This document shows positions 1 to 64,000 of a stretch of DNA of 64,000 bases, piece by piece. The position numbers were made by a program, and so were the translations under genes. The stretch comes from Mesostigma viride (lineage: Eukaryota > Streptophyta > Mesostigmatophyceae > Mesostigmatales > Mesostigmataceae). The notes beneath the pieces were generated by a model. It made no database searches. It worked only from the letters and a program-made list of their open reading frames with translations, and was not told the origin of the DNA. Position 1 is the first letter of the stretch; every line of letters starts with the position of its first letter. The stretch covers positions 62,001-126,000 of the forward strand of contig RPFO01000502.1 in assembly GCA_009746045.1 (NCBI GenBank), read 5' to 3'.

Positions 1-58
1 AAGACCCTGTTGTGTTAAGACCCCAGCATGCTGGATAGCTGAAGTAGGTCATCCCTAC

Positions 59-1131
59 ATGCAGCCTAAAGTGGGCTGGGAAGGACTGGTCAGCAGTCCA
101 GTCATCTGGTATGAAACCATTGCTCCTGCCATCCAGGAGAGATGTCAGATGCAACAATCTCATCTTGCTTATTGTCTCTTTGTGGGGCAATCCAAGGACA
201 ACCCACCTGGGCTACCTTACATGGAGATGATATGCAACGCATTGGTCCCAAGGGATGGTTGAATGAGACCTATAAAAGGCTCAATGACAAGTCCCCTATT
301 GGTACCAGAGCATGGTTTAGTAAAAACAGCCAGGTACCTTACTGTGGCATTGGCTGTACCCTTTTCCAGGATGACAAAGGATGGCATCTTAAGCTGCAAT
401 CGGCGAAGGGGTATAAAGAAAAAGTAATAACTCAGTTGCCCAAGAGAGTAACTGAGGAGAATGCCCCTACGGTTAAAGGTCAACTGGGTTGGCTGGCTGC
501 CACAACTAACCCTGACCTGGCAGTACAGAGTAGGATGCCAGACTCTGTTGTTGTAGGAGAAGGAAGGAGGCGCCTGGAGAGCTGCCTCAATGAATCTCCT
601 GACTTGGTGTTGTCCGGTGTAGACTGGCATGGGCGCATCATCATAGACGCCTACACAGATGCTAGCCAAGAGTCTAGATCTGCCAACAAGATTGGTGCCA
701 GAGCCGGATGCCTGATCACCATCAGGAATGAAGGCAAACAGCCCTCGTTGGTATACTGGTCCAGTAACCTTCAGAGGAGGCGGTTTGCTGGCATTGACAC
801 CGCTGAGTGCAGGGCATACGCCATGTGCATTCGCGATGCCATATACATAAGAGAGCTACTCTTATGGTGTCTGAGTCAGATAAGACCTCAACCTGTGATT
901 GATGTCAGGGTTTATTGTGATAATAAGCCCGTGGTCTCTTTTATCAAGAATGAGAGGGCCACTACTACTGACTTGGACTACCTTGTGGCAAAGGAGTTGT
1001 CCAGCCACTGTATAACCATACATCTGCCAGGACACTCAAATCCTGCTGATGCTATGACCAAGCTTCCACGACTGGCCCTTAATGGGTACCAGTTGCTGCG
1101 GTCCATGATGGCTGGGAAACCCTTGTCATGA
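59..1131 (+). pseudogene. Copia-like reverse transcriptase/RNase H, 5'-truncated by window edge
   Basis: This is the C-terminal part of a Ty1/copia-type pol polyprotein, which copies element RNA into DNA. Two frames are needed. Positions 59-~215 read like the RT region before the catalytic loop, and a second frame runs to the stop at 1131. The RT box C appears as LHGDDM instead of the usual YVDDM, matching the FVWHGDDQ of the copia element at 35600. The RNase H part shows YTDAS, AECRAY, VYCDNKP and NPADAMTK, in the order expected for catalytic D-E-D-D. The frame change near 190-215 makes it a relic or a copy with a sequencing indel. The 5' part lies outside the window. Confidence 0.85.
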
Positions 1132-1880
1132 GGAGTAATCTGGGAGCCTGAGCCTAATGCTCCTCCTGTAGGTTTTTATCCCCCTGGAGGTTTTGTCCTC
1201 TCTGGAGAAGAGGTTTTCCTTCAGATTTGGGTTTTCCCTACAGCAGGTTACACCAACCATGCAATGATGAGATGCAAACTCCATAAGACCCAAGTGAGTC
1301 CCCATTGCCCCACATGTGAAAGTGAACTGGCCAGGTGCGGCCGAACATCAATGAATACATCTAAGCCTTATCACTTTCACAAGGGAAAGAATGGCTGGAG
1401 TTGGTTGGAGACCCATCTAGGGTCCACATGGGTCCTCAGAGATAGAGGATCTTGTACAGATTACTACAATATACTTTATTGTAGTATTGGGCCAATGGCT
1501 GTACTTCACTAGTACTCGCCAATGGGATAACGCCACGTAGAATGTGTGGGCGTCTCCCAGGCCTCCACGTCACCGGCTGGTCAAGGGCCGGTGTAGTCCT
1601 GTCAATAGGACTGAGCCGACTATCGGCCTATCATGTATGCGCATCTGCCTTGGTACCTCCTAGAGGATTCTAGAAGTATCTAACACACGGCATGCACTGA
1701 ACTACATGGAATGCATGTCCACGTAGGATATTCAGCAAGACTGATGAAGGTGCCAAGCGCAACAGGTTCTTATGCGCAACGAAGACGAATTATGCAACAA
1801 CGACAATAACGTATGAGAACAATAAACACAACGTTCATCTCATGCTTTCTGATTTACATCGCATTCCATTTATTTGCAAC
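1132..1880 (+). repeat. Copia 3' non-coding region with probable 3' LTR
   Basis: No convincing gene lies here. A purine-rich stretch near 1380-1400 (AAGGGAAAGAATGG) could be a polypurine tract preceding a 3' LTR. The exact LTR ends could not be fixed because the partner LTR lies outside the window. The sequence switches near 1880 to the GC-rich accessory-protein remnant of a Ty3 element, so the copia element appears to sit inside that element. Confidence 0.4.
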
Positions 1881-2895
1881 TGGTTCAGCTTCGGACTTGA
1901 CAGGGGCGGCCGCTGGGCCCGGACAACCCGGCCGCGCTCGGGAACGCGAACGGTCACCCGTTCGAGGTGCCAACGACCGACCGCTGCGTCAGAGCAGGGC
2001 GCGGCCCTTATCCCCGCGCCCGCACCAGAGCAGCCTTTACCGGCCCTTGCTCCCCAGCCTGCACCAGCGCAGCCTCAACCTGTCCTGGCCCGCTCCGCAG
2101 AGACGCCGGTACAGGAGATCGCTCCGCGTCGGGACGTGATACCGGCCCAGGAATGGGTACGGGGCACGTATGCCCGTAATCGGGTCATTGTCCCCTTGCA
2201 TCCGGTGGCTGGCTTCGTGGTCGACATTGACGTGGGATACCCACGCCCGAGCCTTCCCCCGCCATCCGGGTTTTACTACCCCGCGAGCCTGCGCTTCCGT
2301 GGGGGCTCCAGCGTGCTTATTCAGCGAGAAGGCACCTTCGACTCGGTCAGCTTTCTCCTGTCTCGCACATGTGCCGGCGCCGGTGCCATCTGAGTCCCGC
2401 TACGAGCCGGTGATAGTAGGGACTACCGCCACGTACGATTTGCACCCGCCGCCTCTGCCGCAATACCGCGCTGAGCACCACTTGCGACGGATTGCGTATC
2501 CCAAGCTCATGCCTATCCCGGGAGCTATCTACATGCGGAAGCAGCTCCCTGAGATTGCGGCAGCTCCGGGGTTCTACTGCGAGAGCGAGAAGGCCCAGAA
2601 AGAGCTGTTGCTCATGGCTGCCGGGTACTTCGCGGAAACTGGGTGCGGGGAGGTCGATGTGGAGCAGGGGTTCATCAGGTTCACCCGGCTCCCCTACATG
2701 GCGGCCTTCCTGCTGTACTGGCCGCCGGATGTGTGGATTGAGAAGTCCACGCTGCGTCAGCAGACGCGCAATGACTACCAGGTGGCGTTCAACGCCGACG
2801 TGGTCGCGGCTCCCCTTGGCAAGATCCCCGAGATCATGACTGAGCACGGCTACAACGCGTTGCGGCGGCATCGCGCGCAGCAGGGATTCCAGTAA
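1881..2895 (+). pseudogene. C-terminal part of the Ty3 'accessory' protein (gypsy C)
   Basis: Two frames carry this remnant: one to about 2390, then a second ending at the stop at 2895. The C-terminal ~110 residues are related to the last part of the proteins at 22564-21659 and 47026-44695. A hydrophobic stretch is followed by WPxxxW-type residues (LLYWPPDVWIEKS here, LSLWPRGSWVELS in gypsy A, LGLFPDGVWADVF in gypsy B), then QVAF and a basic end. It lies directly upstream of a polypurine tract and LTR, the same position as in the two complete elements. Its function is unknown. The N-terminal part is missing, apparently cut by the copia element to the left. Confidence 0.7.
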
Positions 2896-3192
2896 TTTTC
2901 CGGGAGATTGGCCGGAGAGTGCTGGGACGAAGGAGTATTTGACAACTATCAAGGTGTTGTCCCTGCGAGGCAACACCGAGAAGAACTGGCTACTGCTCCG
3001 CTGGCGAACAGGGATCGGGACATAGTATTCTCATAGTTGGTGTATTATATGCATGTATGACGATGGGTTCTCGCTGGTACACAGCACACCGTTGTTATGA
3101 TTGTGTTTTGGTTTTCTTTTGAATTTTCCATGTTTGTGGTGCTGTTGTTTGAGGTGCGCCCCCGGGCGATTGGACGATAGCCATCGTCCCCC

Positions 3193-3207
3193 GGGGAGGG
3201 GGAGGAG
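3193..3207 (+). other. Polypurine tract of gypsy C
   Basis: The purine run GGGGAGGGGGAGGAG abuts the LTR start TGTTACGG. This is the expected site of plus-strand DNA priming in a Ty3 element. The same GGGGGGAGGAG-type tract precedes the 3' LTR of gypsy A on the other strand. Confidence 0.75.
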
Positions 3208-3819
3208 TGTTACGGCCCTAACCCATGTTTGGGCGTAACAATTCCTAAAATAAATTAGTTTGGTCAGTCGAAAGTCATTTTGATATTGTTTGAGACTTTC
3301 GATAGTTATTACGTTAGATTCGGGGACTTGGCCGAGTTATTCCATCAGCCGGCCCAGGTACCCGTGGCTTTGCTTTCGGTTTGGTGTGTTACTGGTCTGT
3401 ACCCGGGACTGCCAGGTACCGGGTGCCAGACTGGCGGATACTATGTACATCTACGGCTGATATTCATTGCAGCGCTAGAGGTTCGGCCCCCGGCCGACCC
3501 GCTGGCATGCACGCCGTCTTGGACAAATGTCGTAGGTGACAATGGCTTCCTATCTTTGGTTTGGAATGAAATCGACTTGAGTAAAACTCGTCTGCCGAAC
3601 CAGGGGTCAAATCTGGGCTGCACTAACGCCCGTCGTGCATTCCATGTATATGCATAATTTATCTAGTTGTGCATTTAGGGCCTAGCTAGTAATTCCGCGT
3701 ACTAGCTAGAATTCAGGTCTACATTCCCGTAGTCCGGGCGGATAGCAGATTCCGAGTTCATTCAGGCGTAACCCACGCTAGACTAGGGTCTTTCGGAGCC
3801 GCTGGTGTGGCTCGTAACA
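3208..3819 (+). repeat. 3' LTR of Ty3 element gypsy C
   Basis: A 612-bp LTR begins TGTTACGGCC and ends GGCTCGTAACA, with the TGTTACG/CGTAACA inverted ends shared by the LTRs of gypsy A and B. It follows a polypurine tract and the accessory-protein remnant. To its right the coding sequence of the orphan gene resumes at 3820-3825, so gypsy C broke that gene's 3' exon. The 5' LTR lies outside the window, so the TSD cannot be tested. Confidence 0.75.
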
Positions 3820-3824
3820 CGACC

Positions 3825-4715
3825 TTGCCACTCATGAGATCCTTTCTCGGAATCCTCAGATGTGCGGCGTGATTTTTGGCTTTAAGAAGGTAGGCGATGT
3901 TCCTCGTTATGATGACGGCCACATCCCAAAATTCCCGGTATCTGGCCACAATCTCCTGCCTGCCGACCGGCCGAGGGAGAGGATGGAGATTGAAGACGAG
4001 TTCGAAAATATGAGACGCCACAAACTCCTTGCCCTTTGCGTCCTTGCATTGCGCTTCCAGCGTCACATCCTCCTTGAATCTGGCGCAAATGGTCAGCCGC
4101 AGGCACTGAGTCCAGCACATCCTTGGCGAACTCCACCAACTTGGTGAGCTTTTCCGGTCCAACCTGGCAGCTCATGATGCAATCGATCACGGCGTCCATC
4201 ATAGGAAGGCTGGCCAAGTTCCTGAAAGCGGTCCAAGAGACCTTCTGGCCTTTCTTCTCCCCCTCTGCATTCGCGAATTTGCACCTTTGCATCATCACCT
4301 CCTCAGGCGCGGGTTTTGTTGAGGCAGGATCATCAGTCTGCTCCTGTGTCAGACGGAGAAACGTGTTGGCCAGCGTGCGACTGTAAGCGGAATGCACTGA
4401 AGCAATGCTGTGGGCCGGTTTTTTCTTTCCTTCTGCTTCCTCCTCGTGTACATCCACCGCTGCCGGCTCCACATTCCCTTCCCTTCCCCCCGCTTGCCGC
4501 ATAGCCGGGAGGATGTACGTGAGCAGATTGGTATAGTGGCCATCCGCAATATAGTGGCCCTTCCCACGCGTGACTTTGCCGATTAGATATAGCTTGTTGT
4601 AGTTCCACACGTCAAACAACGCCTGGCCCAGCGTACGATCCGCCACGGCTAAGTCCTCCGAATTCGCCCCCTTGGCGATGTCGAACAGCTTCTCCAGCTT
4701 GCCGGTCAGCACCGC
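3825..4715 (-). pseudogene. Orphan gene copy 1, last retained exon, frameshifted and truncated
   Basis: The exon starts after acceptor GATGTCGCAG (AVLTGKLEKLFDIAKGANSE). It reads in one frame to AKDVLDS near 4110 and continues in another (CLRLTICARFKEDVTLEA...), consistent with one extra base. The second part is nearly identical to the copy at 63600-64000 until RIPRKD..SGK. There this copy is cut by the LTR of gypsy C, while the other continues with IDFQEILLKESEDKTVGLALL. The lesion pattern marks copy 1 as non-functional. Confidence 0.7.
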
Positions 4716-4772
4716 CTGCGACATCAATTAACATCGAGCGAGCAACGACAAAACTCAGCCATAAAAGGCGAG

Positions 4773-4950
4773 GGGTATAGCTGCGGATAGACCCTAACAA
4801 AATTCGAAAAAGAAACGGCCGACAATACGCAACGAAAATTCCAACAAAAAAAAGGAGAGGGTCTAGCTGCAGCGAGACCCTCGCAAAAAACTTGAAGCGC
4901 ACACAAAAAATCACCACGAAAATTCCGAGGGTCTACCCGCAGCTAGACCC
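4773..4950. repeat. Three palindromic elements in one intron
   Basis: Copies at 4773-4794, 4859-4880 and 4929-4950 are variants of the palindrome with core GGTCTCGCTGCAGCGAGACC (GGGTCTAGCTGCAGCGAGAC, GGGTCTACCCGCAGCTAGAC and similar). Each can fold into a hairpin. The surrounding bases are AT-rich, as expected of intron sequence. Confidence 0.75.
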
Positions 4951-4970
4951 AGCCAAAATAGATAGCTTAC

Positions 4971-6137
4971 ATCTTCTTTAGGCTTAGGTAGATTTCGCTG
5001 CTCACTCCACGACGGGAGGAGGTCGCCACCCTTCAGAAGAATGACATTCGTACCCATGTAACCACCACGGAATTTCCGCAACAGGTCCTGGAATGCGTGC
5101 TCCGCCTCCTCAGGAGTCTTTGCGAAATTGGACTCCGCCCCACCCTCGCACATCAGTGCCCGAACCTCTCCCCACCCGCCATCCTGGCCCCTGAGAAACG
5201 ACTTCAACCCCTTGAAGTAGTGGTTCCCATCCACCACCGCGTACCGGAGAACCAGATACGGTACCGGTACCCGTTCCTCAAAAAATTTCGGATCGTAGTG
5301 CTTCATCGCAGTAGTGCACAGCAGGTTGAAAACATCCCGACTGGTCAGGATGTCCTGAGGCAAAACTGCTTCCACTTCGTCCACCTTGGCGTAGGTACGC
5401 CACTCAAGTCCTCTCGCGAGGAAAGAGGAGGTGGACTCCGTGTTAAGCCACACGTCGACTTCAATATCCGAAAGGGGCCGGAAGTACCTGGAGCCCACAT
5501 CCTCCGGGTCAATCTTGGCGCCGTGGTGAATCTTCAGCCACTTGACGAAATCCGGCATGCACAAGATTTGCTTCTCGAACAGGTCAGGTTGAGATTCGGC
5601 AAGCGCCTGAAAAGGGAACTGCCAGACCGGGACAACAACCTTGAAGTGCAAGCTGTTGTCCCGCGCATTTAGGAGAATGCGGCCGTTCTCCTTAATGGTT
5701 TCAAGGTTCAAACGCCGCTGCCTCAAAGCCTCTCGCAAAATAAGCGCGTTGACCGTCTGGATCCGCATACTGAAACATCCGGTCTGCTTAAAATCGGCCG
5801 GCCGAATCCAACGCGTTTCCCTGAGAGCATTGGCCTTCCGGATGTTCTGGTCCCTGACCTCCTTGTTCGAGTCGACCTTTTTCGAAGGCTTCCAGCTGTC
5901 AATGATAGGGTCGGTGTCCGGGTTCCCACTGCTCGTGAGCACCCCCTCCTTAAACAGCTTGTTGAGTGACCGGAGCAGCTCAAGAAAGGGGGAGAACTCG
6001 GGCCAGTTTGGCAGGTCATCGACGTCCGCCATCCGCCTACCCGAGCAGTACTTGAGCATATCCTTCACCAGCGCGAACACGGCGTCATGACCAGGTAACT
6101 TCTTCTCCACCGTGGCGTCTTCGTCCCCCCCGTCATC
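4971..6137 (-). CDS. Orphan gene copy 1, large globular exon
   Basis: About 389 residues run from acceptor TTTTTTACTTCAG to donor GTAAGC. The exon starts with DDGGDEDATVEKK, echoing the acidic GGDED motif of the upstream exon. The rest is a globular sequence with conserved-looking hydrophobic and aromatic positions (LPNWPEFSPFLELLRSL, RDVFNLLCTTAMKHYDPKFF) but no family I can name. The following intron (4970-4716) contains three palindromes, at 4773-4794, 4859-4880 and 4929-4950. Confidence 0.6.
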
Positions 6138-6326
6138 CTGAAGTAAAAAATCGAAAAGGACCGCAGGATTCGCTCAAGTCGGTAATATTTAGGCCGACCA
6201 CAACATCCTGTTCAGGGACGAACAAAGTTCTGTTGGAATAATACCTTACTGACACTAAACACCAAGTCCCGCAGCCAGTAAGCGTCTACCCGCAGCGAGA
6301 GGTCTAAATTTTCACAACAATCGTAC

Positions 6327-6866
6327 CTGTCCAGTTTTCTGCTGCTTCTTGGCCTCCTTAGCCTTCTCCTTCTCCGCCTTCTTCGCCTCCTTCTCCGCCG
6401 CCTTCTTCTCCGCGTTCTTCTTTTTGTTAGCCTTTGCCTCCGCATTCAGCGCCCTTGTTTTCTCAGCGTCCCGACGACGAAAATCAGCCTTCATGAATTT
6501 CTCGATCTTGTCAACCTTTGCCTCTGAGTACTCCTTAGGCTGCCACTTGTAATTCTTGGTGGCATTCGCCTTCACCAGATTTACAAATTTATATGCCAAT
6601 TCATGTTTAAAGGTGGCGGCACCCAACACCGCAGTATCGAAATCGGCATCGACTTCCGCCTCAAGTCGTGTCAGGTACCGGAGAAACTCGACCCCCTCAG
6701 GTCCCTCCGAATCGACGCCATCGGGCGGATGCGCTAGCATGGTCTTGCCAACAGCGATAATATGATCGTCCGCAAAATTCTTGCGGGACTCCAGCTTTTC
6801 CCTTTGCCTGGACGTCAAGACCAATACGGGATTCCCCCCCGCAGTACCCCCAGCGACAGCCCCCCC
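6327..6866 (-). CDS. Orphan gene copy 1, Lys/Ala-rich exon
   Basis: About 180 residues are open from acceptor TTTTTTTTCATGCAG to donor GTACGA. The first ~120 residues look globular (QREKLESRKNFADDHIIAVG); the last ~45 are an EK/AK-rich helix (KKAEKEKAKEAKKQQK). The downstream intron holds a palindrome at 6282-6303 and the upstream intron one at ~6926-6947. Confidence 0.55.
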
Positions 6867-7060
6867 CTGCATGAAAAAAAAATCCAACAAGAAGGGACTT
6901 GACCTCAGTTCGATTGTTGCACCATCGTCTCTCTGCGGAGATACCCCTCAGCACGAAAAAAATCACCCGAACTCGCGGGGGATGAACGTACCTGCGCAGC
7001 CACTTCTCCCTCAGCGTCTCCCCCATCCTCATCTCCTCCAGCGTTTTCATCCCCCCCATC

Positions 7061-7727
7061 TGTCAGAAATTTTCATTTAATTCCTTGGTCGTCAAGACTG
7101 ATTGAGACAATGGATAGACAGTTTATTCATTGCATATTTAGGTTACGGACTGCCACCGTTTCACCGCCAAAGCCATGGTGCGGTTCCCGGGTGGGGACCA
7201 TAGCATCCATAGCCACACGGGGCTCGGACTGCAAGGTAAGTGCAACGTAGGTGTGTCACTTCCTTATCAAGGCACATTGGGGCAGCGGTGCACGTTCTAG
7301 AATATTTTGCACAAGTTGCCAGCTGTCGATTATACAATTGACGATTAGGAGAACGCCAGATGTCAAGCAACTAACACGGCATACAATGCATCTAGAACTG
7401 GATTCAGTCATGCGAAATATCCAACACGGAATATTCGGCCGAGGATAGTACCGTCGGCACCTAAGGTACGCAAAGTATTGTGCCTGAATTACAACTTCGG
7501 CACTACATACATAACTTTTGCTATACTGCACTATATTCAGTGCTGTAAGTTGTGCCGGAAAGCTCACGGCGGGCCCTACCAAGCCTATTTAATTATCGGC
7601 CAGAAAGACGGCAGGCGGGTGCGATTGTTAGGGACGCAACCCTAATACCTCCGTTTACAACATGATGGCCAGACACTACAAATGTAAACAGGCAGTTGGG
7701 CACACAGGGTGAAATTCACCTCTGACA
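7061..7727. repeat. Left LTR of the non-autonomous element
   Basis: 667 bp, TGTCAGAAATTTTC to ACCTCTGACA. The AAGGGGCG run on the minus strand just inside this LTR may be a polypurine tract, which would put the element in minus orientation. Confidence 0.8.
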
Positions 7728-8315
7728 CGCCCCTTGCACAATGCCTACTAAAGTGAAGACACTACGCAGGTAGGGCAAACAGTCTCTCCCCCCTCAATTC
7801 AGGCAAGGGCCTAAAAGCTAGGTAGGGCAGCCAGGTATAAACATACTCTGACACCCCCCTTACATGGCTAGCCCGTCAAAACAGTGCTACCATTGCTATC
7901 AGCACGGGGAAGAAAACACATTGCTCGTGGCAAGGGCCACGGCCAAACCATTCCTGGAAAAACGCAGCATAAAAGTTGATGTCGTCTTGGATGCATTGCC
8001 GAACTTGGCTCAATGAAGCAGCAAAGAATTCTTGGTCTTGGTGGAGTAGCACTTTGATCGTGCAGGTGGTAATGGCGGCGATACTCGGTGCAAAAAGTTG
8101 CTCCCGGCTTGAACGCCTGCTCTCGGTCTGATCCCCTCGTTCTCGCATTGGGCATCTGCGTGGACTATGCACGTCTTATTAATCCCGCGATGAACGTCCG
8201 GTCAGCCGACCACATACTCCTCATACTGGCATAGGCCAGTGACAGGTTCCGGCACAAAATTCGCAGCTCCACGCTGCATTGCCCGAAAAAATACCAAAAA
8301 ATTAGCTTGCGACAT

Positions 8316-8390
8316 CGCCGGCCGCAGGATTTGAACCTGAGCTCATTATATGGCTCCGGCGTCAACCAACGGCGCCTGACGACATGTGAA
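8316..8390 (-). other. tRNA-like B-box segment (possible SINE relic)
   Basis: On the minus strand CAGGTTCAAATCCTG forms a T-arm-like hairpin matching the Pol III B box (GGTTCGANTCC). Upstream GCGCCGTTGGTTGACGCC resembles a D arm. A proper acceptor stem adjoining the T arm was not found, so this is not called a tRNA gene. It lies in the internal part of the LTR element. Confidence 0.3.
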
Positions 8391-8619
8391 ATATTCCGGA
8401 AATTGTTTTATATAAACTTCCGCGACTCCAGCCCCGACTGGTTCCAGGAAACGCGCTGGCCAGCAGGACTTCAACAAGACGCCTGACCAGCAAATATTAC
8501 GCGACTCACGGCCGCGAACTTCCGAACCATAATAATGCATGAAATACATTACGTCTCTCGCCATTTTCAGGCGGGTCTCGCTAATTGACGTCCATAGGGT
8601 GAATTCTGTATTGGCTTTG

Positions 8620-9291
8620 TGTCAGAAATTTTCATTTAATTCCTTGGTCGTCAAGACTGATTGAGACAATGGATAGACAGTTTATTCATTGCATATATTT
8701 AGGTTACGGACTGCCACCGTTTCACCGCCAAAGCCATGGTGCGGTTCCCGGGTGGGGACCATAGCATCCATAGCCACACGGGGCTCGGACTGCAAGGTAA
8801 GTGCAACGTAGGTGTGTCACTTCCTTATCAAGGCACATTGGGGCAGCGGTGCACGTTCTAGAATATTTTGCACAAGTTGCCAGCTGTCGATTATACAATT
8901 GACGATTAGGAGAACGCCAGATGTCAAGCAACTAACACGGCATACAATGCATCTAGAACTGGATTCAGTCATGCGAAATATCCAACACGGAATATTCGGC
9001 CGAGGATAGTACCGTCGGCACCTAAGGTACGCAAAGTATTGTGCCTGAATTACAACTTCGGCACTACATACATAACTTTTGCTATACTGCACTATATTCA
9101 GTGCTGTAAGTTGTGCCGGAAAGCTCACGGCGGGCCCTACCAAGCCTATTTAATTATCGGCCAGAAAGACGGCAGGCGGGTGCGATTGTTAGGGACGCAA
9201 CCCTAATAATACCTCCGTTTACAACATGATGGCCAGACACTACAAATGTAAACAGGCAGTTGGGCACACAGGGTGAAATTAACCTCTGACA
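8620..9291. repeat. Right LTR of the non-autonomous element
   Basis: 672 bp, aligned end to end with the left LTR. Differences seen: an extra TA near 8695, an extra AAT near 9207, and C to A near 9281. Confidence 0.8.
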
Positions 9292-9480
9292 CCATCCTCA
9301 TCTCCTCCAGCGTTTTCTTCCTCTCCGCCAGCGCCTGCTGATGCCAAACCCCCCACCTGTCAACACCGAATACGACAGCTCATATGAAATCAAAATTAGT
9401 CGACATTTGAATATTTCGCATAATGCGCTCACTAAAACTTCAGGCGAAATGCAGACATCCGGATATCGTTCAATGCTTAC

Positions 9481-9543
9481 CATTTCCGCGGCGAGTCCAG
9501 ACCAAAGAACAGCACTGTCAACAGCCATCGCCGCAGCCGCCCC
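9481..9543 (-). CDS. Orphan gene copy 1, small exon
   Basis: A 63-bp open exon is bounded by a strong acceptor (GTCTTTTTTCAG) and a GTAAGC donor. It encodes GAAAAMAVDSAVLWSGLAAEM. Intron phase is compatible with the next acidic exon beginning at 9356 (acceptor GTGTTGACAG). Confidence 0.5.
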
Positions 9544-9850
9544 CTGAAAAAAGACAACAGATTGGTGGGGGGCACCGTTGAAATTAGCCGAAGATGTCAG
9601 TCTCAATAAAAGGGTGAGGGTCTACCTGCAGCTAGACCCCATGTAAGATGCTCGTGGAAACTCGACGGACAAGCACCCACCTTATCAACCAAGTCTGACA
9701 AATTCGTTACATCCTCCGATACGTCCCCTGGCAAGGAGCCCCCCTGCATGATATGACAGGACAAACCATGAAGGTTGGTCAGCATATAGAGCCCTATTCA
9801 GGGAATGGAAACAAACCAAATCGATAAACGATATCGGCAAGTTAACGTAC

Positions 9851-10897
9851 CGAAACGTAGAACTTCCACCTCCTCAAAATCTTCCCCAAAGGCCATATCG
9901 GCACTTCATGGGCTCTCTCCTTTTCCAGATGCCGCCTCAATTCCGCCTCGAAGAACAACTCGAGGGACTGCCAATGGGTTGCAGCCTCTAAATCAGACCA
10001 CTCCGTGTCTAACTTCTTTCGGATACTCTTGAGACAATCAACCAACGAGATTTGATCCAACCATTCCCGGACGATTTCCCGGTGTGGCCTATATGTCTGA
10101 ATAACATTGAAGTCGGCACGGTGCCGGAAACTTTGGATCACCTGTCCAGCCCATTCCAAAAAGAAAGCGACCGCTTCCCGCGAAAGGCTGGCGTCCGGGC
10201 TGACAAGAAAGTCGGTCCGCCACTTAACAAAAGATTGCAGTAAGTGGTCTCTTGTCATGTCCAAATGCGCGATCACTTCATTTGCGCGCTCCTCCCATCC
10301 TCCTGCGTGATTCATTCTTCCCGGCACAATTACGATAAAGTCACTGTTGGACATCTCAACAAATCCTTTCCTGACAATATCAAACACTTCATCTTCCGAC
10401 AGTGAAGCCCTCGAATCCGCTTTCATATCTCCAGTCATGAGTTTAAAGAGCTGATGCAACGCAGTGAATTTCAAGGTTTCCAAATAGGAAACCTCGTAAA
10501 ATGTGACGCCCGTGCAGACCTCGAACTTTTCAACCTCATCAAAGAGCGTCGACCATATTAAAGCACGACGAGGAAAGTAACGTCCGACATCCTCCTTCAG
10601 ATTAAGGATGCACGAGTGCGCGATCTTCAAAACCTCATAAACGTCGTCACCAACCACCCTCTTCCCATGAATGGCTCGCTGTGTGGCTTCGAACAATGCA
10701 AGATGGCCCAGTCGGTCGTTCTTCCAAATTACGTTCTGAAACTGGAGGACAGTCGGGTTGGCGACGACACCAGACTTCTCTGCAAACGCTATCTCGGCCG
10801 AAAGAAAGCGGATCAAGGCCTTTTCGACTTTACCGCCCGCCGCAGCCTCAGACTCAGACTGAGCCTTGTACTGTTTCAGAATGGCCACCGTGTCGGG
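9851..10897 (-). CDS. Orphan gene copy 1, second large exon
   Basis: About 349 residues are open from the acceptor at 10898 to a GTACGT donor at 9850. The protein is a mixed alpha-rich globular sequence with no motif I recognise, no signal peptide and no membrane segment. A short intron (9850-9794, 57 bp, ending TGAATAG) leads to a further exon (9793 to about 9630) with CHIMQGGSLPGDVSEDVTNL. That exon runs into a palindrome at 9618-9639 containing CTGCAG|GTAG, a possible splice donor. Confidence 0.55.
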
Positions 10898-11092
10898 CTG
10901 CAGACAACAAGAGTAAAAAAAAGGCCACACATCGTCGTCGTCGTCGTCAACACCCTTAACTCCTAGGTCAACGTCTCTCCGCAGCTATACCCTTACGATC
11001 AATGTATGACATAAAATCCCATCCTTTATACGATACACACGCGCCGTTCAAAAGCCATCTGAAAAATGTACGTTTCATATCAATAAACATAC

Positions 11093-12290
11093 CCGATAAT
11101 CGATTGAACATCCTTCGGGAGCCCATCCGTTCTTCTCGGTCTCGTCCTTCTCCGGGGCCCTCAACCGCCTTCGCAGCCTCCTCCTCCTTCTTCCTCGCAG
11201 CCTCCTCCTCCATCTTCCTCGCGGCCTCGTCCTCCTTCATCCTCTCCTGTCGAATCTGAATAAAAACAGCAGCCTCCTCCGCAAGAATGTCCTTCGCTGC
11301 CGCCTCCGTCTTCTTCTTCGCCTCCTCCTTCTGCTTCGCCACCAGAATCCTGTGCTCCCTCTCCTGGGCAGCCTTTTTCTCCTTGTACTCCCTCTCCTCC
11401 TCCTCCCTCTCCGCCTTCTCCAGCCTCTCCTTCTCCTCCCTCTCCACCCTCTCCCTCTCCGCCTTCTCGATGGCCTCCCTCTCCGCCTTCTCCTTCTCCT
11501 TGTCCTTCTTGTCGAGAGCCGCGTAGTCGTCAGAAAATGTTGCGGCCTTTGCTAACAATTCGGACAACAGCTCCCGACGCGACTCCCGAACCGGCGATTC
11601 CGGGTCTTCAGGCCTCCCGTTAGTCTGATCGCGCTCGTCCTCCTCAATAAGCTCATTGATAGACTTCCTTAGCTTCCTGAGCTCTTTGGTGTGGTTGTCT
11701 TCCTCTACCCACTCGGGCGCAGGCTTACGCTTAGAACTGGAATGCTTGGGGGACGGCGAGCGGGACGCAGAAGCGGGGGACTTGGGTGGCGGCGAGCGGG
11801 ACTTGGGGGAAGGAGAGCGGGACGGCGAGCGGGACGCAGTTGCGGGGGTCTTGGTTGACGGCGAGGGGGACTTGCGAGAAGGAGAGCGGGACGCGGTAGC
11901 GGGGGGAACGTTGGGCGGAGAGGGGGACTTGCGGGGTGGCAAACGGGTCGCAGTTGCGGGGGACTTGGGTGACTTGCGGGACGGCGAGCGGGACGCAGTA
12001 GCTACGGACTTGGTGGGCGGCGATGGAGACTTACGGGGCGGAGAGCGGGACGGAGCGCGAGACGCAGCAGCGAGAGAGTTGGGGGGTAAAATTCTGTCCA
12101 ACTCGCTGGGGGGCAAGGGGGACTTGGAGGGCAAGGGGGACTCGGGGGGGGGGGACCTCGCCAGAGCATTTACGGGACCGACCGGCAACCGAGGAAACTC
12201 CTCTGTTGCCTTACGGTCCAGCGAGGTGTTCGACGTCATCTTGCGTGAAACGGGAGTGGCCTTGACAGAATCGGAATAGGAGGACGACAT
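11093..12290 (-). CDS. Orphan gene copy 1, N-terminal exon (SP-repeat plus coiled coil)
   Basis: Residues ~45-190 consist of a degenerate 11-13-residue repeat with core ASRSPSRKSPSPP, giving an SR/SP-rich segment like those of RNA-processing scaffold proteins; that is resemblance in composition only. Residues ~230-390 are rich in E, K and R with heptad-like spacing (AEREAIEKAERERVEREEKER), typical of a long charged coiled coil. The exon ends at a GTATGT donor at 11092. The intron (11092-10898) ends with a strong T-rich acceptor TTGTCTGCAG and holds a degenerate palindrome at ~10970-10992. Confidence 0.6.
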
Positions 12291-12369
12291 CTGCAGAACA
12301 ATATTCAAAAAAGCAAGTTTCACAAATGTCATTCAGAATCTGAATTGCCGGCAGAAAAACGATGGGGAG

Positions 12370-12834
12370 GGGTCTCGCTGCAGCTAGACCCTTTCGTGGA
12401 TTCTAAAAAAAGGGACATTTACTTTAATGCAAAACTTTGGCGTCTCGCTGCAGCGAGACCCTCACGTCAAACAAAAACAAATCATTTTTAGATTGAGCGA
12501 AGAAAGCAACCTCCCATCATGCAAACATAACAAGTATACATTCCTTGGGGTCTCGCTACAGCGAGACCCTAACGTCAAACAAAACAAATCATTTTTAGGG
12601 TGAGCGAAGAAAGCCCCCTCCCATCTTGCAAACATTAAAAGTCGACATTCGTAGGGGTCTCGCTGCAGCGAGACCCTAACGTCGATACAAAAACAAATCA
12701 TTTTAAGGGTGAGAAAAGAAAGACCCCCCCATAATGAAAAAATGAAAAATTGACATTCCTTGGGGTCTCGCTGCAGCGAGACCCTTACGTCAATACAAAA
12801 ACAAAATTCCGAGGGTCTACCCGCAGCGAGACCC
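12370..12834. repeat. Tandem ~108-bp array, each unit with a 22-bp palindrome
   Basis: Palindromes occur at 12370-12391, 12440-12461, 12548-12569, 12655-12676, 12763-12784 and 12813-12834. Between the middle four, a ~108-bp unit repeats: palindrome, then TAACGTCAAACAAAAACAAATC, a GGGTGAGCGAAGAAAG-like segment, and CATTCCTTG. The palindrome in perfect form has the core GGTCTCGCTGCAGCGAGACC. It lies just upstream of the orphan gene's first recognised exon. Confidence 0.85.
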
Positions 12835-12892
12835 TTACGTCCATGCGTGAATTCTATCACAACAACCGGAAACAGTGCACAAAAAAAATTTA

Positions 12893-13753
12893 TTCATGCC
12901 AGCACCCCCCCACATTTAATTATTCATGCCATCAGCCCCCCACATTTAATTATTCATGCCAGCACCCCCCAACATTTATTTATACGTAGCAGCACCCCCC
13001 ACATTTAATAATTCATGCCATCACCCCCCCACATTTAATTATTCATGCCATCACCCCCCACATTTATTTATTCATGCCAGCACCCCCCCACATTTATTTA
13101 TACGTAGCAGCATCCCCCCCACATTTAATAATTCATGCCATCACCCCCCACACATTTAATAATTCATGCCATCACCCCCCCACATTTAATAATTCATGCC
13201 AGCACCCCCCCACCACATTTATTTATTCATGCCAGCAACCCCCCACATTTATTTATTCATGCCATCACCCCCCCACATGCATTTATATGTAGCAGCACCC
13301 CCCCACATTTATTTATTCATGCCAGCACCCCCCCACATTTATTTATTCATGCCAGCACCCCCCCACATTTAATTATTCATGCCAGCACCCCCCCACATTT
13401 AATTATTCATGCCAGCACCCCCCAACATTTATTTATACGTAGCAGCACCCCCCACATTTATTAATTCATGCCAGCACCCCCCCACATTTATTTATTCATG
13501 CCATCACCCCCCCACATTTATTTATTCATGCCAGCACCCCCCCACATTTATTTATACGTAGCAGCACCCCCCCACATTTAATAATTCATGCCATCACCCC
13601 CCCACATTTAATAATTCATGCCAGCACCCCCCACATTTATTTATTCATGCCAGCAACCCCCCACATGCATTTATACGTAGCAGCACCCCCCCACATTTAT
13701 TTATTCATGCCATCACCCCCCCACATTTAATAATTCATGCCATCACCCCCCCA
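12893..13753. repeat. Minisatellite, ~29-bp unit, about 29 copies
   Basis: Units look like TTCATGCCAGCACCCCCC followed by ACATTTATTTA, with variants (CCATCA, ACGTAGCAG, ACATTTAATTA). Unit length varies because the C run is 6-8 long. All frames stay open and would give HASTPPHLFI repeats, which is a property of the repeat and not evidence of a gene. The array ends exactly where the third LTR copy begins. Confidence 0.95.
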
Positions 13754-14410
13754 CATTTAATTCCTTGGTCGTCAAGACTGATTGAGACAATGGATAGACA
13801 GTTTATTCATTGCATATTTAGGTTACGGACTGCCACCGTTTCACCGCCAAAGCCATCATGGTGCGGTTCCCGGGTGGGGACCATAGCATCCATAGCCACA
13901 CGGGGCTTGGACTGCAAGGTAAGTGCAACGTAGGTGTGTCACTTCCTTATCAAGGCACATTGGGGCAGCGGTGCACGTTCTGGAATATTCTGCACAAGTT
14001 GCCAGCTGTCGATTATACAATTGACGATTAGGAGAATGCCAGATGTCAAGCAACTAACACGGCATACAATGCATCTAGAACTGGATTCAGTCATACGAAA
14101 TATCCAACACGGAATATTCGGCCGAGGATAGTACCGTCGGCACCTAAGGTACGCAAAGTATTGTGCCTGAACTACAACTTCGGCACTACATAACTTTTGC
14201 TATACTGCACTATATTCAGTGCTGTAAGTTGTGCCGGAAAGCTCACGGGGGGCCCTACCAAGCCTATTTAATTATCGGCCAGAAAGACGGCAGGCGGGTG
14301 CGATTGTTAGGGACGCAACCCTAATACCTCCGTTTACAACATGATGGCCAGACACCGACTACAAATGTAAACAGGCAGTTGGGCACACAGGGTGAAATTC
14401 ACCTCTGACA
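13754..14410. repeat. Third copy of the TGTCAGA LTR, missing its first ~16 bp
   Basis: The sequence is homologous to 7077-7727, from CATTTAATTCCTTGG to CTCTGACA. The missing end is replaced by the minisatellite, and the two share CATTTAATT at the joint. It is either a solo LTR or, in minus orientation, the 3' LTR of the gag-bearing relic at 14584-16096. Confidence 0.8.
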
Positions 14411-14583
14411 GATGCACAGCAGGCAAACCAGTCAACTCCACAGCTGGGCGTAGTCCTGGGGGGTCCACTAGTTTTTTGGCAACTCAGGGGGGTGGTCTGA
14501 AGACGAGCCCCCAACTCAGTGGAAGCTGCACCTGCACTGCTCATCTGGATCGATCGTCCTCCTCCCCTTCACCGCCCTCCTCC

Positions 14584-16096
14584 TCAGCCAGGAGGTGCCA
14601 CAGCGCGTTGACCATCCTTCGTCTGTCTTGTCTGCTGAAGGCCTTCGGTTGGAATGGTCCCCTGCCCGACGACTGAAAGTTGGGCTTGAACCCAGGCTGC
14701 ATCCTGTGGTCGCTCGATCTGGCTAACTTCTGGAGGTAGGCTGGATGGCCTTGTGAAAGGAAGCGCACCATGTGGACCCTTGGTGTCGACAGGAAACTGG
14801 TCTCGCTTGGGACAATCCCGTGCAAAGTGCCCTGCATGGCTGGCCACAGGTGAAACAGGCCCCCTTGGACTGCTCCAAGGCATTGAGCTCTTCCAGCACA
14901 GAGTTCAGCTGGTTCAGGCTCTTCTTGACAGAGGATGCTTGGGTACCTGCAGTGGGCTCCCCCTTGAGAGAAAAGTCGGGTACATGACACAGCGTGAGAG
15001 CATACGACAACACTGTATCCCATTTCCACTCGACATAGGCGTGGGGGGAGAAGTGCTTGTCGAGATCAACCCTGACTTGAGGGGAAAGCCCGTGGAGAAA
15101 CCTGTGCAGAGCCTCAGCGTCAGAGCACTGGGGGATTTTCGCCCGTAGGTTGGTAAACGTTTCCACGTATTGTGGTAACGTCAGACCCGCCTGTGTACAA
15201 CTTGCTAAAGCGTCCCTGTCCAGACGAAGCTGGTCCTGGGGAAGCAAGAAGCGTCGGAAAGACAGCATGAGGGAGGGTAACTCCTTGCAAGTGTTACCTG
15301 CTGGGGAACGTAAGAACTCGTCGAACCTGTCTGCTGCACTGTCGCTCATTCGCTGACAGACCATTTTCTTCTGGATATCCAGGGAAAGTCGTTCTTCCGC
15401 TCTCTTGCCGTAATTGGCAAAGTGGATAGCGAACACATCCTGGAATCGAGTAGAGAAATGGTCAAAACTGCGGTGAGTAAGATTAGTAAGCGATAGCTTG
15501 TCTACAGATTCAATTTTTGGAAAAGGTGGAGCTGAACCTTGATGTGGCGGCAGTGTGACGGTCACGGGGACGTCGCTGGCGGGCGTGGTGAAGGTGACCG
15601 AGGTCGTCTGCGAGGGTTCCTGTCTCTCACTATCCTGCGTCGCATTCCCCGTAGCAACTGTGGCATGATAAGGTAGAAACCCTCTGTCACCCAACCTACT
15701 AGGAGCCTCTCTCCCAACTCCAGTAACCATCTCACGCATGGCCGCCTCCTCATCCGCAATCCTCTGACGAAGTCTTCCCACATCCTGTTCCACCTCCTCC
15801 ACCATCTTTCTATACATCGCAGCGTGTTGTTCATCTTGTTGTAGCCTGATCTTTGCTGCTGAGAGACGATCCGTGCTAATCGGACCCCGTCTCGTCCTGC
15901 ATGGCGTGGTGTTAACAGGAAAAAGAAAAGATGACGATGCACTAGGCACCGGAGTTCGCTCGCCCGGAATCCTGGGCGACAGCGACCCTCCTCCTCGACC
16001 CACGCCGGTTAGAGATGGCTCGCCTGGTTGGATGCCAGACGCAATGACAGAAAACTTTGGCCCGACGGACAGCGAGGCCCGCCTCCCCTCAGACAT
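14584..16096 (-). pseudogene. Retrotransposon Gag-like protein, frameshifted
   Basis: The minus-strand ORF starts ATG at 16096. The N-terminal half is low-complexity followed by a coiled coil (~residues 75-120). A Gag/capsid-like helical region follows (HFSTRFQDVFAIHFANYG, SFRRFLLPQDQLRLDRDALA, LHRFLHGLSPQVRVDLDKHF). It ends in a CCHC zinc knuckle, CFTCGQ...GHFARDCP, across which the frame changes, so the knuckle and tail lie in different frames. Gag packages element RNA. No protease, RT or integrase follows; the LTR copy at 14410 lies immediately downstream, so this is an internally deleted element. Confidence 0.7.
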
Positions 16097-16199
16097 AGAA
16101 GTACGATTAAAATCAAGTTGACGCCGTGGAGCATGGGTAGTTCACTCAGCACTTTCCCTAGTGATACGTGGAAGAGATGAAGATGGATCTCCTGCACCT

Positions 16200-16470
16200 G
16201 GATCTGTACAGGGGCAGCTCACGTAGGTGGGACGCGAGTGGAACACTTTTCACCTAGGAGAGACACCAGGTTCAGGTACGTGGAACAGCCATGTTTCAGG
16301 TATTGATGTAAGTGGGACAGGGTAGCTTTCAAAATTCAGTGTGGTGGGACAGTTACATGTTCAAAATTCAGGTCGGTGGGACAGGCAAATTTTCAATTAC
16401 ATGTAGGTGGGACACATGTTCATACACATACAAAACACAGGTTGGTGGGACATGTCCCACCGAGTTGTGT
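16200..16470. repeat. Cluster of GGTGGGACA motifs (repeat element)
   Basis: The motif GGTGGGACA or near variants recurs about every 35-45 bp, ending in the inverted pair GGTGGGACATGTCCCACC. The left end CAGGGGCAGCTCACGTAGG reappears in inverse orientation at about 41757-41780, so the two loci are copies of one element in opposite directions. Confidence 0.6.
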
Positions 16471-16496
16471 GGCATGGATGTGTAACACCTATAATG

Positions 16497-16715
16497 CGCT
16501 AGTTTCAGCTATACTGTCTGCACTCGTTTCAGTGCTATATAAACTGTGCCGGAAAGGTCACGGCAAGCCCTACCTAGCCTATTCAAGGTGTGCCAGAAAT
16601 ACGGCAGGCGGGTGCGATTATTAATGACGCAACCGGCAACCCTAATACCTCCGTTTACAACATGATGGCCAGATATTAAAAACATGAAGGGCAGTTGGGC
16701 CCACAGGGAAAAGTC
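16497..16715. repeat. Diverged LTR fragment of the TGTCAGA family
   Basis: Similar to the right third of the 667-bp LTR (GTGCCGGAAAG, GACGCAACC, CCTCCGTTTACAACATGATG), with many changes and without the terminal TCTGACA. Older than the other three copies. Confidence 0.65.
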
Positions 16716-16879
16716 TACATCGCAACAAGGCACCATGCGACTCCGCAGTCAGCGATCACAAACGTTTGCTTCACCCTTTCCGTGCGCTTCTGCTCATGCT
16801 GTTTAGGGTACCTGCACATAAGAAACGTGCCAAGACACACAACCACACACCATAATAATGCATTACAAATGCGAAGTAC

Positions 16880-17165
16880 AATGCTGTTGTTGTTGTTGGT
16901 GGTTGTTGTGGTGGTGGTGGTGGTGGTGGTGGTGGCGGCGGCGGCGGCGGTACATGGTGGTGGTGGGGGTTGGGGGTTGGGGTGGGGGTGGGGGTGTGGG
17001 GGTGTGGGGGTGTGGGGGGTGCGTCCCTGTGTTGTGGTGCGTGTGCGTGTGACAGTGCATATGTACGTGTGATGAACGCGTGATGTGTGATGGGTGATGT
17101 GTGATGTGCGATGTGTGATGGGTGATGTGTGATCGATGTGTGATGTGTGATGTGTGTGTGCTCAT
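16880..17165. repeat. Simple repeats: GTG/GGGTG runs and GATGTGTGATG array
   Basis: 16880-17030 is a (GGT)n to (GGGGGT)n stretch. 17072-17165 repeats GATGTGTGATG-like units. Reading frames across them are compositional only. Confidence 0.9.
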
Positions 17166-17353
17166 ACGCCTACTAATATGTTGGCCCATTTGATCATGCC
17201 GACGTGACCTGTCGCATGTGTGCGGTAGACATATGTACTGCATGCTACCTAGTCACACATGGCATGGGTTTGCAGAGTTACATACAGAGTGTACATTCTT
17301 GTCACATAAATGGTCCAGTATATCTTGGAGCCAACCCATGCAACGATACTTAC

Positions 17354-17703
17354 TTGACCACCATGCGCCAGTGGTTGTCATACTTCTTTGCATACGGGTC
17401 CTGTGGGTCAGGGTTTCCGTAGTACGTCAGGCCGTCACCATACAAGGTGAAAACCTGGTATTTGGCCCAGTCCGCCGTTGTCAGCACCTCGGCATGCTTT
17501 GCCACAGTGCGCTGTGGCGGAAGCTCGAGAGGAGGGAGAGAAGGCTTGGACTTTTTCTTGGCTGGGCGGGTGGCCTGATCCGTTGGTGGTGGTGCTCCCG
17601 CGGCTGGGTTGCCGACCCCTGCTGCCCCCACCTGGTCGGCTGCCCCCCCCCTTCCCACCACGTCAGCTGCCTCACATCCGGCCTTGTCCCAGGTTGCCTT
17701 CAC
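17354..17703 (-). CDS. Putative exon of unknown protein
   Basis: A minus-strand open segment of about 115 codons ends at a strong donor (AA|GTAAGTATCG near 17355). The N-terminal half is low-complexity Ala/Gly/Pro. The C-terminal half looks genuine (LTTADWAKYQVFTLYGDGLT, then YGNPDPQDPYAKKYDNHWRM). It has no ATG (the frame opens at GTG) and so is probably an internal exon. It lies downstream, on the same strand, of the pogo-like exon broken by the copia element and could belong to that gene; this is unproven. Confidence 0.4.
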
Positions 17704-18021
17704 TGCTCCAGCCTTCTTGCATCATGAGCAATATCTTGCAAATAAAGGGGGGCAGCTGGGATATCGCCAAGAAATGAGCAAGACTGCTAGTTTCCAACCC
17801 TTACATAATTCATGATCACCCGTTGCTGGGTGGTTACGCTGCATCATTTGGCTGCATGCGACGAAGAAGACCATTACATACTTTCGGCTCTTCCACGTCA
17901 AATTCTCACGGGGCCGGGCTGCATGCATACTCATGAAACAATCGAAACTCAGCAAACTAGTGCGACATGTACAAAATGCAGCAGGAAAAATACCGACAAT
18001 TATGATGGAAATAAACTTACG

Positions 18022-18046
18022 CGCACAAGCGCGCGGTTGACCATGT
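18022..18046 (-). pseudogene. 3' end of pogo-like exon, separated by the copia insertion
   Basis: Minus-strand codons YMVNRALVR lead into a GTAAGTTT donor. They continue, after removal of the copia element and one ACCCC target copy, the reading frame of the segment at 37430-37722. Confidence 0.6.
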
Positions 18047-18051
18047 ACCCC

Positions 18052-18571
18052 AGTTATTCTAGGACTTCAGGCCTAGACTATCAGTACACGTGCCGTTGTC
18101 CCCGTCTCCCAAGTGGGATACGGACATGGACGGTGGTGTAGTACACTGGACATATCTCTACTAGGGTTTAGATCCGCACGTGCCATATTGGGCACGTGGG
18201 TGCTAGATATTAGCACTGAGATATGTAGGGCACACGCACGTGGGTATTCACGTGGTAGGGTTTATGAGCTGTGATGCAGACCACAAGGTGGTTGCAGTGC
18301 TAGTCCTGTACGGAGGTCCTAGGGGAGGTCCAGGACCATCCACGTAGTGCTGTTAGGCAGCCGGTGCCTGTGGGCATCGTATCAGTCCTAGCTGGAGTAG
18401 ATCTAGCTGGACGGAGCCAGCACCTCATTGGTTAGCACTAGTACAGGATAGCTAGGTTACCCTAACCTACGTGCCCATGCAATCCAGCTTGGCAAGCTTG
18501 CATGGATTGATATATGCCAGCCATTGCATAATCAAAAAGACGTTCGCATCCATTGCACGAGTGCTATAACT
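18052..18571 (+). repeat. 5' LTR of the copia-like element
   Basis: 520 bp, from AGTTATTCTAGG to GTGCTATAACT. TATA-like motifs near its end and CACGTG-rich segments (for example around 18178-18262) may serve in transcription; this is inferred from composition. Confidence 0.92.
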
Positions 18572-18578
18572 TGCATTT

Positions 18579-18601
18579 ATAAAAACTCTCACAGTTTTTA
18601 T
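18579..18601 (+). other. Perfect hairpin directly after the 5' LTR
   Basis: ATAAAAACT-CTCAC-AGTTTTTAT forms a 9-bp stem with a 5-base loop, 7 bases after the LTR, where a tRNA primer-binding site (TGG...) would normally lie. No TGG-starting site is present. Confidence 0.55.
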
Positions 18602-18621
18602 CATCCTCTCTCATTTTTAAA

Positions 18622-20856
18622 ATGTCGAACGTTTCTGATCGTGAGGGCTCTTCGGAGTCAAGCCTGTCCCCATCGTCCGAAGATTTGGACTACCGGGCGG
18701 CAGTGCGGGGCCGGCAGGGTAGGAATGATCACGCTGGCAGCGATGCCGGCAGTGGTCGCTCGTCTTCGGACGAGGACCCGCGGTTCCTGGATCAGCTGGC
18801 GGCGAGGCCGCCGCTGTACAATGTATGGCGTCCCAATGCACCACCGGCTGAAGGGCAGCCCACGGCACCCGAGCTGGTTACGGGGCCGGGGAGGGTGGTG
18901 CCGGTACTGGGGGACATCCCGTCAGATGGCTACGACGAGGACGAGGACCTTGTGGATCTTGAGCTGCCGGAGGACAGGGAGAAGCGAGAAGAGCTGCTCC
19001 GCCGCGAGGCCGAGCGCATTCGGCAGGAGGCCCAGCTGCGCAAGGAGCTGGAGCAGCAGCGCGAGCTGGAGGCTCAGCGCGAGGCTCAGCTGCGGGCGGA
19101 GACTGAGATGGACAGAATAGCCCGGGAGCTCGCGGAGCGGCAGCTGGAGCGGGATCGAGTGGCGAGGGCGGGCTTGCGCGCGGGGCCGACAGGCGCGCGA
19201 GAGGCGCCCCCATACGTTCTCCGCAAGAAGAACGAGCTCTTCACCTTTGCGCACAGGCGCACAGCGCGCTCCTTTAGGCGCATGGCTGGGGATGTATTGC
19301 AGGAGACCGACTCCTCGGTGGAGATGCAGCCCGGAGCGCGGGGTGAGGAGCTGGTTTTGATGGACCCAGCTATGGTCGAGGCCGAGCGCCTGGCCAAGAT
19401 AGAGTACACCAGGCATTGCCAGCGGAAGGCGAAGCGGGCAATGGTGCGGTCCATGGCTGAGAACAGTTTGGCTAGGGAGCGTGCGGCCAGGGAGGCGCAG
19501 CATCGGGAGCTGCGGCGACTTCGTGCGAAGGCGCACGATGCCACAGAGAAGACCCGGCGCCACCAGGCGCGGCTGGACGCGGCCATGAGGAGGTCGGAGG
19601 CAGCACTGGCATCAATGGTGGGCCCGGCGAGGAGGGAGCAGGAGGCCAGGCTGGCGAGGAAGAGCAGGCGGAACGCACGAGCCCTAGACAGGCGCATGCG
19701 TAAGGAGGAGCGGGCTCTGCGCAGGTATCAGGAGGCGGCCAGGACCTGGGCTCTGCAGGGAGAATTCGGAGATGCAATCCGTTTTGAGCGTGGTCTGGCG
19801 CCACATGAGCCGCTGCCCGAGGACGCGGTACTGGACTTCATGCGCACCCCGCAGCCAGCAAGAGCCCAGCGAGGAGCGGCCTTGTTAAACGCGCGTGAGC
19901 GTGTTCGCGCTGGTGCAGACACACCCCACCCCCCACCCCCCACACCCAAACACACTGTGCAGACCGACACGGACATGGAGCTGGACCGCATCGCTGCACT
20001 ACTCCACCAGGAGCTGGACGCAGCGGAGGCCAACCCGACCAAACGGGCGCGGGCAGCAGAAGCAGTAGAGCAACTGCTGAAGGCCGCCAAGCGGGTCCGC
20101 CAAGGAAAGTGGCAGGAGGGGTGTGGACCATCGTCTACGCCCCAGCGGTCGCATCCAGAGGAGGATGGTGACGAGGGGAAGGACGGGGGAGCACCAGGGG
20201 GAGGGGCACCAGCAAGCACCGGGGGTATGGCGGGCGGCAGCAACGCTGGAGCGACAACCCAGCAGCAGCAGCAGCCACAGCATCAGCAGCAGCAGCAGCA
20301 GCAGCAGCAGCGGCAGCATCAGCAACAGCAACCGCAGCAGCAGCAGCAGCAGCAGCAACCTCAACCACAAGCGACTGTCGCTGTACCACAGCGACCCAGG
20401 TTTGATGCATCCCGTAGGGAAGATAGGATTACCTTCCCAGGTCTAGCTGAGGGATATGTGCAGGAGGACGCACTTGAGTTTCTTTTCAAGATAGAACATT
20501 CCTGGTCCCATGATAACATCCGTGATTGGTTTCCTGCTCTTAGGGTGTCTAACACGATCCACCAATCTGCACCTAGCATAAAACAAATGGTACAGATGTA
20601 TGAGAGGAGGGCCAGCACACAGGGGGCAGAGGAGGTGCAAATCTTCACAGAATTCATAGCAGACCTAAAAGGGCTGTTGACCAAGGGGGAACACCTGCAG
20701 GCTCTCAAGGGGTTCAACTGGTTGGCCTCGTACAAAGTCAACAAGTCTGACTACGTACGTGATAACAAACAGTTTGTCCTGTACATAGACAGGGACGAGG
20801 AGTTGAAGAAACTCAACTCTAAGTACCTGATCCATCAGTGGCTCACCAAAGCTGAG
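18622..20856 (+). CDS. Gag of the copia-like element, N-terminal part (interrupted)
   Basis: The ORF starts at ATG 18622, 50 bp after the LTR, and stays open to the gypsy A insertion. Residues 1-110 are acidic and Ser-rich. About 110-410 is a long charged coiled coil (EREAAREAQHRELRRLRAKA-type). A polyQ tract with H and P lies at 20263-20370. The last ~160 residues are a capsid-like helical domain (EDALEFLFKIEHSWSHDNIR). Joined across one CTGAG copy, the frame continues as TKAE-LDKNT at 32470. Gag forms the particle and binds element RNA. The long coiled coil and polyQ are unusual extensions. Confidence 0.8.
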
Positions 20857-21440
20857 TGTTACGTCCCTGCCCAGACTCACCTAGCCTGAGCTACGTAGCG
20901 AAAGACCCTCCTTGCCGGAATTAGGAATAATTCAAGATAGCCTAAAGTAGGTTGCGCTTCACGACGTGAGTCGTGAGATATCTGGCATCACGGCTTAATG
21001 CCAAGCTAATTAGTTCACACTTATATTGGCTAGCAATACCAATTACAAATGGATAATGCCCCGGGCTCAATGTGTAGGCGTATTCGCACTTATCATTCAT
21101 TAAACCAAGAGGACGAGACTCTCGTCCTCGGACCAATTTAACCTAGGTTGGTTGCGGCGCAGATACACGCCAATTTCCCTAGAACAATCCGAGTCACTCA
21201 TTCCACGTAGGATCCGGGCCGACATCGACCCTCAACTATAGGATCCACGCCTAGAACTACTGACGGACTCAGAACTGGCGCGGCGCCACAGCGCCGGCCC
21301 CTAAAAGGACAACCTAGGACCAAAATAACTAGTCCAATTCACACAATAGCCAAGGTCCATAAAACCCAAGTCCAATAGACCAAACAGCCTTAGTAATTTA
21401 TTCCATTGTTACGTCCGACCAAAAGGGCAGGGACGTAACA
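20857..21440 (-). repeat. 3' LTR of gypsy A
   Basis: 584 bp. The ends are a 16-bp perfect inverted repeat, TGTTACGTCCCTGCCC, much longer than the usual few bases. An internal hairpin GAGGACGAG-ACT-CTCGTCCTC lies at 21109-21129. Confidence 0.95.
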
Positions 21441-21453
21441 CTCCTCCCCCCCA
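21441..21453 (-). other. Polypurine tract of gypsy A
   Basis: On the minus strand ATGGGGGGGAGGAG abuts the 3' LTR start, as required for plus-strand DNA priming. Confidence 0.8.
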
Positions 21454-21658
21454 TGGGGGTCGGTAGTCCCTACCGTACAAGTGAGATTGGAAAACAACAC
21501 TACTATAAGAGTACTATGTCCCAACCTCGGTTCACCCGCAGGTTAGTAATGCCAGTTCCTCTAGAAGTTGATACACAGGACCAACTCTGACGTAGTAGTA
21601 AGACTCTGATGGTGACTGGATCAATCCGCTATCCGTCACGAAAACTATTCTAACCACT

Positions 21659-24137
21659 CTAGCGTCCGCCGCTAGTGGCACGTCGCTGCGACAGGACTTC
21701 AGTGAAGGCCCTACGCCCCGCGTGGGTCATCTGTGAAGTCATCACCCCAGGGTGCGAACACAGGTCAACCTCAAAAGCCACTTGGTAGGGGGACACCTTC
21801 TGCCGACCCAGCCGGGACAGCTCCACCCACGACCCTCTGGGCCACAGAGACAGGAACCCAGCGAGGTACTGGGGATGGGTGAATAGGAGTGTCAGCGCCG
21901 ACCGATCCACCACCCCACAACGGTGCTCGCGAACAAAGTGCACCCCCATCAGGAAAACCTCCATACGCACGTGATCATCGTTGATCGACACCGTCCGGGC
22001 CCCTACAATATCGGGCGCCACCAGATTAAGAAAGGCACTCCCCTCCGCTGGAGCCACCTTGGGAGGCGTCACCACGTGCCACCCCATCGACCTGATATCG
22101 CCAATCCCACCAGTCTTCGGACCCGAACCGCACAGTATGCCCCACCGCAGGGGAAACGAGGGTCGTCGGGTTGCGGCAGGGGCAGGGGAACCTGGGGCAG
22201 AAAGGTGATCTCTACCTGTTCCCAGTAAGCCCCGCGATCCACAGCGAACCAAGGACCCGCGAAACACCAGAGGAGCAGGTAGGTGCGTACCCGGGGGAAC
22301 CTGAAAAGCCGGAGGTCCCTCGAATGTCACACAAGCTTCTCCGTGCGAGGTCCTGGCCCACCATGTCTCACCACTCTGCCCGGTACCGGCCGTATGAAGT
22401 CCCCAATGACCACTCCTCGATGACCCAGGAGCTCTGGAAGCCGCATCATAGCCCACTGAGGTGGCAGCAGAATGATCGCCTTGACGACCGTGCTGGACCA
22501 TCAGGCGCTGTATCAGGTCCTGTCCGGATTGTACCGCAGCTACGAGCGCTTCCAAGCGCATCACGGGCTCCGCTGGTACCAGAATGCCCGTCCGCTGGGA
22601 CCCTCCGCGCCCGAGGTCGCGTCTCTGCCATGGTGTGTAGGCACGGTTCCTCCGCGGAAGGGTGCGAGGGTCGACCCGACGAAGTGGGCCGGGTGTCCCT
22701 CCGCAGGACGTGGCATTGATGAGCCGGCTGGTGCAGGCCGGGGACGTGGTTCCAGGGAGACTAGGAAGGTAGGCTCCGGTGGTTCCAAGGAGACAAGGAA
22801 GGTAGGCTCCTCTTGGCCCGCATCCGTCGGAGGACCTAAGGGGGCCACAACCGGGGGCTCGCCCCCGGCCGGCTGTTCTGTCCTAGCCGGAGCAGCTCCC
22901 GTCGTATCCGACCGCGGTCGCCGAGACTCTCGCTCCAATTCCACCGCCGACCCCCACGTGCGCTCCCAGTGCCGATCCGCCGGGCGACGAGGTGGTGGTG
23001 ACGCTCGGCGAGCAGGGCGTACCTCCGTTCCCGAGTCCGAACGGGAACGCGAGCGCGATGACGGTGAGGGCGAGCGCCGACGTGCAGGCCGGTCTGGAGC
23101 ACGCCGAGAAGCTGGTTGGCTGCCTCCGCCCCAACCCGTGGACCGCGGGCGAGACCCTCGCCCAGAGGGGCGCCCCCAGCCCATCGCCGGCGGTGGCGCC
23201 TCGAAACGCGTCACAGGACGATGTCCTGCGCCGCCCTCCAAGGAGCCCCCAGAAGGTGGATCCCTTGAAGGGGACGAGGAAGAGGGCGGGGAGGGTAGTC
23301 ATCAGAATCGGAGTCGTCACCCTCGCTCCCATCATCCTGGTCCTCGTCGTCCATCGCCACGATGCGATCCAGGGCCTGCCGTAACGAGTACTGACCCGCG
23401 CGCATACACTTCTCGCCCCGCAACGCCCCTTCAACGGGAGGTATCGAGGAAAGTAGTTCTCCAGATGCTTCCGCACCTCGGGTGGAATTAGGAGGAGCAA
23501 CAGCCGTGGAAATACCAGACCTGCATCCAGCGTGTTCACGCACGCATGACACAGGCACTCCCGCTCATGGGTTTCCCAGTCGATACCGACCACCACGCCG
23601 TCGCGCTCGGCGGTGCGGGTCTCGATCTTGAACCCCACATTTCTCCGCACGAACCATCGAAAATCCTCCAGCTTAGCGGGGCCGACCCGCGCCAGAATGG
23701 AATCGGCGCGGAGATCTGACGGCATCTGGTTACGGCGCCGACGACGCCGCTCCACCAAGTCACCCGCCCGACCATAGTCGCGCACGAACACCGGGGGTTA
23801 ATGTCTCCTCATTCAGCTCCTTCACTAGCTGCAGCGCGCGCGCGTCCGGAGCTTCGGGTCTGGACGACGTCTCGTGCCGGCCACCACCTCCCGAGCCCCC
23901 GGCCCTTGAAGCACCCCTTCGGACTGCAGGCTCTCCGCGAGCTGTCTGCATCCTGTCAACCTGTTCTGGTAGAGGGGCCTCCGGGTAATCTGTCGTGTCC
24001 ATATCCACCAGATCTTCCTCACTCGACTCCCCGTCTACTACCCGGATTCCTGCCTCTACGGCCTCCGCGGCGCTGGCAGAAGTCTGGCTCTGGGAAGCGC
24101 CTCCGCGGCGTCCCCCTGCACGGCCCACACACCACAA
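21659..24137 (-). pseudogene. Accessory protein of gypsy A (3' of integrase), several frames
   Basis: Roughly 800 residues lie in shifted frames: 24137-23791 (acidic, low complexity), 23791-~23470 (globular with a Cys pair, ECLCHACVNTL), 23241-22561 (Pro/Arg/Ser-rich disordered) and 22564-21659 (short coiled coil MRLEALVAAVQSGQDLIQRL, then a C-terminal domain). The C-terminal domain matches gypsy B and C around LSLWPRGSWVELS and QVAFEVD. It lies downstream of the chromodomain and upstream of the polypurine tract, where envelope-like genes sit in some elements. I see no signal peptide or clear membrane span, so env is not supported. Function unknown. Confidence 0.7.
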
Positions 24138-24217
24138 GCCAAGGCGTTAGTCGGCGTGTACCTGTACCCGGCTCACACCTCACTCTCACCCTACACCGTA
24201 CACCGTTATACCGCCTA

Positions 24218-27200
24218 TTAATGCAACTGGTGTGTCTTCTTGTATGCTTCCAATAAGCGGGCGCAACCCGCTAACTCAGTAGGGGTGCGCCAGGAGTCCT
24301 CCGACTCATGCTGCGCGAATCGCCATCGCACACGGTACTGTCGCTGGGTCCCCCGACCTCGTTTGACATCTCGGTGTCCCACGATCGCAGCCACCTCATC
24401 CTCCTGTTCCCCGTGTCCGGATTGAACTCCAACGGGGCCGGGGGATTGACCCTACCCTGAATGGTGTTCTGGTGGTACAACTTGAGCTGGTCACGATGGA
24501 AACGGTTGGACGTGAGGTTCCATGACACCGGGACGTCCACCTGGAACATGACGTCGTCAAACTTGGTGAGAACCTTGTAGGGGCCCAGGAACATGGGACG
24601 AAGCTTAGTCTTCAGCTCCTTCTCCACCTTGTGTGAGAATCGTCCGATCTGTGGGCCCTCCACCAGGACCCAATCGCCCACCTCAATGGACGGCGCCCGG
24701 TTATCCCGCTTGCCGGCTGTCCTCTCCAGATACCGCTCGGTCGCGGCGCGGTAGCCCTGGACTGCACTGTTATGAGCCTGGTGCATCCGCTGCAGCAAGC
24801 GATCAACCCCCTGGCGTGTGTCCAGCTTGACCTGATCCTCTCCCCGTTCGGGGCTCATAAGCAGGTCGGGAGGCGTGAGAGGGTGCCTGCCAGAGTTGAG
24901 GAAAAAGGGGGTAAATCCGTGGGCGGCCTGGGGAGCATTGTTCAGGGAGAACTCCACCAAGCCCAGAAGTTCCTCCCAATTGCTGCCCACCGCGTCGGTG
25001 TAGTGTCGCATGGTCTCTTGCACTGTGCGGTTCAACCGCTCCACCAGATGTGACGACGAACTGTGGTAGGCCGTGCCCAGCGACACCTTGGTGCCCAGCC
25101 GTTCGAAAACTCCTGCCAGAATTTGGCCGTGAAGAGCTTGTCGCGGTCGGAGATGAACTGTCGGCTGAGCCCGTGGAACCGGAACACGTGCGTCAGGTAT
25201 ATCTTGGCGCACTCCTCCGCAGTGAGGTCGGCCGGACACGGGGCCAAGTGACACATGCGCGTCAGGCGGTCCACGAACACCAGGACCATGCTGTTGCCGC
25301 TCTTCGCCTTCTTGAACGGGCCGATGAAGTCCATCATGATAGAATCCCAAGGACCCATCGGATCAGGTAACGTCTTGGGGACGGCTTGCGAGCCCGTGTT
25401 CCTGGACTTCATGATCTGGCACGAGGGGCACTGGCGCACATATGTCTCAATATACTCCTTCATCCCTGGCCAGTAGAAATGTTTGCGGGCCCGAGGATAA
25501 AGACGGTGGCTTCCTTGATGTCCGCCTAGAAGCGAATCGTGGAGCTCGTGAAGCAAGGCGGCCCTACAAAGCTCCGGGACATACAGCCGCCATTCCTCCG
25601 GCTGGACTCACGAACAGGCGTCCATCCTGGAACTTGCAAGGGTAGGCACCCATCTGCTGGGGATGCGCCCGGATGGCTTCAAGCGCCGCTTCCTCCGTGA
25701 CCGTGAAACGACTGATCATCGTCTCCAGGTCCGACGTGACTGTGAACGCGTCCGCGGCCGGTCTGTCTCCGCACTCGCCTGGTTGACGAATTCGGAGAAG
25801 ACTGTGGGCGGGCCGATCGGCTGAAGCTGAAAAATTCCCTGGGGCGGCACCACATGGCTAAGGGGCATGCGCATATGCGATCCCTCCCCCTCCCCGGGGG
25901 CGTCCACGTCCTCGTGGGCACTCGTCTCCTCCAAGAGAGGTGACAAGTCATCGCTGGTGGTGTGTCCCAGATGAAACAGGTGGCGGGCCCGGGGAGACCG
26001 TGGCTCCGCGCCGTAGGCGGTCCCCGGGGCGGCCACTGGTACGCAAGTGGTATGAAGCACATCCATGTCCTCGTAGAACCAATAGTCCGCCCGTCGCGAA
26101 AGGGCGTCTGGCACCACGTTGTCCGCGCCCTTGACGTATTGGATCTTGAATGGCGCAAACTGTGACAAGTACTCCATCCACCGCGCTTGGCGGGGCGTCA
26201 GGTTGGGCTGCACCAGGAGGTGGGTGAGCGGCCGGTGGTCGGTGTGGATCACCAGGCGGTGGGGGTCGAGATCCCCCTGCTCACTAATGGCCACCGAAAA
26301 CTGGGCCCCCAGAAGATGATGACGCCACGTGTGGCAGCTGTAGACTACTGCCAGAAGCTCCTGCTGATGCACTGGGTAATTCCGCTCCGCCGGAATCATT
26401 GTGCGTGAGATATACTCGATGGGCTGAAGACCCTTGCCTTGGTCCTGCAGGAGGACACCCCCGATGGCCACCTTGCTGGCGTCCGTAGCCACGACGAAAG
26501 GAAGGGCCGGGTCCGGCAGGATAAGGACTGGTGCTGTGGTGAGGTGGCGCTTAAGCGCCTCAAAAGCCTGTTGGCACTGCTCAGCCCAGAGGAACGGGGT
26601 ACCCTTCTTGAGAAGAGCGTTGATCGGGCGGCGATGGTGGCAAACCGCGGGATGAACCGTCGGTAGTAAGATGCCAATCCCAGGAAGCTGCGCACCCCCT
26701 TCACGTCCGTAGGGACAGGCCATTGCTGGACGGACTCGATCTTCTCGGGTCGGTCGCGATGCCGTCTGCGGACAAGGTATGGCCCAGAAACGGCACGCAG
26801 CGGCCGGCGCGCACCTTGGCTTTCCGCGCCGAAAGGTGCTCATCCTCCATGATCTGCAGCACGGCGTCCACATCCTCTAGGTGCTCCTCGAACGTCTTGG
26901 AGTACACCAGGATGTCGTCCAGATACGCCAGCGCGCACGTGCGCTTGTAGGTCCAGGGCGGGCGCGCCCCCTTCTGCGGGTCCGCCAGGTCCTGGGAGAC
27001 CTGCGGCAAGTGGGCTGTGCCCATCACCGGACGGAGGATATCATTCATCAGCATCTGGAAGGACGCCGGCGAATTGCACAGCCCCATTGCCGCCACCCGA
27101 AACTGATAGTGACCGAAGGGCGTAGCGAACGCGGTCTTGTGGCAGTCTTCTGGCGCGATGCGCAGCTGCCAAAACCCGTCCGCACAGTCGATGACGGTGA

Positions 27201-28156
27201 AACACGTGGCCCCCTGGACACGGTTGAAGATGTCGTCGATCCGCGGTAGAGGATACCGGGACTTGACGGTGATGGCGTTCAGCTTCCGGTAATCCGTCAC
27301 CAGACGCCACTTGCCTCCTGGCTTGGGAACGAGCAGCACGCCCGCTGAGAAGGGGCTGTTGCTGGGTTCAATGAGCCCGCGTCGAGCAGTGAAATGAGGA
27401 TCTTCTTGAGCTCCACCAGCTCGACTGGGCCCATGCGGTACATGGGAGACACGGTAGGACCGGAACCCTCCTGGAGCTGGACACGGTGCAACACCGATCG
27501 ATTGGGAGGGAACTGGGGGTGCGATCCGCAAAAAGGGTAGTGCGCTTCTCCAGGACGGCATTGAACCGCGCCAGCTCATCCGGTGTGAATCCGGCACCAA
27601 TCTCGTTAAGCAGAGCCTGAGTGCTATCCAGGTCTATGCGATACATCGCGTACTCCTTGCCCTTCCGAAGCTGGCGCGCCAGCGTCTTGCTACTCATCAG
27701 GATCTGGGACGCTGGTCGAGGCCCGTCCGCCGAGCGCTCGTGTGTAATGTTATGGACCTCCGCGGCCTGTGCCCTATACTCGCTGTCAGGGCACCAGAAT
27801 GAACCATCCGGAAACCAAACTACCCGCCGGCGCACACTGATGTCCACATCCTGCTTGTCCAGCCAGTCCACTCCAATGATGATGTCGGCAGCGCCCAGCG
27901 GCGCAATAGTCGCCACCAGGTCCACCGGCGTGCCCTGCAGCACACCCTTGATGTCTGCTAGGCCCGGCGATTGGTGTCGCCGACCGTCTGAGTAGGTGAC
28001 ATAGACTGCCGTGGTGTGAGGCCGGGGTACCAGGCCCAGCCGACGCACCAGGGCCTCGTTGATGAAGGACGTGGAGGCGCCGGTGTCGACCAGGAACTTC
28101 ACGTCCATGATCGTTTTCTCCTTCAAATACGGATCAAGGACGGTGGGAGGGACCAA
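24218..28156 (-). pseudogene. pol: Pol of gypsy A: protease, RT, RNase H, integrase, chromodomain
   Basis: The Ty3 order is read across frames. Protease: FLVDTGASTSFI near 28090 and DIIIGVDWL. RT: VTDYRKLN, FTVIDCADGFWQL, and catalytic AYLDDILVYS near 26920. RNase [42 protein letters not shown]. Integrase: zinc motif H..H..CPSC, then catalytic D (MMDFIGPF), D (FISDRDKL), E (SHLVERLNR), and a GPY-like module (LGPYKVL). A chromodomain (IVGHRDVKRGRGTQRQYRV, RWRF) follows in a shifted frame near 24400-24260, ending at the stop at 24218. Chromodomains direct chromovirus integration to marked chromatin. At least five frame changes are needed. Confidence 0.88.
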
Positions 28157-28435
28157 TAACCCTCCGCTGAAAAGAAACAGATGCCGCGAATCTCCTGAGA
28201 TGCACGCGCCGCCGGTTGGGAGGCGCGTCTGCGGCCACGTTATTGACGTCTACCTCTACTCTAGTTGACTCCGCGTCTGGGCTACCATCTGATTTTTCTA
28301 TCCTATCCCCTACCCCGGGACCCAAGCCCATGGGCAGGGCTACTACTCCCGAGGAGCGGTGGGACGGGAGGCCGCCTCGCCCGACCACCCGCCCTCTTCC
28401 CCCCCTCCTCCTCTTCGTCAGCCCCCTCCTCGTCG

Positions 28436-30243
28436 TCATACTCGTAGCCAGCCACTGCCTGCGTTTGGCCGGAAGAGGAGGACTGTCGCCGCGCCTCCAT
28501 CTCGTTGACCGCACGCAACACACCCTTGGTAGAGCTGGTCGCGGGTGGTCGCGGCTGCTGGTACTGCGTCGGGCCTGTCTGGCGTGCTGCAGGCGAGCCG
28601 CACGCTCACCCGCGTTGCGGGGTCGATCCCGAGGACCGGAGGAGTCGGGGCGGCTGCCGAAGGCCGGGCCGGAGAAACGAACACTGGGTGTCCCTCTCCT
28701 GTCCCACGACTGGCGTTCTTGCCCCGGAGCTTGGGGCAGTCGCGCTTGAGGTGCCCCACCTCGCTGCACATGAAGCAGCGCGCCTTGCTAGCGTCGATCG
28801 CGTTGACGCCAGGTCAGTGTAGCCCTCGTCAGGGTCGTCGAGGTACTCGTCCTCCTCCTCGCCGGCGAAATCAGTGGAGTACATCTGGTTCACCCGTCGC
28901 GGGGGAGCAGGTCTGAAGAAACGGCGCACCGAGGGTGCGCGCCCGCGAGCCACCACGTCGGCCACCTGCAGAAGGTATCTCTGGATATTCAGGATGTCCC
29001 ACTCCTTCCAGGGGACCTCAGCGTAGTGTTTGAATACCTCGTCCTGCAGCTCGGGGCTGAGCGCCTCGATGAATCTGATCTTGTACTCGTACCAGGTCAT
29101 GTCGGTTAGATAAGCGGCGCTGGACTCAAACTTGGACAGAAACTCGCGATATGGGGTGGTCCCCTGGCGCAGCTTGCCGAAAGCGATCCGCTCGTGGAGC
29201 TCCGCGTCTGGGGGTATCAGCTTGCGGCGCACCCGGTCCATCAGCTCCTCCACGGTTTGCGGGTATGACTGGGATGCGATGCTCTCACAGTTCAGGATGC
29301 TCACCACCGAGGGGTCCATGCAGGTGTTGACCACGTGGGGATCAAATCACAGGTGGCCAGTTCCCAGCTGTTGTGATTGCACCAAACGGTATACTGCTGT
29401 TGCCACATGCGTCCCCATTCGTCGACCTCTCGCGGTTTCATATCCGCGTGCAGCTTGGGTACATTCTTGAAGGTAGGCATCGGTGGGGCCTTTATCGTGT
29501 TAAGCTTAGGCCCACCGACCTCTCTGTAGGAGATGGAGCCGAATGCTGGAGGCTGCGACCGCGGGAGAGATCCGGATCTGTCCGGTGTGCCGTGTGTCCG
29601 GCGCACCTGTACCGACGAGGGGTGTTCGTACCCGGGTCATCCAGTGCCACCCTGCTGAAATTCAGGTTACCACGGCGCAGGCGAAGGGACCACGCTACTG
29701 TCAAGCGCCCGTAGACGCTGCGGTTGAGGTGCCGGGCGCTGGGCTGGCGGTGAGTCTCCTCGTCGCGGGTGGTGACACTGCTCCGGGTCTCCCCTGGGCT
29801 GGTCCGTGGTCTATGAACCAACGGGCGGGCCCTGCGTGACAGATCCCTCGTCCGCCTCGTTAGTCCCTTCCAGGTCATCGAACTCGCCATCTGCCCCTGG
29901 GCCTCCCCTTCCTCGTCCGAATACCATAGCGCGTGGGTAACAGGGACGTGCTGCCGAAGGACACTCTGCGTCTGCCCCGGTGTGGGGGCCCGGTGGAGGT
30001 CTCTGGGGCCGCCCCCGACCTGCCCAAGGATGCGTTGGCCGCCCGGTGACTGGCTGCTGCTGGCGGTAGTGCAGGGTATCTCCATTCTCGTCTCCCTGCT
30101 GCTCTGGATCCGGTGGTAGCCATTGTGGTCTCGTCTGGGGTTGTTGCTGCTGCATCCGGGGTTGCTGCTGTTGCCATTGCTGCTGTGGTGACCGTTGCTG
30201 CTGCTGATGCTGTTGCTGCTGTTGCTGCTGCTGCGGTTGCTGC

Positions 30244-30299
<56 letters not shown>

Positions 30300-30665
30300 T
30301 TGCTGTTGCTGCTGTTGCTGCTGCTGCTGTTGCTGCTGCTGTTGCTGCTGCTGTTGCTGCTGCTGCGAGTACTCTTGGAGCCTCTCTCGGTCGTTCCTGT
30401 CATCTCCCTGCCTGGGTAAGGCGTCTATATTGTCCCCATCCGCTGGGAACCTAGGGTTCTGATCTCTGGATCGTGGGGAGCCTTCCGCAGGTCTCTCCAT
30501 GACCTCACCTGTATCTGTCCCTGCTTGGACGTGCAGTGGTACCTCTATACCCTCTGTACCGTGCTCGTGGTTGTCTACCGGTTCTATCTCTGTATTCTCT
30601 AGATCTCGTTCTCTAGTCTCTTCCTCTGTATCTCTGGCGTTCCTTGTTTGGGACCGTGTGGGCAT
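28436..30665 (-). pseudogene. gag: Gag of gypsy A, polyQ-rich, frameshifted
   Basis: Starts ATG at 30665. Residues ~100-185 are a near-continuous polyglutamine tract encoded by CAG/CAA. The frame then changes at about 29890, 29610 and 29330. The capsid-type region is at 29520-28950 (PPMPTFKNVPKLHADMKPRE, FGKLRQGTTPYREFLSKFES, RFIEALSPELQDEVFKHYAE). A CCHC zinc knuckle, CSEVGHLKRDCPKL, lies near 28765. These blocks align by order and motif with gypsy B gag (LFANLPKLDVKSTPQQF, FGTLQQGTKSFKEYMKEFDA, CYHCKEVGHLKRECPKF), so they are homologous. Gag forms the particle and packages RNA. Confidence 0.82.
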
Positions 30666-30797
30666 GGTGCTCGTACCGGTACCTTACACTGCAGGCAACA
30701 CCTCCCCAGGAAGGAAGAGAGAGCAAGAGAGAGAGCAACCACGTGCTATAGAGCTATAACTATAGAACCTAATACTACTCCCTAGTAATGGTCTCCT

Positions 30798-31136
30798 CTA
30801 CTGCTTGCTAGGGCCAATGGTCAGCTGAGAGAAAGTCACTGTAACTGCTGTCCCCTCCCCCTGACTGCTGAGTGTGGGTGGCTTGGAGCATTCACGTGTG
30901 ACGTGCATCCCCTCAGGCAATGGCATGTGTTCCCTAACAAACCTATCTGCATCTGTAATGTTATCAAACCCTTTCCACTTAGCACTAGAGCCTTGGGACA
31001 ATATCTTATCTTTAATATGCTCCTCACAAGTCTTCCAGCTGTAGAATATAGCAGGCCTACCCTTATCCCCGTCGTGAGCTACTGCGTAGTAAGGAAATCC
31101 AGACTGTCCACCCTTGTTTATTTTACGTCGTGGCAT
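30798..31136 (-). CDS. Small first ORF of gypsy A: RNase H1 N-terminal / Cauli_VI-like domain
   Basis: An intact 112-codon ORF from ATG 31136, upstream of gag. Residues 15-67 fit the RNase H1 hybrid-binding domain, also found in caulimovirus P6/TAV: YYAV at 16-19, P28-A-I-F, the key SW at 33-34, C37, AKWKGF at 52-57 and D62-A63 before FV. In RNase H1 this fold binds RNA:DNA hybrids; in CaMV P6 it belongs to the translational transactivator region. No RNase H catalytic part is attached. Gypsy B has an equivalent ORF in the same place. Role here unknown: hybrid binding or reinitiation on a polycistronic RNA are inferences. Confidence 0.75.
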   Translation of the reverse strand: MPRRKINKGGQSGFPYYAVAHDGDKGRPAIFYSWKTCEEHIKDKILSQGSSAKWKGFDNITDADRFVREHMPLPEGMHVTRECSKPPTLSSQGEGTAVTVTFSQLTIGPSKQ

Positions 31137-31881
31137 GTTACATCATAGTCTGGCAGCGGCTTGCAAGCAAGAGAGAAAGGGGAAACCCAGGCTACCTCTA
31201 ATGCAGTGACCTTAAACAAACGAGGAGAGAGCACGGAGTGTATCACAGCACACGCCCGAGCCTTCCGCAGGAACGGGCTATACGCACACACGGAGGTAAA
31301 CACCGTCAACACAGTCGGCAACAGCCAGACGGTATCCACCCCCACGACCCCTTGCAGGTCAAACAACGAATGTCCGTCTCCGCGACGTCCATGGGCACCA
31401 ACAACATTTACAACCTATAGAGGCACAACATATAACATAAACCCCCTGCGCGCGCGTTCCCGGATAGAGAGCAAGCTCGCCAGCTAGCCTTCAGCAGGCA
31501 TAGCTTTGTAAAGAAAGAATTCTAACTAGGGGACGTACCATCTTCGATGACGTTAAACCCTCCTGAGCTGGCCGCCACCCGGTGTCGTTGAAGGCAAGCC
31601 CTGGCCGCCACTAGGTGTCGTTGAAAACAGGAGAGCTGAACGCTATCGTTGACAGCACCTCACCACAGGACTATTGCTAGCCCCGCCGAGTATCCCAGAC
31701 TGGCCGCTTGCTGCCTAGGTCGTCGTTGAATCCCTTTACGGGCTGGCCGCCGGCCTGACAGCAATCGTTGAATTCCGGAACCTCTACCTACGCCAAGCTT
31801 CGTCTTGGTATCCTAATTGGCTCACTAACCCTCTCCGCGAGAGTTAGCTAACCTTTCCAGCACATTTCCTCCGATAACCAG
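31137..31881 (-). other. Leader of gypsy A with short repeats
   Basis: About 745 bp between the 5' LTR and the first ORF. 31560-31780 repeats CTGGCCGCC...GTCGTTGA several times. No conserved ORF seen. Confidence 0.5.
31866..31880 (-). other. Candidate primer-binding site of gypsy A
   Basis: On the minus strand TGGTTATCGGAGGAA begins one base inside the 5' LTR. Its complement TTCCTCCGATAACCA ends in CCA like a tRNA 3' end. It is not the common initiator-Met site TGGTATCAGAGC. Confidence 0.55.
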
Positions 31882-32464
31882 TGTTACGTCCCTGCCCAGA
31901 CTCACCTAGCCTGAGCTACGTAGCGAAAGACCCTCCTTGCCGAATTAGGAATAATTCAAGATAGCCTAAAGTAGGTTGCGCTTCACGACGTGAGTCGTGA
32001 GATATCTGGCATCACGGCTTAATGCCAAGCTAATTAGTTCACACTTATATTGGCTAGCAATACCAATTACAAATGGATAATGCCCCGGGCTCAATGTGTA
32101 GGCGTATTCGCACTTATCATTCATTAAACCAAGAGGACGAGACTCTCGTCCTCGGACCAATTTAACCTAGGTTGGTGGCGGCGCAGATACACGCCAATTT
32201 CCCTAGAACAATCCGAGTCACTCATTCCACGTAGGATCCGGGCCGACATCGACCCTCAACTATAGGATCCACGCCTAGAACTACTGACGGACTCAGAACT
32301 GGCGCGGCGCCACAGCGCCGGCCCCTAAAAGGACAACCTAGGACCAAAATAACTAGTCCAATTCACACAATAGCCAAGGTCCATAAAACCCAAGTCCAAT
32401 AGACCAAACAGCCTTAGTAATTTATTCCATTGTTACGTCCGACCAAAAGGGCAGGGACGTAACA
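31882..32464 (-). repeat. 5' LTR of gypsy A
   Basis: 583 bp, nearly identical to 20857-21440: one base missing in the CTTGCCG(G)AATTAGG segment and one T/G difference in GGTTGG(T/G)GGCGGCG-type sequence. Confidence 0.95.
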
Positions 32465-32469
32465 CTGAG

Positions 32470-34848
32470 CTGGACAAGAACACCAATGCAGTTCTGCTGG
32501 CTGGCCTTAAAGACAAGTGGGATGATTTTCGGGGGGCCATGTTGTTCATTCAGCAGAGCCTAGAACCCTTCTCAACTGTCAAGGAACCCAAGGTTAACAA
32601 GGTCCAAGGGGGGGGTGGTCAGGACGGTGCAGGTCCTAGCAGGAAGAAGCTCATCAAGGAGGTGGTAGCTCAGGTCAAGGCGGTGTTCAAGGGTCCCCAG
32701 CAAGGTAAGAAGGCAGGGGGGTCCTCCAAGCAGCAGGGGAAATCAGACAAGGGGGGAAAGGGGAACCCAGGCAGTAAGGCTGGGCCCTCCCAGGGGCCTA
32801 GTCAGAAAGGTAAGCCTCATGACTCCACCCTGTATTGCACCAGGTGCTCATGCAAGGGGCATGAGAGGGATGATTGCTGGAAGGGCAAACCCGAACTTGG
32901 ATCTGATGTGGATGTATGCCCAGGTTGCTGGGAGCCTCGCCACCCGTTACCTGCAGGGGGACGCTGCAACAAGCCCAGGAAGGGAGCCTCAACGGGGCGC
33001 CCCAACAAACAAGCCAGCACTCAGGACGACTGTAAGTCTCCTGTACCCTGGTTTCTCAATGGCCGTGTACCTTCTATTTGCTCTGTGTTGCCTGACAGTG
33101 AGGAAGTGGACTGGGACCTGGCTTATGACATGACGTTAGCACAGGTGGCCCAAGATCCCACTATAGCCTCCTTAGATGCAGCAGCAGATAAGGTTATCTC
33201 CTATGCCAGGTTAGCCCAACAGCTACACAAGGCAATGGGGCATGAGGCAGTGGCAGAAAGGCTGGCCAACAAAATTGATGGCCGTGACCTGGAACAGATG
33301 TGCAGGCATGTCAGGAAGCACTGTGAAGCGTGCCAACTGCATGCACCTAAACCCAAGAGATGGCATGTGGCCACCCCACCACTGGCTAGAGGAAAGCTAG
33401 TAGGGGATGTGATACACGTGGTGAAGGACACGGTGTATTACTTGGTCCTAAAAGATGCCTGGTCTAGGTTTGTGGTGATAGAACCCTTGCCAGGCATGGC
33501 CAATGAACAACTGCACAGAGCCCTGCTGATTGCACTAGCACGGTATCATCCTCAGGAAAAATTAATGCTGGATCAGCAGTTCACGTGGATACAAGATTAT
33601 CCTGATCTGCCCAAGATAGACATTGCTGGGGCTCAAGATCATGAACGCCAGGGGATGATTGAACGTACCATGCGTGCTATCAGGGACCTCATAAAGAAAA
33701 ATGAGTTCAGGACAGCAGAGTCTGGGAGCTATGCTGATAGGACAGCGTGGGCAGCTGAAGTGTGCAGAACTCTGAACACCAAGCCCCTCATGTCTTCTCC
33801 TTTTGGTGAAATCACATCAATTGGCCTGCAATCAGGTAGCTACTCTCAGGAGGTACTAGACCACCACAACACGCAAAGGCAACACTTGGCCAAGTTGCTG
33901 GCAAAAAAGGATAAGAGTAATGCCAGGCCTGTGTTTGAAGTGGGGGATCAGGTACTCTACTATAGGGAGGGGGAAGGGAACAAAGCCCACTCTGGTAGAT
34001 GGCATGGTCCAGCTGAAATCATCAGGTTCTCAGAAACAGGGGACACGGTGACTATTCAGCATCACAGAGAGCGAATGGTTGGCAAGCATAGACTGAAGCT
34101 TTATTACCCTCCTTTGGCAGACGTGTCAGGGGTAGAATTCTTGGACATGGATTCAGAGCCTCAGTCTGGTGGGTTGGTCTCACCCAGTGAATTGGCTAGG
34201 GACATAGCTGATGCAAGCAACACAACCATAGACGCTCCTGTGTTCCTCAGTGGTGCAGCCCCACCACAGCCCACCGGTCCAACTGGGCAGGAGGAACGTG
34301 CACTGGATGAGCAGCAGGTCGCTCCTCCCTCATCTCAGGAACAGCCACGCGAAGCAGCAGATCCTGTTGTCCCCAGGAATAAATTTGCTGAGGCTCTCAA
34401 AGCTCTACATAGAGCACACACTGCCAAGGCACAAATGGCAGCAGGTGCAGCACAAGTCAATGCTGTGGGTGAATCTAACCAGGATCCCAGTATTCTGGCA
34501 GTAGACACACAGGCACAGGTGAGCATCATCAGTGCACAAGCTGTATCTGGCCTAAGTCTGCAACGCTCGCCCTGGGCTAGAGTGTCAGATTTTTCAGGCA
34601 AAACAAAAATGGCAGTCAAAGGCCAAGTGCTAATTCCCATTCTGGGTGTGCCCACTCCCTTCCAGGTAGTAGAGGGCTACAAGGGGAATGCACTGCTGGG
34701 GGAACCATTTGTCTCATACCCTGGAGTTGTCATCTCAGCTGGGAGGTTGAGCGTGACTGGGGTGGGGCAGGTCACCCTGGACCATTTCAAAATTCCTTTA
34801 ACACAGATCAGTGATGGCCTGGAAGCAGCCATCAATGCTGTCACATAA
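32470..34848 (+). CDS. Copia-like Gag end, integrase and protease-like domain
   Basis: The frame continues gag after the gypsy A insertion. A CCHC knuckle CTRCSCKGHERDDC lies at ~32835. Then comes integrase: HHCC zinc motif (HKAMGH ... CEAC, ~33225-33335), and catalytic D (GDVIHVV), D (LMLDQQF), E (QGMIERTMRAI), with an SH3-like tail (DQVLYYREG, RWHGPAEII). Downstream of integrase, ~34480-34760 resembles a retropepsin: AVDTQAQVSIIS and NALLGEPFVS, with DTQ where DTG is expected. No protease is seen between gag and integrase, its place in Ty1/copia. The frame stops at 34848; RT is in another frame. Confidence 0.8.
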   Translation: MDKNTNAVLLAGLKDKWDDFRGAMLFIQQSLEPFSTVKEPKVNKVQGGGGQDGAGPSRKKLIKEVVAQVKAVFKGPQQGKKAGGSSKQQGKSDKGGKGNPGSKAGPSQGPSQKGKPHDSTLYCTRCSCKGHERDDCWKGKPELGSDVDVCPGCWEPRHPLPAGGRCNKPRKGASTGRPNKQASTQDDCKSPVPWFLNGRVPSICSVLPDSEEVDWDLAYDMTLAQVAQDPTIASLDAAADKVISYARLAQQLHKAMGHEAVAERLANKIDGRDLEQMCRHVRKHCEACQLHAPKPKRWHVATPPLARGKLVGDVIHVVKDTVYYLVLKDAWSRFVVIEPLPGMANEQLHRALLIALARYHPQEKLMLDQQFTWIQDYPDLPKIDIAGAQDHERQGMIERTMRAIRDLIKKNEFRTAESGSYADRTAWAAEVCRTLNTKPLMSSPFGEITSIGLQSGSYSQEVLDHHNTQRQHLAKLLAKKDKSNARPVFEVGDQVLYYREGEGNKAHSGRWHGPAEIIRFSETGDTVTIQHHRERMVGKHRLKLYYPPLADVSGVEFLDMDSEPQSGGLVSPSELARDIADASNTTIDAPVFLSGAAPPQPTGPTGQEERALDEQQVAPPSSQEQPREAADPVVPRNKFAEALKALHRAHTAKAQMAAGAAQVNAVGESNQDPSILAVDTQAQVSIISAQAVSGLSLQRSPWARVSDFSGKTKMAVKGQVLIPILGVPTPFQVVEGYKGNALLGEPFVSYPGVVISAGRLSVTGVGQVTLDHFKIPLTQISDGLEAAINAVT

Positions 34849-35747
34849 AATACCTCCCAGGTCAGGAACCCTGTGTTGATTCCCTCATTCATTCTCAGAA
34901 GCTACACCCCTCTGCGTTTGGGCTTGGTAGATGGGACATAGCGTCCATGTCTCCCTTGTCCTATGATGATGTGGTCAAAGACTGTCAAACGCAGATTGGT
35001 TTTCTGAAATGGATGGAAGCCTTTAACAGGGCTAGAGAGGAATGGGTTTGTCCTGATCCACGTAGTAAGTCCCAGGTACCACCTGTAACACCGATTGAGG
35101 CACTGCCACAAGGGGCCAGAAAGCTCAGACTGAAGTTTGTCTGCAAGCATAAACCCCAGGCAGATGGGACACCTCCCATTTTTCATGCCAGACCTTGTGT
35201 CACGGAGTTCAGGGGCTCCACTGAGCTAACAGAGGCTGAACTGTATACCCCAGGTATTCAGCAGACGTCTCTTAAGGTCCTGTTGGCCACTTTCCTTCAC
35301 CATCTGAATGCTGGTAAGGACTACGTGTGTAAAGCCACTGACATTAAGCGTGCCTTCCTTAAAGGCAACCCTGACATAGCCCAAAAGGTGTGGAGGGGTC
35401 AAGTCTATGTGGTAAACACTCCCAAAGTCTGGGCTGGGGACATCAAGGAACCTCATCTAAGACCTAACTTGGGGGTAGAAGGGCTTCAGTCAGCACCTAA
35501 AATTTTTAGGCTGTCTGCCCAAGAGGTCTTCCTGAAGCTGGGGGCCCAGTATGATGATATTGACCCTTGTTTCTTCACCATCCCTCATCCTGCTGGTATG
35601 ATGATGTTTGTGTGGCATGGGGATGATCAGCTCATTACTGGTCCCAGGGCAGCTGTGGAGGATTTCATTGCTCAAGTGTCTGCTAGCTTTGAATTAGGCA
35701 AGCAGCTGGAGCTGGGAAAGATCCTGTCAAGTTCTGTGGCATCATTC
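34848..35747 (+). pseudogene. Copia-like reverse transcriptase domain
   Basis: The frame is open from 34848, overlapping the previous stop, and reads KYLPGQEPCVDSLIHSQKLH before the first ATG at 34947. This suggests a -1 shift (programmed or mutational) instead of a separate start. RT motifs are: KLRLKFVCKHK...DGT, ATDIKRAFLKG (catalytic D), VEGLQSAPKIF (copia-type LYGLKQAP position) and FVWHGDDQLITG, with HGDD in place of YVDD but both aspartates kept. The frame is lost at about 35720, after FELGKQLELGK. Confidence 0.8.
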
Positions 35748-36529
35748 TGAACCTGTTTAAGGAGCAGAAGGAGTGGGTGTGTTCTCTCAAAGCCTCCCCT
35801 GAGTATGTCATGTCTTGCAAAGATGTTCTTCCCTCTGACATCACTCCTGATCTCTGTCCCACTATTAGGGGTAAGCTAGGTTGGCTGTGTGCCACTTGTG
35901 CTCCTCACCTGGCAGTGGTCAGCAGAGTGGATGATGATGTCCTTCTGGAGGTAGGGTCCAGGGCTATTAAACAGGTGTTGCATGATGGCCCTCCCCTTAT
36001 TCTTCATGCTTTGGATCTGTTCCAACCCATCCACATCACATGCATGATGGACAGTTCCATGGAGTCACGGGTAGTCACTAAGGTACAAGCCAGAGAGGCA
36101 GGTCTCTTTATGTTGTCTAACCCCACTGGCAAGCAATCTTTGGTTTCCTGGTTCAGCAGACTCCACAAGCGCAAGGCAGTCAGCAGCAATGTAGCGGAAT
36201 GCCGTGCTGTGGTCTCAGCTGTGTTGCATGCCAGGTACTTGAACCATCTGCTGGTGTGGTTGCAGCATCAGGCTGGTAGTTATGCTGGTGTCAAATCTCA
36301 TCTGCTGACTGACAGTCAATCCCTTCTCTCCTTCCTGGACAACCCCTTGGCTGTGCACACCGATTTGGACTGGATTGTCCTCAAGCAGGAGTGTACCTAT
36401 CTGGAGTCCAAGACTCACATCCGAGACCCTGACAATGCAGCAGATGCACTCACAAAAGTGCCACAGGCTGCAGGGCCTCAGTACAGAATCCTATACACGC
36501 TGATGAACCCATATAACGGCAGAGGGTGA
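35720..36529 (+). pseudogene. Copia-like connection and RNase H domain
   Basis: Continues the RT after a frame change (PVKFCGIILNLFKEQKEW from about 35725). RNase H motifs: MMDSSMESR, NVAECRAVVSAV, LLTDSQSLLSFL and DPDNAADALTK. The ORF ends at the stop at 36529, and the order and spacing match the fragment at 59-1131. RNase H removes the RNA template during reverse transcription. Confidence 0.82.
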
Positions 36530-36904
36530 AGTGCCTCAGCCTAGGGCTATTAGCACCAGATAGGAGGGTGGTCATGGGGTGGCAGGGTCCGAAGTGTCCC
36601 ACCCGTAAGACTCTCTTTGCGTCATTAAAGATTGAGGTCAGAAGGGTCCTCCTTTATTGATGGCTTGTTCTTTGTCAATAAAACGTGTGGTCATTTTTTC
36701 TGACAATGGTCTTCCTAACACAGGCACCCAACCAGTGGGGATGTTGTATCCAACACGGAGGAGCTATGGGCGCTTTTATAAATGCATCTCTTTCAGTGTC
36801 CTGGTTGTCCCTGTAGGGAACCTTGCTTATCAGTAGTGGTTGGCATATGAGTGGGTTGTGGGAAGAGTCTTCCCCTCACTCCCCAAAAGAAAAGTAATAA
36901 TGGG
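36530..36904 (+). other. Copia 3' non-coding region and polypurine tract
   Basis: No gene. Contains CAATAAAACG-type signals near 36677 and ends in the purine-rich AAAAGAAAAGTAATAATGGG directly before the 3' LTR. Confidence 0.6.
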
Positions 36905-37424
36905 AGTTATTCTAGGACTTCAGGCCTAGACTATCAGTACACGTGGCGTTGTCCCCGTCTCCCAAGTGGGATACGGACATGGACGGTGGTGTAGTACACT
37001 GGACATATCTCTACTAGGGTTTAGATCCGCACGTGCCATATTGGGCACGTGGGTGCTAGATATTAGCACTGAGATATGTAGGGCACACGCACGTGGGTAT
37101 TCACGTGGTAGGGTTTATGAGCTGTGATGCAGACCACAAGGTGGTTGCAGTGCTAGTCCTGTACGGAGGTCCTAGGGGAGGTCCAGGACCATCCACGTAG
37201 TGCTGTTAGGCAGCCGGTGCCTGTGGGCATCGTATCAGTCCTAGCTGGAGTAGATCTAGCTGGACGGAGCCAGCACCTCATTGGTTAGCACTAGTACAGG
37301 ATAGCTAGGTTACCCTAACCTACGTGCCCATGCAATCCAGCTTGGCAAGCTTGCATGGATTGATATATGCCAGCCATTGCATAATCAAAAAGACGTTCGC
37401 ATCCATTGCACGAGTGCTATAACT
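36905..37424 (+). repeat. 3' LTR of the copia-like element
   Basis: 520 bp; one noticed C/G difference from the 5' LTR (GTGCCG versus GTGGCG). Followed by ACCCC, the second target copy. Confidence 0.92.
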
Positions 37425-37429
37425 ACCCC

Positions 37430-37722
37430 TTGCTCCGATACTCGCGAATCTCAGTGGCCACCTCTTTCTCCACCAAGGGAAACTTGGCCGTAGTCGGGTT
37501 TCTGACACGACTTGGGCACTTCTTCCCCGCTAGCTTGGGGTTGTCTGCTGCAGCCTTGATGGCCGCCTCCTCTGTGAGCATGCGGTTGAAGGTTGAAATC
37601 GGGATGGGGGGGTCGCTAGTTTTGCAGAATTGGCGCTGCGACAATCCGCTCTCGTGAAAGGCGTCCAGAATCTTCCGCTTGGTGCGCATATCCCTGAACA
37701 TTAATTTCATCTCGCGGCGCAC
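37430..37722 (-). pseudogene. Pogo/CENP-B-like DNA-binding protein exon, broken by copia
   Basis: The minus-strand frame reads RTKRKILDAFHESGLSQRQF, TSDPPIPISTFNRML, then TTAKFPLVEKEVATEIREYR. This matches the N-terminal helix-turn-helix pair of pogo/Tigger-type transposases and CENP-B (first HTH, then a Tc5-type HTH beginning with a PxxEKE segment). The exon is cut at 37429 by the copia element; its last codons lie at 18022-18046. Upstream (37723-37843) another open segment ends at a GTAAGC site, but a usable acceptor close by was not clear. The DDE domain was not found in the window. It could be a domesticated gene or a transposon remnant. Confidence 0.55.
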
Positions 37723-38224
37723 GGCTTACTTTTTCGCCCTTGTCAGCTGGTTTGTCGGAGTTAACCAGCCCCGCTTCTGATGCCGTGGTTAGCCCTGCCT
37801 GTCGTAGTTGCTTTTCCCTCGTCCTCGGTGACATGCGGCACAAGAAAGCTTGCAGGTCCAGACCTGCGGGGGCCGGGCATCACGCGAGCCGCCGACAGCT
37901 GGCCCTGCGGATGATGGACTGCACTCCGGCTCGCCTGACCCGCTCGCCATAGCGGCTCACCGTATATAGTTAGAGACCTCAGACCACGGATGCAGTCACG
38001 TGTTCAATAATTAGTTAATTGATCATTAACTGATGCAGCTGACTAGCACTCTCTAACAAAAGTCACGTGCCAACGTACTGTACGTAGCCAGCGTGTGCCT
38101 CTCTCACCTCCTTACAGTATAGGTACCATGTTAATTACGCCGGCAGAAGGGGAATTCATAAGGTGGGGCGCCTACAGTGCCACGTGTACTGATGTACGGT
38201 TATTGTGGATGCGACAGCCCACCG

Positions 38225-38545
38225 ACCAACACAGCAAGGTGGGCCACCTGTTCCACGTACTCAGATTTTGGAAGAGCCAGTCCCACCAACGCAGCAACTC
38301 AACGCAGCAAGGTGGGGCACCTGTTCCACGTACTTAGATTTTGGATGGGACTGTTCCACCTACGCAGCAAGGTGGGGCACCTGTTCCTCGTACTCAGATT
38401 TTGTAAGGGACTGTTCCACATACGCAGCAAGGTGGGCCACATGTTCCACGTACTCGGATTTTGGATGGGACTGTCCCACCTACGCGGCAAGGTGGGGCAC
38501 CTGTTCCACGTACTCAGATTGTGGTTGAGACCGTCCCACAGGCGC
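38225..38545. repeat. Tandem ~62-bp repeats (GGTGGGGCACCTGTTCCACGTAC)
   Basis: About five copies of a unit containing GCAAGGTGGG(G/C)CACCTGTTC then CACGTACTCAGATTTTGG. Frames are open through the array in several registers because of the periodicity. Confidence 0.85.
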
Positions 38546-38559
38546 ATACAGCCCACTTC

Positions 38560-38634
38560 CACGGCTACGTGGTACGCGAACCGTCCCACTTTCACGGCTA
38601 AGTGGTACGCGAACCGTCCCACTTTCACGGCTAA
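38560..38634. repeat. 31-bp tandem repeat, left part
   Basis: Unit GTGGTACGCGAACCGTCCCA plus CTTTCACGGCTAA, two to three copies. The array resumes at 39308 on the other side of the MITE. Confidence 0.85.
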
Positions 38635-39307
38635 GGGCTAACTCACACGGGTCGCGATCCGTAGTTCGTGAGCACTCTTGTCATGCGTGGCAGGAATCTT
38701 CTCACGGCGTCGGCAGATAGTGCCGGAAAACGGGCATGGTTCGCGACCCGACTTTGTGGTTCGCGGGAAATCGTGTCGCGACCCATGTTCGCGAGCGAAA
38801 AGTCCACGTGTCCGTGAATCGAACCTGACAAGTGCGAAAAAGACCTGAAAGTACGGGAATTCATGGTACGAATTCAGTCGGCGTAGAACCAGTACGGCAG
38901 GGTGCTGAGGAAAACTGGACAGCTTCGATCCAGCGAAGCCGGTCTCGCCAGGAAGAATTTAGTATCGTCCAGTAAAGACAAATAATCACTGGATACACCC
39001 GAATAATCAGAATACGATATCGTAGATATCCCCTGTATGTGTAAATCCAAGGACAGGTGGCGACAACGAGGAGATTGAGGAGGAGTGCGGAAAAGAGCGG
39101 AAAGTGCGGAAATGCCAGCAAAAAAGGTACTGTGAACCAATCTTTATCTATCTGAACAATCCGAACGCCCGCGACCCGCCGTGTGAGTGCGACCGGTTCG
39201 TCAACCAATTTCTGTTCCACGTGGCAGAAGGTTCGATGCCACTCGGCAAAGCGGTTCGCGAACCATGACCGTACGAACCACGGATCGCGACCCGTGTGAG
39301 TTGGCCC
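38635..39307. mobile_element. MITE of PIF/Harbinger type
   Basis: A 673-bp element with 35-bp terminal inverted repeats, 33 of 35 matching. The left end begins GGGCTAACTCACACGGGTCG; the right end is the complement of GGGCCAACTCACACGGGTCG. It is flanked by TAA on both sides (38632-38634 and 39308-39310), the 3-bp TTA/TAA duplication typical of PIF/Harbinger. It interrupts the unit CACGGCTAAGTGG of a tandem array, so the empty site is visible in neighbouring units. Internal ORFs do not resemble a transposase, so it is non-autonomous. Confidence 0.85.
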
Positions 39308-39440
39308 TAAGTGGTACGCGAACCGTCCCACTTTCACGGCTAAGTGGTACGCGAACCGTCCCACTTTCACGGCTAAGTGGTACGCGAACCGTCCCACTTT
39401 CACGGCTACGTAGTACGCAAACGTCCCACTTCCACGTGGT
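39308..39440. repeat. 31-bp tandem repeat, right part
   Basis: Continuation of the array at 38560-38634, about four further copies ending near 39440. Confidence 0.85.
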
Positions 39441-39651
39441 GTGGGAACAGCCCAAGTACCCGTGAGGCGGTGTACTGTACTGTGTACATATACACACAAG
39501 TGGTCACATATCACTACCAACTTGCTACCAAGACCTATATTTCACTACACCGCACATACGTATTGTATATAATTCGACGTGGCTTTATTATCAAGTATCG
39601 TTAACTGCATAAATACTTGCACTCCGTGAGCAGCTAGCGGTACAATATAGC

Positions 39652-40194
39652 TTGTTTTTCTTCTTGAAACAATGGATTAAAGCGCTTCATCATGGTTCAG
39701 AGGCAGATTCGGAGGCTGCTTATGAGGCAGCTTCCGGGGCCTCTACACCGGTGAAGGTCCAGCCCAGCGTTGATGTTGATGATGAGTTGAACTCCACCCC
39801 AGACCTAGCGTCCTCTACAAATGATGAGGACATAAGTACCAAGGCATCGCCTTCAGGTCTTACAGTGATCCAGGAAGAACAACCAGCTTCTGCATCCTTG
39901 GCTTCTGAGACTCACAACCGGCAAGGGAATGAAGCGGAGGCCGTTTTGGCAAGAACAGATTCCGGGGGGTCTTCAGATTCCGGGGATTCGGAGAAGTTTT
40001 GGAAGCTGGTGCGCACCCAGAAAGGCATTCTCTTACCGACCAAGAAGCCGGGGCAGTTTCTACACGTCGCAGCTGGTTCAAGCTCTGAGCCCAGCGATTC
40101 AAGTTCTGAGGATAATGAAGGGAATTCCAGTGACGAAGAGTGGTCCGTGGACGTCAGCTCTGGTCAACCCGATGTCGGTTCTTTGCAAATATGA
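39652..40194 (+). CDS. Hypothetical acidic Ser-rich protein segment
   Basis: An open frame of 180 codons with no internal Met and a TTG at its left edge. It is preceded by ACAATATAG, a possible splice acceptor, so it may be a last exon. Composition is acidic and Ser-rich (SSSEPSDSSSEDNEG, SSDEEWSVDVSS) around a short ordered-looking part, EKFWKLVRTQKGILLPTKKP. No domain recognised. The downstream ~550 bp (40195-40760) is AT-rich with no gene seen and could be 3' UTR. Confidence 0.35.
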   Translation: MFFFLKQWIKALHHGSEADSEAAYEAASGASTPVKVQPSVDVDDELNSTPDLASSTNDEDISTKASPSGLTVIQEEQPASASLASETHNRQGNEAEAVLARTDSGGSSDSGDSEKFWKLVRTQKGILLPTKKPGQFLHVAAGSSSEPSDSSSEDNEGNSSDEEWSVDVSSGQPDVGSLQI

Positions 40195-40917
40195 CTGAAC
40201 ACAGGTGCGTGATTCAGAATCCTTCCAATCACGAATCCCGTTGCTGGGTTCCCCATGATGGCCATTGTGCTGATGCTTAAAGGGTTTTCGCATGAGGAAA
40301 TGTGAGGCCATGTGCATTATAACCGCGTTGTTCAGTTTGGGGTAATTCCAAGTGTGGGCACAAAGTTTGCGCATTCATTCATTGTGTTCATGTAGTTCTG
40401 TTTTGTGCAACCATGCACTACATGCAGGCTGCAGGCTAGGCGTATTGTGTTGATGGACAGTTTTTTGCAAGCACGATCGAATGCGAGGCCTTGTGAATTT
40501 TAATGCCTGCGTGGACGTCATAGGCAATCATGCATACATGGGTGTGTGCATAATAAAAATGCTGTCAATTTTCACAACCATACACGTGCAGGCACACACA
40601 TGGCCGTGTGGATGATGTGAAATTTTTTGCCACCATGTATATGCATGGCCATGAGGTGCGGCATGGTTATTCATGATTCCTTACTTGAAAATCTGGCACC
40701 CTTTTTACACCATTACAACAACCATGGATGCATTCTCTTGCCCACATCTTGCTAGCACGGTAATTGTTTGAGTCAATCTTTTATGATCCTAATCCAAAGC
40801 TTCCGAGTTATGACGTGGTTGTACATGTGCATCACTTGGATTATGGCGATTGCAGACCCAGTCATCAAGTTTCGCACGTACGAGCGCTTGGCTGACCTGG
40901 AGCCTGTTGTCTTGTAC

Positions 40918-40968
40918 ATGATTGCCCGAATTCTCCCGATTTCTGGCCTGCGCAGGTTGTCTCCTTGA
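40918..40968 (+). repeat. Dispersed 45-bp repeat
   Basis: ATTCTCCCGATTTCTGGCC followed by TGCGC and GGTTGTCTCCTTGAT also occurs at 58629-58672. It has no known identity; in both places it stands at the edge of a different sequence. Confidence 0.6.
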
Positions 40969-41029
40969 TGATGGCGGTGGCGACTGCACCACGATGTCAT
41001 TTCTTATCGTGGTGTTGTTATGTTGTTGT

Positions 41030-41295
41030 TATATGGTGGGGGTGGGGGTGGGGTGGGGTGGGTGGGGGTGGGGTGGGGGTGGGGTGGGGGTGGGGTGGGG
41101 GTGGGGTGGGGGGGGGTGGGGGGGGGTGGGGGTGGGGGTGGGGGTGGGGGTGGGGTGGGGGTGGGGGTGGGGTGGGGGTGGGGGTGGGGGTGGGGGTGGG
41201 GGGTGGGAAGTGGGGTGAAGTGGGGTGAAGTGGGGTGAAGTGGGGTGAAGTGGGGTGAAGTGGGGTGAAGTGGGGTGAAGTGGGGGTGGGGGGTT
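41030..41295. repeat. GGGGTG microsatellite and AGTGGGGTGA decamer array
   Basis: 41030-41212 is a strongly G-biased (GGGGGTG)n tract. 41213-41285 holds about eight copies of the decamer AGTGGGGTGA. The G strand could form quadruplexes. Confidence 0.95.
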
Positions 41296-41524
41296 CTAAC
41301 CCCACCCCCATGCACCATATAACAATAACAATGTTGTCATACAAATCTGCAAGAACTACCATATTTGCACTTGATTGATTTAATTTCCAGCGTATTATCG
41401 GTTGCACACAGATCAAGTGTCCCTACGCCATGAGCAAACGTGCAGAATAGGTAGCATGCCCCATAGGAGTAATAGGGACATGTATGTATAACATATGTAG
41501 GAGTATGACACATAGAGCCCATAT

Positions 41525-41790
41525 GTGCGTAGCCACTACATTCAGGAAGGTGGGACACATAGAAACATACAGTTAGGTGGGACACAGCTTCAAGTTCGGG
41601 TAGGTGAGACAGACCTGTATCACAAATGCCGGTAGGTGGGACACCATGTTTTTCCAAATTCAACAAGGTGGGACATAATTTCAGTTAGGTGGGACACCTG
41701 AACATGTCCCGCTTTGCTGAATTTGTCCCACCTACCGGAGTTGGAACACTGTCCCACCTACGTGAGCTGCCCCTGTAGGGGGTAAAGGTG
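41525..41790. repeat. Second GTGGGACA cluster (inverse copy of 16200-16470)
   Basis: GGTGGGACA recurs at intervals, then in inverse form (TGTCCCACC) near 41705-41765. The right end CACCTACGTGAGCTGCCCCT is the complement of the start of the other cluster. Confidence 0.6.
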
Positions 41791-43030
41791 TCAGATTGTG
41801 TCTTTGAACTATACTCATACCACCACATGGGGTCGCAATCGTCTACCTAGTAGAAACAACGGTTACGGCTGACTTCTAGTGAGAAAGAGCAAGACAGTCA
41901 CATAAGGATGTGTCTCTCTCTTTATCACCCAAAGTTTTACGCAACTCCATGATTCTTCCCAGATGGTAGACATCTTTCAACATTAATTGTACTACCCGGA
42001 AGGTTACGACTCAAGAGAAACACAGAAGTAGAGATCCTCCGATGATACCAATGTAACGACTAAAAATGATCATCAGCATCATCCATAGTCCAAATATGAA
42101 AGATCTTTTACCTGGGTTGCCTTCCTGAGTCACTCTTCAAGTATCCAGGCAACTAACGTTGAGATGGAGATTCCACAGCGCGTGATTTAGGGAACCACAC
42201 CCCTTCTAGACACAAAGACATGAGCTTGTGCCCTACACGTCTTCTGTGGAACTGAAAGCAGTCTAGCATCAAAGGGCTCTTATGAATGGACAATAAAGAC
42301 AAGCTTTATTATACCATGATGGATCAAAACCAAGGTGTCAACAATGGCGACCCCACGTCCTTGATATCGACGTGCTTGTCGAGCATGCCTCAACCTTAGC
42401 CTGAAGAGAACCAATCAAAATCATGGAATTCTAAACAAGATCTTCGTATCCATCCTAGTCACACGAAACAAAACAACACCACACACAGCCTGGCAGAATC
42501 CCGGACATGAGATCCTGAATCTGTACTAAGCACTAAAGTCCCAAAGGAGCATTTAAGACTTGGTAGTACCGACCAGCAAACTAACCCCACGTGGACCAGG
42601 CCACGACCAATAAGGGCTTCTAAATGCAGTCGGTTGACAAAGTACAAGTTTCAAGTACCGCCTTCTTGGAAACCTCATAACTTTCTCAATACTGATCCAA
42701 AAGCCCTCGAATAAAAGCCAAACGTTCAAAAAACAAAGGATGTAACAACAAACCATTTTTGCTTGTTACACAGGGTTTCCTTTAAGGTTTTTGCACTCGG
42801 CCACGTGTGGCATTTTCAACTTGATCATCATGGTCAAGGTATGAGTTGTCTAATGTGATTGGCTAATAAGTAGGTATTGTCTAACCAAGTTAATTCCAAT
42901 GCCACAAATGGCTGACTTTGGAGGCACGCTGTGCTCAGCCTACCATCATAGCCAGGAGGGCTAGGAGAATGGGTGCGACGGATGTGTTCTTAGTAGACCC
43001 GCTCCCTTAGCCAAAGTAAAGAATTTGGCT
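41791..43030. other. Region without recognisable features
   Basis: AT-rich sequence with no long ORF of plausible composition and no strong repeat. It could be an old LTR or intron sequence; no claim is made. Confidence 0.5.
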
Positions 43031-43038
43031 GGCGAACC

Positions 43039-43142
43039 CCCCCCCCACACACACACAATTTTCTGTGGTGGGGGTGGGTGGACCCGGGTCCGACCCTTTA
43101 CCCCCCGCCCCCCCAGTTTTGGGGGTAGGGGGGGGGGGGGGG
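43039..43142. repeat. C- and G-homopolymer tracts flanking an inverted segment
   Basis: A C9 run, GGTGGGGGTGGGTGG, a C-rich stretch and a run of about 16 G with GGACCCGGGTCC between. Prone to hairpins and to assembly error. Confidence 0.8.
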
Positions 43143-43149
43143 TTCTTCT

Positions 43150-43320
43150 ACTGATACACTAGCTCCGGGAGTGTCGCGGACAGCCAGGTAACACATATCC
43201 CTGAGAAGCCGGGGCATATGGGTTTTAATTTCATACAGTCTCGTCTACAACCTCATTGCAGGTGGAGGATGTAAACTGCCACCTACTCTGGGTGCACAAT
43301 GTGCACCTACACCAACATTA
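43150..43320 (-). repeat. Partial LINE 3' region
   Basis: Resembles 43370-43490 (ACATATCC.TGAGAA...GGGCATATGG...TTTTAAT, then GGGTGCACAA.GTGCACCT). A second partial copy of the LINE 3' UTR lying next to the first. Confidence 0.55.
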
Positions 43321-43761
43321 ATTGATCAATTAATTAGTTGATGAGGAACATAACTCCCTTGGGAGTATATGTAGCACATATCCTTGAGAAAGGGCATATG
43401 GCTTGTAATACATTCTGGGCTACTTCCTGCACTTGGGTAGGGCATGTAAACACACAAGCCTCTGGGTGCACAAAGTGCACCTGCACCACCATGATGTATC
43501 AGAGCTCATAAGGCCTGGCATGGGGTGGAAGATTATTATGGCTTAGTAGGCTATGGCTAGAGTGCATGGCATGTTTCAGCAGAGAGCAGCTCTCTGCATG
43601 GGCACAGCATAACTAAATAAAGCTAGTATAGGCATCATCTGGGTGTGGCACATCATAGGCACACATGTACATGGCTAAATAATGCTATAAGTCATGCATC
43701 AGCTGGTAGGGGGCCCATATGTAATAGGCGTACATGTACTGTACAAGGCCACGGTGGCTAG
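43321..43761 (-). repeat. LINE 3' UTR, part of the copy split by gypsy B
   Basis: Minus orientation, with the 3' tail TTAATTGATCAATTAATTAG at its left end. It is homologous to 47852-48290, including GCAGAGAGCAGCTCTCTGC, an inverted repeat. It continues across gypsy B into 56476-57962: the last bases GGCTAG are the gypsy B target site. Confidence 0.75.
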
Positions 43762-44326
43762 TGTTACGTCCTAAACTTCTACCTCCACCTCTACCTCTAC
43801 TGGGCCTGATACTACCTAAATTGGTCAGGCCTCCTCTACTCAAACCCCTAGCGAAAGACGAACGAGACGGAGCTGATCTCAATGCATTCACGTATGTGTT
43901 GCTATAATACGCCATACAACCATTTACCCGAACCCGTTTATTCCAGGAATAGAGGAAGGAAACACACTACACTGCCATGACCCAAGCCTATATGTGTTAA
44001 TTCATTTAACACACGCCGAGTGACCACACGAGGGGTGGAACGTGCATAAATGGTCACAAACGGTCCAAAATGCTCGGGCCGACCTGGCCCTCGCATACAG
44101 ATAGACAGGCAGATGCACAGGTGCACGCTGGTCCACTACATTCTACCAAAGGATAAAGACCACTAATAAAGTACGCGGCGCGGCGCCCCAAAAGCACCCA
44201 CTGTACCACAGTACTGTTACGAGGACAATAGTGTCCCAGTTGGAACTACACGTAAATCTAGGAACAACCGAGGCAAAGGACCTAATTTACGTCCGTAACT
44301 ACAACGAATTGTTACGCGACGTAACA
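43762..44326 (-). repeat. 3' LTR of gypsy B
   Basis: 565 bp, TGTTACGTCCTAAAC to TACGCGACGTAACA. It is preceded on the minus strand by the polypurine run TGTGGGGGGGGAGG (44327-44340). Confidence 0.92.
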
Positions 44327-44694
44327 CCTCCCCCCCCACAAAGGTAGGGAGCCCTCTCCCTACGCACAGGGAGGAAACCAAGGGGTAGGAAACCTAATGC
44401 ACCCAGCACACACCAACACAATCGGCAGGCCATCCAAGATACAAAGCACCAATCATGTTACTCGGTTCCACCACCACGCCGGGTGGTATAGGGTTAGCCA
44501 GCACCAAGCCTGGTGGTAGGTTCCCCTAACTGCCCGGAACAGAGTCCTTGCCGGGGGGACGGCACTGGGCAGGACACACAGAGTAAACAAACCAGTACTA
44601 AGGACCAAGAACGACCAGTCAACTGGCCAGAATATGTGGGCGACTCTATATACCGGAGGGACAACACCCTCAGGTCGGGCCTAAGGCCCTCTAT

Positions 44695-47026
44695 CTAGTT
44701 GCCATCCGTCTGGTAAGTGCCACGAGAAGCCAGCAGAACATCCAGGTACGCCTGGTAGTGGGCCACATCATCGGCATTGTCATGCCTGTCTACAGTGAGG
44801 AAAACATCGGCCCACACGCCATCAGGAAACAGACCCAGAAAGGCCCAGTAATACCTATGCTGCGTAAGGACGACCTGGCCACGGGCCCAGTCCAGGAAAC
44901 CACAGGCAAAGAGGCGTAGGAAAGGCTCGACCGCGATCAAACAGAGAGCCCGCAGGAGTAGGCGATGGTACCGGATCCGAGGGCGCAAACCCGTCGGGAA
45001 GAACAGATCCACCAGGGGCTCCACGTTAGACGGCCACATCCGGATGTGCCGAACCTCATGGGAGCGCCACCGACGAGCACACTGTCGCGACCCGAACGTC
45101 TCTACTAGGTAGTCGCTGGCCCGAGGAGGAGGATGGCCACGGGAGTCCAGACCCTGGCCCGGGATGGGCGCTGGACGACGGGCATCCCACTCCAGGATGG
45201 GCTGGAGAACCGTGCTGTACGTGGCACCCGGCACCGCAGGAAACTCTACCGTAAGGGCATCTGAGGCCATAATGCCCAGAGGCGGAGGGTAAGCCCACTG
45301 GAACCCACCGTAGGTGTCCAAGTCGTTGTGACGCCTAGCCCAGCGATACAGAACACGCCGAACCAGGATCTCACCCTGGAACACAGGATCAGCTAAAATA
45401 ACCATGTCGAAAGGAGGCCGATCAGTCTCAATGGGTAGGCCACGGTCCCGCGGCGCCCGACACACCTGGGAGAACCCGTAGGACATGGACGAAATGGCAA
45501 GCTCGGCGGAGGCGCGCGGCAGGTCACACTGTCGGCAGGCGAGCGCAGACATACCGTACCCAGGGACGGGCGTGTCGCGCGACTCCGGCGTCGCATGCAC
45601 CACAGAAGGGGCCCGGTCCCGATCGCCCTGGGACAACTCCCGGAGGGAATCAGCAGCGCGGGTGGTGCGAGGATCAGGGCCGCTGGCCCGAACAACCGCA
45701 GCCAAAGACCGCGAGGACGAAGGGGCAGGGGCCGAAGCAGGGGTAGGAACCGGCACAGCCGCAGCCGGCGCCGGTACAACAGGAGGTCGCGCCGGGCTCG
45801 CTGCCAAAGGGGGTCGCGACGGACCCGCCACCGCAGCGGGCGCTCCGGTCTCCGGTGGCGGCGCACCCTCAGGCCACATGTTGAAAACAGGGCCCGTAGG
45901 GACAGGCAATCCAGCATAAGACTGGTTACCGTCCAAGCTCCAGTCGGGCACCGGGATCCTCTGCGGGGGACCACCCTCCCAAAGCCTGGGAAGACCGCCC
46001 GTGTCGCTGAAGAAACCCCGCGTTGGCTGCGATGGCGCTGCAGGTGGCCCGGAAGCGGCGACGGCGGGCGCGGCCGCTGGGGTGGGCGACTCGCGCAAAG
46101 GCGTAGGTACGTCGGTCGCAGGCGCAGGGGCAGCCGGAGGCGTAGGAGCCGCAGCAACAGAGGAAACCGCAGCTACCGAGGGCTCGCACAGCGCAGGCGA
46201 AACCGTAGGCGCCGAGGCAGCCGAAGGGGTAGGGGGCACAGATACAACAGACACCCCACCTGGCGTGGCTGGAGACTGCGCCTGGGCCGCCAAGAAAGCC
46301 CCGAAAGCCGAGGTCAGGGACTGGATCTGGGCCTGCATCGCAGAAACAGTCGCCGAGAGATGATCAGGCTCGCGATCCAAGCCCAAAGGGGTAGGCTCCA
46401 CAGACACGTGCCGGGTCGTCCGTGGTGAAGACGGGACAGGAGAAGGAGCCGACACGGAGGAGGAGGACGCTGCACTTGAGGCAGAATACTCTGGCGTGTA
46501 CTGCGCCTCGACTGGTGCGTCCGTAGGGGAAGGGTCGCTAGCTGCTACCCCAGCTGACTGGTCCGCGATTTCCATGTACTCGACAGCCCGTAGGAGGTCA
46601 CAGGGGTGTCCATCTACATCTGCCTCGCCCTCGCCTGGGAGCCAAGGGAACACCTCCCGTAGGCAGGAGCGGCCCACAGGGGTAGACAGGTAGGAAAACA
46701 CACGGGGGCACTGAAGGACAGCGGCTATCTGCCCCAAGGCGGGACAGCGGGAGCCGCATCCTACAAGACAATGCCCGGCATCGTCGAACCCATGCAAGAC
46801 TAGCTTTTGCGGATCGTCGGGGTCCGGGCCGAACCACGAGACCCCAAAGAGGGCAGCCCTGACTAAAGTCGCATGATGAGCCTGGAGGGCAGGCTGAACG
46901 AGGCCACCCGGATAACTGGAACGTGACACCCATGCAGCGGCCCGGAAGGGCCTCGAAGTAGAGCTCTGGGTCCGGTGGTGGAGGGGAAGGCGGCCGGCTC
47001 TCCGACGGAGGGGTAGGATCAGCCAT
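44695..47026 (-). pseudogene. Accessory protein of gypsy B (3' of integrase)
   Basis: The likely start is ATG 47026 (MADPTPPSESRPPSPPPPD), 77 bp after the pol stop. The frame changes once near 46915, then stays open for ~740 codons to 44695. Parts: an N-terminal region with CLVGCGSRCPAL (compare the Cys pair in gypsy A); a long Pro/Ala/Ser-rich segment; a predicted coiled coil, LSATVSAMQAQIQSLTSAFG; a second Cys-containing region, ALACRQCDLPRA; and a C-terminal domain, FLGLFPDGVWADVFLTVDRH, shared with gypsy A and C. There is no signal peptide and no convincing membrane span. Function unknown; the position argues for a retained element function. Confidence 0.75.
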
Positions 47027-47102
47027 GATGGCTGCGGAGGGGAGGGGACAACCAACCACCCACCAACAGCAGGAATACGATAAGGGAGGGGCAGGTTGCC
47101 AG

Positions 47103-50100
47103 CTAGAGCTGGTGTAGGGTTTTGTAGTCCTGCAACAAGCGGCTACAACCATCTAACTCACTCTCCGTGTACCATACTTTATCTACCTCACTACGAGCAT
47201 ACATCCATTTAACCTTATACTGGCGCTGGGTACCGCGGCCCTTTTTAATATCTCTATGGGCCACGATACCCTCTACCTCGTCTTCTACCTCACCAGTGTC
47301 AGGGTTATGCTCTAAAGGGGCAGGAGCTAGTTCTCTACCAGCGAACGTGCTTTGGTGATAAAGCTTCAGCTGGCTTCTATGGAAGGTGTTAGAATGTGTC
47401 TGCCAAGAGGTAGGGATATCTATTTTATATAAGAAATTACCTACTCTAGACAACACACGGAAGGGTCCTAAGAAGGCGGGCCTAAGTTTCACTTTAAGTT
47501 CAGCTTCGAACTTGTGAGCAAAACGGCCAACACGGGGGCCTTCTACTAAGACTAAATCTCCTATATCTATTTCAGGCGCTCTTCTATCTAAGGAGGCACG
47601 CAACCTAGCAAGGTACTTGGCCTGAGCCTTTTGGTACCCTGAAATTGCGTGATCATGTGCATTTTTCATTTTATCTAGCAAGGCCTGCACACCTTCTACG
47701 GTATCCCGGGACACCTCGTCCCTATCCCGTAAAGGACTAGCTAAGAGGGAGGTAGGAGTAAGAGGCTGTCTACCAGTATCTAGGAAGAAAGGCGTATAGC
47801 CATGCGCAGCCTGAGGGCAATTGTTAAGGGAGAACTCTACCAAGCATAGATTAATTAATTAATTAATTAATTATCAACATCACTCCGTTGGGAGTAGATG
47901 TAGCACATAGCCCTGAGAAGGGGCATATGGCTTTTAATACATTCTAGGCTACTTCATGCAAGGGTGGGAATGTAAGCTACCCCTGCTCTAGGTGCACCAG
48001 GGCACCCGCACCCTCATGGTCTATCACGCTATGCCCGGGTAAGGGGGGGAGCATGCCTGTGAGGGGGAAGATCATCATGGCTATACAAAAACTAGAGCGT
48101 GGCATCTCAGCAGAGAGCAGCTCTCTGCATGGGCACAGCATTACTAAATAAAACTAGGCATCGTCTGGAGTGTGGCTCATCATAGGCACACATGTACATT
48201 ACTAAAAAGGCTAGGCCTAAGCTGGTATAGTGCCTGTAGTAGGCGGGCATGTACAAGGCCACTGTCTAACTATTCTACACTACTGCTGTATTCCCCTAAA
48301 CTGGGGCGTCTGGAGTCGCTGGGGCCGCGGGGGTCGCCTGCCAGGGCTTGTGGCCGACGTAGATGGCCGCCCCCTTCCAGTACACCGGCTGCCCCGCCTT
48401 GGTCTGCCGGAGCTGGAGGTAGGTCGGCCATAGCTCCCGTCGCCGTTGTTGCTGCGCCAGGGTCAAGTCGTCGTCAAGGGTGAAGAGAGTCTTCTCGAGC
48501 CGCTTGCGGCGTCTGAGAAAAGAAATCTTGTCCGCCGGGGTCTTAAAGGTGAGAAGGAGCGGGGGCGGCCCTGCCTTACCCCGCGCGCGGGGAAGGCGGT
48601 GGGCGGCCAGCTCGATCTCACCAGTAAGGCCCATGCGATCAAGGATTTCTCTCTCAAAAGCACGCGCAAGCTTCTCGGAATTCTCACCTTCCTCCATCTT
48701 GAGATTCTTGACAATGACGTTGAGGCTGCGCTTGGCGAGCTCGGCCTCCTCGCGGAGGTCAAGCGTCTGCCGTTGAAGCTGGGCTGCGACAGCGGAGGTG
48801 GTGGAGGTGGTGTGTTGCTTAAGCATGTCCGCCCAGGTGGTGATGGGAGGAGCATCGCCGGTCAGGCCAGCCGGGGCTGGCTTGGCGGCAATGTCCTTCA
48901 CTGCCTGGGCGGTGAGGCCTGCGGTGCCTGCCAAGCATAGATAATCCTCCCAATCACTCCCAGAACCATTCACATAGTGCCTCAGAGCTTCTTCCACTAC
49001 CCTATTAAGACGTTCTACTAGATGAGAGGAGGAGGAGTGATAGGCAGTACCGAACGTAACCTTGGTACCAATAGCAGCGAAGAACTGCTGCCAAAAGTCA
49101 GAGGTAAATAGCTTATCTTTATCACTAATAAACTGCCTACTCAAACCATGATATCTATAGACGTTATTAAGGTATAGGCGTGCGCAATCGCGTGCGGTGA
49201 GTTCTAAGGGACACGGCACGAGATGACACATACGAGTAAAACGATCTACGAAAACAAGGATCTGGGCGTTACCTCTATCATTCTTCCTAAAAGGTCCTAC
49301 AAAATCCATCATAATAGAGTCCCACGGCATGATGGGATCAGGTAGGTCCTAGGTTCTGCTATCTGTCCTACATTGTTGGGTTTCATCTCCTGGCAAGATT
49401 GACAGGTTCTAACATACTCATCTACATCCTTAAAAGGGAAGGCCAGTAGTAAGAGCGGGCTACTAGGTCCCGTACCCGTTTACCACCCTGATGAGCAGCT
49501 AAGTCATGCAACTCAAAGAGCAAGGAGGAGCGACAGATAGGAGGGACATACAGGCGCCATTGAGGGGGAGAATCTGCTATCTGCACATATAAAAACCCAC
49601 CTACAAATTTACAAGGGTGCTTGCCTAATTGTTGGGGATGGGCAGCAATGGCAGCTAAAGCTTCCGGCTCAGTGGCCGTAAATCTACTAATAAGGCGTTC
49701 AAGATCAGAGGTAGGCATCGCTACAGAGGTATCCAGAACAGGTTTAAAGAGGTCTCCTACCGCCTTGCCAAAGAGAAGGGGAGGTCCTAGAGGGACTATG
49801 TTATCATAAGACTTTCCTGACCTAGTCGCTATATGGCTAAGCGGTATAGAAATTTTATTTTTCCCCTCCCCCCCACCGAGACCACAGGAAGGGCCTCACA
49901 CGGGAGAGAGAGTCCTACGTGAGAAAGGAGATCAGGCATGCGAACAGCTGTATGAAAGAGATAGGCATAGGATTCATCATCAGGTAGTTCACCATAAGGG
50001 GTTACACCCATAGTAGTAGGAACTAGAGTAGTATTGAGAACATCCAAGTCCTCGAAAAAGGAGTAATCTGCGCGACGGGAGAGTGCATCTGGTACTATGT

Positions 50101-52194
50101 TATCTACACCCTTAACATACTGAAGTTTAAAAGGGGAAAACTGTGCTAAAAACTCCATCCAGCGCGCTTGACGAGGGGTAAGGTTGGGTTGAGAGAAGAT
50201 GGGTAAGGGGACGGTGGTCCGTCTGGATAACTAATCTATAAGGATCTATCTCACAGGGTTCATTCAGGCAAACATCAAATTGGGCACCTTTAAGAAAGTG
50301 CTGCCACGCGTGGCAACAATACACCACCGCTAAGAGTTCCTGCTGGTGTACGGGATAGTTACGCTCCGCAGGGAGCATTGTCCTAGAGATATACTCAATT
50401 GGCTGTAAGCCCTGACCCTGATCCTGGAGAAGGACGCCCCCTATAGCTACCTTACTAGCGTCTGTAGCTACCACAAAGGGTTTAGTAGTATCGGTAGGAT
50501 GAGTACGGGAGGAGAGAGGAGTAGGGATTTTAGACACTGAAAAGCCGACTGACACTCACTACTCCAAACAAAGGGGATATCTTTCTTTAATAAATGATTG
50601 ATAGGGGCTGCTATAGTTGCGAAACGCGGGATAAAACGCCTATAGTAAGAGGCAATCCCTAGGAAACTACGTACACCTTTAACGTCGGTAGGGGTAGGCC
50701 ATTCCTGAATTGACTTAGTTTTATCCGGGTCGGTAGCGACCCCGGCATCTGACAAGACGTGTCCTAAAAATGGTACACTCCTACCAGAACGAACTTTAGC
50801 ACGGCGAGCCCACAAAGAATTTTCAGCCATTATTTCTAAGACTTTCTTTAAATCACGTAGGTGCGTTTCAAAATCAGGAGAGTAAATAAGGATATCATCT
50901 AAGTAAGCTTGAGCACAAGAACGATCGTGCTCAGATAAAGAAACAGAGGAGAAGGAAGGATCCTTTAAATCAGATGACACTTGAGGAAGGTGAGAATTAC
51001 CCATAACAGGTCTAAGCACTTCATTCATTAACATTTGAAAAGAGGCAGGAGAGTTACAGAGTCCCATAGCCGCTACTCTAAACTGGTAATGACCAAAAGG
51101 GGTAGCAAAGGCGGTTTTATGGCAATCCTCAGGCGCTATACGCAGCTGCCAAAAACCATCCGCACAATCCAGTACCGTGAAACAGGTGGAACCTTTAACC
51201 TTATTAAATATATCATCAATACGAGGTAGAGGGTATTTAGACTTCACAGTAATATCATTTAACTTCCTATAATCAGTAACTAGGCGAAACTTGCCATTTG
51301 GCTTAGGAACTAACAGGACACCAGCTGAGTAGGGGGAGTTACTAGGCTCTATCAATCCTGCTTCTAATAGTGACACTAAAATCTGTTTTAGTTCCTTTAA
51401 TTCGGTAGGGCCCATTCTATACATCGGAGAGTGCGTAGGAACTGCACCGTCCTTGATAACTACACGGTGTAAAACAGAACGAGGAGGAGGATAAGAAGGA
51501 GTCTTTTCTTCAAAAACTTTTGAGGAATCTATCACAGCCATGTATCTTACTATTTCATTTTCAGTAAATCCCACTCCTATTGTATCCACTGTGTTTACAT
51601 CTATATCCACACTATTATTAGGATAGGTATCTCCTGTACTTCTAACTGAAGGAACATACATAATAGGTATCCATATTCCTTTAGTTCAGATCGCAATTCA
51701 TCATTGGACATTAATACTTCAGGTATAGGTCTTACAGGAGGATCAACAGGTGTAGGAGGAGTAATATCTACCAAGGATAAATTTTCTAATCTATAATGAC
51801 GTTCCGGTACCCAGTAAGAGCTATCTGGAAACCAAATGACCATGGTATCATAATTAATAGTAATCTTATTATCCTGGTGCCAATCTAATCCTAGTAATAC
51901 ATCAGCTGTAGTGATAGGGCCTATAGTGGCCGTCAGGTTGACAGTACGTCCTTGTATGACCAGGGGAAGGGACACCGTACCCGGGGAATGACTGGTGCGA
52001 CCGTCAGCATAATGGACAGTGACAGTTTTGGTGTGAGGGATAGGGACTAGTCCTAAACGCCTAACTAGGGCCTCGCTCACAAAGGAGCTAGCCGCACCGC
52101 TATCCACTAACACAGAGACGTTCAAAAGTTCATCAGCATGCAAGAAGGGGTCTACAACAGTATGGGGAACGGTTAAGCCACCATTCAAAAACAT
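47103..52194 (-). pseudogene. pol: Pol of gypsy B, interrupted by a LINE
   Basis: Protease at 52194-~51640 (VLVDSGAASSFVSEALVRRL, ADVLLGLDW). RT at 51661-50468 (VTDYRKLNDITVKSKYPLPR, CADGFWQL, AYLDDILIYS). RNase H in two frames at 50555-49829 ([34 protein letters not shown]). Linker and zinc region at 49718-49422. Integrase at 49330-48943 (D in MMDFVGPF, D in FISDKDKLF, E in HLVERLNRVV), resuming at 47839 with VEFSLNNCPQAAHGYTPFFL, then LGPFRVL and a chromodomain (IVAHRDIKKGRGTQRQYKV, KWMY) ending at 47103. Removing the LINE and one CCAAGCATAGAT copy restores the frame LCL-VEF. At least four frame changes remain. Confidence 0.88.
47852..48930 (-). mobile_element. LINE-type insertion carrying only an ORF1 fragment
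   Basis: Flanked by a 12-bp duplication CCAAGCATAGAT (47840-47851 and 48931-48942). Minus orientation with the 3' tail (TAAT)n at 47852-47872. The ORF (~48930-48296) is L1-ORF1-like: coiled-coil part (LDLREEAELAKRSLNVIVKN), RNA-binding domain (KMEEGENSEKLARAFEREIL, AHRLPRARGKAGPPPLLLTF) and a C-terminal basic part (RRKRLEKTLFTLDDDLTLAQ). A ~440-bp 3' UTR follows directly, with no ORF2. It is 5'-truncated, and the lack of ORF2 resembles 'half-LINE' copies. Confidence 0.8.
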
Positions 52195-52300
52195 AAGAGG
52201 ACGGACACGTAGTGGTAGGGATGATTCAGCTCCTACAGAGGTTATAAAAACAGGCAGGCAAAAATTATTATCTGGGGTACTATCTAAGGACCTGTCCAGG

Positions 52301-54039
52301 TTACCCCCGGCTGACAGGCCTACTGTTCCCCCTCCCCCCCAAATCCATAGGAACTAACCCCGAAGAAGACCCTGGCGAAAAAGCCACTGCTGGAGGGTCA
52401 CGAGGGAGCGAAGAGGGTGCGGGAGCCTGATTATCATAGGGGAACCCTGGGGGTCCTGTCTGCACAGCATTCAGCCTACTAGGGGTAGCTGAGGGAATGC
52501 GTCCTGGAGTGGGACGAATAGGAGCACGCTGAGGGGTACGAGGAGGGCGAGCGTCGGGATGAGGGGGAGCACCCGAAAGGAACTTGGGGCACTCACGTTT
52601 AAGATGACCTACTTCCTTACAATGATAGCATGTGATATGAGAGACATCCAGAGCTGAAAGGTCAGTAACGCAAATATCTAATTCTTCTACATAGGAGTTC
52701 TCCTCCTCAGGGGTAAGGCTAATATTATTAATACGGGAACGGGTAGGAAGAGAAGGAGTGGTGAAGAAATCTGCTACTCGTAAGAGATGCTGACGCACAT
52801 GCTTGAGGGGTAGATCAGTAAAACGGTAGGCAGAGAACTGGCGCTTTACTTCACGTAATAAGGGTCTACTGAGGCCTTGTAGGAAGCGAGCACGTACTTC
52901 TGCGCCCGACAAATCCCTAATTCGTACCATCTGTGCATCAAATTCTTTCATATACTCCTTAAACGATTTAGTACCCTGCTGCAAGGTACCAAAGGCTAAT
53001 CTATCCTGCCAATCTGCATCAGGAGGGACTAAATGGTTCTCTAAACGCTTAAACAATTCTGCTACTGAGTTAGGGTAGGCATGAGAGGCCAAAGACTCAC
53101 ACTGGATGAGGTTAGCAAGCTCAGGAGTAATACAGGTAGTAAGATAGTGAGGGACTAGTACAGCATCAGAGAGACGCCATCTATTATGATTTTGCCACGA
53201 CTCTGTATTCTGGGTAAGCAACATAATAAAAGTGAAAAACTGTTGAGGGGTAGACTTAACATCCAACTTGGGTAGGTTAGCAAAGAGGGGAAGAGCAGGG
53301 GGCTTAGGGGGATTAGAAGGGTCAGATTTACCCATAGGGCCACTGTCTTCCACTGCTACATACGAGGGATAGAAAGAAGGAAGAGGAAAGGTTTTGGATA
53401 GGGGTCTAGAAGGGGCCACCGTTTCAGGATGGTGCCCATAGGAGAAGGGAACAGTATATTGCTCACGAAGGGAGGAGTAGGCAAAATGATCATAGTTTCT
53501 GTCATCTAGGGCATGGTGCTGAAATCACTATTAACTTCTAAATCAGCCACACGGGTAGGGACCTGGGCAGCCTCGTAGGCCGTATCAGGGTAGGACCAAG
53601 AAGCAGGGGGATAAAAGGGAACTGCACTAGGGCGCCCAGAAGGGCCGACAGGGGCAGAGGTACGACCCGTGTTAAAAGCAGGGATGGAAGGCACAGGGTG
53701 GGGAGGAGGCCTAGAAGCATTGTCAGGGAGTGAGGACCTAATTGAAGGTTGAGCCAAGGTTGCAGGAGGGGCAGGGGCCTGGTTCATAGCAAAAGAGGGT
53801 TCATCACTAAATCTGACACGTTGTTCAAAGGTAGGTGGGGTAATTGAGGGACGACGGCGACCACCAGCAACAGGAGAAGGAGGTGAGGTACGCAGATTAC
53901 CTTGAGGAGTGAGATGGTGCACCGTTTCCAAGGAGTCCCGTCGGTTACCACGAGTATTGTTATTGTTATTAGTAGTATTATTATTATTAGTAGTAGTATT
54001 GGTAGGTATAGGCGACATATCTCCACCCACTGGATCCAT
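52301..54039 (-). pseudogene. gag: Gag of gypsy B
   Basis: Starts ATG 54039. The N-terminal 177 codons are low-complexity (a polyN run, then P/S-rich) and end at TAG near 53506. The capsid part is in the -1 frame, reading LDDRNYDHFAYSSLREQYTV from the overlap, so one -1 shift joins them. Capsid: LFANLPKLDVKSTPQQFFTF, FGTLQQGTKSFKEYMKEFDA, RARFLQGLSRPLLREVKRQF. CCHC knuckle CYHCKEVGHLKRECPKF near 52610. Stop at 52301. Homologous in order and motifs to gypsy A gag. Whether the -1 shift is programmed is unknown; no classic slippery heptamer was seen. Confidence 0.82.
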
Positions 54040-54162
54040 CTTTAATTAAGTAAAGGAAAGAAAACAACAAACGTTGCCTTAAGAAAGGAATAGGAATCTG
54101 AATTGAAGCAATAAAGGAAAAAGGAAAAACCTTGAATGTCTTAAGCAAAGAAACAATTAAAA

Positions 54163-54555
54163 TCAATCCTTTTTAACCACAGTAATGGATAGGGAACCAA
54201 ACTCTAAGGTGAGAGGAGTATCTGAGCTAGATGAGGATGCAGCCCGTTTAGGGGGAGAAGAAGGAGGAGTAGCAAAAACTAGAGCTTCTACAGGAGGACG
54301 ACCATGAGGAATAGAACGTACATGTAGGCCTAAATCTGATTCACTATGGTCTATAAGGAATTGCTGAGCTTCTTCAAAGGTAACAAATTTCTTATACCTA
54401 ACTACGTTATATGTACGGTTTTGCACTATCTTCCTAGCATCTGACCAAGAAAGGAAAATGGCTGACCATTGAGGGGTAATAACTACGTAATATTTGGCTA
54501 AGCTATTGTCACTGGACGAATGGGAAGGAGCAGTAAAAACACGACGCTGGCTCAT
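54163..54555 (-). CDS. Small first ORF of gypsy B: RNase H1 N-terminal / Cauli_VI-like domain
   Basis: An intact 130-codon ORF from ATG 54555. Residues 20-67 carry the domain: KYYVV at 21-25, A32-I-F, SW at 36-37, R53-Y-K-K-F at 53-57, then F60-EEA-QQF. The C-terminal half is Ser/Pro-rich with a conserved-looking end (LTLEFGSLSITVV), comparable to the end of the gypsy A protein (VTVTFSQLTIG). Sequence identity between the two is low but position, length and key residues agree. This argues for an old, selected gene. The domain family binds RNA:DNA hybrids or dsRNA; its role in the element is inferred only. Confidence 0.78.
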   Translation of the reverse strand: MSQRRVFTAPSHSSSDNSLAKYYVVITPQWSAIFLSWSDARKIVQNRTYNVVRYKKFVTFEEAQQFLIDHSESDLGLHVRSIPHGRPPVEALVFATPPSSPPKRAASSSSSDTPLTLEFGSLSITVVKKD

Positions 54556-55124
54556 GGTAACGCACCTGGTGGGTCTTGGGACGTCACGCTAGAAGAAGGC
54601 GTAGGCGACTTATCTGGGCGATCTGGAGCATCGAAAGCAGCATGAGGGCGGAATAGTCCAGCGCTCGTCCTAAAATCAGCGACCGAATAGTCCAGCGCTC
54701 GTCCAAAAAGCAGAGACCCGTATCTCTGCGGGTGCGGCCGTCTAATAAAACAGCAGCACGAAGGAAAAAGGTGTAGTCTACGACGACGCTACTCGTCTCA
54801 CTGTTGCCGAACCAAACAATTATCCTCTATCTACGACAGGAAGAGAATTATCCTCTATCTACGACAGGGAGAAAACTTGCGCAGGAAAACAAAGCGAAGG
54901 AGCTATCTACGAAAGGGTTTATCCGCTACGAGCAGGTCTAGCATCTAGGCAGATCGTGTCCCGAACCGGGCAGCACTACTCCCCCAGCTTGACGGCGACC
55001 CGCCCATTACCTGTCAAGAAAGTGTCGTCTTCGTATCCCTGGACGCGGAAGGGTTCTTGCAAAGGCGTATGTGACAAAGGACCGTCGTCTCGTTCTCTAC
55101 CTACGAAAGTTCCTCCGGAACCAT
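54556..55124 (-). other. Leader of gypsy B with short duplications
   Basis: Contains two copies of TAGTCCAGCGCTCGTCC (54655-54705) and two of ATTATCCTCTATCTACGACAGG (54820-54870). A 100-codon RG-rich ORF begins in the 5' LTR at 55278 and ends here at 54976 (SRGGLTNLGSIRPSRGRGGG); it spans the primer site, so its coding status is doubtful. Confidence 0.45.
55110..55123 (-). other. Candidate primer-binding site of gypsy B
   Basis: Minus strand TGGTTCCGGAGGAA, one base inside the LTR. It closely resembles the gypsy A site TGGTTATCGGAGGAA, and its complement ends in CCA. Confidence 0.55.
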
Positions 55125-56475
55125 TGTTACGTCCTAAACTTCTACCTCCACCTCTACCTCTACTGGGCCTGATACTACCTAAATTGGTCAGGCCTCCTCT
55201 ACTCAAACCCCTAGCGAAAGACGAACGAGACGGAGCTGATCTCAATGCATTCACGTATGTGTTGCTATAATACGCCATACAACCATTTACCCGAACCCGT
55301 TTATTCCAGGAATAGAGGAAGGAAACACACTACACTGCCATGACCCAAGCCTATATGTGTTAATTCATTTAACACACGCCGAGTGACCACACGAGGGGTG
55401 GAACGTGCATAAATGGTCACAAACGGTCCAAAATGCTCGGGCCGACCTGGCCCTCGCATACAGATAGACAGGCAGATGCACAGGTGCACGCTGGTCCACT
55501 ACATTCTACCAAAGGATAAAGACCACTAATAAAGTACGCGGCGCGGCGCCCCAAAAGCACCCACTGTACCACAGTACTGTTACGAGGACAATAGTGTCCC
55601 AGTTGGAACTACACGTAAATCTAGGAACAACCGAGGCAAAGGACCTAATTTACGTCCGTAACTACAACGAATTGTTACGCGACGTACATTACAATTCGTT
55701 CAAGTGGCCCGCCGGAGCGGCTGTACAATTTTTCCCAGTGAGCGCGCTGCCAAGTGTACTTGTGGGCAAATTTTTAGGTGCCCCGTCACTTCGAGGTACT
55801 AAAAATTAGGCTACGGTACGAATTCAGCGAATTTCAGCGAATTTTCAGTCGAACCAAAGGAAGTGACGCCAACTACCAAAAAGTTTCCGTTACGAATTTT
55901 CAGCCCAACACTCGCGCAAAATGAAGTGACGGCAACTACCAAAAATTTTCCGTTACGAATTTTCACTCCCACACGTTTGCACAAAAGACTTGACGGCAAC
56001 TACCAAAAAGTTTCCGTTACGAATTTTCAGTCCCACACTTCGCGCAAATTTTAGTAGGGCTGCACGCAAGCTACCTTTCAAAATTTTGCGCTAGTATGGA
56101 ACGCATTTCATTCGTCTGGAGGAACGCTGCCCGCCAACTACCCCCGTTCAGAAAGTTCCGCCGAAATTTACCCGAGATTTGGAAATCTGAACGTCCGCGC
56201 AAATTTTAGTAGGGCTGCACGCAAGCTACCTTTCAAAATTTTGCGCAAGTATGGAACGCAATTCATTCGTCCGGAGGAATGCTGCTCGTCAACTGCCCCC
56301 GTTCAGAAAGTTGCGCCGAACTTTACTTGAGATTTGGAAATCTGAACGTGCGGTTGGAGTTTCGCGGGGAAACCCAAGTTCCCAAGTAATTCACCAATGA
56401 CGCGCTTCGAACACTTGTCCGCTAAAACCTAAGCAGCCGCTCCGGCTGGCCACTTAAACGAAACTTGATGTAACA
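55125..56475 (-). repeat. 5' LTR of gypsy B, split by a MITE
   Basis: 55125-55686 matches the 3' LTR up to GCGACGTA. The final ACA follows the MITE at 56473-56475, next to the target copy GCTAG. Confidence 0.88.
55687..56470. mobile_element. TA-flanked MITE with internal tandem repeats
   Basis: A 784-bp element with imperfect ~37-bp terminal inverted repeats (left CATTACAATTCGTTCAAGTG; right end complement CATCAAGTTTCGTTTAAGTG, then GGCC.GCCGGAGCGGCTG in both). Flanked by TA (55685-55686 and 56471-56472), as in Tc1/mariner-type insertions. Inside are three ~62-bp repeats (55856-56045, core CAACTACCAAAAAGTTTCCG) and two ~150-bp repeats (56046-56350, core TAGTAGGGCTGCACGCAAGC). No transposase. 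Confidence 0.8.
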
Positions 56476-57962
56476 GCTAGGCCTGACTATTCTAGATATG
56501 TACACTACTACTGCTATATTCCCCTAAGCTGGGGTGTCTGGAGGTGCTGGGGCCGCGGGGGTTGCTTGCCAGGGCTTGTGGCCGACGTAGATGGTCGCCC
56601 CCTTCCAGTACACCGGCTTCCCCGCCGCGCTCTGCCGGAGCTGTCCAGAGGTAGGTCGGCCATAGCTACCGGCGCCGTTGTTGCTGCGCCAGGGTCAAGT
56701 CGTCGTCCAAGGTGATGTGAGTCTTCTCGAGCCGCTCGCGGCGTCTGAGAAACGAAATCTTGTCCGCCGGGTTCTCAAAGATGAGAAGAAGCGGAGACGC
56801 CCCCGCCTTACCCCGCGAGCGGGGAAGGCGGTGGGCCTCCAGCTTGATCTCACCACTGAGGCCCATGCAGTCAAGGATTGTGCTCTCAATTAAACGCCTG
56901 GGCAAGCTTCGAGGAGTTCTCACCTTCCACCATGTCGAAGTTCTTGATGATGATGTTAAGGCTGCGCTACAATAGTTGCATGGCGAGCTCGGCCTCCTCG
57001 CGGAGGTCGAGCGTCTGCTGCTGCATGGAGCTGTGCTGCGACGGCGGAGGTGGTGGTCGAGGTGGTGTGTCCGCCCAAGTCTGGGTGGGAGGGGCATCGC
57101 CAGCCGGGCCAGCGGGGGCTGGCTTCCAAGAGGCAATGTCCTTCTGACACTGCCTGGGCAGTGAGGTCTGCGGTGTTTTGCAGGCACTCGATGGCGATGG
57201 CGTTGTCCTGCTGGAGGCGCTTGTCGATGTCGCGGAGCTGGGCGGTGATGGAGGCGGTGGAGGCGGTGTGTGTGTGTGGGGGGGTGGATGCGAGGAGGGT
57301 GAAGGTGGCGGTGGAGATAGCGGGGAGCTCAGCAGCCAGCGTGTGGCCCACAGCTGCCACATCTGCAGCGAGGGGAGTCACGTGCTGTGAGATGGCTTCT
57401 TGGAGACGTGCAGAGGAGGAAGGTGAATTCGGTCAAGGGGGAGGGGTCCCGGAGGTCATCGGCAGAGCGCTTAAGGATGGAAAAGAGAGCGGCGAGCTGA
57501 AGGCGCGGGCGGGACCAGCCAGGCAGGTGGTCACGTCCGCGGTGGGAAAACCGGCCGTCAACTCCATTGCGGAGGCGATAATGGGCGCGGAGGCGCTGGC
57601 ACAGGTCAAGGAGTGAGGCGTACGACCCATAAAACACGAGCTCCAGTATCTGGATGGATGGCATGTCGAAATACTAGCCGGGCCCTGTCGACGTCAAAGG
57701 TGGAAAACAACCTGTCGACGTCAAAGTCGCGCTCAGACCAGCTAGGTTTGCCTGGGCGACTGCGCTTGGGCTCAGGCGATGCAGAGGGTGAGGAATTCCA
57801 AAGCCCAGGAGGGATCTGGGCGACCACCAGTGCGCTACTAGTGTCACCGCTGCCTTCCGGACCTGAGGGCGAAGCTGCAGCCGGAGCTGCAGACGTATTT
57901 TCAGGGCTTACATGCAGCGCAGCCGCTAGGCTGCGTTGCGTAGAGGAGCGTTTGCTCGTCAT
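56476..57962 (-). pseudogene. LINE ORF1 (L1-like) of the copy split by gypsy B
   Basis: ATG at 57962 opens ~118 codons (ARLVFRHAIHPDTGARVLWV). Frame changes lead through a helical segment (QRLRAHYRLRNGVDGRFSHR) and a coiled coil (QLRDIDKRLQQDNAIAIECL). The L1-type RNA-binding part follows in the 57187-56666 frame (IESTILDCMGLSGEIKLEAH, LIFENPADKISFLRRRERLE). It is strongly similar to the insertion at 48296-48930. ORF1 proteins coat LINE RNA. At least three frame breaks. The 3' UTR starts at 56520 and continues, beyond gypsy B, at 43761-43321. Confidence 0.75.
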
Positions 57963-57984
57963 ATATTGCGTAATAGCTTTGCAA

Positions 57985-58375
57985 AATTATATTAGCGTGT
58001 GCGTCTTAGAAAGACGAGGCGATATTGTGATATTCACAGCCGAATTTGGTGCCCAAACGTGAAAGTTATGAGCTCCGCCGTCAGCCATGGCTACCCCATA
58101 TGGCTTGTGGCTTGATGTCTGCATCACCATGTCTGCACCACCATGATGGATCATACCTAAAAGAAGGCCTGCTTGACATGGGGTGGAAGATATTATTGCT
58201 AGGCTATAGCTGGAGCATGGCATCTCCTGCGGGCTAGATTAGCCCTTGTCATTGGTAGTCATGGCCGCCGGCCATGGCCGCCATGCCTAGAATGTTAGCA
58301 ATGCCTAGCCTTGCCCCCATACCTAGTCACGTGCACCACTATGTAACGCACAGTTGACGGTAATCACGGTATACA
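57985..58375. other. Non-coding sequence with partial LINE 3' UTR matches
   Basis: No gene. Fragments such as ACATGGGGTGGAAGAT and GGCTATAGCTGGAGCATGGC match the LINE 3' UTR at 43510-43580. Confidence 0.45.
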
Positions 58376-58399
58376 ACCAGCCATCGCCTTAGCGCATGT

Positions 58400-58850
58400 G
58401 CGCCTACTATACATAATGGGGCTCCCCACGGATGATGCATTAAGAATTTAGCCAAGCTCTGCCTATGCAGAGAGCTACTCTCTGCTGAGGAGCCATGCCC
58501 TAGCCATTGTATAGCCATGATGACCTTCCACCCTATGTCCGCGCCTTAGGTGCTGGAATACAAACATAGTCGAACACGCGGACTCGAACACGCGGACAAG
58601 ATAACGGCAGGCTCGAGCTACCATGGTCCGGATTCTCCCGATTTCTGGCCTGCGCTGGTTGTCTCCTTGATAGTGCATGGTGCAGGTGCACTTTGTGCAC
58701 CCAGAGCAGGTGCAGTTTACACCCTACCCTTGCAGGAAGTAGCCCAGAATGTATTAAAAGCCATATGCCCCGTCTCAGGGATATGTGCTACATGTACTCC
58801 CAACGGAGATATGTAACACTTAAATTTAATTTAATATAATTTAATAGCCT
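58400..58850 (+). repeat. LINE 3' UTR in plus orientation, with a 130-bp interruption
   Basis: TGCAGAGAGCTACTCTCTGC and AGCCATATGCCCCGTCTCAG-type sequence match the other copies in inverse orientation, ending in an AT-rich tail TTAAATTTAATTTAATATAA. A segment at ~58545-58675 not found in other copies contains the repeat shared with 40918-40968. Confidence 0.6.
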
Positions 58851-59136
58851 TAGCTTAGCTTAGCAAATTTGTACTGTACAGCGAGCAATGCTACGCCCTA
58901 GCTATGCTCCGCCTGCTTCAATACCCACGCTCCTTGTCATGATATGCTCACGCCGGGTCTTATTGCACCCACAGAATTTGCCGGATTGTCTCACGTGTCC
59001 AAGTGCTGCTGTGGCATGCCCGTCTGGCATGAAGGAGAAAGGGGGTCTCTCCCCTTTCTTCACTCTGTGTTGTGCATACACAACAGGGATTAAATGCACT
59101 CCGGTGCTCCGCGTGACTACCCAACGGGAGCACGTG
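58851..59136. other. No feature seen
   Basis: Short AT-rich start, then sequence without a convincing ORF or repeat. Confidence 0.4.
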
Positions 59137-61160
59137 TTTAATAAATAAATAAATTAATTAATGGCATCTCAGCAGAGAGTAACTCTCTGCATATATATGG
59201 GCAAAGCATGACTAAATACTCTAAAGCTAATGCATTGGCGGGTGTGAGCCCATCGCGTGGGCATACATGGCCACGTCACTAAGCTTTACCAGTCTATACA
59301 CTACTGAGCTATAAAGTCCCCTAGGCTGTAGGGTGGCTGGGGTGGCTGGGGCGGCAGGGGTCGCCTGCCACTGGGCTTGTGGGAGACGTAGATGTCCGCA
59401 GCTTTCTAGGAAAGTCCTTGGGGCCAGGCCAGGTCAAGATATTCCGCCCTGGTTGGCCAAGCCGCTGGCCGGGGGCCGGCCAGACCAAGGGCGGTATCAA
59501 CCTGACTGGTGCGAGCAAGATGTCCTACAAATGCTATCGTACACTGCCTAATCTCGTCCGAAATGCGAGGCATACCCTGATACAAAGACGCTAATGACCT
59601 ATGCTTGGAAAACCCTAGATTCAGGACCTGTCGAAGCATCATGTAAACCGTGCCGTCTAGCTTGGCGGCCAGTGACAGTGTCCGTGAGTGTCCATGCCTC
59701 GGCGCCATACGTAAGCACCGTGAGGACGAGGACCTTGAAGAGCATGCGCTTGCGGTGCTCGCCCAGGCCCTTCGAGCGCCAGTGGGTGTTGAGCGAACGA
59801 AGCGTCGAAGCCTAGCCCAGGCCAGGCCAATGCGGATGTCCACATCGTCGGCGGTGTCGGGGAGCATGCTCCCCAGCAGTTAATTGAAGCGATCACGGAA
59901 CGGGAGCTCCGTCCCGTCTAGCAGCCACGGCAGCGGCGGGCGACTGGTAGCCCCAATCACCATCGCCTCAGTTTTGACACTAATCTCCAACCCCACCGCC
60001 CGCGCCTCCAAGCCCAGACAGTCCAGCCGGGTCTGAATGTGCTCGGGGCGCTCGATGAGGGTGGTATCATCCGCATAAATCAGGTCGGACAGGCGGTAGC
60101 CAGGGCCACCGCCGCCGTGTTCGCGCTCGTTAAGGATTTCCAAGCCGGGCTCGAACCCCTTAAGAGCAGTAAAGCGCGCACGTGCCCGGCGCATGACGTG
60201 ATCCACGACAATAATGAACAGATATGGGGACAGGACACAACCTTGCCACACCCCGTGGTGAAGGGGGAATGGTGGGGTGGTGCCTTCCGCAGTCCGCACT
60301 ACTGGCACCTGTGAGCCCTCATACAGTCGACCAATGGCAGCAATAAACGCTGGTGGTACCCGATCCAGAGCTAGGATGGCCCAAAGAGCCTCCCAGAGGA
60401 CCGTGTCAAAGGCCTTGATACAGTCAACAAAAATGAAGACCAGCGGCAAACCGTCAGGGCAAAAGCGACGCACCTCGTCCATCAACCGGCGCGCGACAAA
60501 CACAGCCATGACAGTGTTACGACCACGACGGAAACCCATCTGAGACTCACCCAGGTGTGGGTCCAGCGCGGCGCGGAGCCTGTGCAGCATCATGCGCACT
60601 GATGAAGACCTTCAGCGTGGCGCTCTGGAGGCAGACACCCCGATAGTTACCGGGGTCAGCAGCAGATCCCTTCTTGTACAGCATGACGCGGATGGCCGTC
60701 TGCCACTCAGCAGGCGGAGGCTCATCAGAGAGCATGGGTCGACACGGTTGCAGAACGCCAGCAGAAGCTCCCGCACCGCCGGGTCAGGGGTCTTCAGCAG
60801 CTCAGCAGAAAGGTGGTCGGCACCGAGGCACCGCATCGAACCGCATGCGAGCAAGGGCGCCGTCCAATTCCCAGTCCAAAGTGAAGGGGTGGACGACGTC
60901 GTTGGTGGCAAGGCAGCCCTCCTTCAAGGCGGGGACTTGGTAGTCCGCGGCTGAGGAGGGGCCGACGCAGGCGGCAGGGGGGGTCCGGCAACACCGAGAC
61001 GGGCGGCCGTCTCGGGGTGAAGCGGCAGGGGGGGGGCGCGAGCCCCACCTGTCAAGGAAACATTGTGGGCCAACCAGCGGTCAAGGCTGACCGGCGTCGT
61101 GCCGTCCCCCGTGTGCTCCACCGGGGTGCGCTGCCGCCGGGTGGTCCCACGCGGAATGGG
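59137..61160 (-). pseudogene. LINE ORF2 reverse transcriptase fragment with 3' UTR
   Basis: A minus-strand non-LTR RT spread over frames 61121-60612, 60735-60547, 60599-59880 and 59867-59406. Motifs: EWQTAIRVMLYKKGSAADPG with NYRGVCLQSATLKVF, GFRRGRNTVMAVF, VFIFVDCIKAFDTV, HHGVWQGCVLSPYLF and catalytic LIYADDTTLI. There is no endonuclease domain, so it is 5'-truncated. The end (59330-59400) resembles the last part of LINE ORF1 at 48300-48360. The 3' UTR (GCAGAGAGTAACTCTCTGC) and the tail at 59137-59160 match the ORF1-bearing copies, so all belong to one family or exchange 3' ends. Confidence 0.82.
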
Positions 61161-61164
61161 GTCA

Positions 61165-61432
61165 TTTTTGGCGCATTTTGCAAGAAAAAAACGCTAGTTT
61201 CAGTCGTCCGATATCTTTTTTTCGCGCGACTTTGGCGTCCGATCGCGTATTTTCGAGCTAATTTGGTGTCATAATGCTTAATTCATGTCAATTTGAGCGT
61301 ACATTCCACATCGAGAGGCTTGAAAGTTAGTAATTCATGTAAATTTTACGTGGAGAGACTCGACATCATCCTAACCTTTGTATTAACCATAGGACGAGCA
61401 TTGCCAGCGCATGTCCAAGTGCTAACTTTCCC
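61165..61432 (-). other. Probable 3' region of orphan gene copy 2
   Basis: AT-rich sequence between the LINE fragment and the stop of the orphan gene. No other feature seen. Confidence 0.4.
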
Positions 61433-62029
61433 TCACACTTTCGAGGGCCTCTTCCGTAATTTCGCTTCCGCGATCTGCTGTTCCGTTTTCGAGTTCCTCC
61501 TCTTCTTATCGATCTCCTTTGCAGGCGCCCAGACTTCCACATCCTTCCAGCTCTTGCCATCCGTCAGCTTTACCACCTTCATCGCGTAGTCCAGCGGCAT
61601 CCACCACAACTTGTTCTTCAACTTCCCTCCCTTCTCCCCCTCAGCGAAAAACTTAAATGCGACGTCCCTCCACTTGGTGTCGTATCCAGACACCTGCCCA
61701 TAAAGCATGACGTCTTCTAGCTTGGCATACATTGGCGTAGCCGTATCCTTGTTCCCTGCTTGCATAATGGCTAAAGTCCACCCATCACACCAAAAGGCCT
61801 CTGGTGCTCCGAACCCCATTTCCCCGTCCATAAGTCTCATTTCCAACGTGGGCTTGTCATCATCCTCATCGCCCGCCTGACTGTCTTCCGCCCCCTTAGG
61901 CTCCTCCCGTCCGGAAGTGTCAGCATGTACAGCCGCTGGTCCGAAGCCCACCGCCACATTAGCCAAGCGAAGTAACTGCTCCACATCCTCATTACCTGCG
62001 AGCAAACCGATCATGCCATCAACGCATGA
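61433..62029 (-). CDS. Last exon of orphan gene copy 2
   Basis: About 198 codons are open from the acceptor at 62030 to the stop at 61433. An acidic segment (EEPKGAEDSQAGDEDDDK) is followed by an ordered-looking domain with many aromatics (FGAPEAFWCDGWTLAIMQAG, YDTKWRDVAFKFFAEGEKGG, LWWMPLDYAMKVVKLTDGKS) and a basic tail. The family is not recognised. Confidence 0.6.
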   Translation of the reverse strand, partial: SCVDGMIGLLAGNEDVEQLLRLANVAVGFGPAAVHADTSGREEPKGAEDSQAGDEDDDKPTLEMRLMDGEMGFGAPEAFWCDGWTLAIMQAGNKDTATPMYAKLEDVMLYGQVSGYDTKWRDVAFKFFAEGEKGGKLKNKLWWMPLDYAMKVVKLTDGKSWKDVEVWAPAKEIDKKRRNSKTEQQIAEAKLRKRPSKV

Positions 62030-64000
62030 CTAAAATCGAGTTAGTAGAAATCGGACTGCCAACCGTAAAAAATCAAAACACTCTACATACCAGAATTCAC
62101 TCGCAGATTTTTTCTTACCCTTTTTGGCCTTTTCCTTCGACCTCTGCTCGCAGGTAGACCCCGTCTGGGGGTGGGGGGCAGGCGCCGGGGCGGGTTTGGC
62201 GGGCTCGGCAACCTTGGCAGTCTTCGCGGTCTTGGGTAACTTCTTGGAAGCAACGCGCTCCTTTCCCCCGTCCTCCTCCTCTCCGCCGCCATCCTCCTCC
62301 TCCTTCTCCTCCTCATCGTCCGAATCTGAAAGCACAACTGCTTTTCGACGCCGTTTCTGAGGCAGGGCAGGCTTGGGAGGCTTCCCCACCTTGGCCGATT
62401 TCTTGGAAGCAACGTGCTCCGCAGCCTTCCCACCCTTGGCGGATTTCTTGGTAGCAACGTGCTGCTCCTCCTCCTCCTCCTCCTCCTCCTCCCCCTCCTC
62501 CTCCTCAGCATCGTCGTCCTCCTCCTCCTCCTCCTCCTCAGCATCGTCGTCCGAATCAGCCACTGCCACAACTGGCTTACGAAGCTGCTTCTTCGGTACC
62601 TGAGAAATGGCCAGAGTCGGCGGGGGAACCCGAAGCTGCTTCTTCGGTACCTGAGAACTGGGCAGAGGCGCCGGGGTGGGCAGAGTCGCGGGGGAACCCG
62701 AAGCTGCTTCTTCGGAACCTGAAAAACGGGCTGCGACGCGGCAGGCTTGGAAGGCCCACCTCCATCATCCTCAACAAGTGACACGACTGCCCGTCGAGTC
62801 ACTTGAGAAGCGGGCTTCTTCGCCGCAGGCGGATCCGAATCACCTTCAGGCCCCGTCATCTGTTCGGCCTGCTGCGTTCTGACCTCGACGGGGGTCTCTC
62901 CGCGGTTAGACCCTCCTGCCGGACCTCCATCCCCTCCATCCCCTCCCTCCAACAACTGTTGGTCATCCCTCTCCACCACGGCGGACAATCCCCCAGCTTC
63001 GTGGGAAGCTTTTCGCTTCTTCGCCCTTCCGAGCCTAGGCCCCCCATCACCTTCCCCCTGTTCAAGCCGCTCCCACAATTCACTCCCTTTCCCGATCCTT
63101 TCCACTATCTCTTGAAACCCCTTAATCTCCGTCTGGTACCAAACACGATCACCATCGGTTCGAACCTGGAGAAAAAGTCGTGGGCGCAAGCCTTCAGCAC
63201 ATGATCGTACATCCCGCCCGGTTGGGGAATGTCCGAAGCTGTCGGGCAAGGACCGAACGCCCACCACCCTCTCTGAAAGTTACTCCACTTATCACCCCAA
63301 ATGTTCGCCAAGTTCAGCAGGCTCAGGCACGGAAGGGACCTGCCCAAGGGAAAGGGGCGGGCTGAAGCTGAGGCAACCTCGCCTGCCACCTGCTTGACGA
63401 GCGACTTGTCATCATCATCACCGTCTAGCCTGACAGCAAAACCAGACCCGGCGACGGCCCCAGTCCACACTCTGCCACTCATACTTCACGTCCCACTCCT
63501 CCTCCTCCTTCGCCTCCTCTCCTTCTTCGCCTCCGTCTCCTTCCCCTTCCCCTTCCCCTTCTCCAGCCCCTTCACCGGCCCCTTCATCGCCGCCTCCTTC
63601 ACCCCCCTTCGAGTAATCCAACTTTTGGAGCGTACTTCCTGAACGCTTCCGGAGCCAAAAGTGCCAAACCCACCGTCTTGTCCTCGCTCTCTTTTAGCAG
63701 AATCTCCTGAAAGTCGATCTTGCCATTACTGATATCCTTTCTCGGAATCCTCAGATGTGCGGCGTGTTTTTTGGCTTTAAGAAGGTAGGCGATGTTCCTC
63801 GTTATGATGACGGCCACATCCCAAAATTCCCGGTATCTGGCCACAATCTCCTTCCTGCCGACCGGCCGAGCGAGAGGATGGAGATTGAAGACGAGTTCGA
63901 AAATATGAGACGCCACAAACTCCTTGCCATTTGCGTCCTTGCATCGCGCTTCCAGCGTCACATCCTCCTTGAATCTGGCGCAAATGGTCAGCCGCAGGCA
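61433..64000 (-). pseudogene. Orphan gene family, copy 2 (3' part, runs off the window)
   Basis: The minus strand begins (64000) with CLRLTICARFKEDVTLEARC, nearly identical to copy 1 exon at ~4100, and continues past the point where copy 1 is truncated (IDFQEILLKESEDKTVGLAL). An acidic GEGEGEGEGDGG stretch follows, then globular segments (NIWGDKWSNFQRGWWAFGPC, TEIKGFQEIVERIGKGSELW), three repeats of VPKKQLR, a long E/D-rich tract and Lys-rich SKKSAKVGK repeats. Donor GTATGT near 62090 and acceptor CGATTTTAG near 62030 give the last exon (SCVDGMIGLLAGNEDVEQLL to RKRPSKV, stop 61433). Frame changes near 63620, 63450, 63180 and 62640 suggest decay or base errors. Acidic/Lys-rich composition hints at a nuclear protein, no more. 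Confidence 0.6.

What the first reader, a model, noticed from the sequence alone, without database searches (positions are those of the whole stretch)
54163..54555. Chromoviruses with a stand-alone RNase H1 N-terminal / Cauli_VI-like ORF before gag
Both complete Ty3 elements begin with a short intact ORF whose core fits the RNase H1 hybrid-binding fold: YYxV, AIFxSW, K-W/Y-K-x-F, then E/D-A (gypsy B residues 21-66, gypsy A residues 16-67 at 31136-30798). These ORFs stay open while gag and pol around them are broken. The same fold occurs in caulimovirus P6, which lets ribosomes reinitiate on polycistronic RNA. An element with four successive ORFs would need such a device, so a transactivator or hybrid-binding role is a reasonable hypothesis. 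I know of no Ty3 element described with this gene order.
Basis: partly seen in the sequence, partly recalled or inferred. Interest (0 to 1): 0.9.

Follow-up and report, generated by a model that had tools for sequence, protein, structure and literature searches.

The report
RNase H1-type binding domain before gag
Two related jumping genes in this stretch of DNA carry, ahead of their usual genes, a small extra protein that looks like the part of the cellular enzyme RNase H1 that grips RNA:DNA hybrids; it may help the element copy or protect its RNA, but that is untested and the host is unknown.

Summary

Staying open is expected by chance at this length. Only the shared domain points to a caulimovirus-type transactivator. 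An ORF0 before gag-pol is already described in rice Retrosat2, RIRE3 and RIRE8, with another, unassigned kind of ORF0.

Best reading (inferred): an accessory protein that binds RNA:DNA hybrid or dsRNA during reverse transcription. Eight searches of an open-licence library listed no LTR retrotransposon with this domain. Host and copy number are unknown: the genome search did not complete and the protein database was off.

The parts
54163..54555 (-). ORF0 of gypsy B, 130 aa, intact, RNase H1 N-terminal-type (hybrid-binding) protein
   Evidence: ORF; PF01693 E 8.1e-8, 32.8 bits, cut-off 21
54358..54495 (-). hybrid-binding-domain core of ORF0 B (residues 21-66), with Y23, W37, K55, K56 aligned to human Y29, W43, K59, K60
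30798..31136 (-). ORF0 of gypsy A, 112 aa, intact, same domain
30939..31094 (-). hybrid-binding-domain core of ORF0 A (residues 15-66); Y17, W34, K55 aligned to human Y29, W43, K59; human K60 replaced by G56
55125..55686 (-). 5' LTR of gypsy B
   Evidence: 100 % identical to 43762-44323 over 562 bp
43762..44323 (-). 3' LTR of gypsy B (its own outer sequence reads 3 bases further, to 44326)
31882..32464 (-). 5' LTR of gypsy A; flanks carry the duplication CTGAG
20857..21440 (-). 3' LTR of gypsy A
   Evidence: 99.66 % identical to the other LTR
55112..55123 (-). primer-binding-site candidate of B (TGGTTCCGGAGG), one base past the inner end of the 5' LTR
   Evidence: tRNA not identified
31869..31880 (-). 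primer-binding-site candidate of A (TGGTTATCGGAG), one base past the inner end of the 5' LTR
   Evidence: tRNA not identified
54040..54162 (-). 123-nt ORF0-gag spacer of B, 70 % pyrimidine, with an acceptor-like YAG ranked 2 of 152
30666..30797 (-). 132-nt ORF0-gag spacer of A, containing the pyrimidine-richest 30 nt of the element (28 of 30)
52301..54039 (-). gag of B in two frames (53506-54039 and 52301-53335); Retrotrans_gag and CCHC knuckle in the second
49829..52194 (-). protease, reverse transcriptase and RNase H region of B, broken into several frames
47103..49330 (-). integrase of B, interrupted by a LINE-like insertion, ending in SH3_Tf2-1 and chromodomain (PF00385, 32.6 bits, cut-off 25.1)
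28606..30665 (-). gag of A, broken into several frames
24221..28168 (-). pol of A (protease, RT, RNase H, integrase, chromodomain-like end), broken into several frames

Best explanation
ORF0 is a small accessory gene of a chromovirus lineage, most likely captured from a cellular RNase H1. It encodes a free-standing hybrid-binding domain followed by a variable tail with a short conserved end. The protein most likely binds RNA:DNA hybrid (and perhaps dsRNA) of the element. It would thus supply in trans what cellular RNase H1 has in cis: a duplex grip beside the catalytic RNase H, which here sits in pol. The likely place of action is the virus-like particle during reverse transcription. SHOWN: the ORF, its position, the domain match, the fold of one member by prediction, most contact residues, and retention in two divergent elements. 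INFERRED: nucleic-acid binding, the step at which it acts, and the origin from RNase H1.
Confidence: 0.55

Rival explanations
1. TAV-like transactivator: ORF0 product lets ribosomes reinitiate on gag and pol after ORF0, as caulimovirus P6 does.
For: Shared PF01693 domain. In CaMV the matching dsR domain lies in mini-TAV, a minimal portion that keeps residual transactivation, and binds TOR, eL18 and eL13 (PMC5902531 section 12 part 1). ORF0 precedes gag by 123 and 132 nt. Two of the 50 BFVD rows printed (ranks 9 and 49) are named transactivator/viroplasmin, but at E 0.20 and 0.72 with rmsd above 15.
Against: Proteins of 112 and 130 aa leave little room for the non-overlapping RISP and eIF3g sites described for TAV. 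No evidence for such an activator outside Caulimoviridae in a 2018 review. The domain occurs in proteins without such a role (RNase H1; bacterial RNase HI and RNase LS: passages). No unusual folding shared by both leaders (z -0.03 in B, -4.1 in A).
Confidence: 0.1
2. Shield or decoy against host defence: the protein covers dsRNA or hybrids of the element and so blocks RNA silencing or host RNase H.
For: The domain binds dsRNA as well as hybrids (PMC1950709 and PMC5902531 passages). A stand-alone small duplex-binding protein suits this role (inference). ORF0 is about as diverged as gag (30 % of 76 and 34 % of 158 aligned codons identical in amino acid).
Against: The 2018 review says the dsR domain of CaMV TAV was earlier implicated in suppression of RNAi, then continues with 'However' (passage cut off). 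Nothing is known of silencing in this host.
Confidence: 0.2
3. Subgenomic expression by splicing: ORF0 and gag are read from differently spliced RNAs, so ORF0 needs no reinitiation at all. (This concerns how it is expressed and can be true with any function.)
For: The pyrimidine-richest 30 nt of element A (28 of 30) lie in the ORF0-gag spacer; 10 of 1148 same-length stretches reach that. In B an acceptor-like site in the spacer ranks 2 of 152. Leaders hold 9 (A) and 5 (B) ATGs ahead of ORF0.
Against: The two elements disagree: by pyrimidine richness the spacer of B is unremarkable (114 of 1181 stretches reach it), and by acceptor rank no site in the spacer of A is among the 12 best of 121. Donors are only consensus-like. 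No host introns were available to train on.
Confidence: 0.25
4. Passenger: a captured fragment of host RNase H1 with no function for the element, still open by chance.
For: Short ORFs survive by chance here (P about 0.65 each from about 8 frame changes per element). Third-position GC of ORF0 differs from gag-pol: 0.49 against 0.72-0.79 in A, 0.29 against 0.33-0.45 in B.
Against: Same position and domain in two elements whose silent sites are saturated in the aligned ORF0 codons (pS 0.80 against pN 0.53 over 76 codons; the alignment favours amino-acid similarity). Related C-terminal end. W/K contact residues kept.
Confidence: 0.12

Closest known systems
Hybrid-binding (dsRHbd) domain of eukaryotic RNase H1 (PF01693; 3bsu, 1qhk)
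   Same: Domain by sequence, predicted fold of A, most contact residues
   Different: Stand-alone in a retrotransposon, not fused to a catalytic RNase H domain
Caulimovirus P6 / TAV (transactivator-viroplasmin)
   Same: Contains the same domain (passages); Caulimoviridae and Ty3 elements are in one order, Ortervirales (PMC13308828 passage)
   Different: P6 carries further, non-overlapping binding sites; its larger size is recalled.
Rice Retrosat2 / FRetro3 / RIRE3 / RIRE8 (LTR retrotransposons with ORF0 upstream of gag-pol)
   Same: Gene order ORF0-gag-pol; ORF0 diverges faster than ORF1 (PMC3485330, 12 of 40 passages)
   Different: The paper guesses hydrolase-like functions for their ORF0 and found it in grasses only; sequences not compared here
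Ty3 elements that captured extra RNase H domains (oomycete Chronos and Archon; plant elements)
   Same: Capture of an RNase H module by Ty3 elements (PMC5348765 abstract)
   Different: They captured the catalytic domain; here the non-catalytic N-terminal domain is in its own ORF
Fungal chromoviruses and Tat elements with additional genes
   Same: Chromoviruses with accessory genes such as a dUTPase (PMC2774666 passages)
   Different: No HBD-type gene mentioned in the passages seen
Pleurotus Helitron cargo gene capE
   Same: PF01693 domain carried by a transposable element (PMC4289320 passages)
   Different: Class II Helitron, one captured gene among several, read there as an endogenised viral sequence

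Membership tests
RNase H1 N-terminal / hybrid-binding domain family (PF01693) | Score above the curated Pfam cut-off over the full profile | tested here: met
   32.8 and 30.1 bits against 21; profile 1-44 of 44 in both
RNase H1 N-terminal / hybrid-binding domain family (PF01693) | beta-beta-alpha-beta-alpha fold, ORF0 of A | tested here: met
RNase H1 N-terminal / hybrid-binding domain family (PF01693) | beta-beta-alpha-beta-alpha fold, ORF0 of B | tested here: inconclusive
   Model too poor, mean pLDDT 37.8; third strand not formed
RNase H1 N-terminal / hybrid-binding domain family (PF01693) | Contact residues Y29, W43, K59, K60, ORF0 of B | tested here: met
   4 of 4
RNase H1 N-terminal / hybrid-binding domain family (PF01693) | Contact residues Y29, W43, K59, K60, ORF0 of A | tested here: inconclusive
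   3 of 4, K60 replaced by G
RNase H1 N-terminal / hybrid-binding domain family (PF01693) | Binds RNA:DNA hybrid or dsRNA | not testable with these tools
   needs bench work
RNase H1 (enzyme) | Catalytic RNase H domain in the same protein | tested here: not met
   No other Pfam family above cut-off in either ORF0 (A: only PF22686 at 12.6 bits, cut-off 27); in A the RNase H lies in pol
Caulimovirus P6 / TAV | HBD-type (dsR) domain | tested here: met
Caulimovirus P6 / TAV | Further separate regions for RISP, eIF3g and other partners | tested here: not met
   112 and 130 aa with PF01693 as the only Pfam match above cut-off; regions as reviewed in PMC5902531. Partner binding itself was not testable
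Caulimovirus P6 / TAV | Sequence affinity to P6 rather than to RNase H1 | not tested
   no P6 sequence fetched or typed; BFVD fold search not significant
Caulimovirus P6 / TAV | Activates reinitiation after long ORFs | not testable with these tools
   needs reporter assay
Ty3 chromovirus | Paired LTRs, PBS-like and PPT-like sequence | tested here: met
Ty3 chromovirus | Order PR-RT-RH-INT with chromodomain at the end of INT | tested here: met
   B: (PF00385 32.6 bits). A: order; its last 74-aa piece is 54 % identical to the chromodomain end of B, not itself scanned with Pfam

The most novel reading that the evidence does not exclude
A lineage of chromoviruses has divided RNase H1 between two genes: the duplex grip in ORF0 and the catalytic RNase H in pol. 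Such HBD accessory genes in Ty3 elements are also the kind of source from which the HBD of the caulimovirus transactivator came, since Caulimoviridae and Ty3 elements share an order. ORF0 would then be a living relative of the step before P6.
Probability: 0.08. Interest if true: 0.8.

Novelty: new variant of a known kind. Interest (0 to 1): 0.5.

Why it matters
LTR retrotransposons repeatedly capture RNase H catalytic domains, but my searches listed no report of one carrying the non-catalytic hybrid-binding domain of RNase H1 as its own gene. If it binds the element's hybrids, it gives a simple system to ask what duplex binding adds to reverse transcription. It would also give a comparison point for the origin of the caulimovirus transactivator, which shares this domain with RNase H1.

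Tried and rejected
Reinitiation device as main reading: rejected as best, because only the shared domain supports it (see rivals). 'Open while gag and pol decay' as evidence of selection: rejected on the lesion count. Conserved leader hairpin for ribosome shunting: B z -0.03 (52 of 100 shuffles fold as well), A z -4.1 (0 of 20); not shared. ATGs in the leaders (9 in 745 nt, 5 in 569 nt) are not more than about one per 64 nt. Codon-usage test: the ORF0 frame is the best of the three sense frames in both elements, but in A one antisense frame scores higher (-0.143 against -0.286). The RT row of that script was out of frame and was dropped; two gag rows in other frames were not used. Relatives in other collections: viral contigs with ORF0 of B, ORF0 of A, their alignment and the RT of B gave none (7, 8, 55 and 7 pattern matches, none confirmed); genome contigs with the RT gave none (20 pattern matches). 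These collections are viral and prokaryotic, so this says little. Foldseek on model A: no match at E 0.001 in PDB or BFVD; 3bsu is not among the 50 rows printed of 165. Model B was too poor to search with. Papers: eight searches for this domain or this gene order in a retrotransposon. By the titles and abstract starts listed none reports the domain in an LTR retrotransposon, but searches listed only 20 of 827 and 20 of 158, and the library holds open-licence PMC papers only.

Full report
WHAT IS THERE. The window is eukaryotic-type, repeat-rich DNA (GC 54 %) with two LTR-bounded Ty3 elements on the minus strand. Element B has LTRs at 43762-44323 and 55125-55686, 100 % identical over 562 bp. 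Element A has LTRs of about 584 bp at 20857-21440 and 31882-32464, 99.66 % identical over the 588-bp match. A is flanked by CTGAG on both sides and sits inside a Copia element. The LTRs begin TGTTACGTC and end GGACGTAACA, except the outer end of B's 5' LTR. One base past each 5' LTR follows a TGG-type primer-binding-site candidate (TGGTTCCGGAGG in B, TGGTTATCGGAG in A), and a G-rich tract precedes each 3' LTR. Pol order is protease, RT, RNase H, integrase. B ends in a chromodomain (PF00385, 32.6 bits). The corresponding end of A is 54 % identical to it. Both are chromoviruses.

THE ORF. Between the 5' LTR and gag each element has one intact ORF: B 54163-54555 (130 aa), A 30798-31136 (112 aa). 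Both hit PF01693 above its cut-off over the whole profile. Among 29 window proteins scanned with Pfam only these two do. A small HBD profile built from the two ORFs and two RNase H1 chains finds only these two among 1232 stop-to-stop ORFs, the next at E 3.2. Against PDB sequences at E up to 1, B alone gives three matches, all RNase H1, best E 0.018; A alone gives none; their two-row profile gives the same three, best E 0.0085.

BINDING FACE. In the human domain, W43A or KK59/60AA compromises RNA:DNA binding and loses discrete foci (PMC10639055, passages), and W43A/K59A/K60A/D210N is described as non-binding (PMC6868509, passages). Y29 and K60 contact the DNA backbone (PMC7657459, passage). B keeps Y, W, K, K and has an aromatic at 58. 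A keeps Y, W, the first K and has an aromatic at 58, but has G for K60. Hybrid binding is therefore likely for B and plausible for A.

CONSERVATION. A and B are distant: RT core 76 %, protease 45 %, gag about 32 % identical, and ORF0 is not found by tblastn at 0.01. Their ORF0s nevertheless align better than all of 2000 shuffles (score 65, shuffle maximum 54). Taken apart, residues 1-70 are matched by 2 of 2000 shuffles, the tail from 71 by 21, and the last 24 residues by 5, so the stop codon is probably the true end of the protein. Silent sites are saturated in the 76 aligned codons (pS 0.80, pN 0.53), so no dN/dS can be given. A third gag in the window (14723-16096) has no ORF0 relative beside it, since the profile finds only two in the whole window, but I did not establish whether that element is complete, and its gag is distant (about 25 %).

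WEAK ARGUMENTS CORRECTED. (i) Staying open: I count about 8 changes of frame along gag-pol in each element (by hand; in B one may be the normal gag-pol shift and one spans the LINE-like insertion), 1.15-1.24 per kb, so an intact ORF0 is expected with P about 0.65 in each and about 0.4 in both. (ii) Four ORFs: the second and third ORFs of B look like one gag in two overlapping frames. (iii) Gene order: rice Retrosat2, FRetro3, RIRE3 and RIRE8 have an ORF0 before gag-pol (PMC3485330, passages), so the order is known; the domain is what seems new.

HOW IT LIKELY WORKS. Cellular RNase H1 joins a duplex-binding domain to a catalytic domain. In these elements the catalytic domain is in pol and the binding domain is in ORF0. 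The simplest reading is an accessory protein that grips RNA:DNA hybrid or dsRNA of the element during reverse transcription. Binding and step are inferred. A silencing shield is the main rival. A TAV-like transactivator is possible: the matching domain of TAV lies in mini-TAV, which keeps residual activity. But only the shared domain is behind it, and the proteins lack room for the other TAV binding regions (PMC5902531 section 12 part 1). The same review knew no evidence for such an activator outside Caulimoviridae. How gag is reached is open. The spacers are 123 and 132 nt. In A the spacer holds the pyrimidine-richest stretch of the element but none of its 12 best acceptor-like sites; in B it holds the second-best acceptor-like site but is unremarkable in pyrimidine richness (114 of 1181 stretches). 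Splicing is thus no more than possible.

NOVELTY. Ty3 elements are known to capture catalytic RNase H domains (PMC5348765, abstract) and other domains such as an m6A demethylase (PMC9289625, passages). PF01693 has been seen as Helitron cargo (PMC4289320, passages). Eight paper searches listed no LTR retrotransposon with this domain, judged by titles and abstract starts; two of the lists were cut at 20 of 827 and 20 of 158. The library is open-licence only, and protein databases were out of reach, so unannotated or database-only examples may well exist. I rate it a new variant of a known kind.

LIMITS. The host is unknown; its genome could not be searched (14 unanswered calls) and the protein database was off. 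Everything rests on two elements.

Noticed in passing
21659-22561 (-), 2170-2895 (+), 44695-46575 (-): Both Ty3 elements have a further ORF between the chromodomain and the 3' LTR. The one of A clearly resembles an ORF at 2170-2895 (score 173, maximum of 500 shuffles 71); A to B is marginal (68 against 67) and B to 2170-2895 is not supported (28 of 500 shuffles reach it). No Pfam match.
   Followed up: partly
55670-55700: The 5' LTR of B departs from the 3' LTR in its outermost 3 bases and no target-site duplication is visible (left flank GCTAG), so B may be rearranged at its 5' edge.
   Followed up: partly
48279-48926: LINE-like piece inserted in the integrase of B, 82 % identical to 56507-57175 just outside the element; that it is LINE-derived is my reading.
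   Followed up: partly
18052-37424: Element A is nested in a Copia element (RVT_2 at 34947-35750) whose own LTRs (18052-18571, 36905-37424) are 99.8 % identical; it interrupts the ORF that starts at 18622.
   Followed up: partly
54976-55278 (-): A 100-codon ORF with RG-rich stretches starts inside the 5' LTR of B and runs into the leader; no Pfam match at E 10.
   Followed up: no
31137-31881 (-): The leader of A folds more stably than 20 shuffles (z -4.1) and, by eye, contains repeated CAACGACACC/GGCGGCCAG blocks; the leader of B does not fold unusually.
   Followed up: partly
7061-7728, 8620-9292, 13754-14410: Three direct copies of a 660-bp repeat, 96-99 % identical, close to a third Ty3-like gag (14723-16096): possible solo or nested LTRs.
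   Followed up: no
47000-54700 and 24200-31300: Young elements (LTRs 99.7-100 % identical) with about 8 frame changes each in gag-pol: either assembly errors or transposition of defective copies in trans.
   Followed up: no
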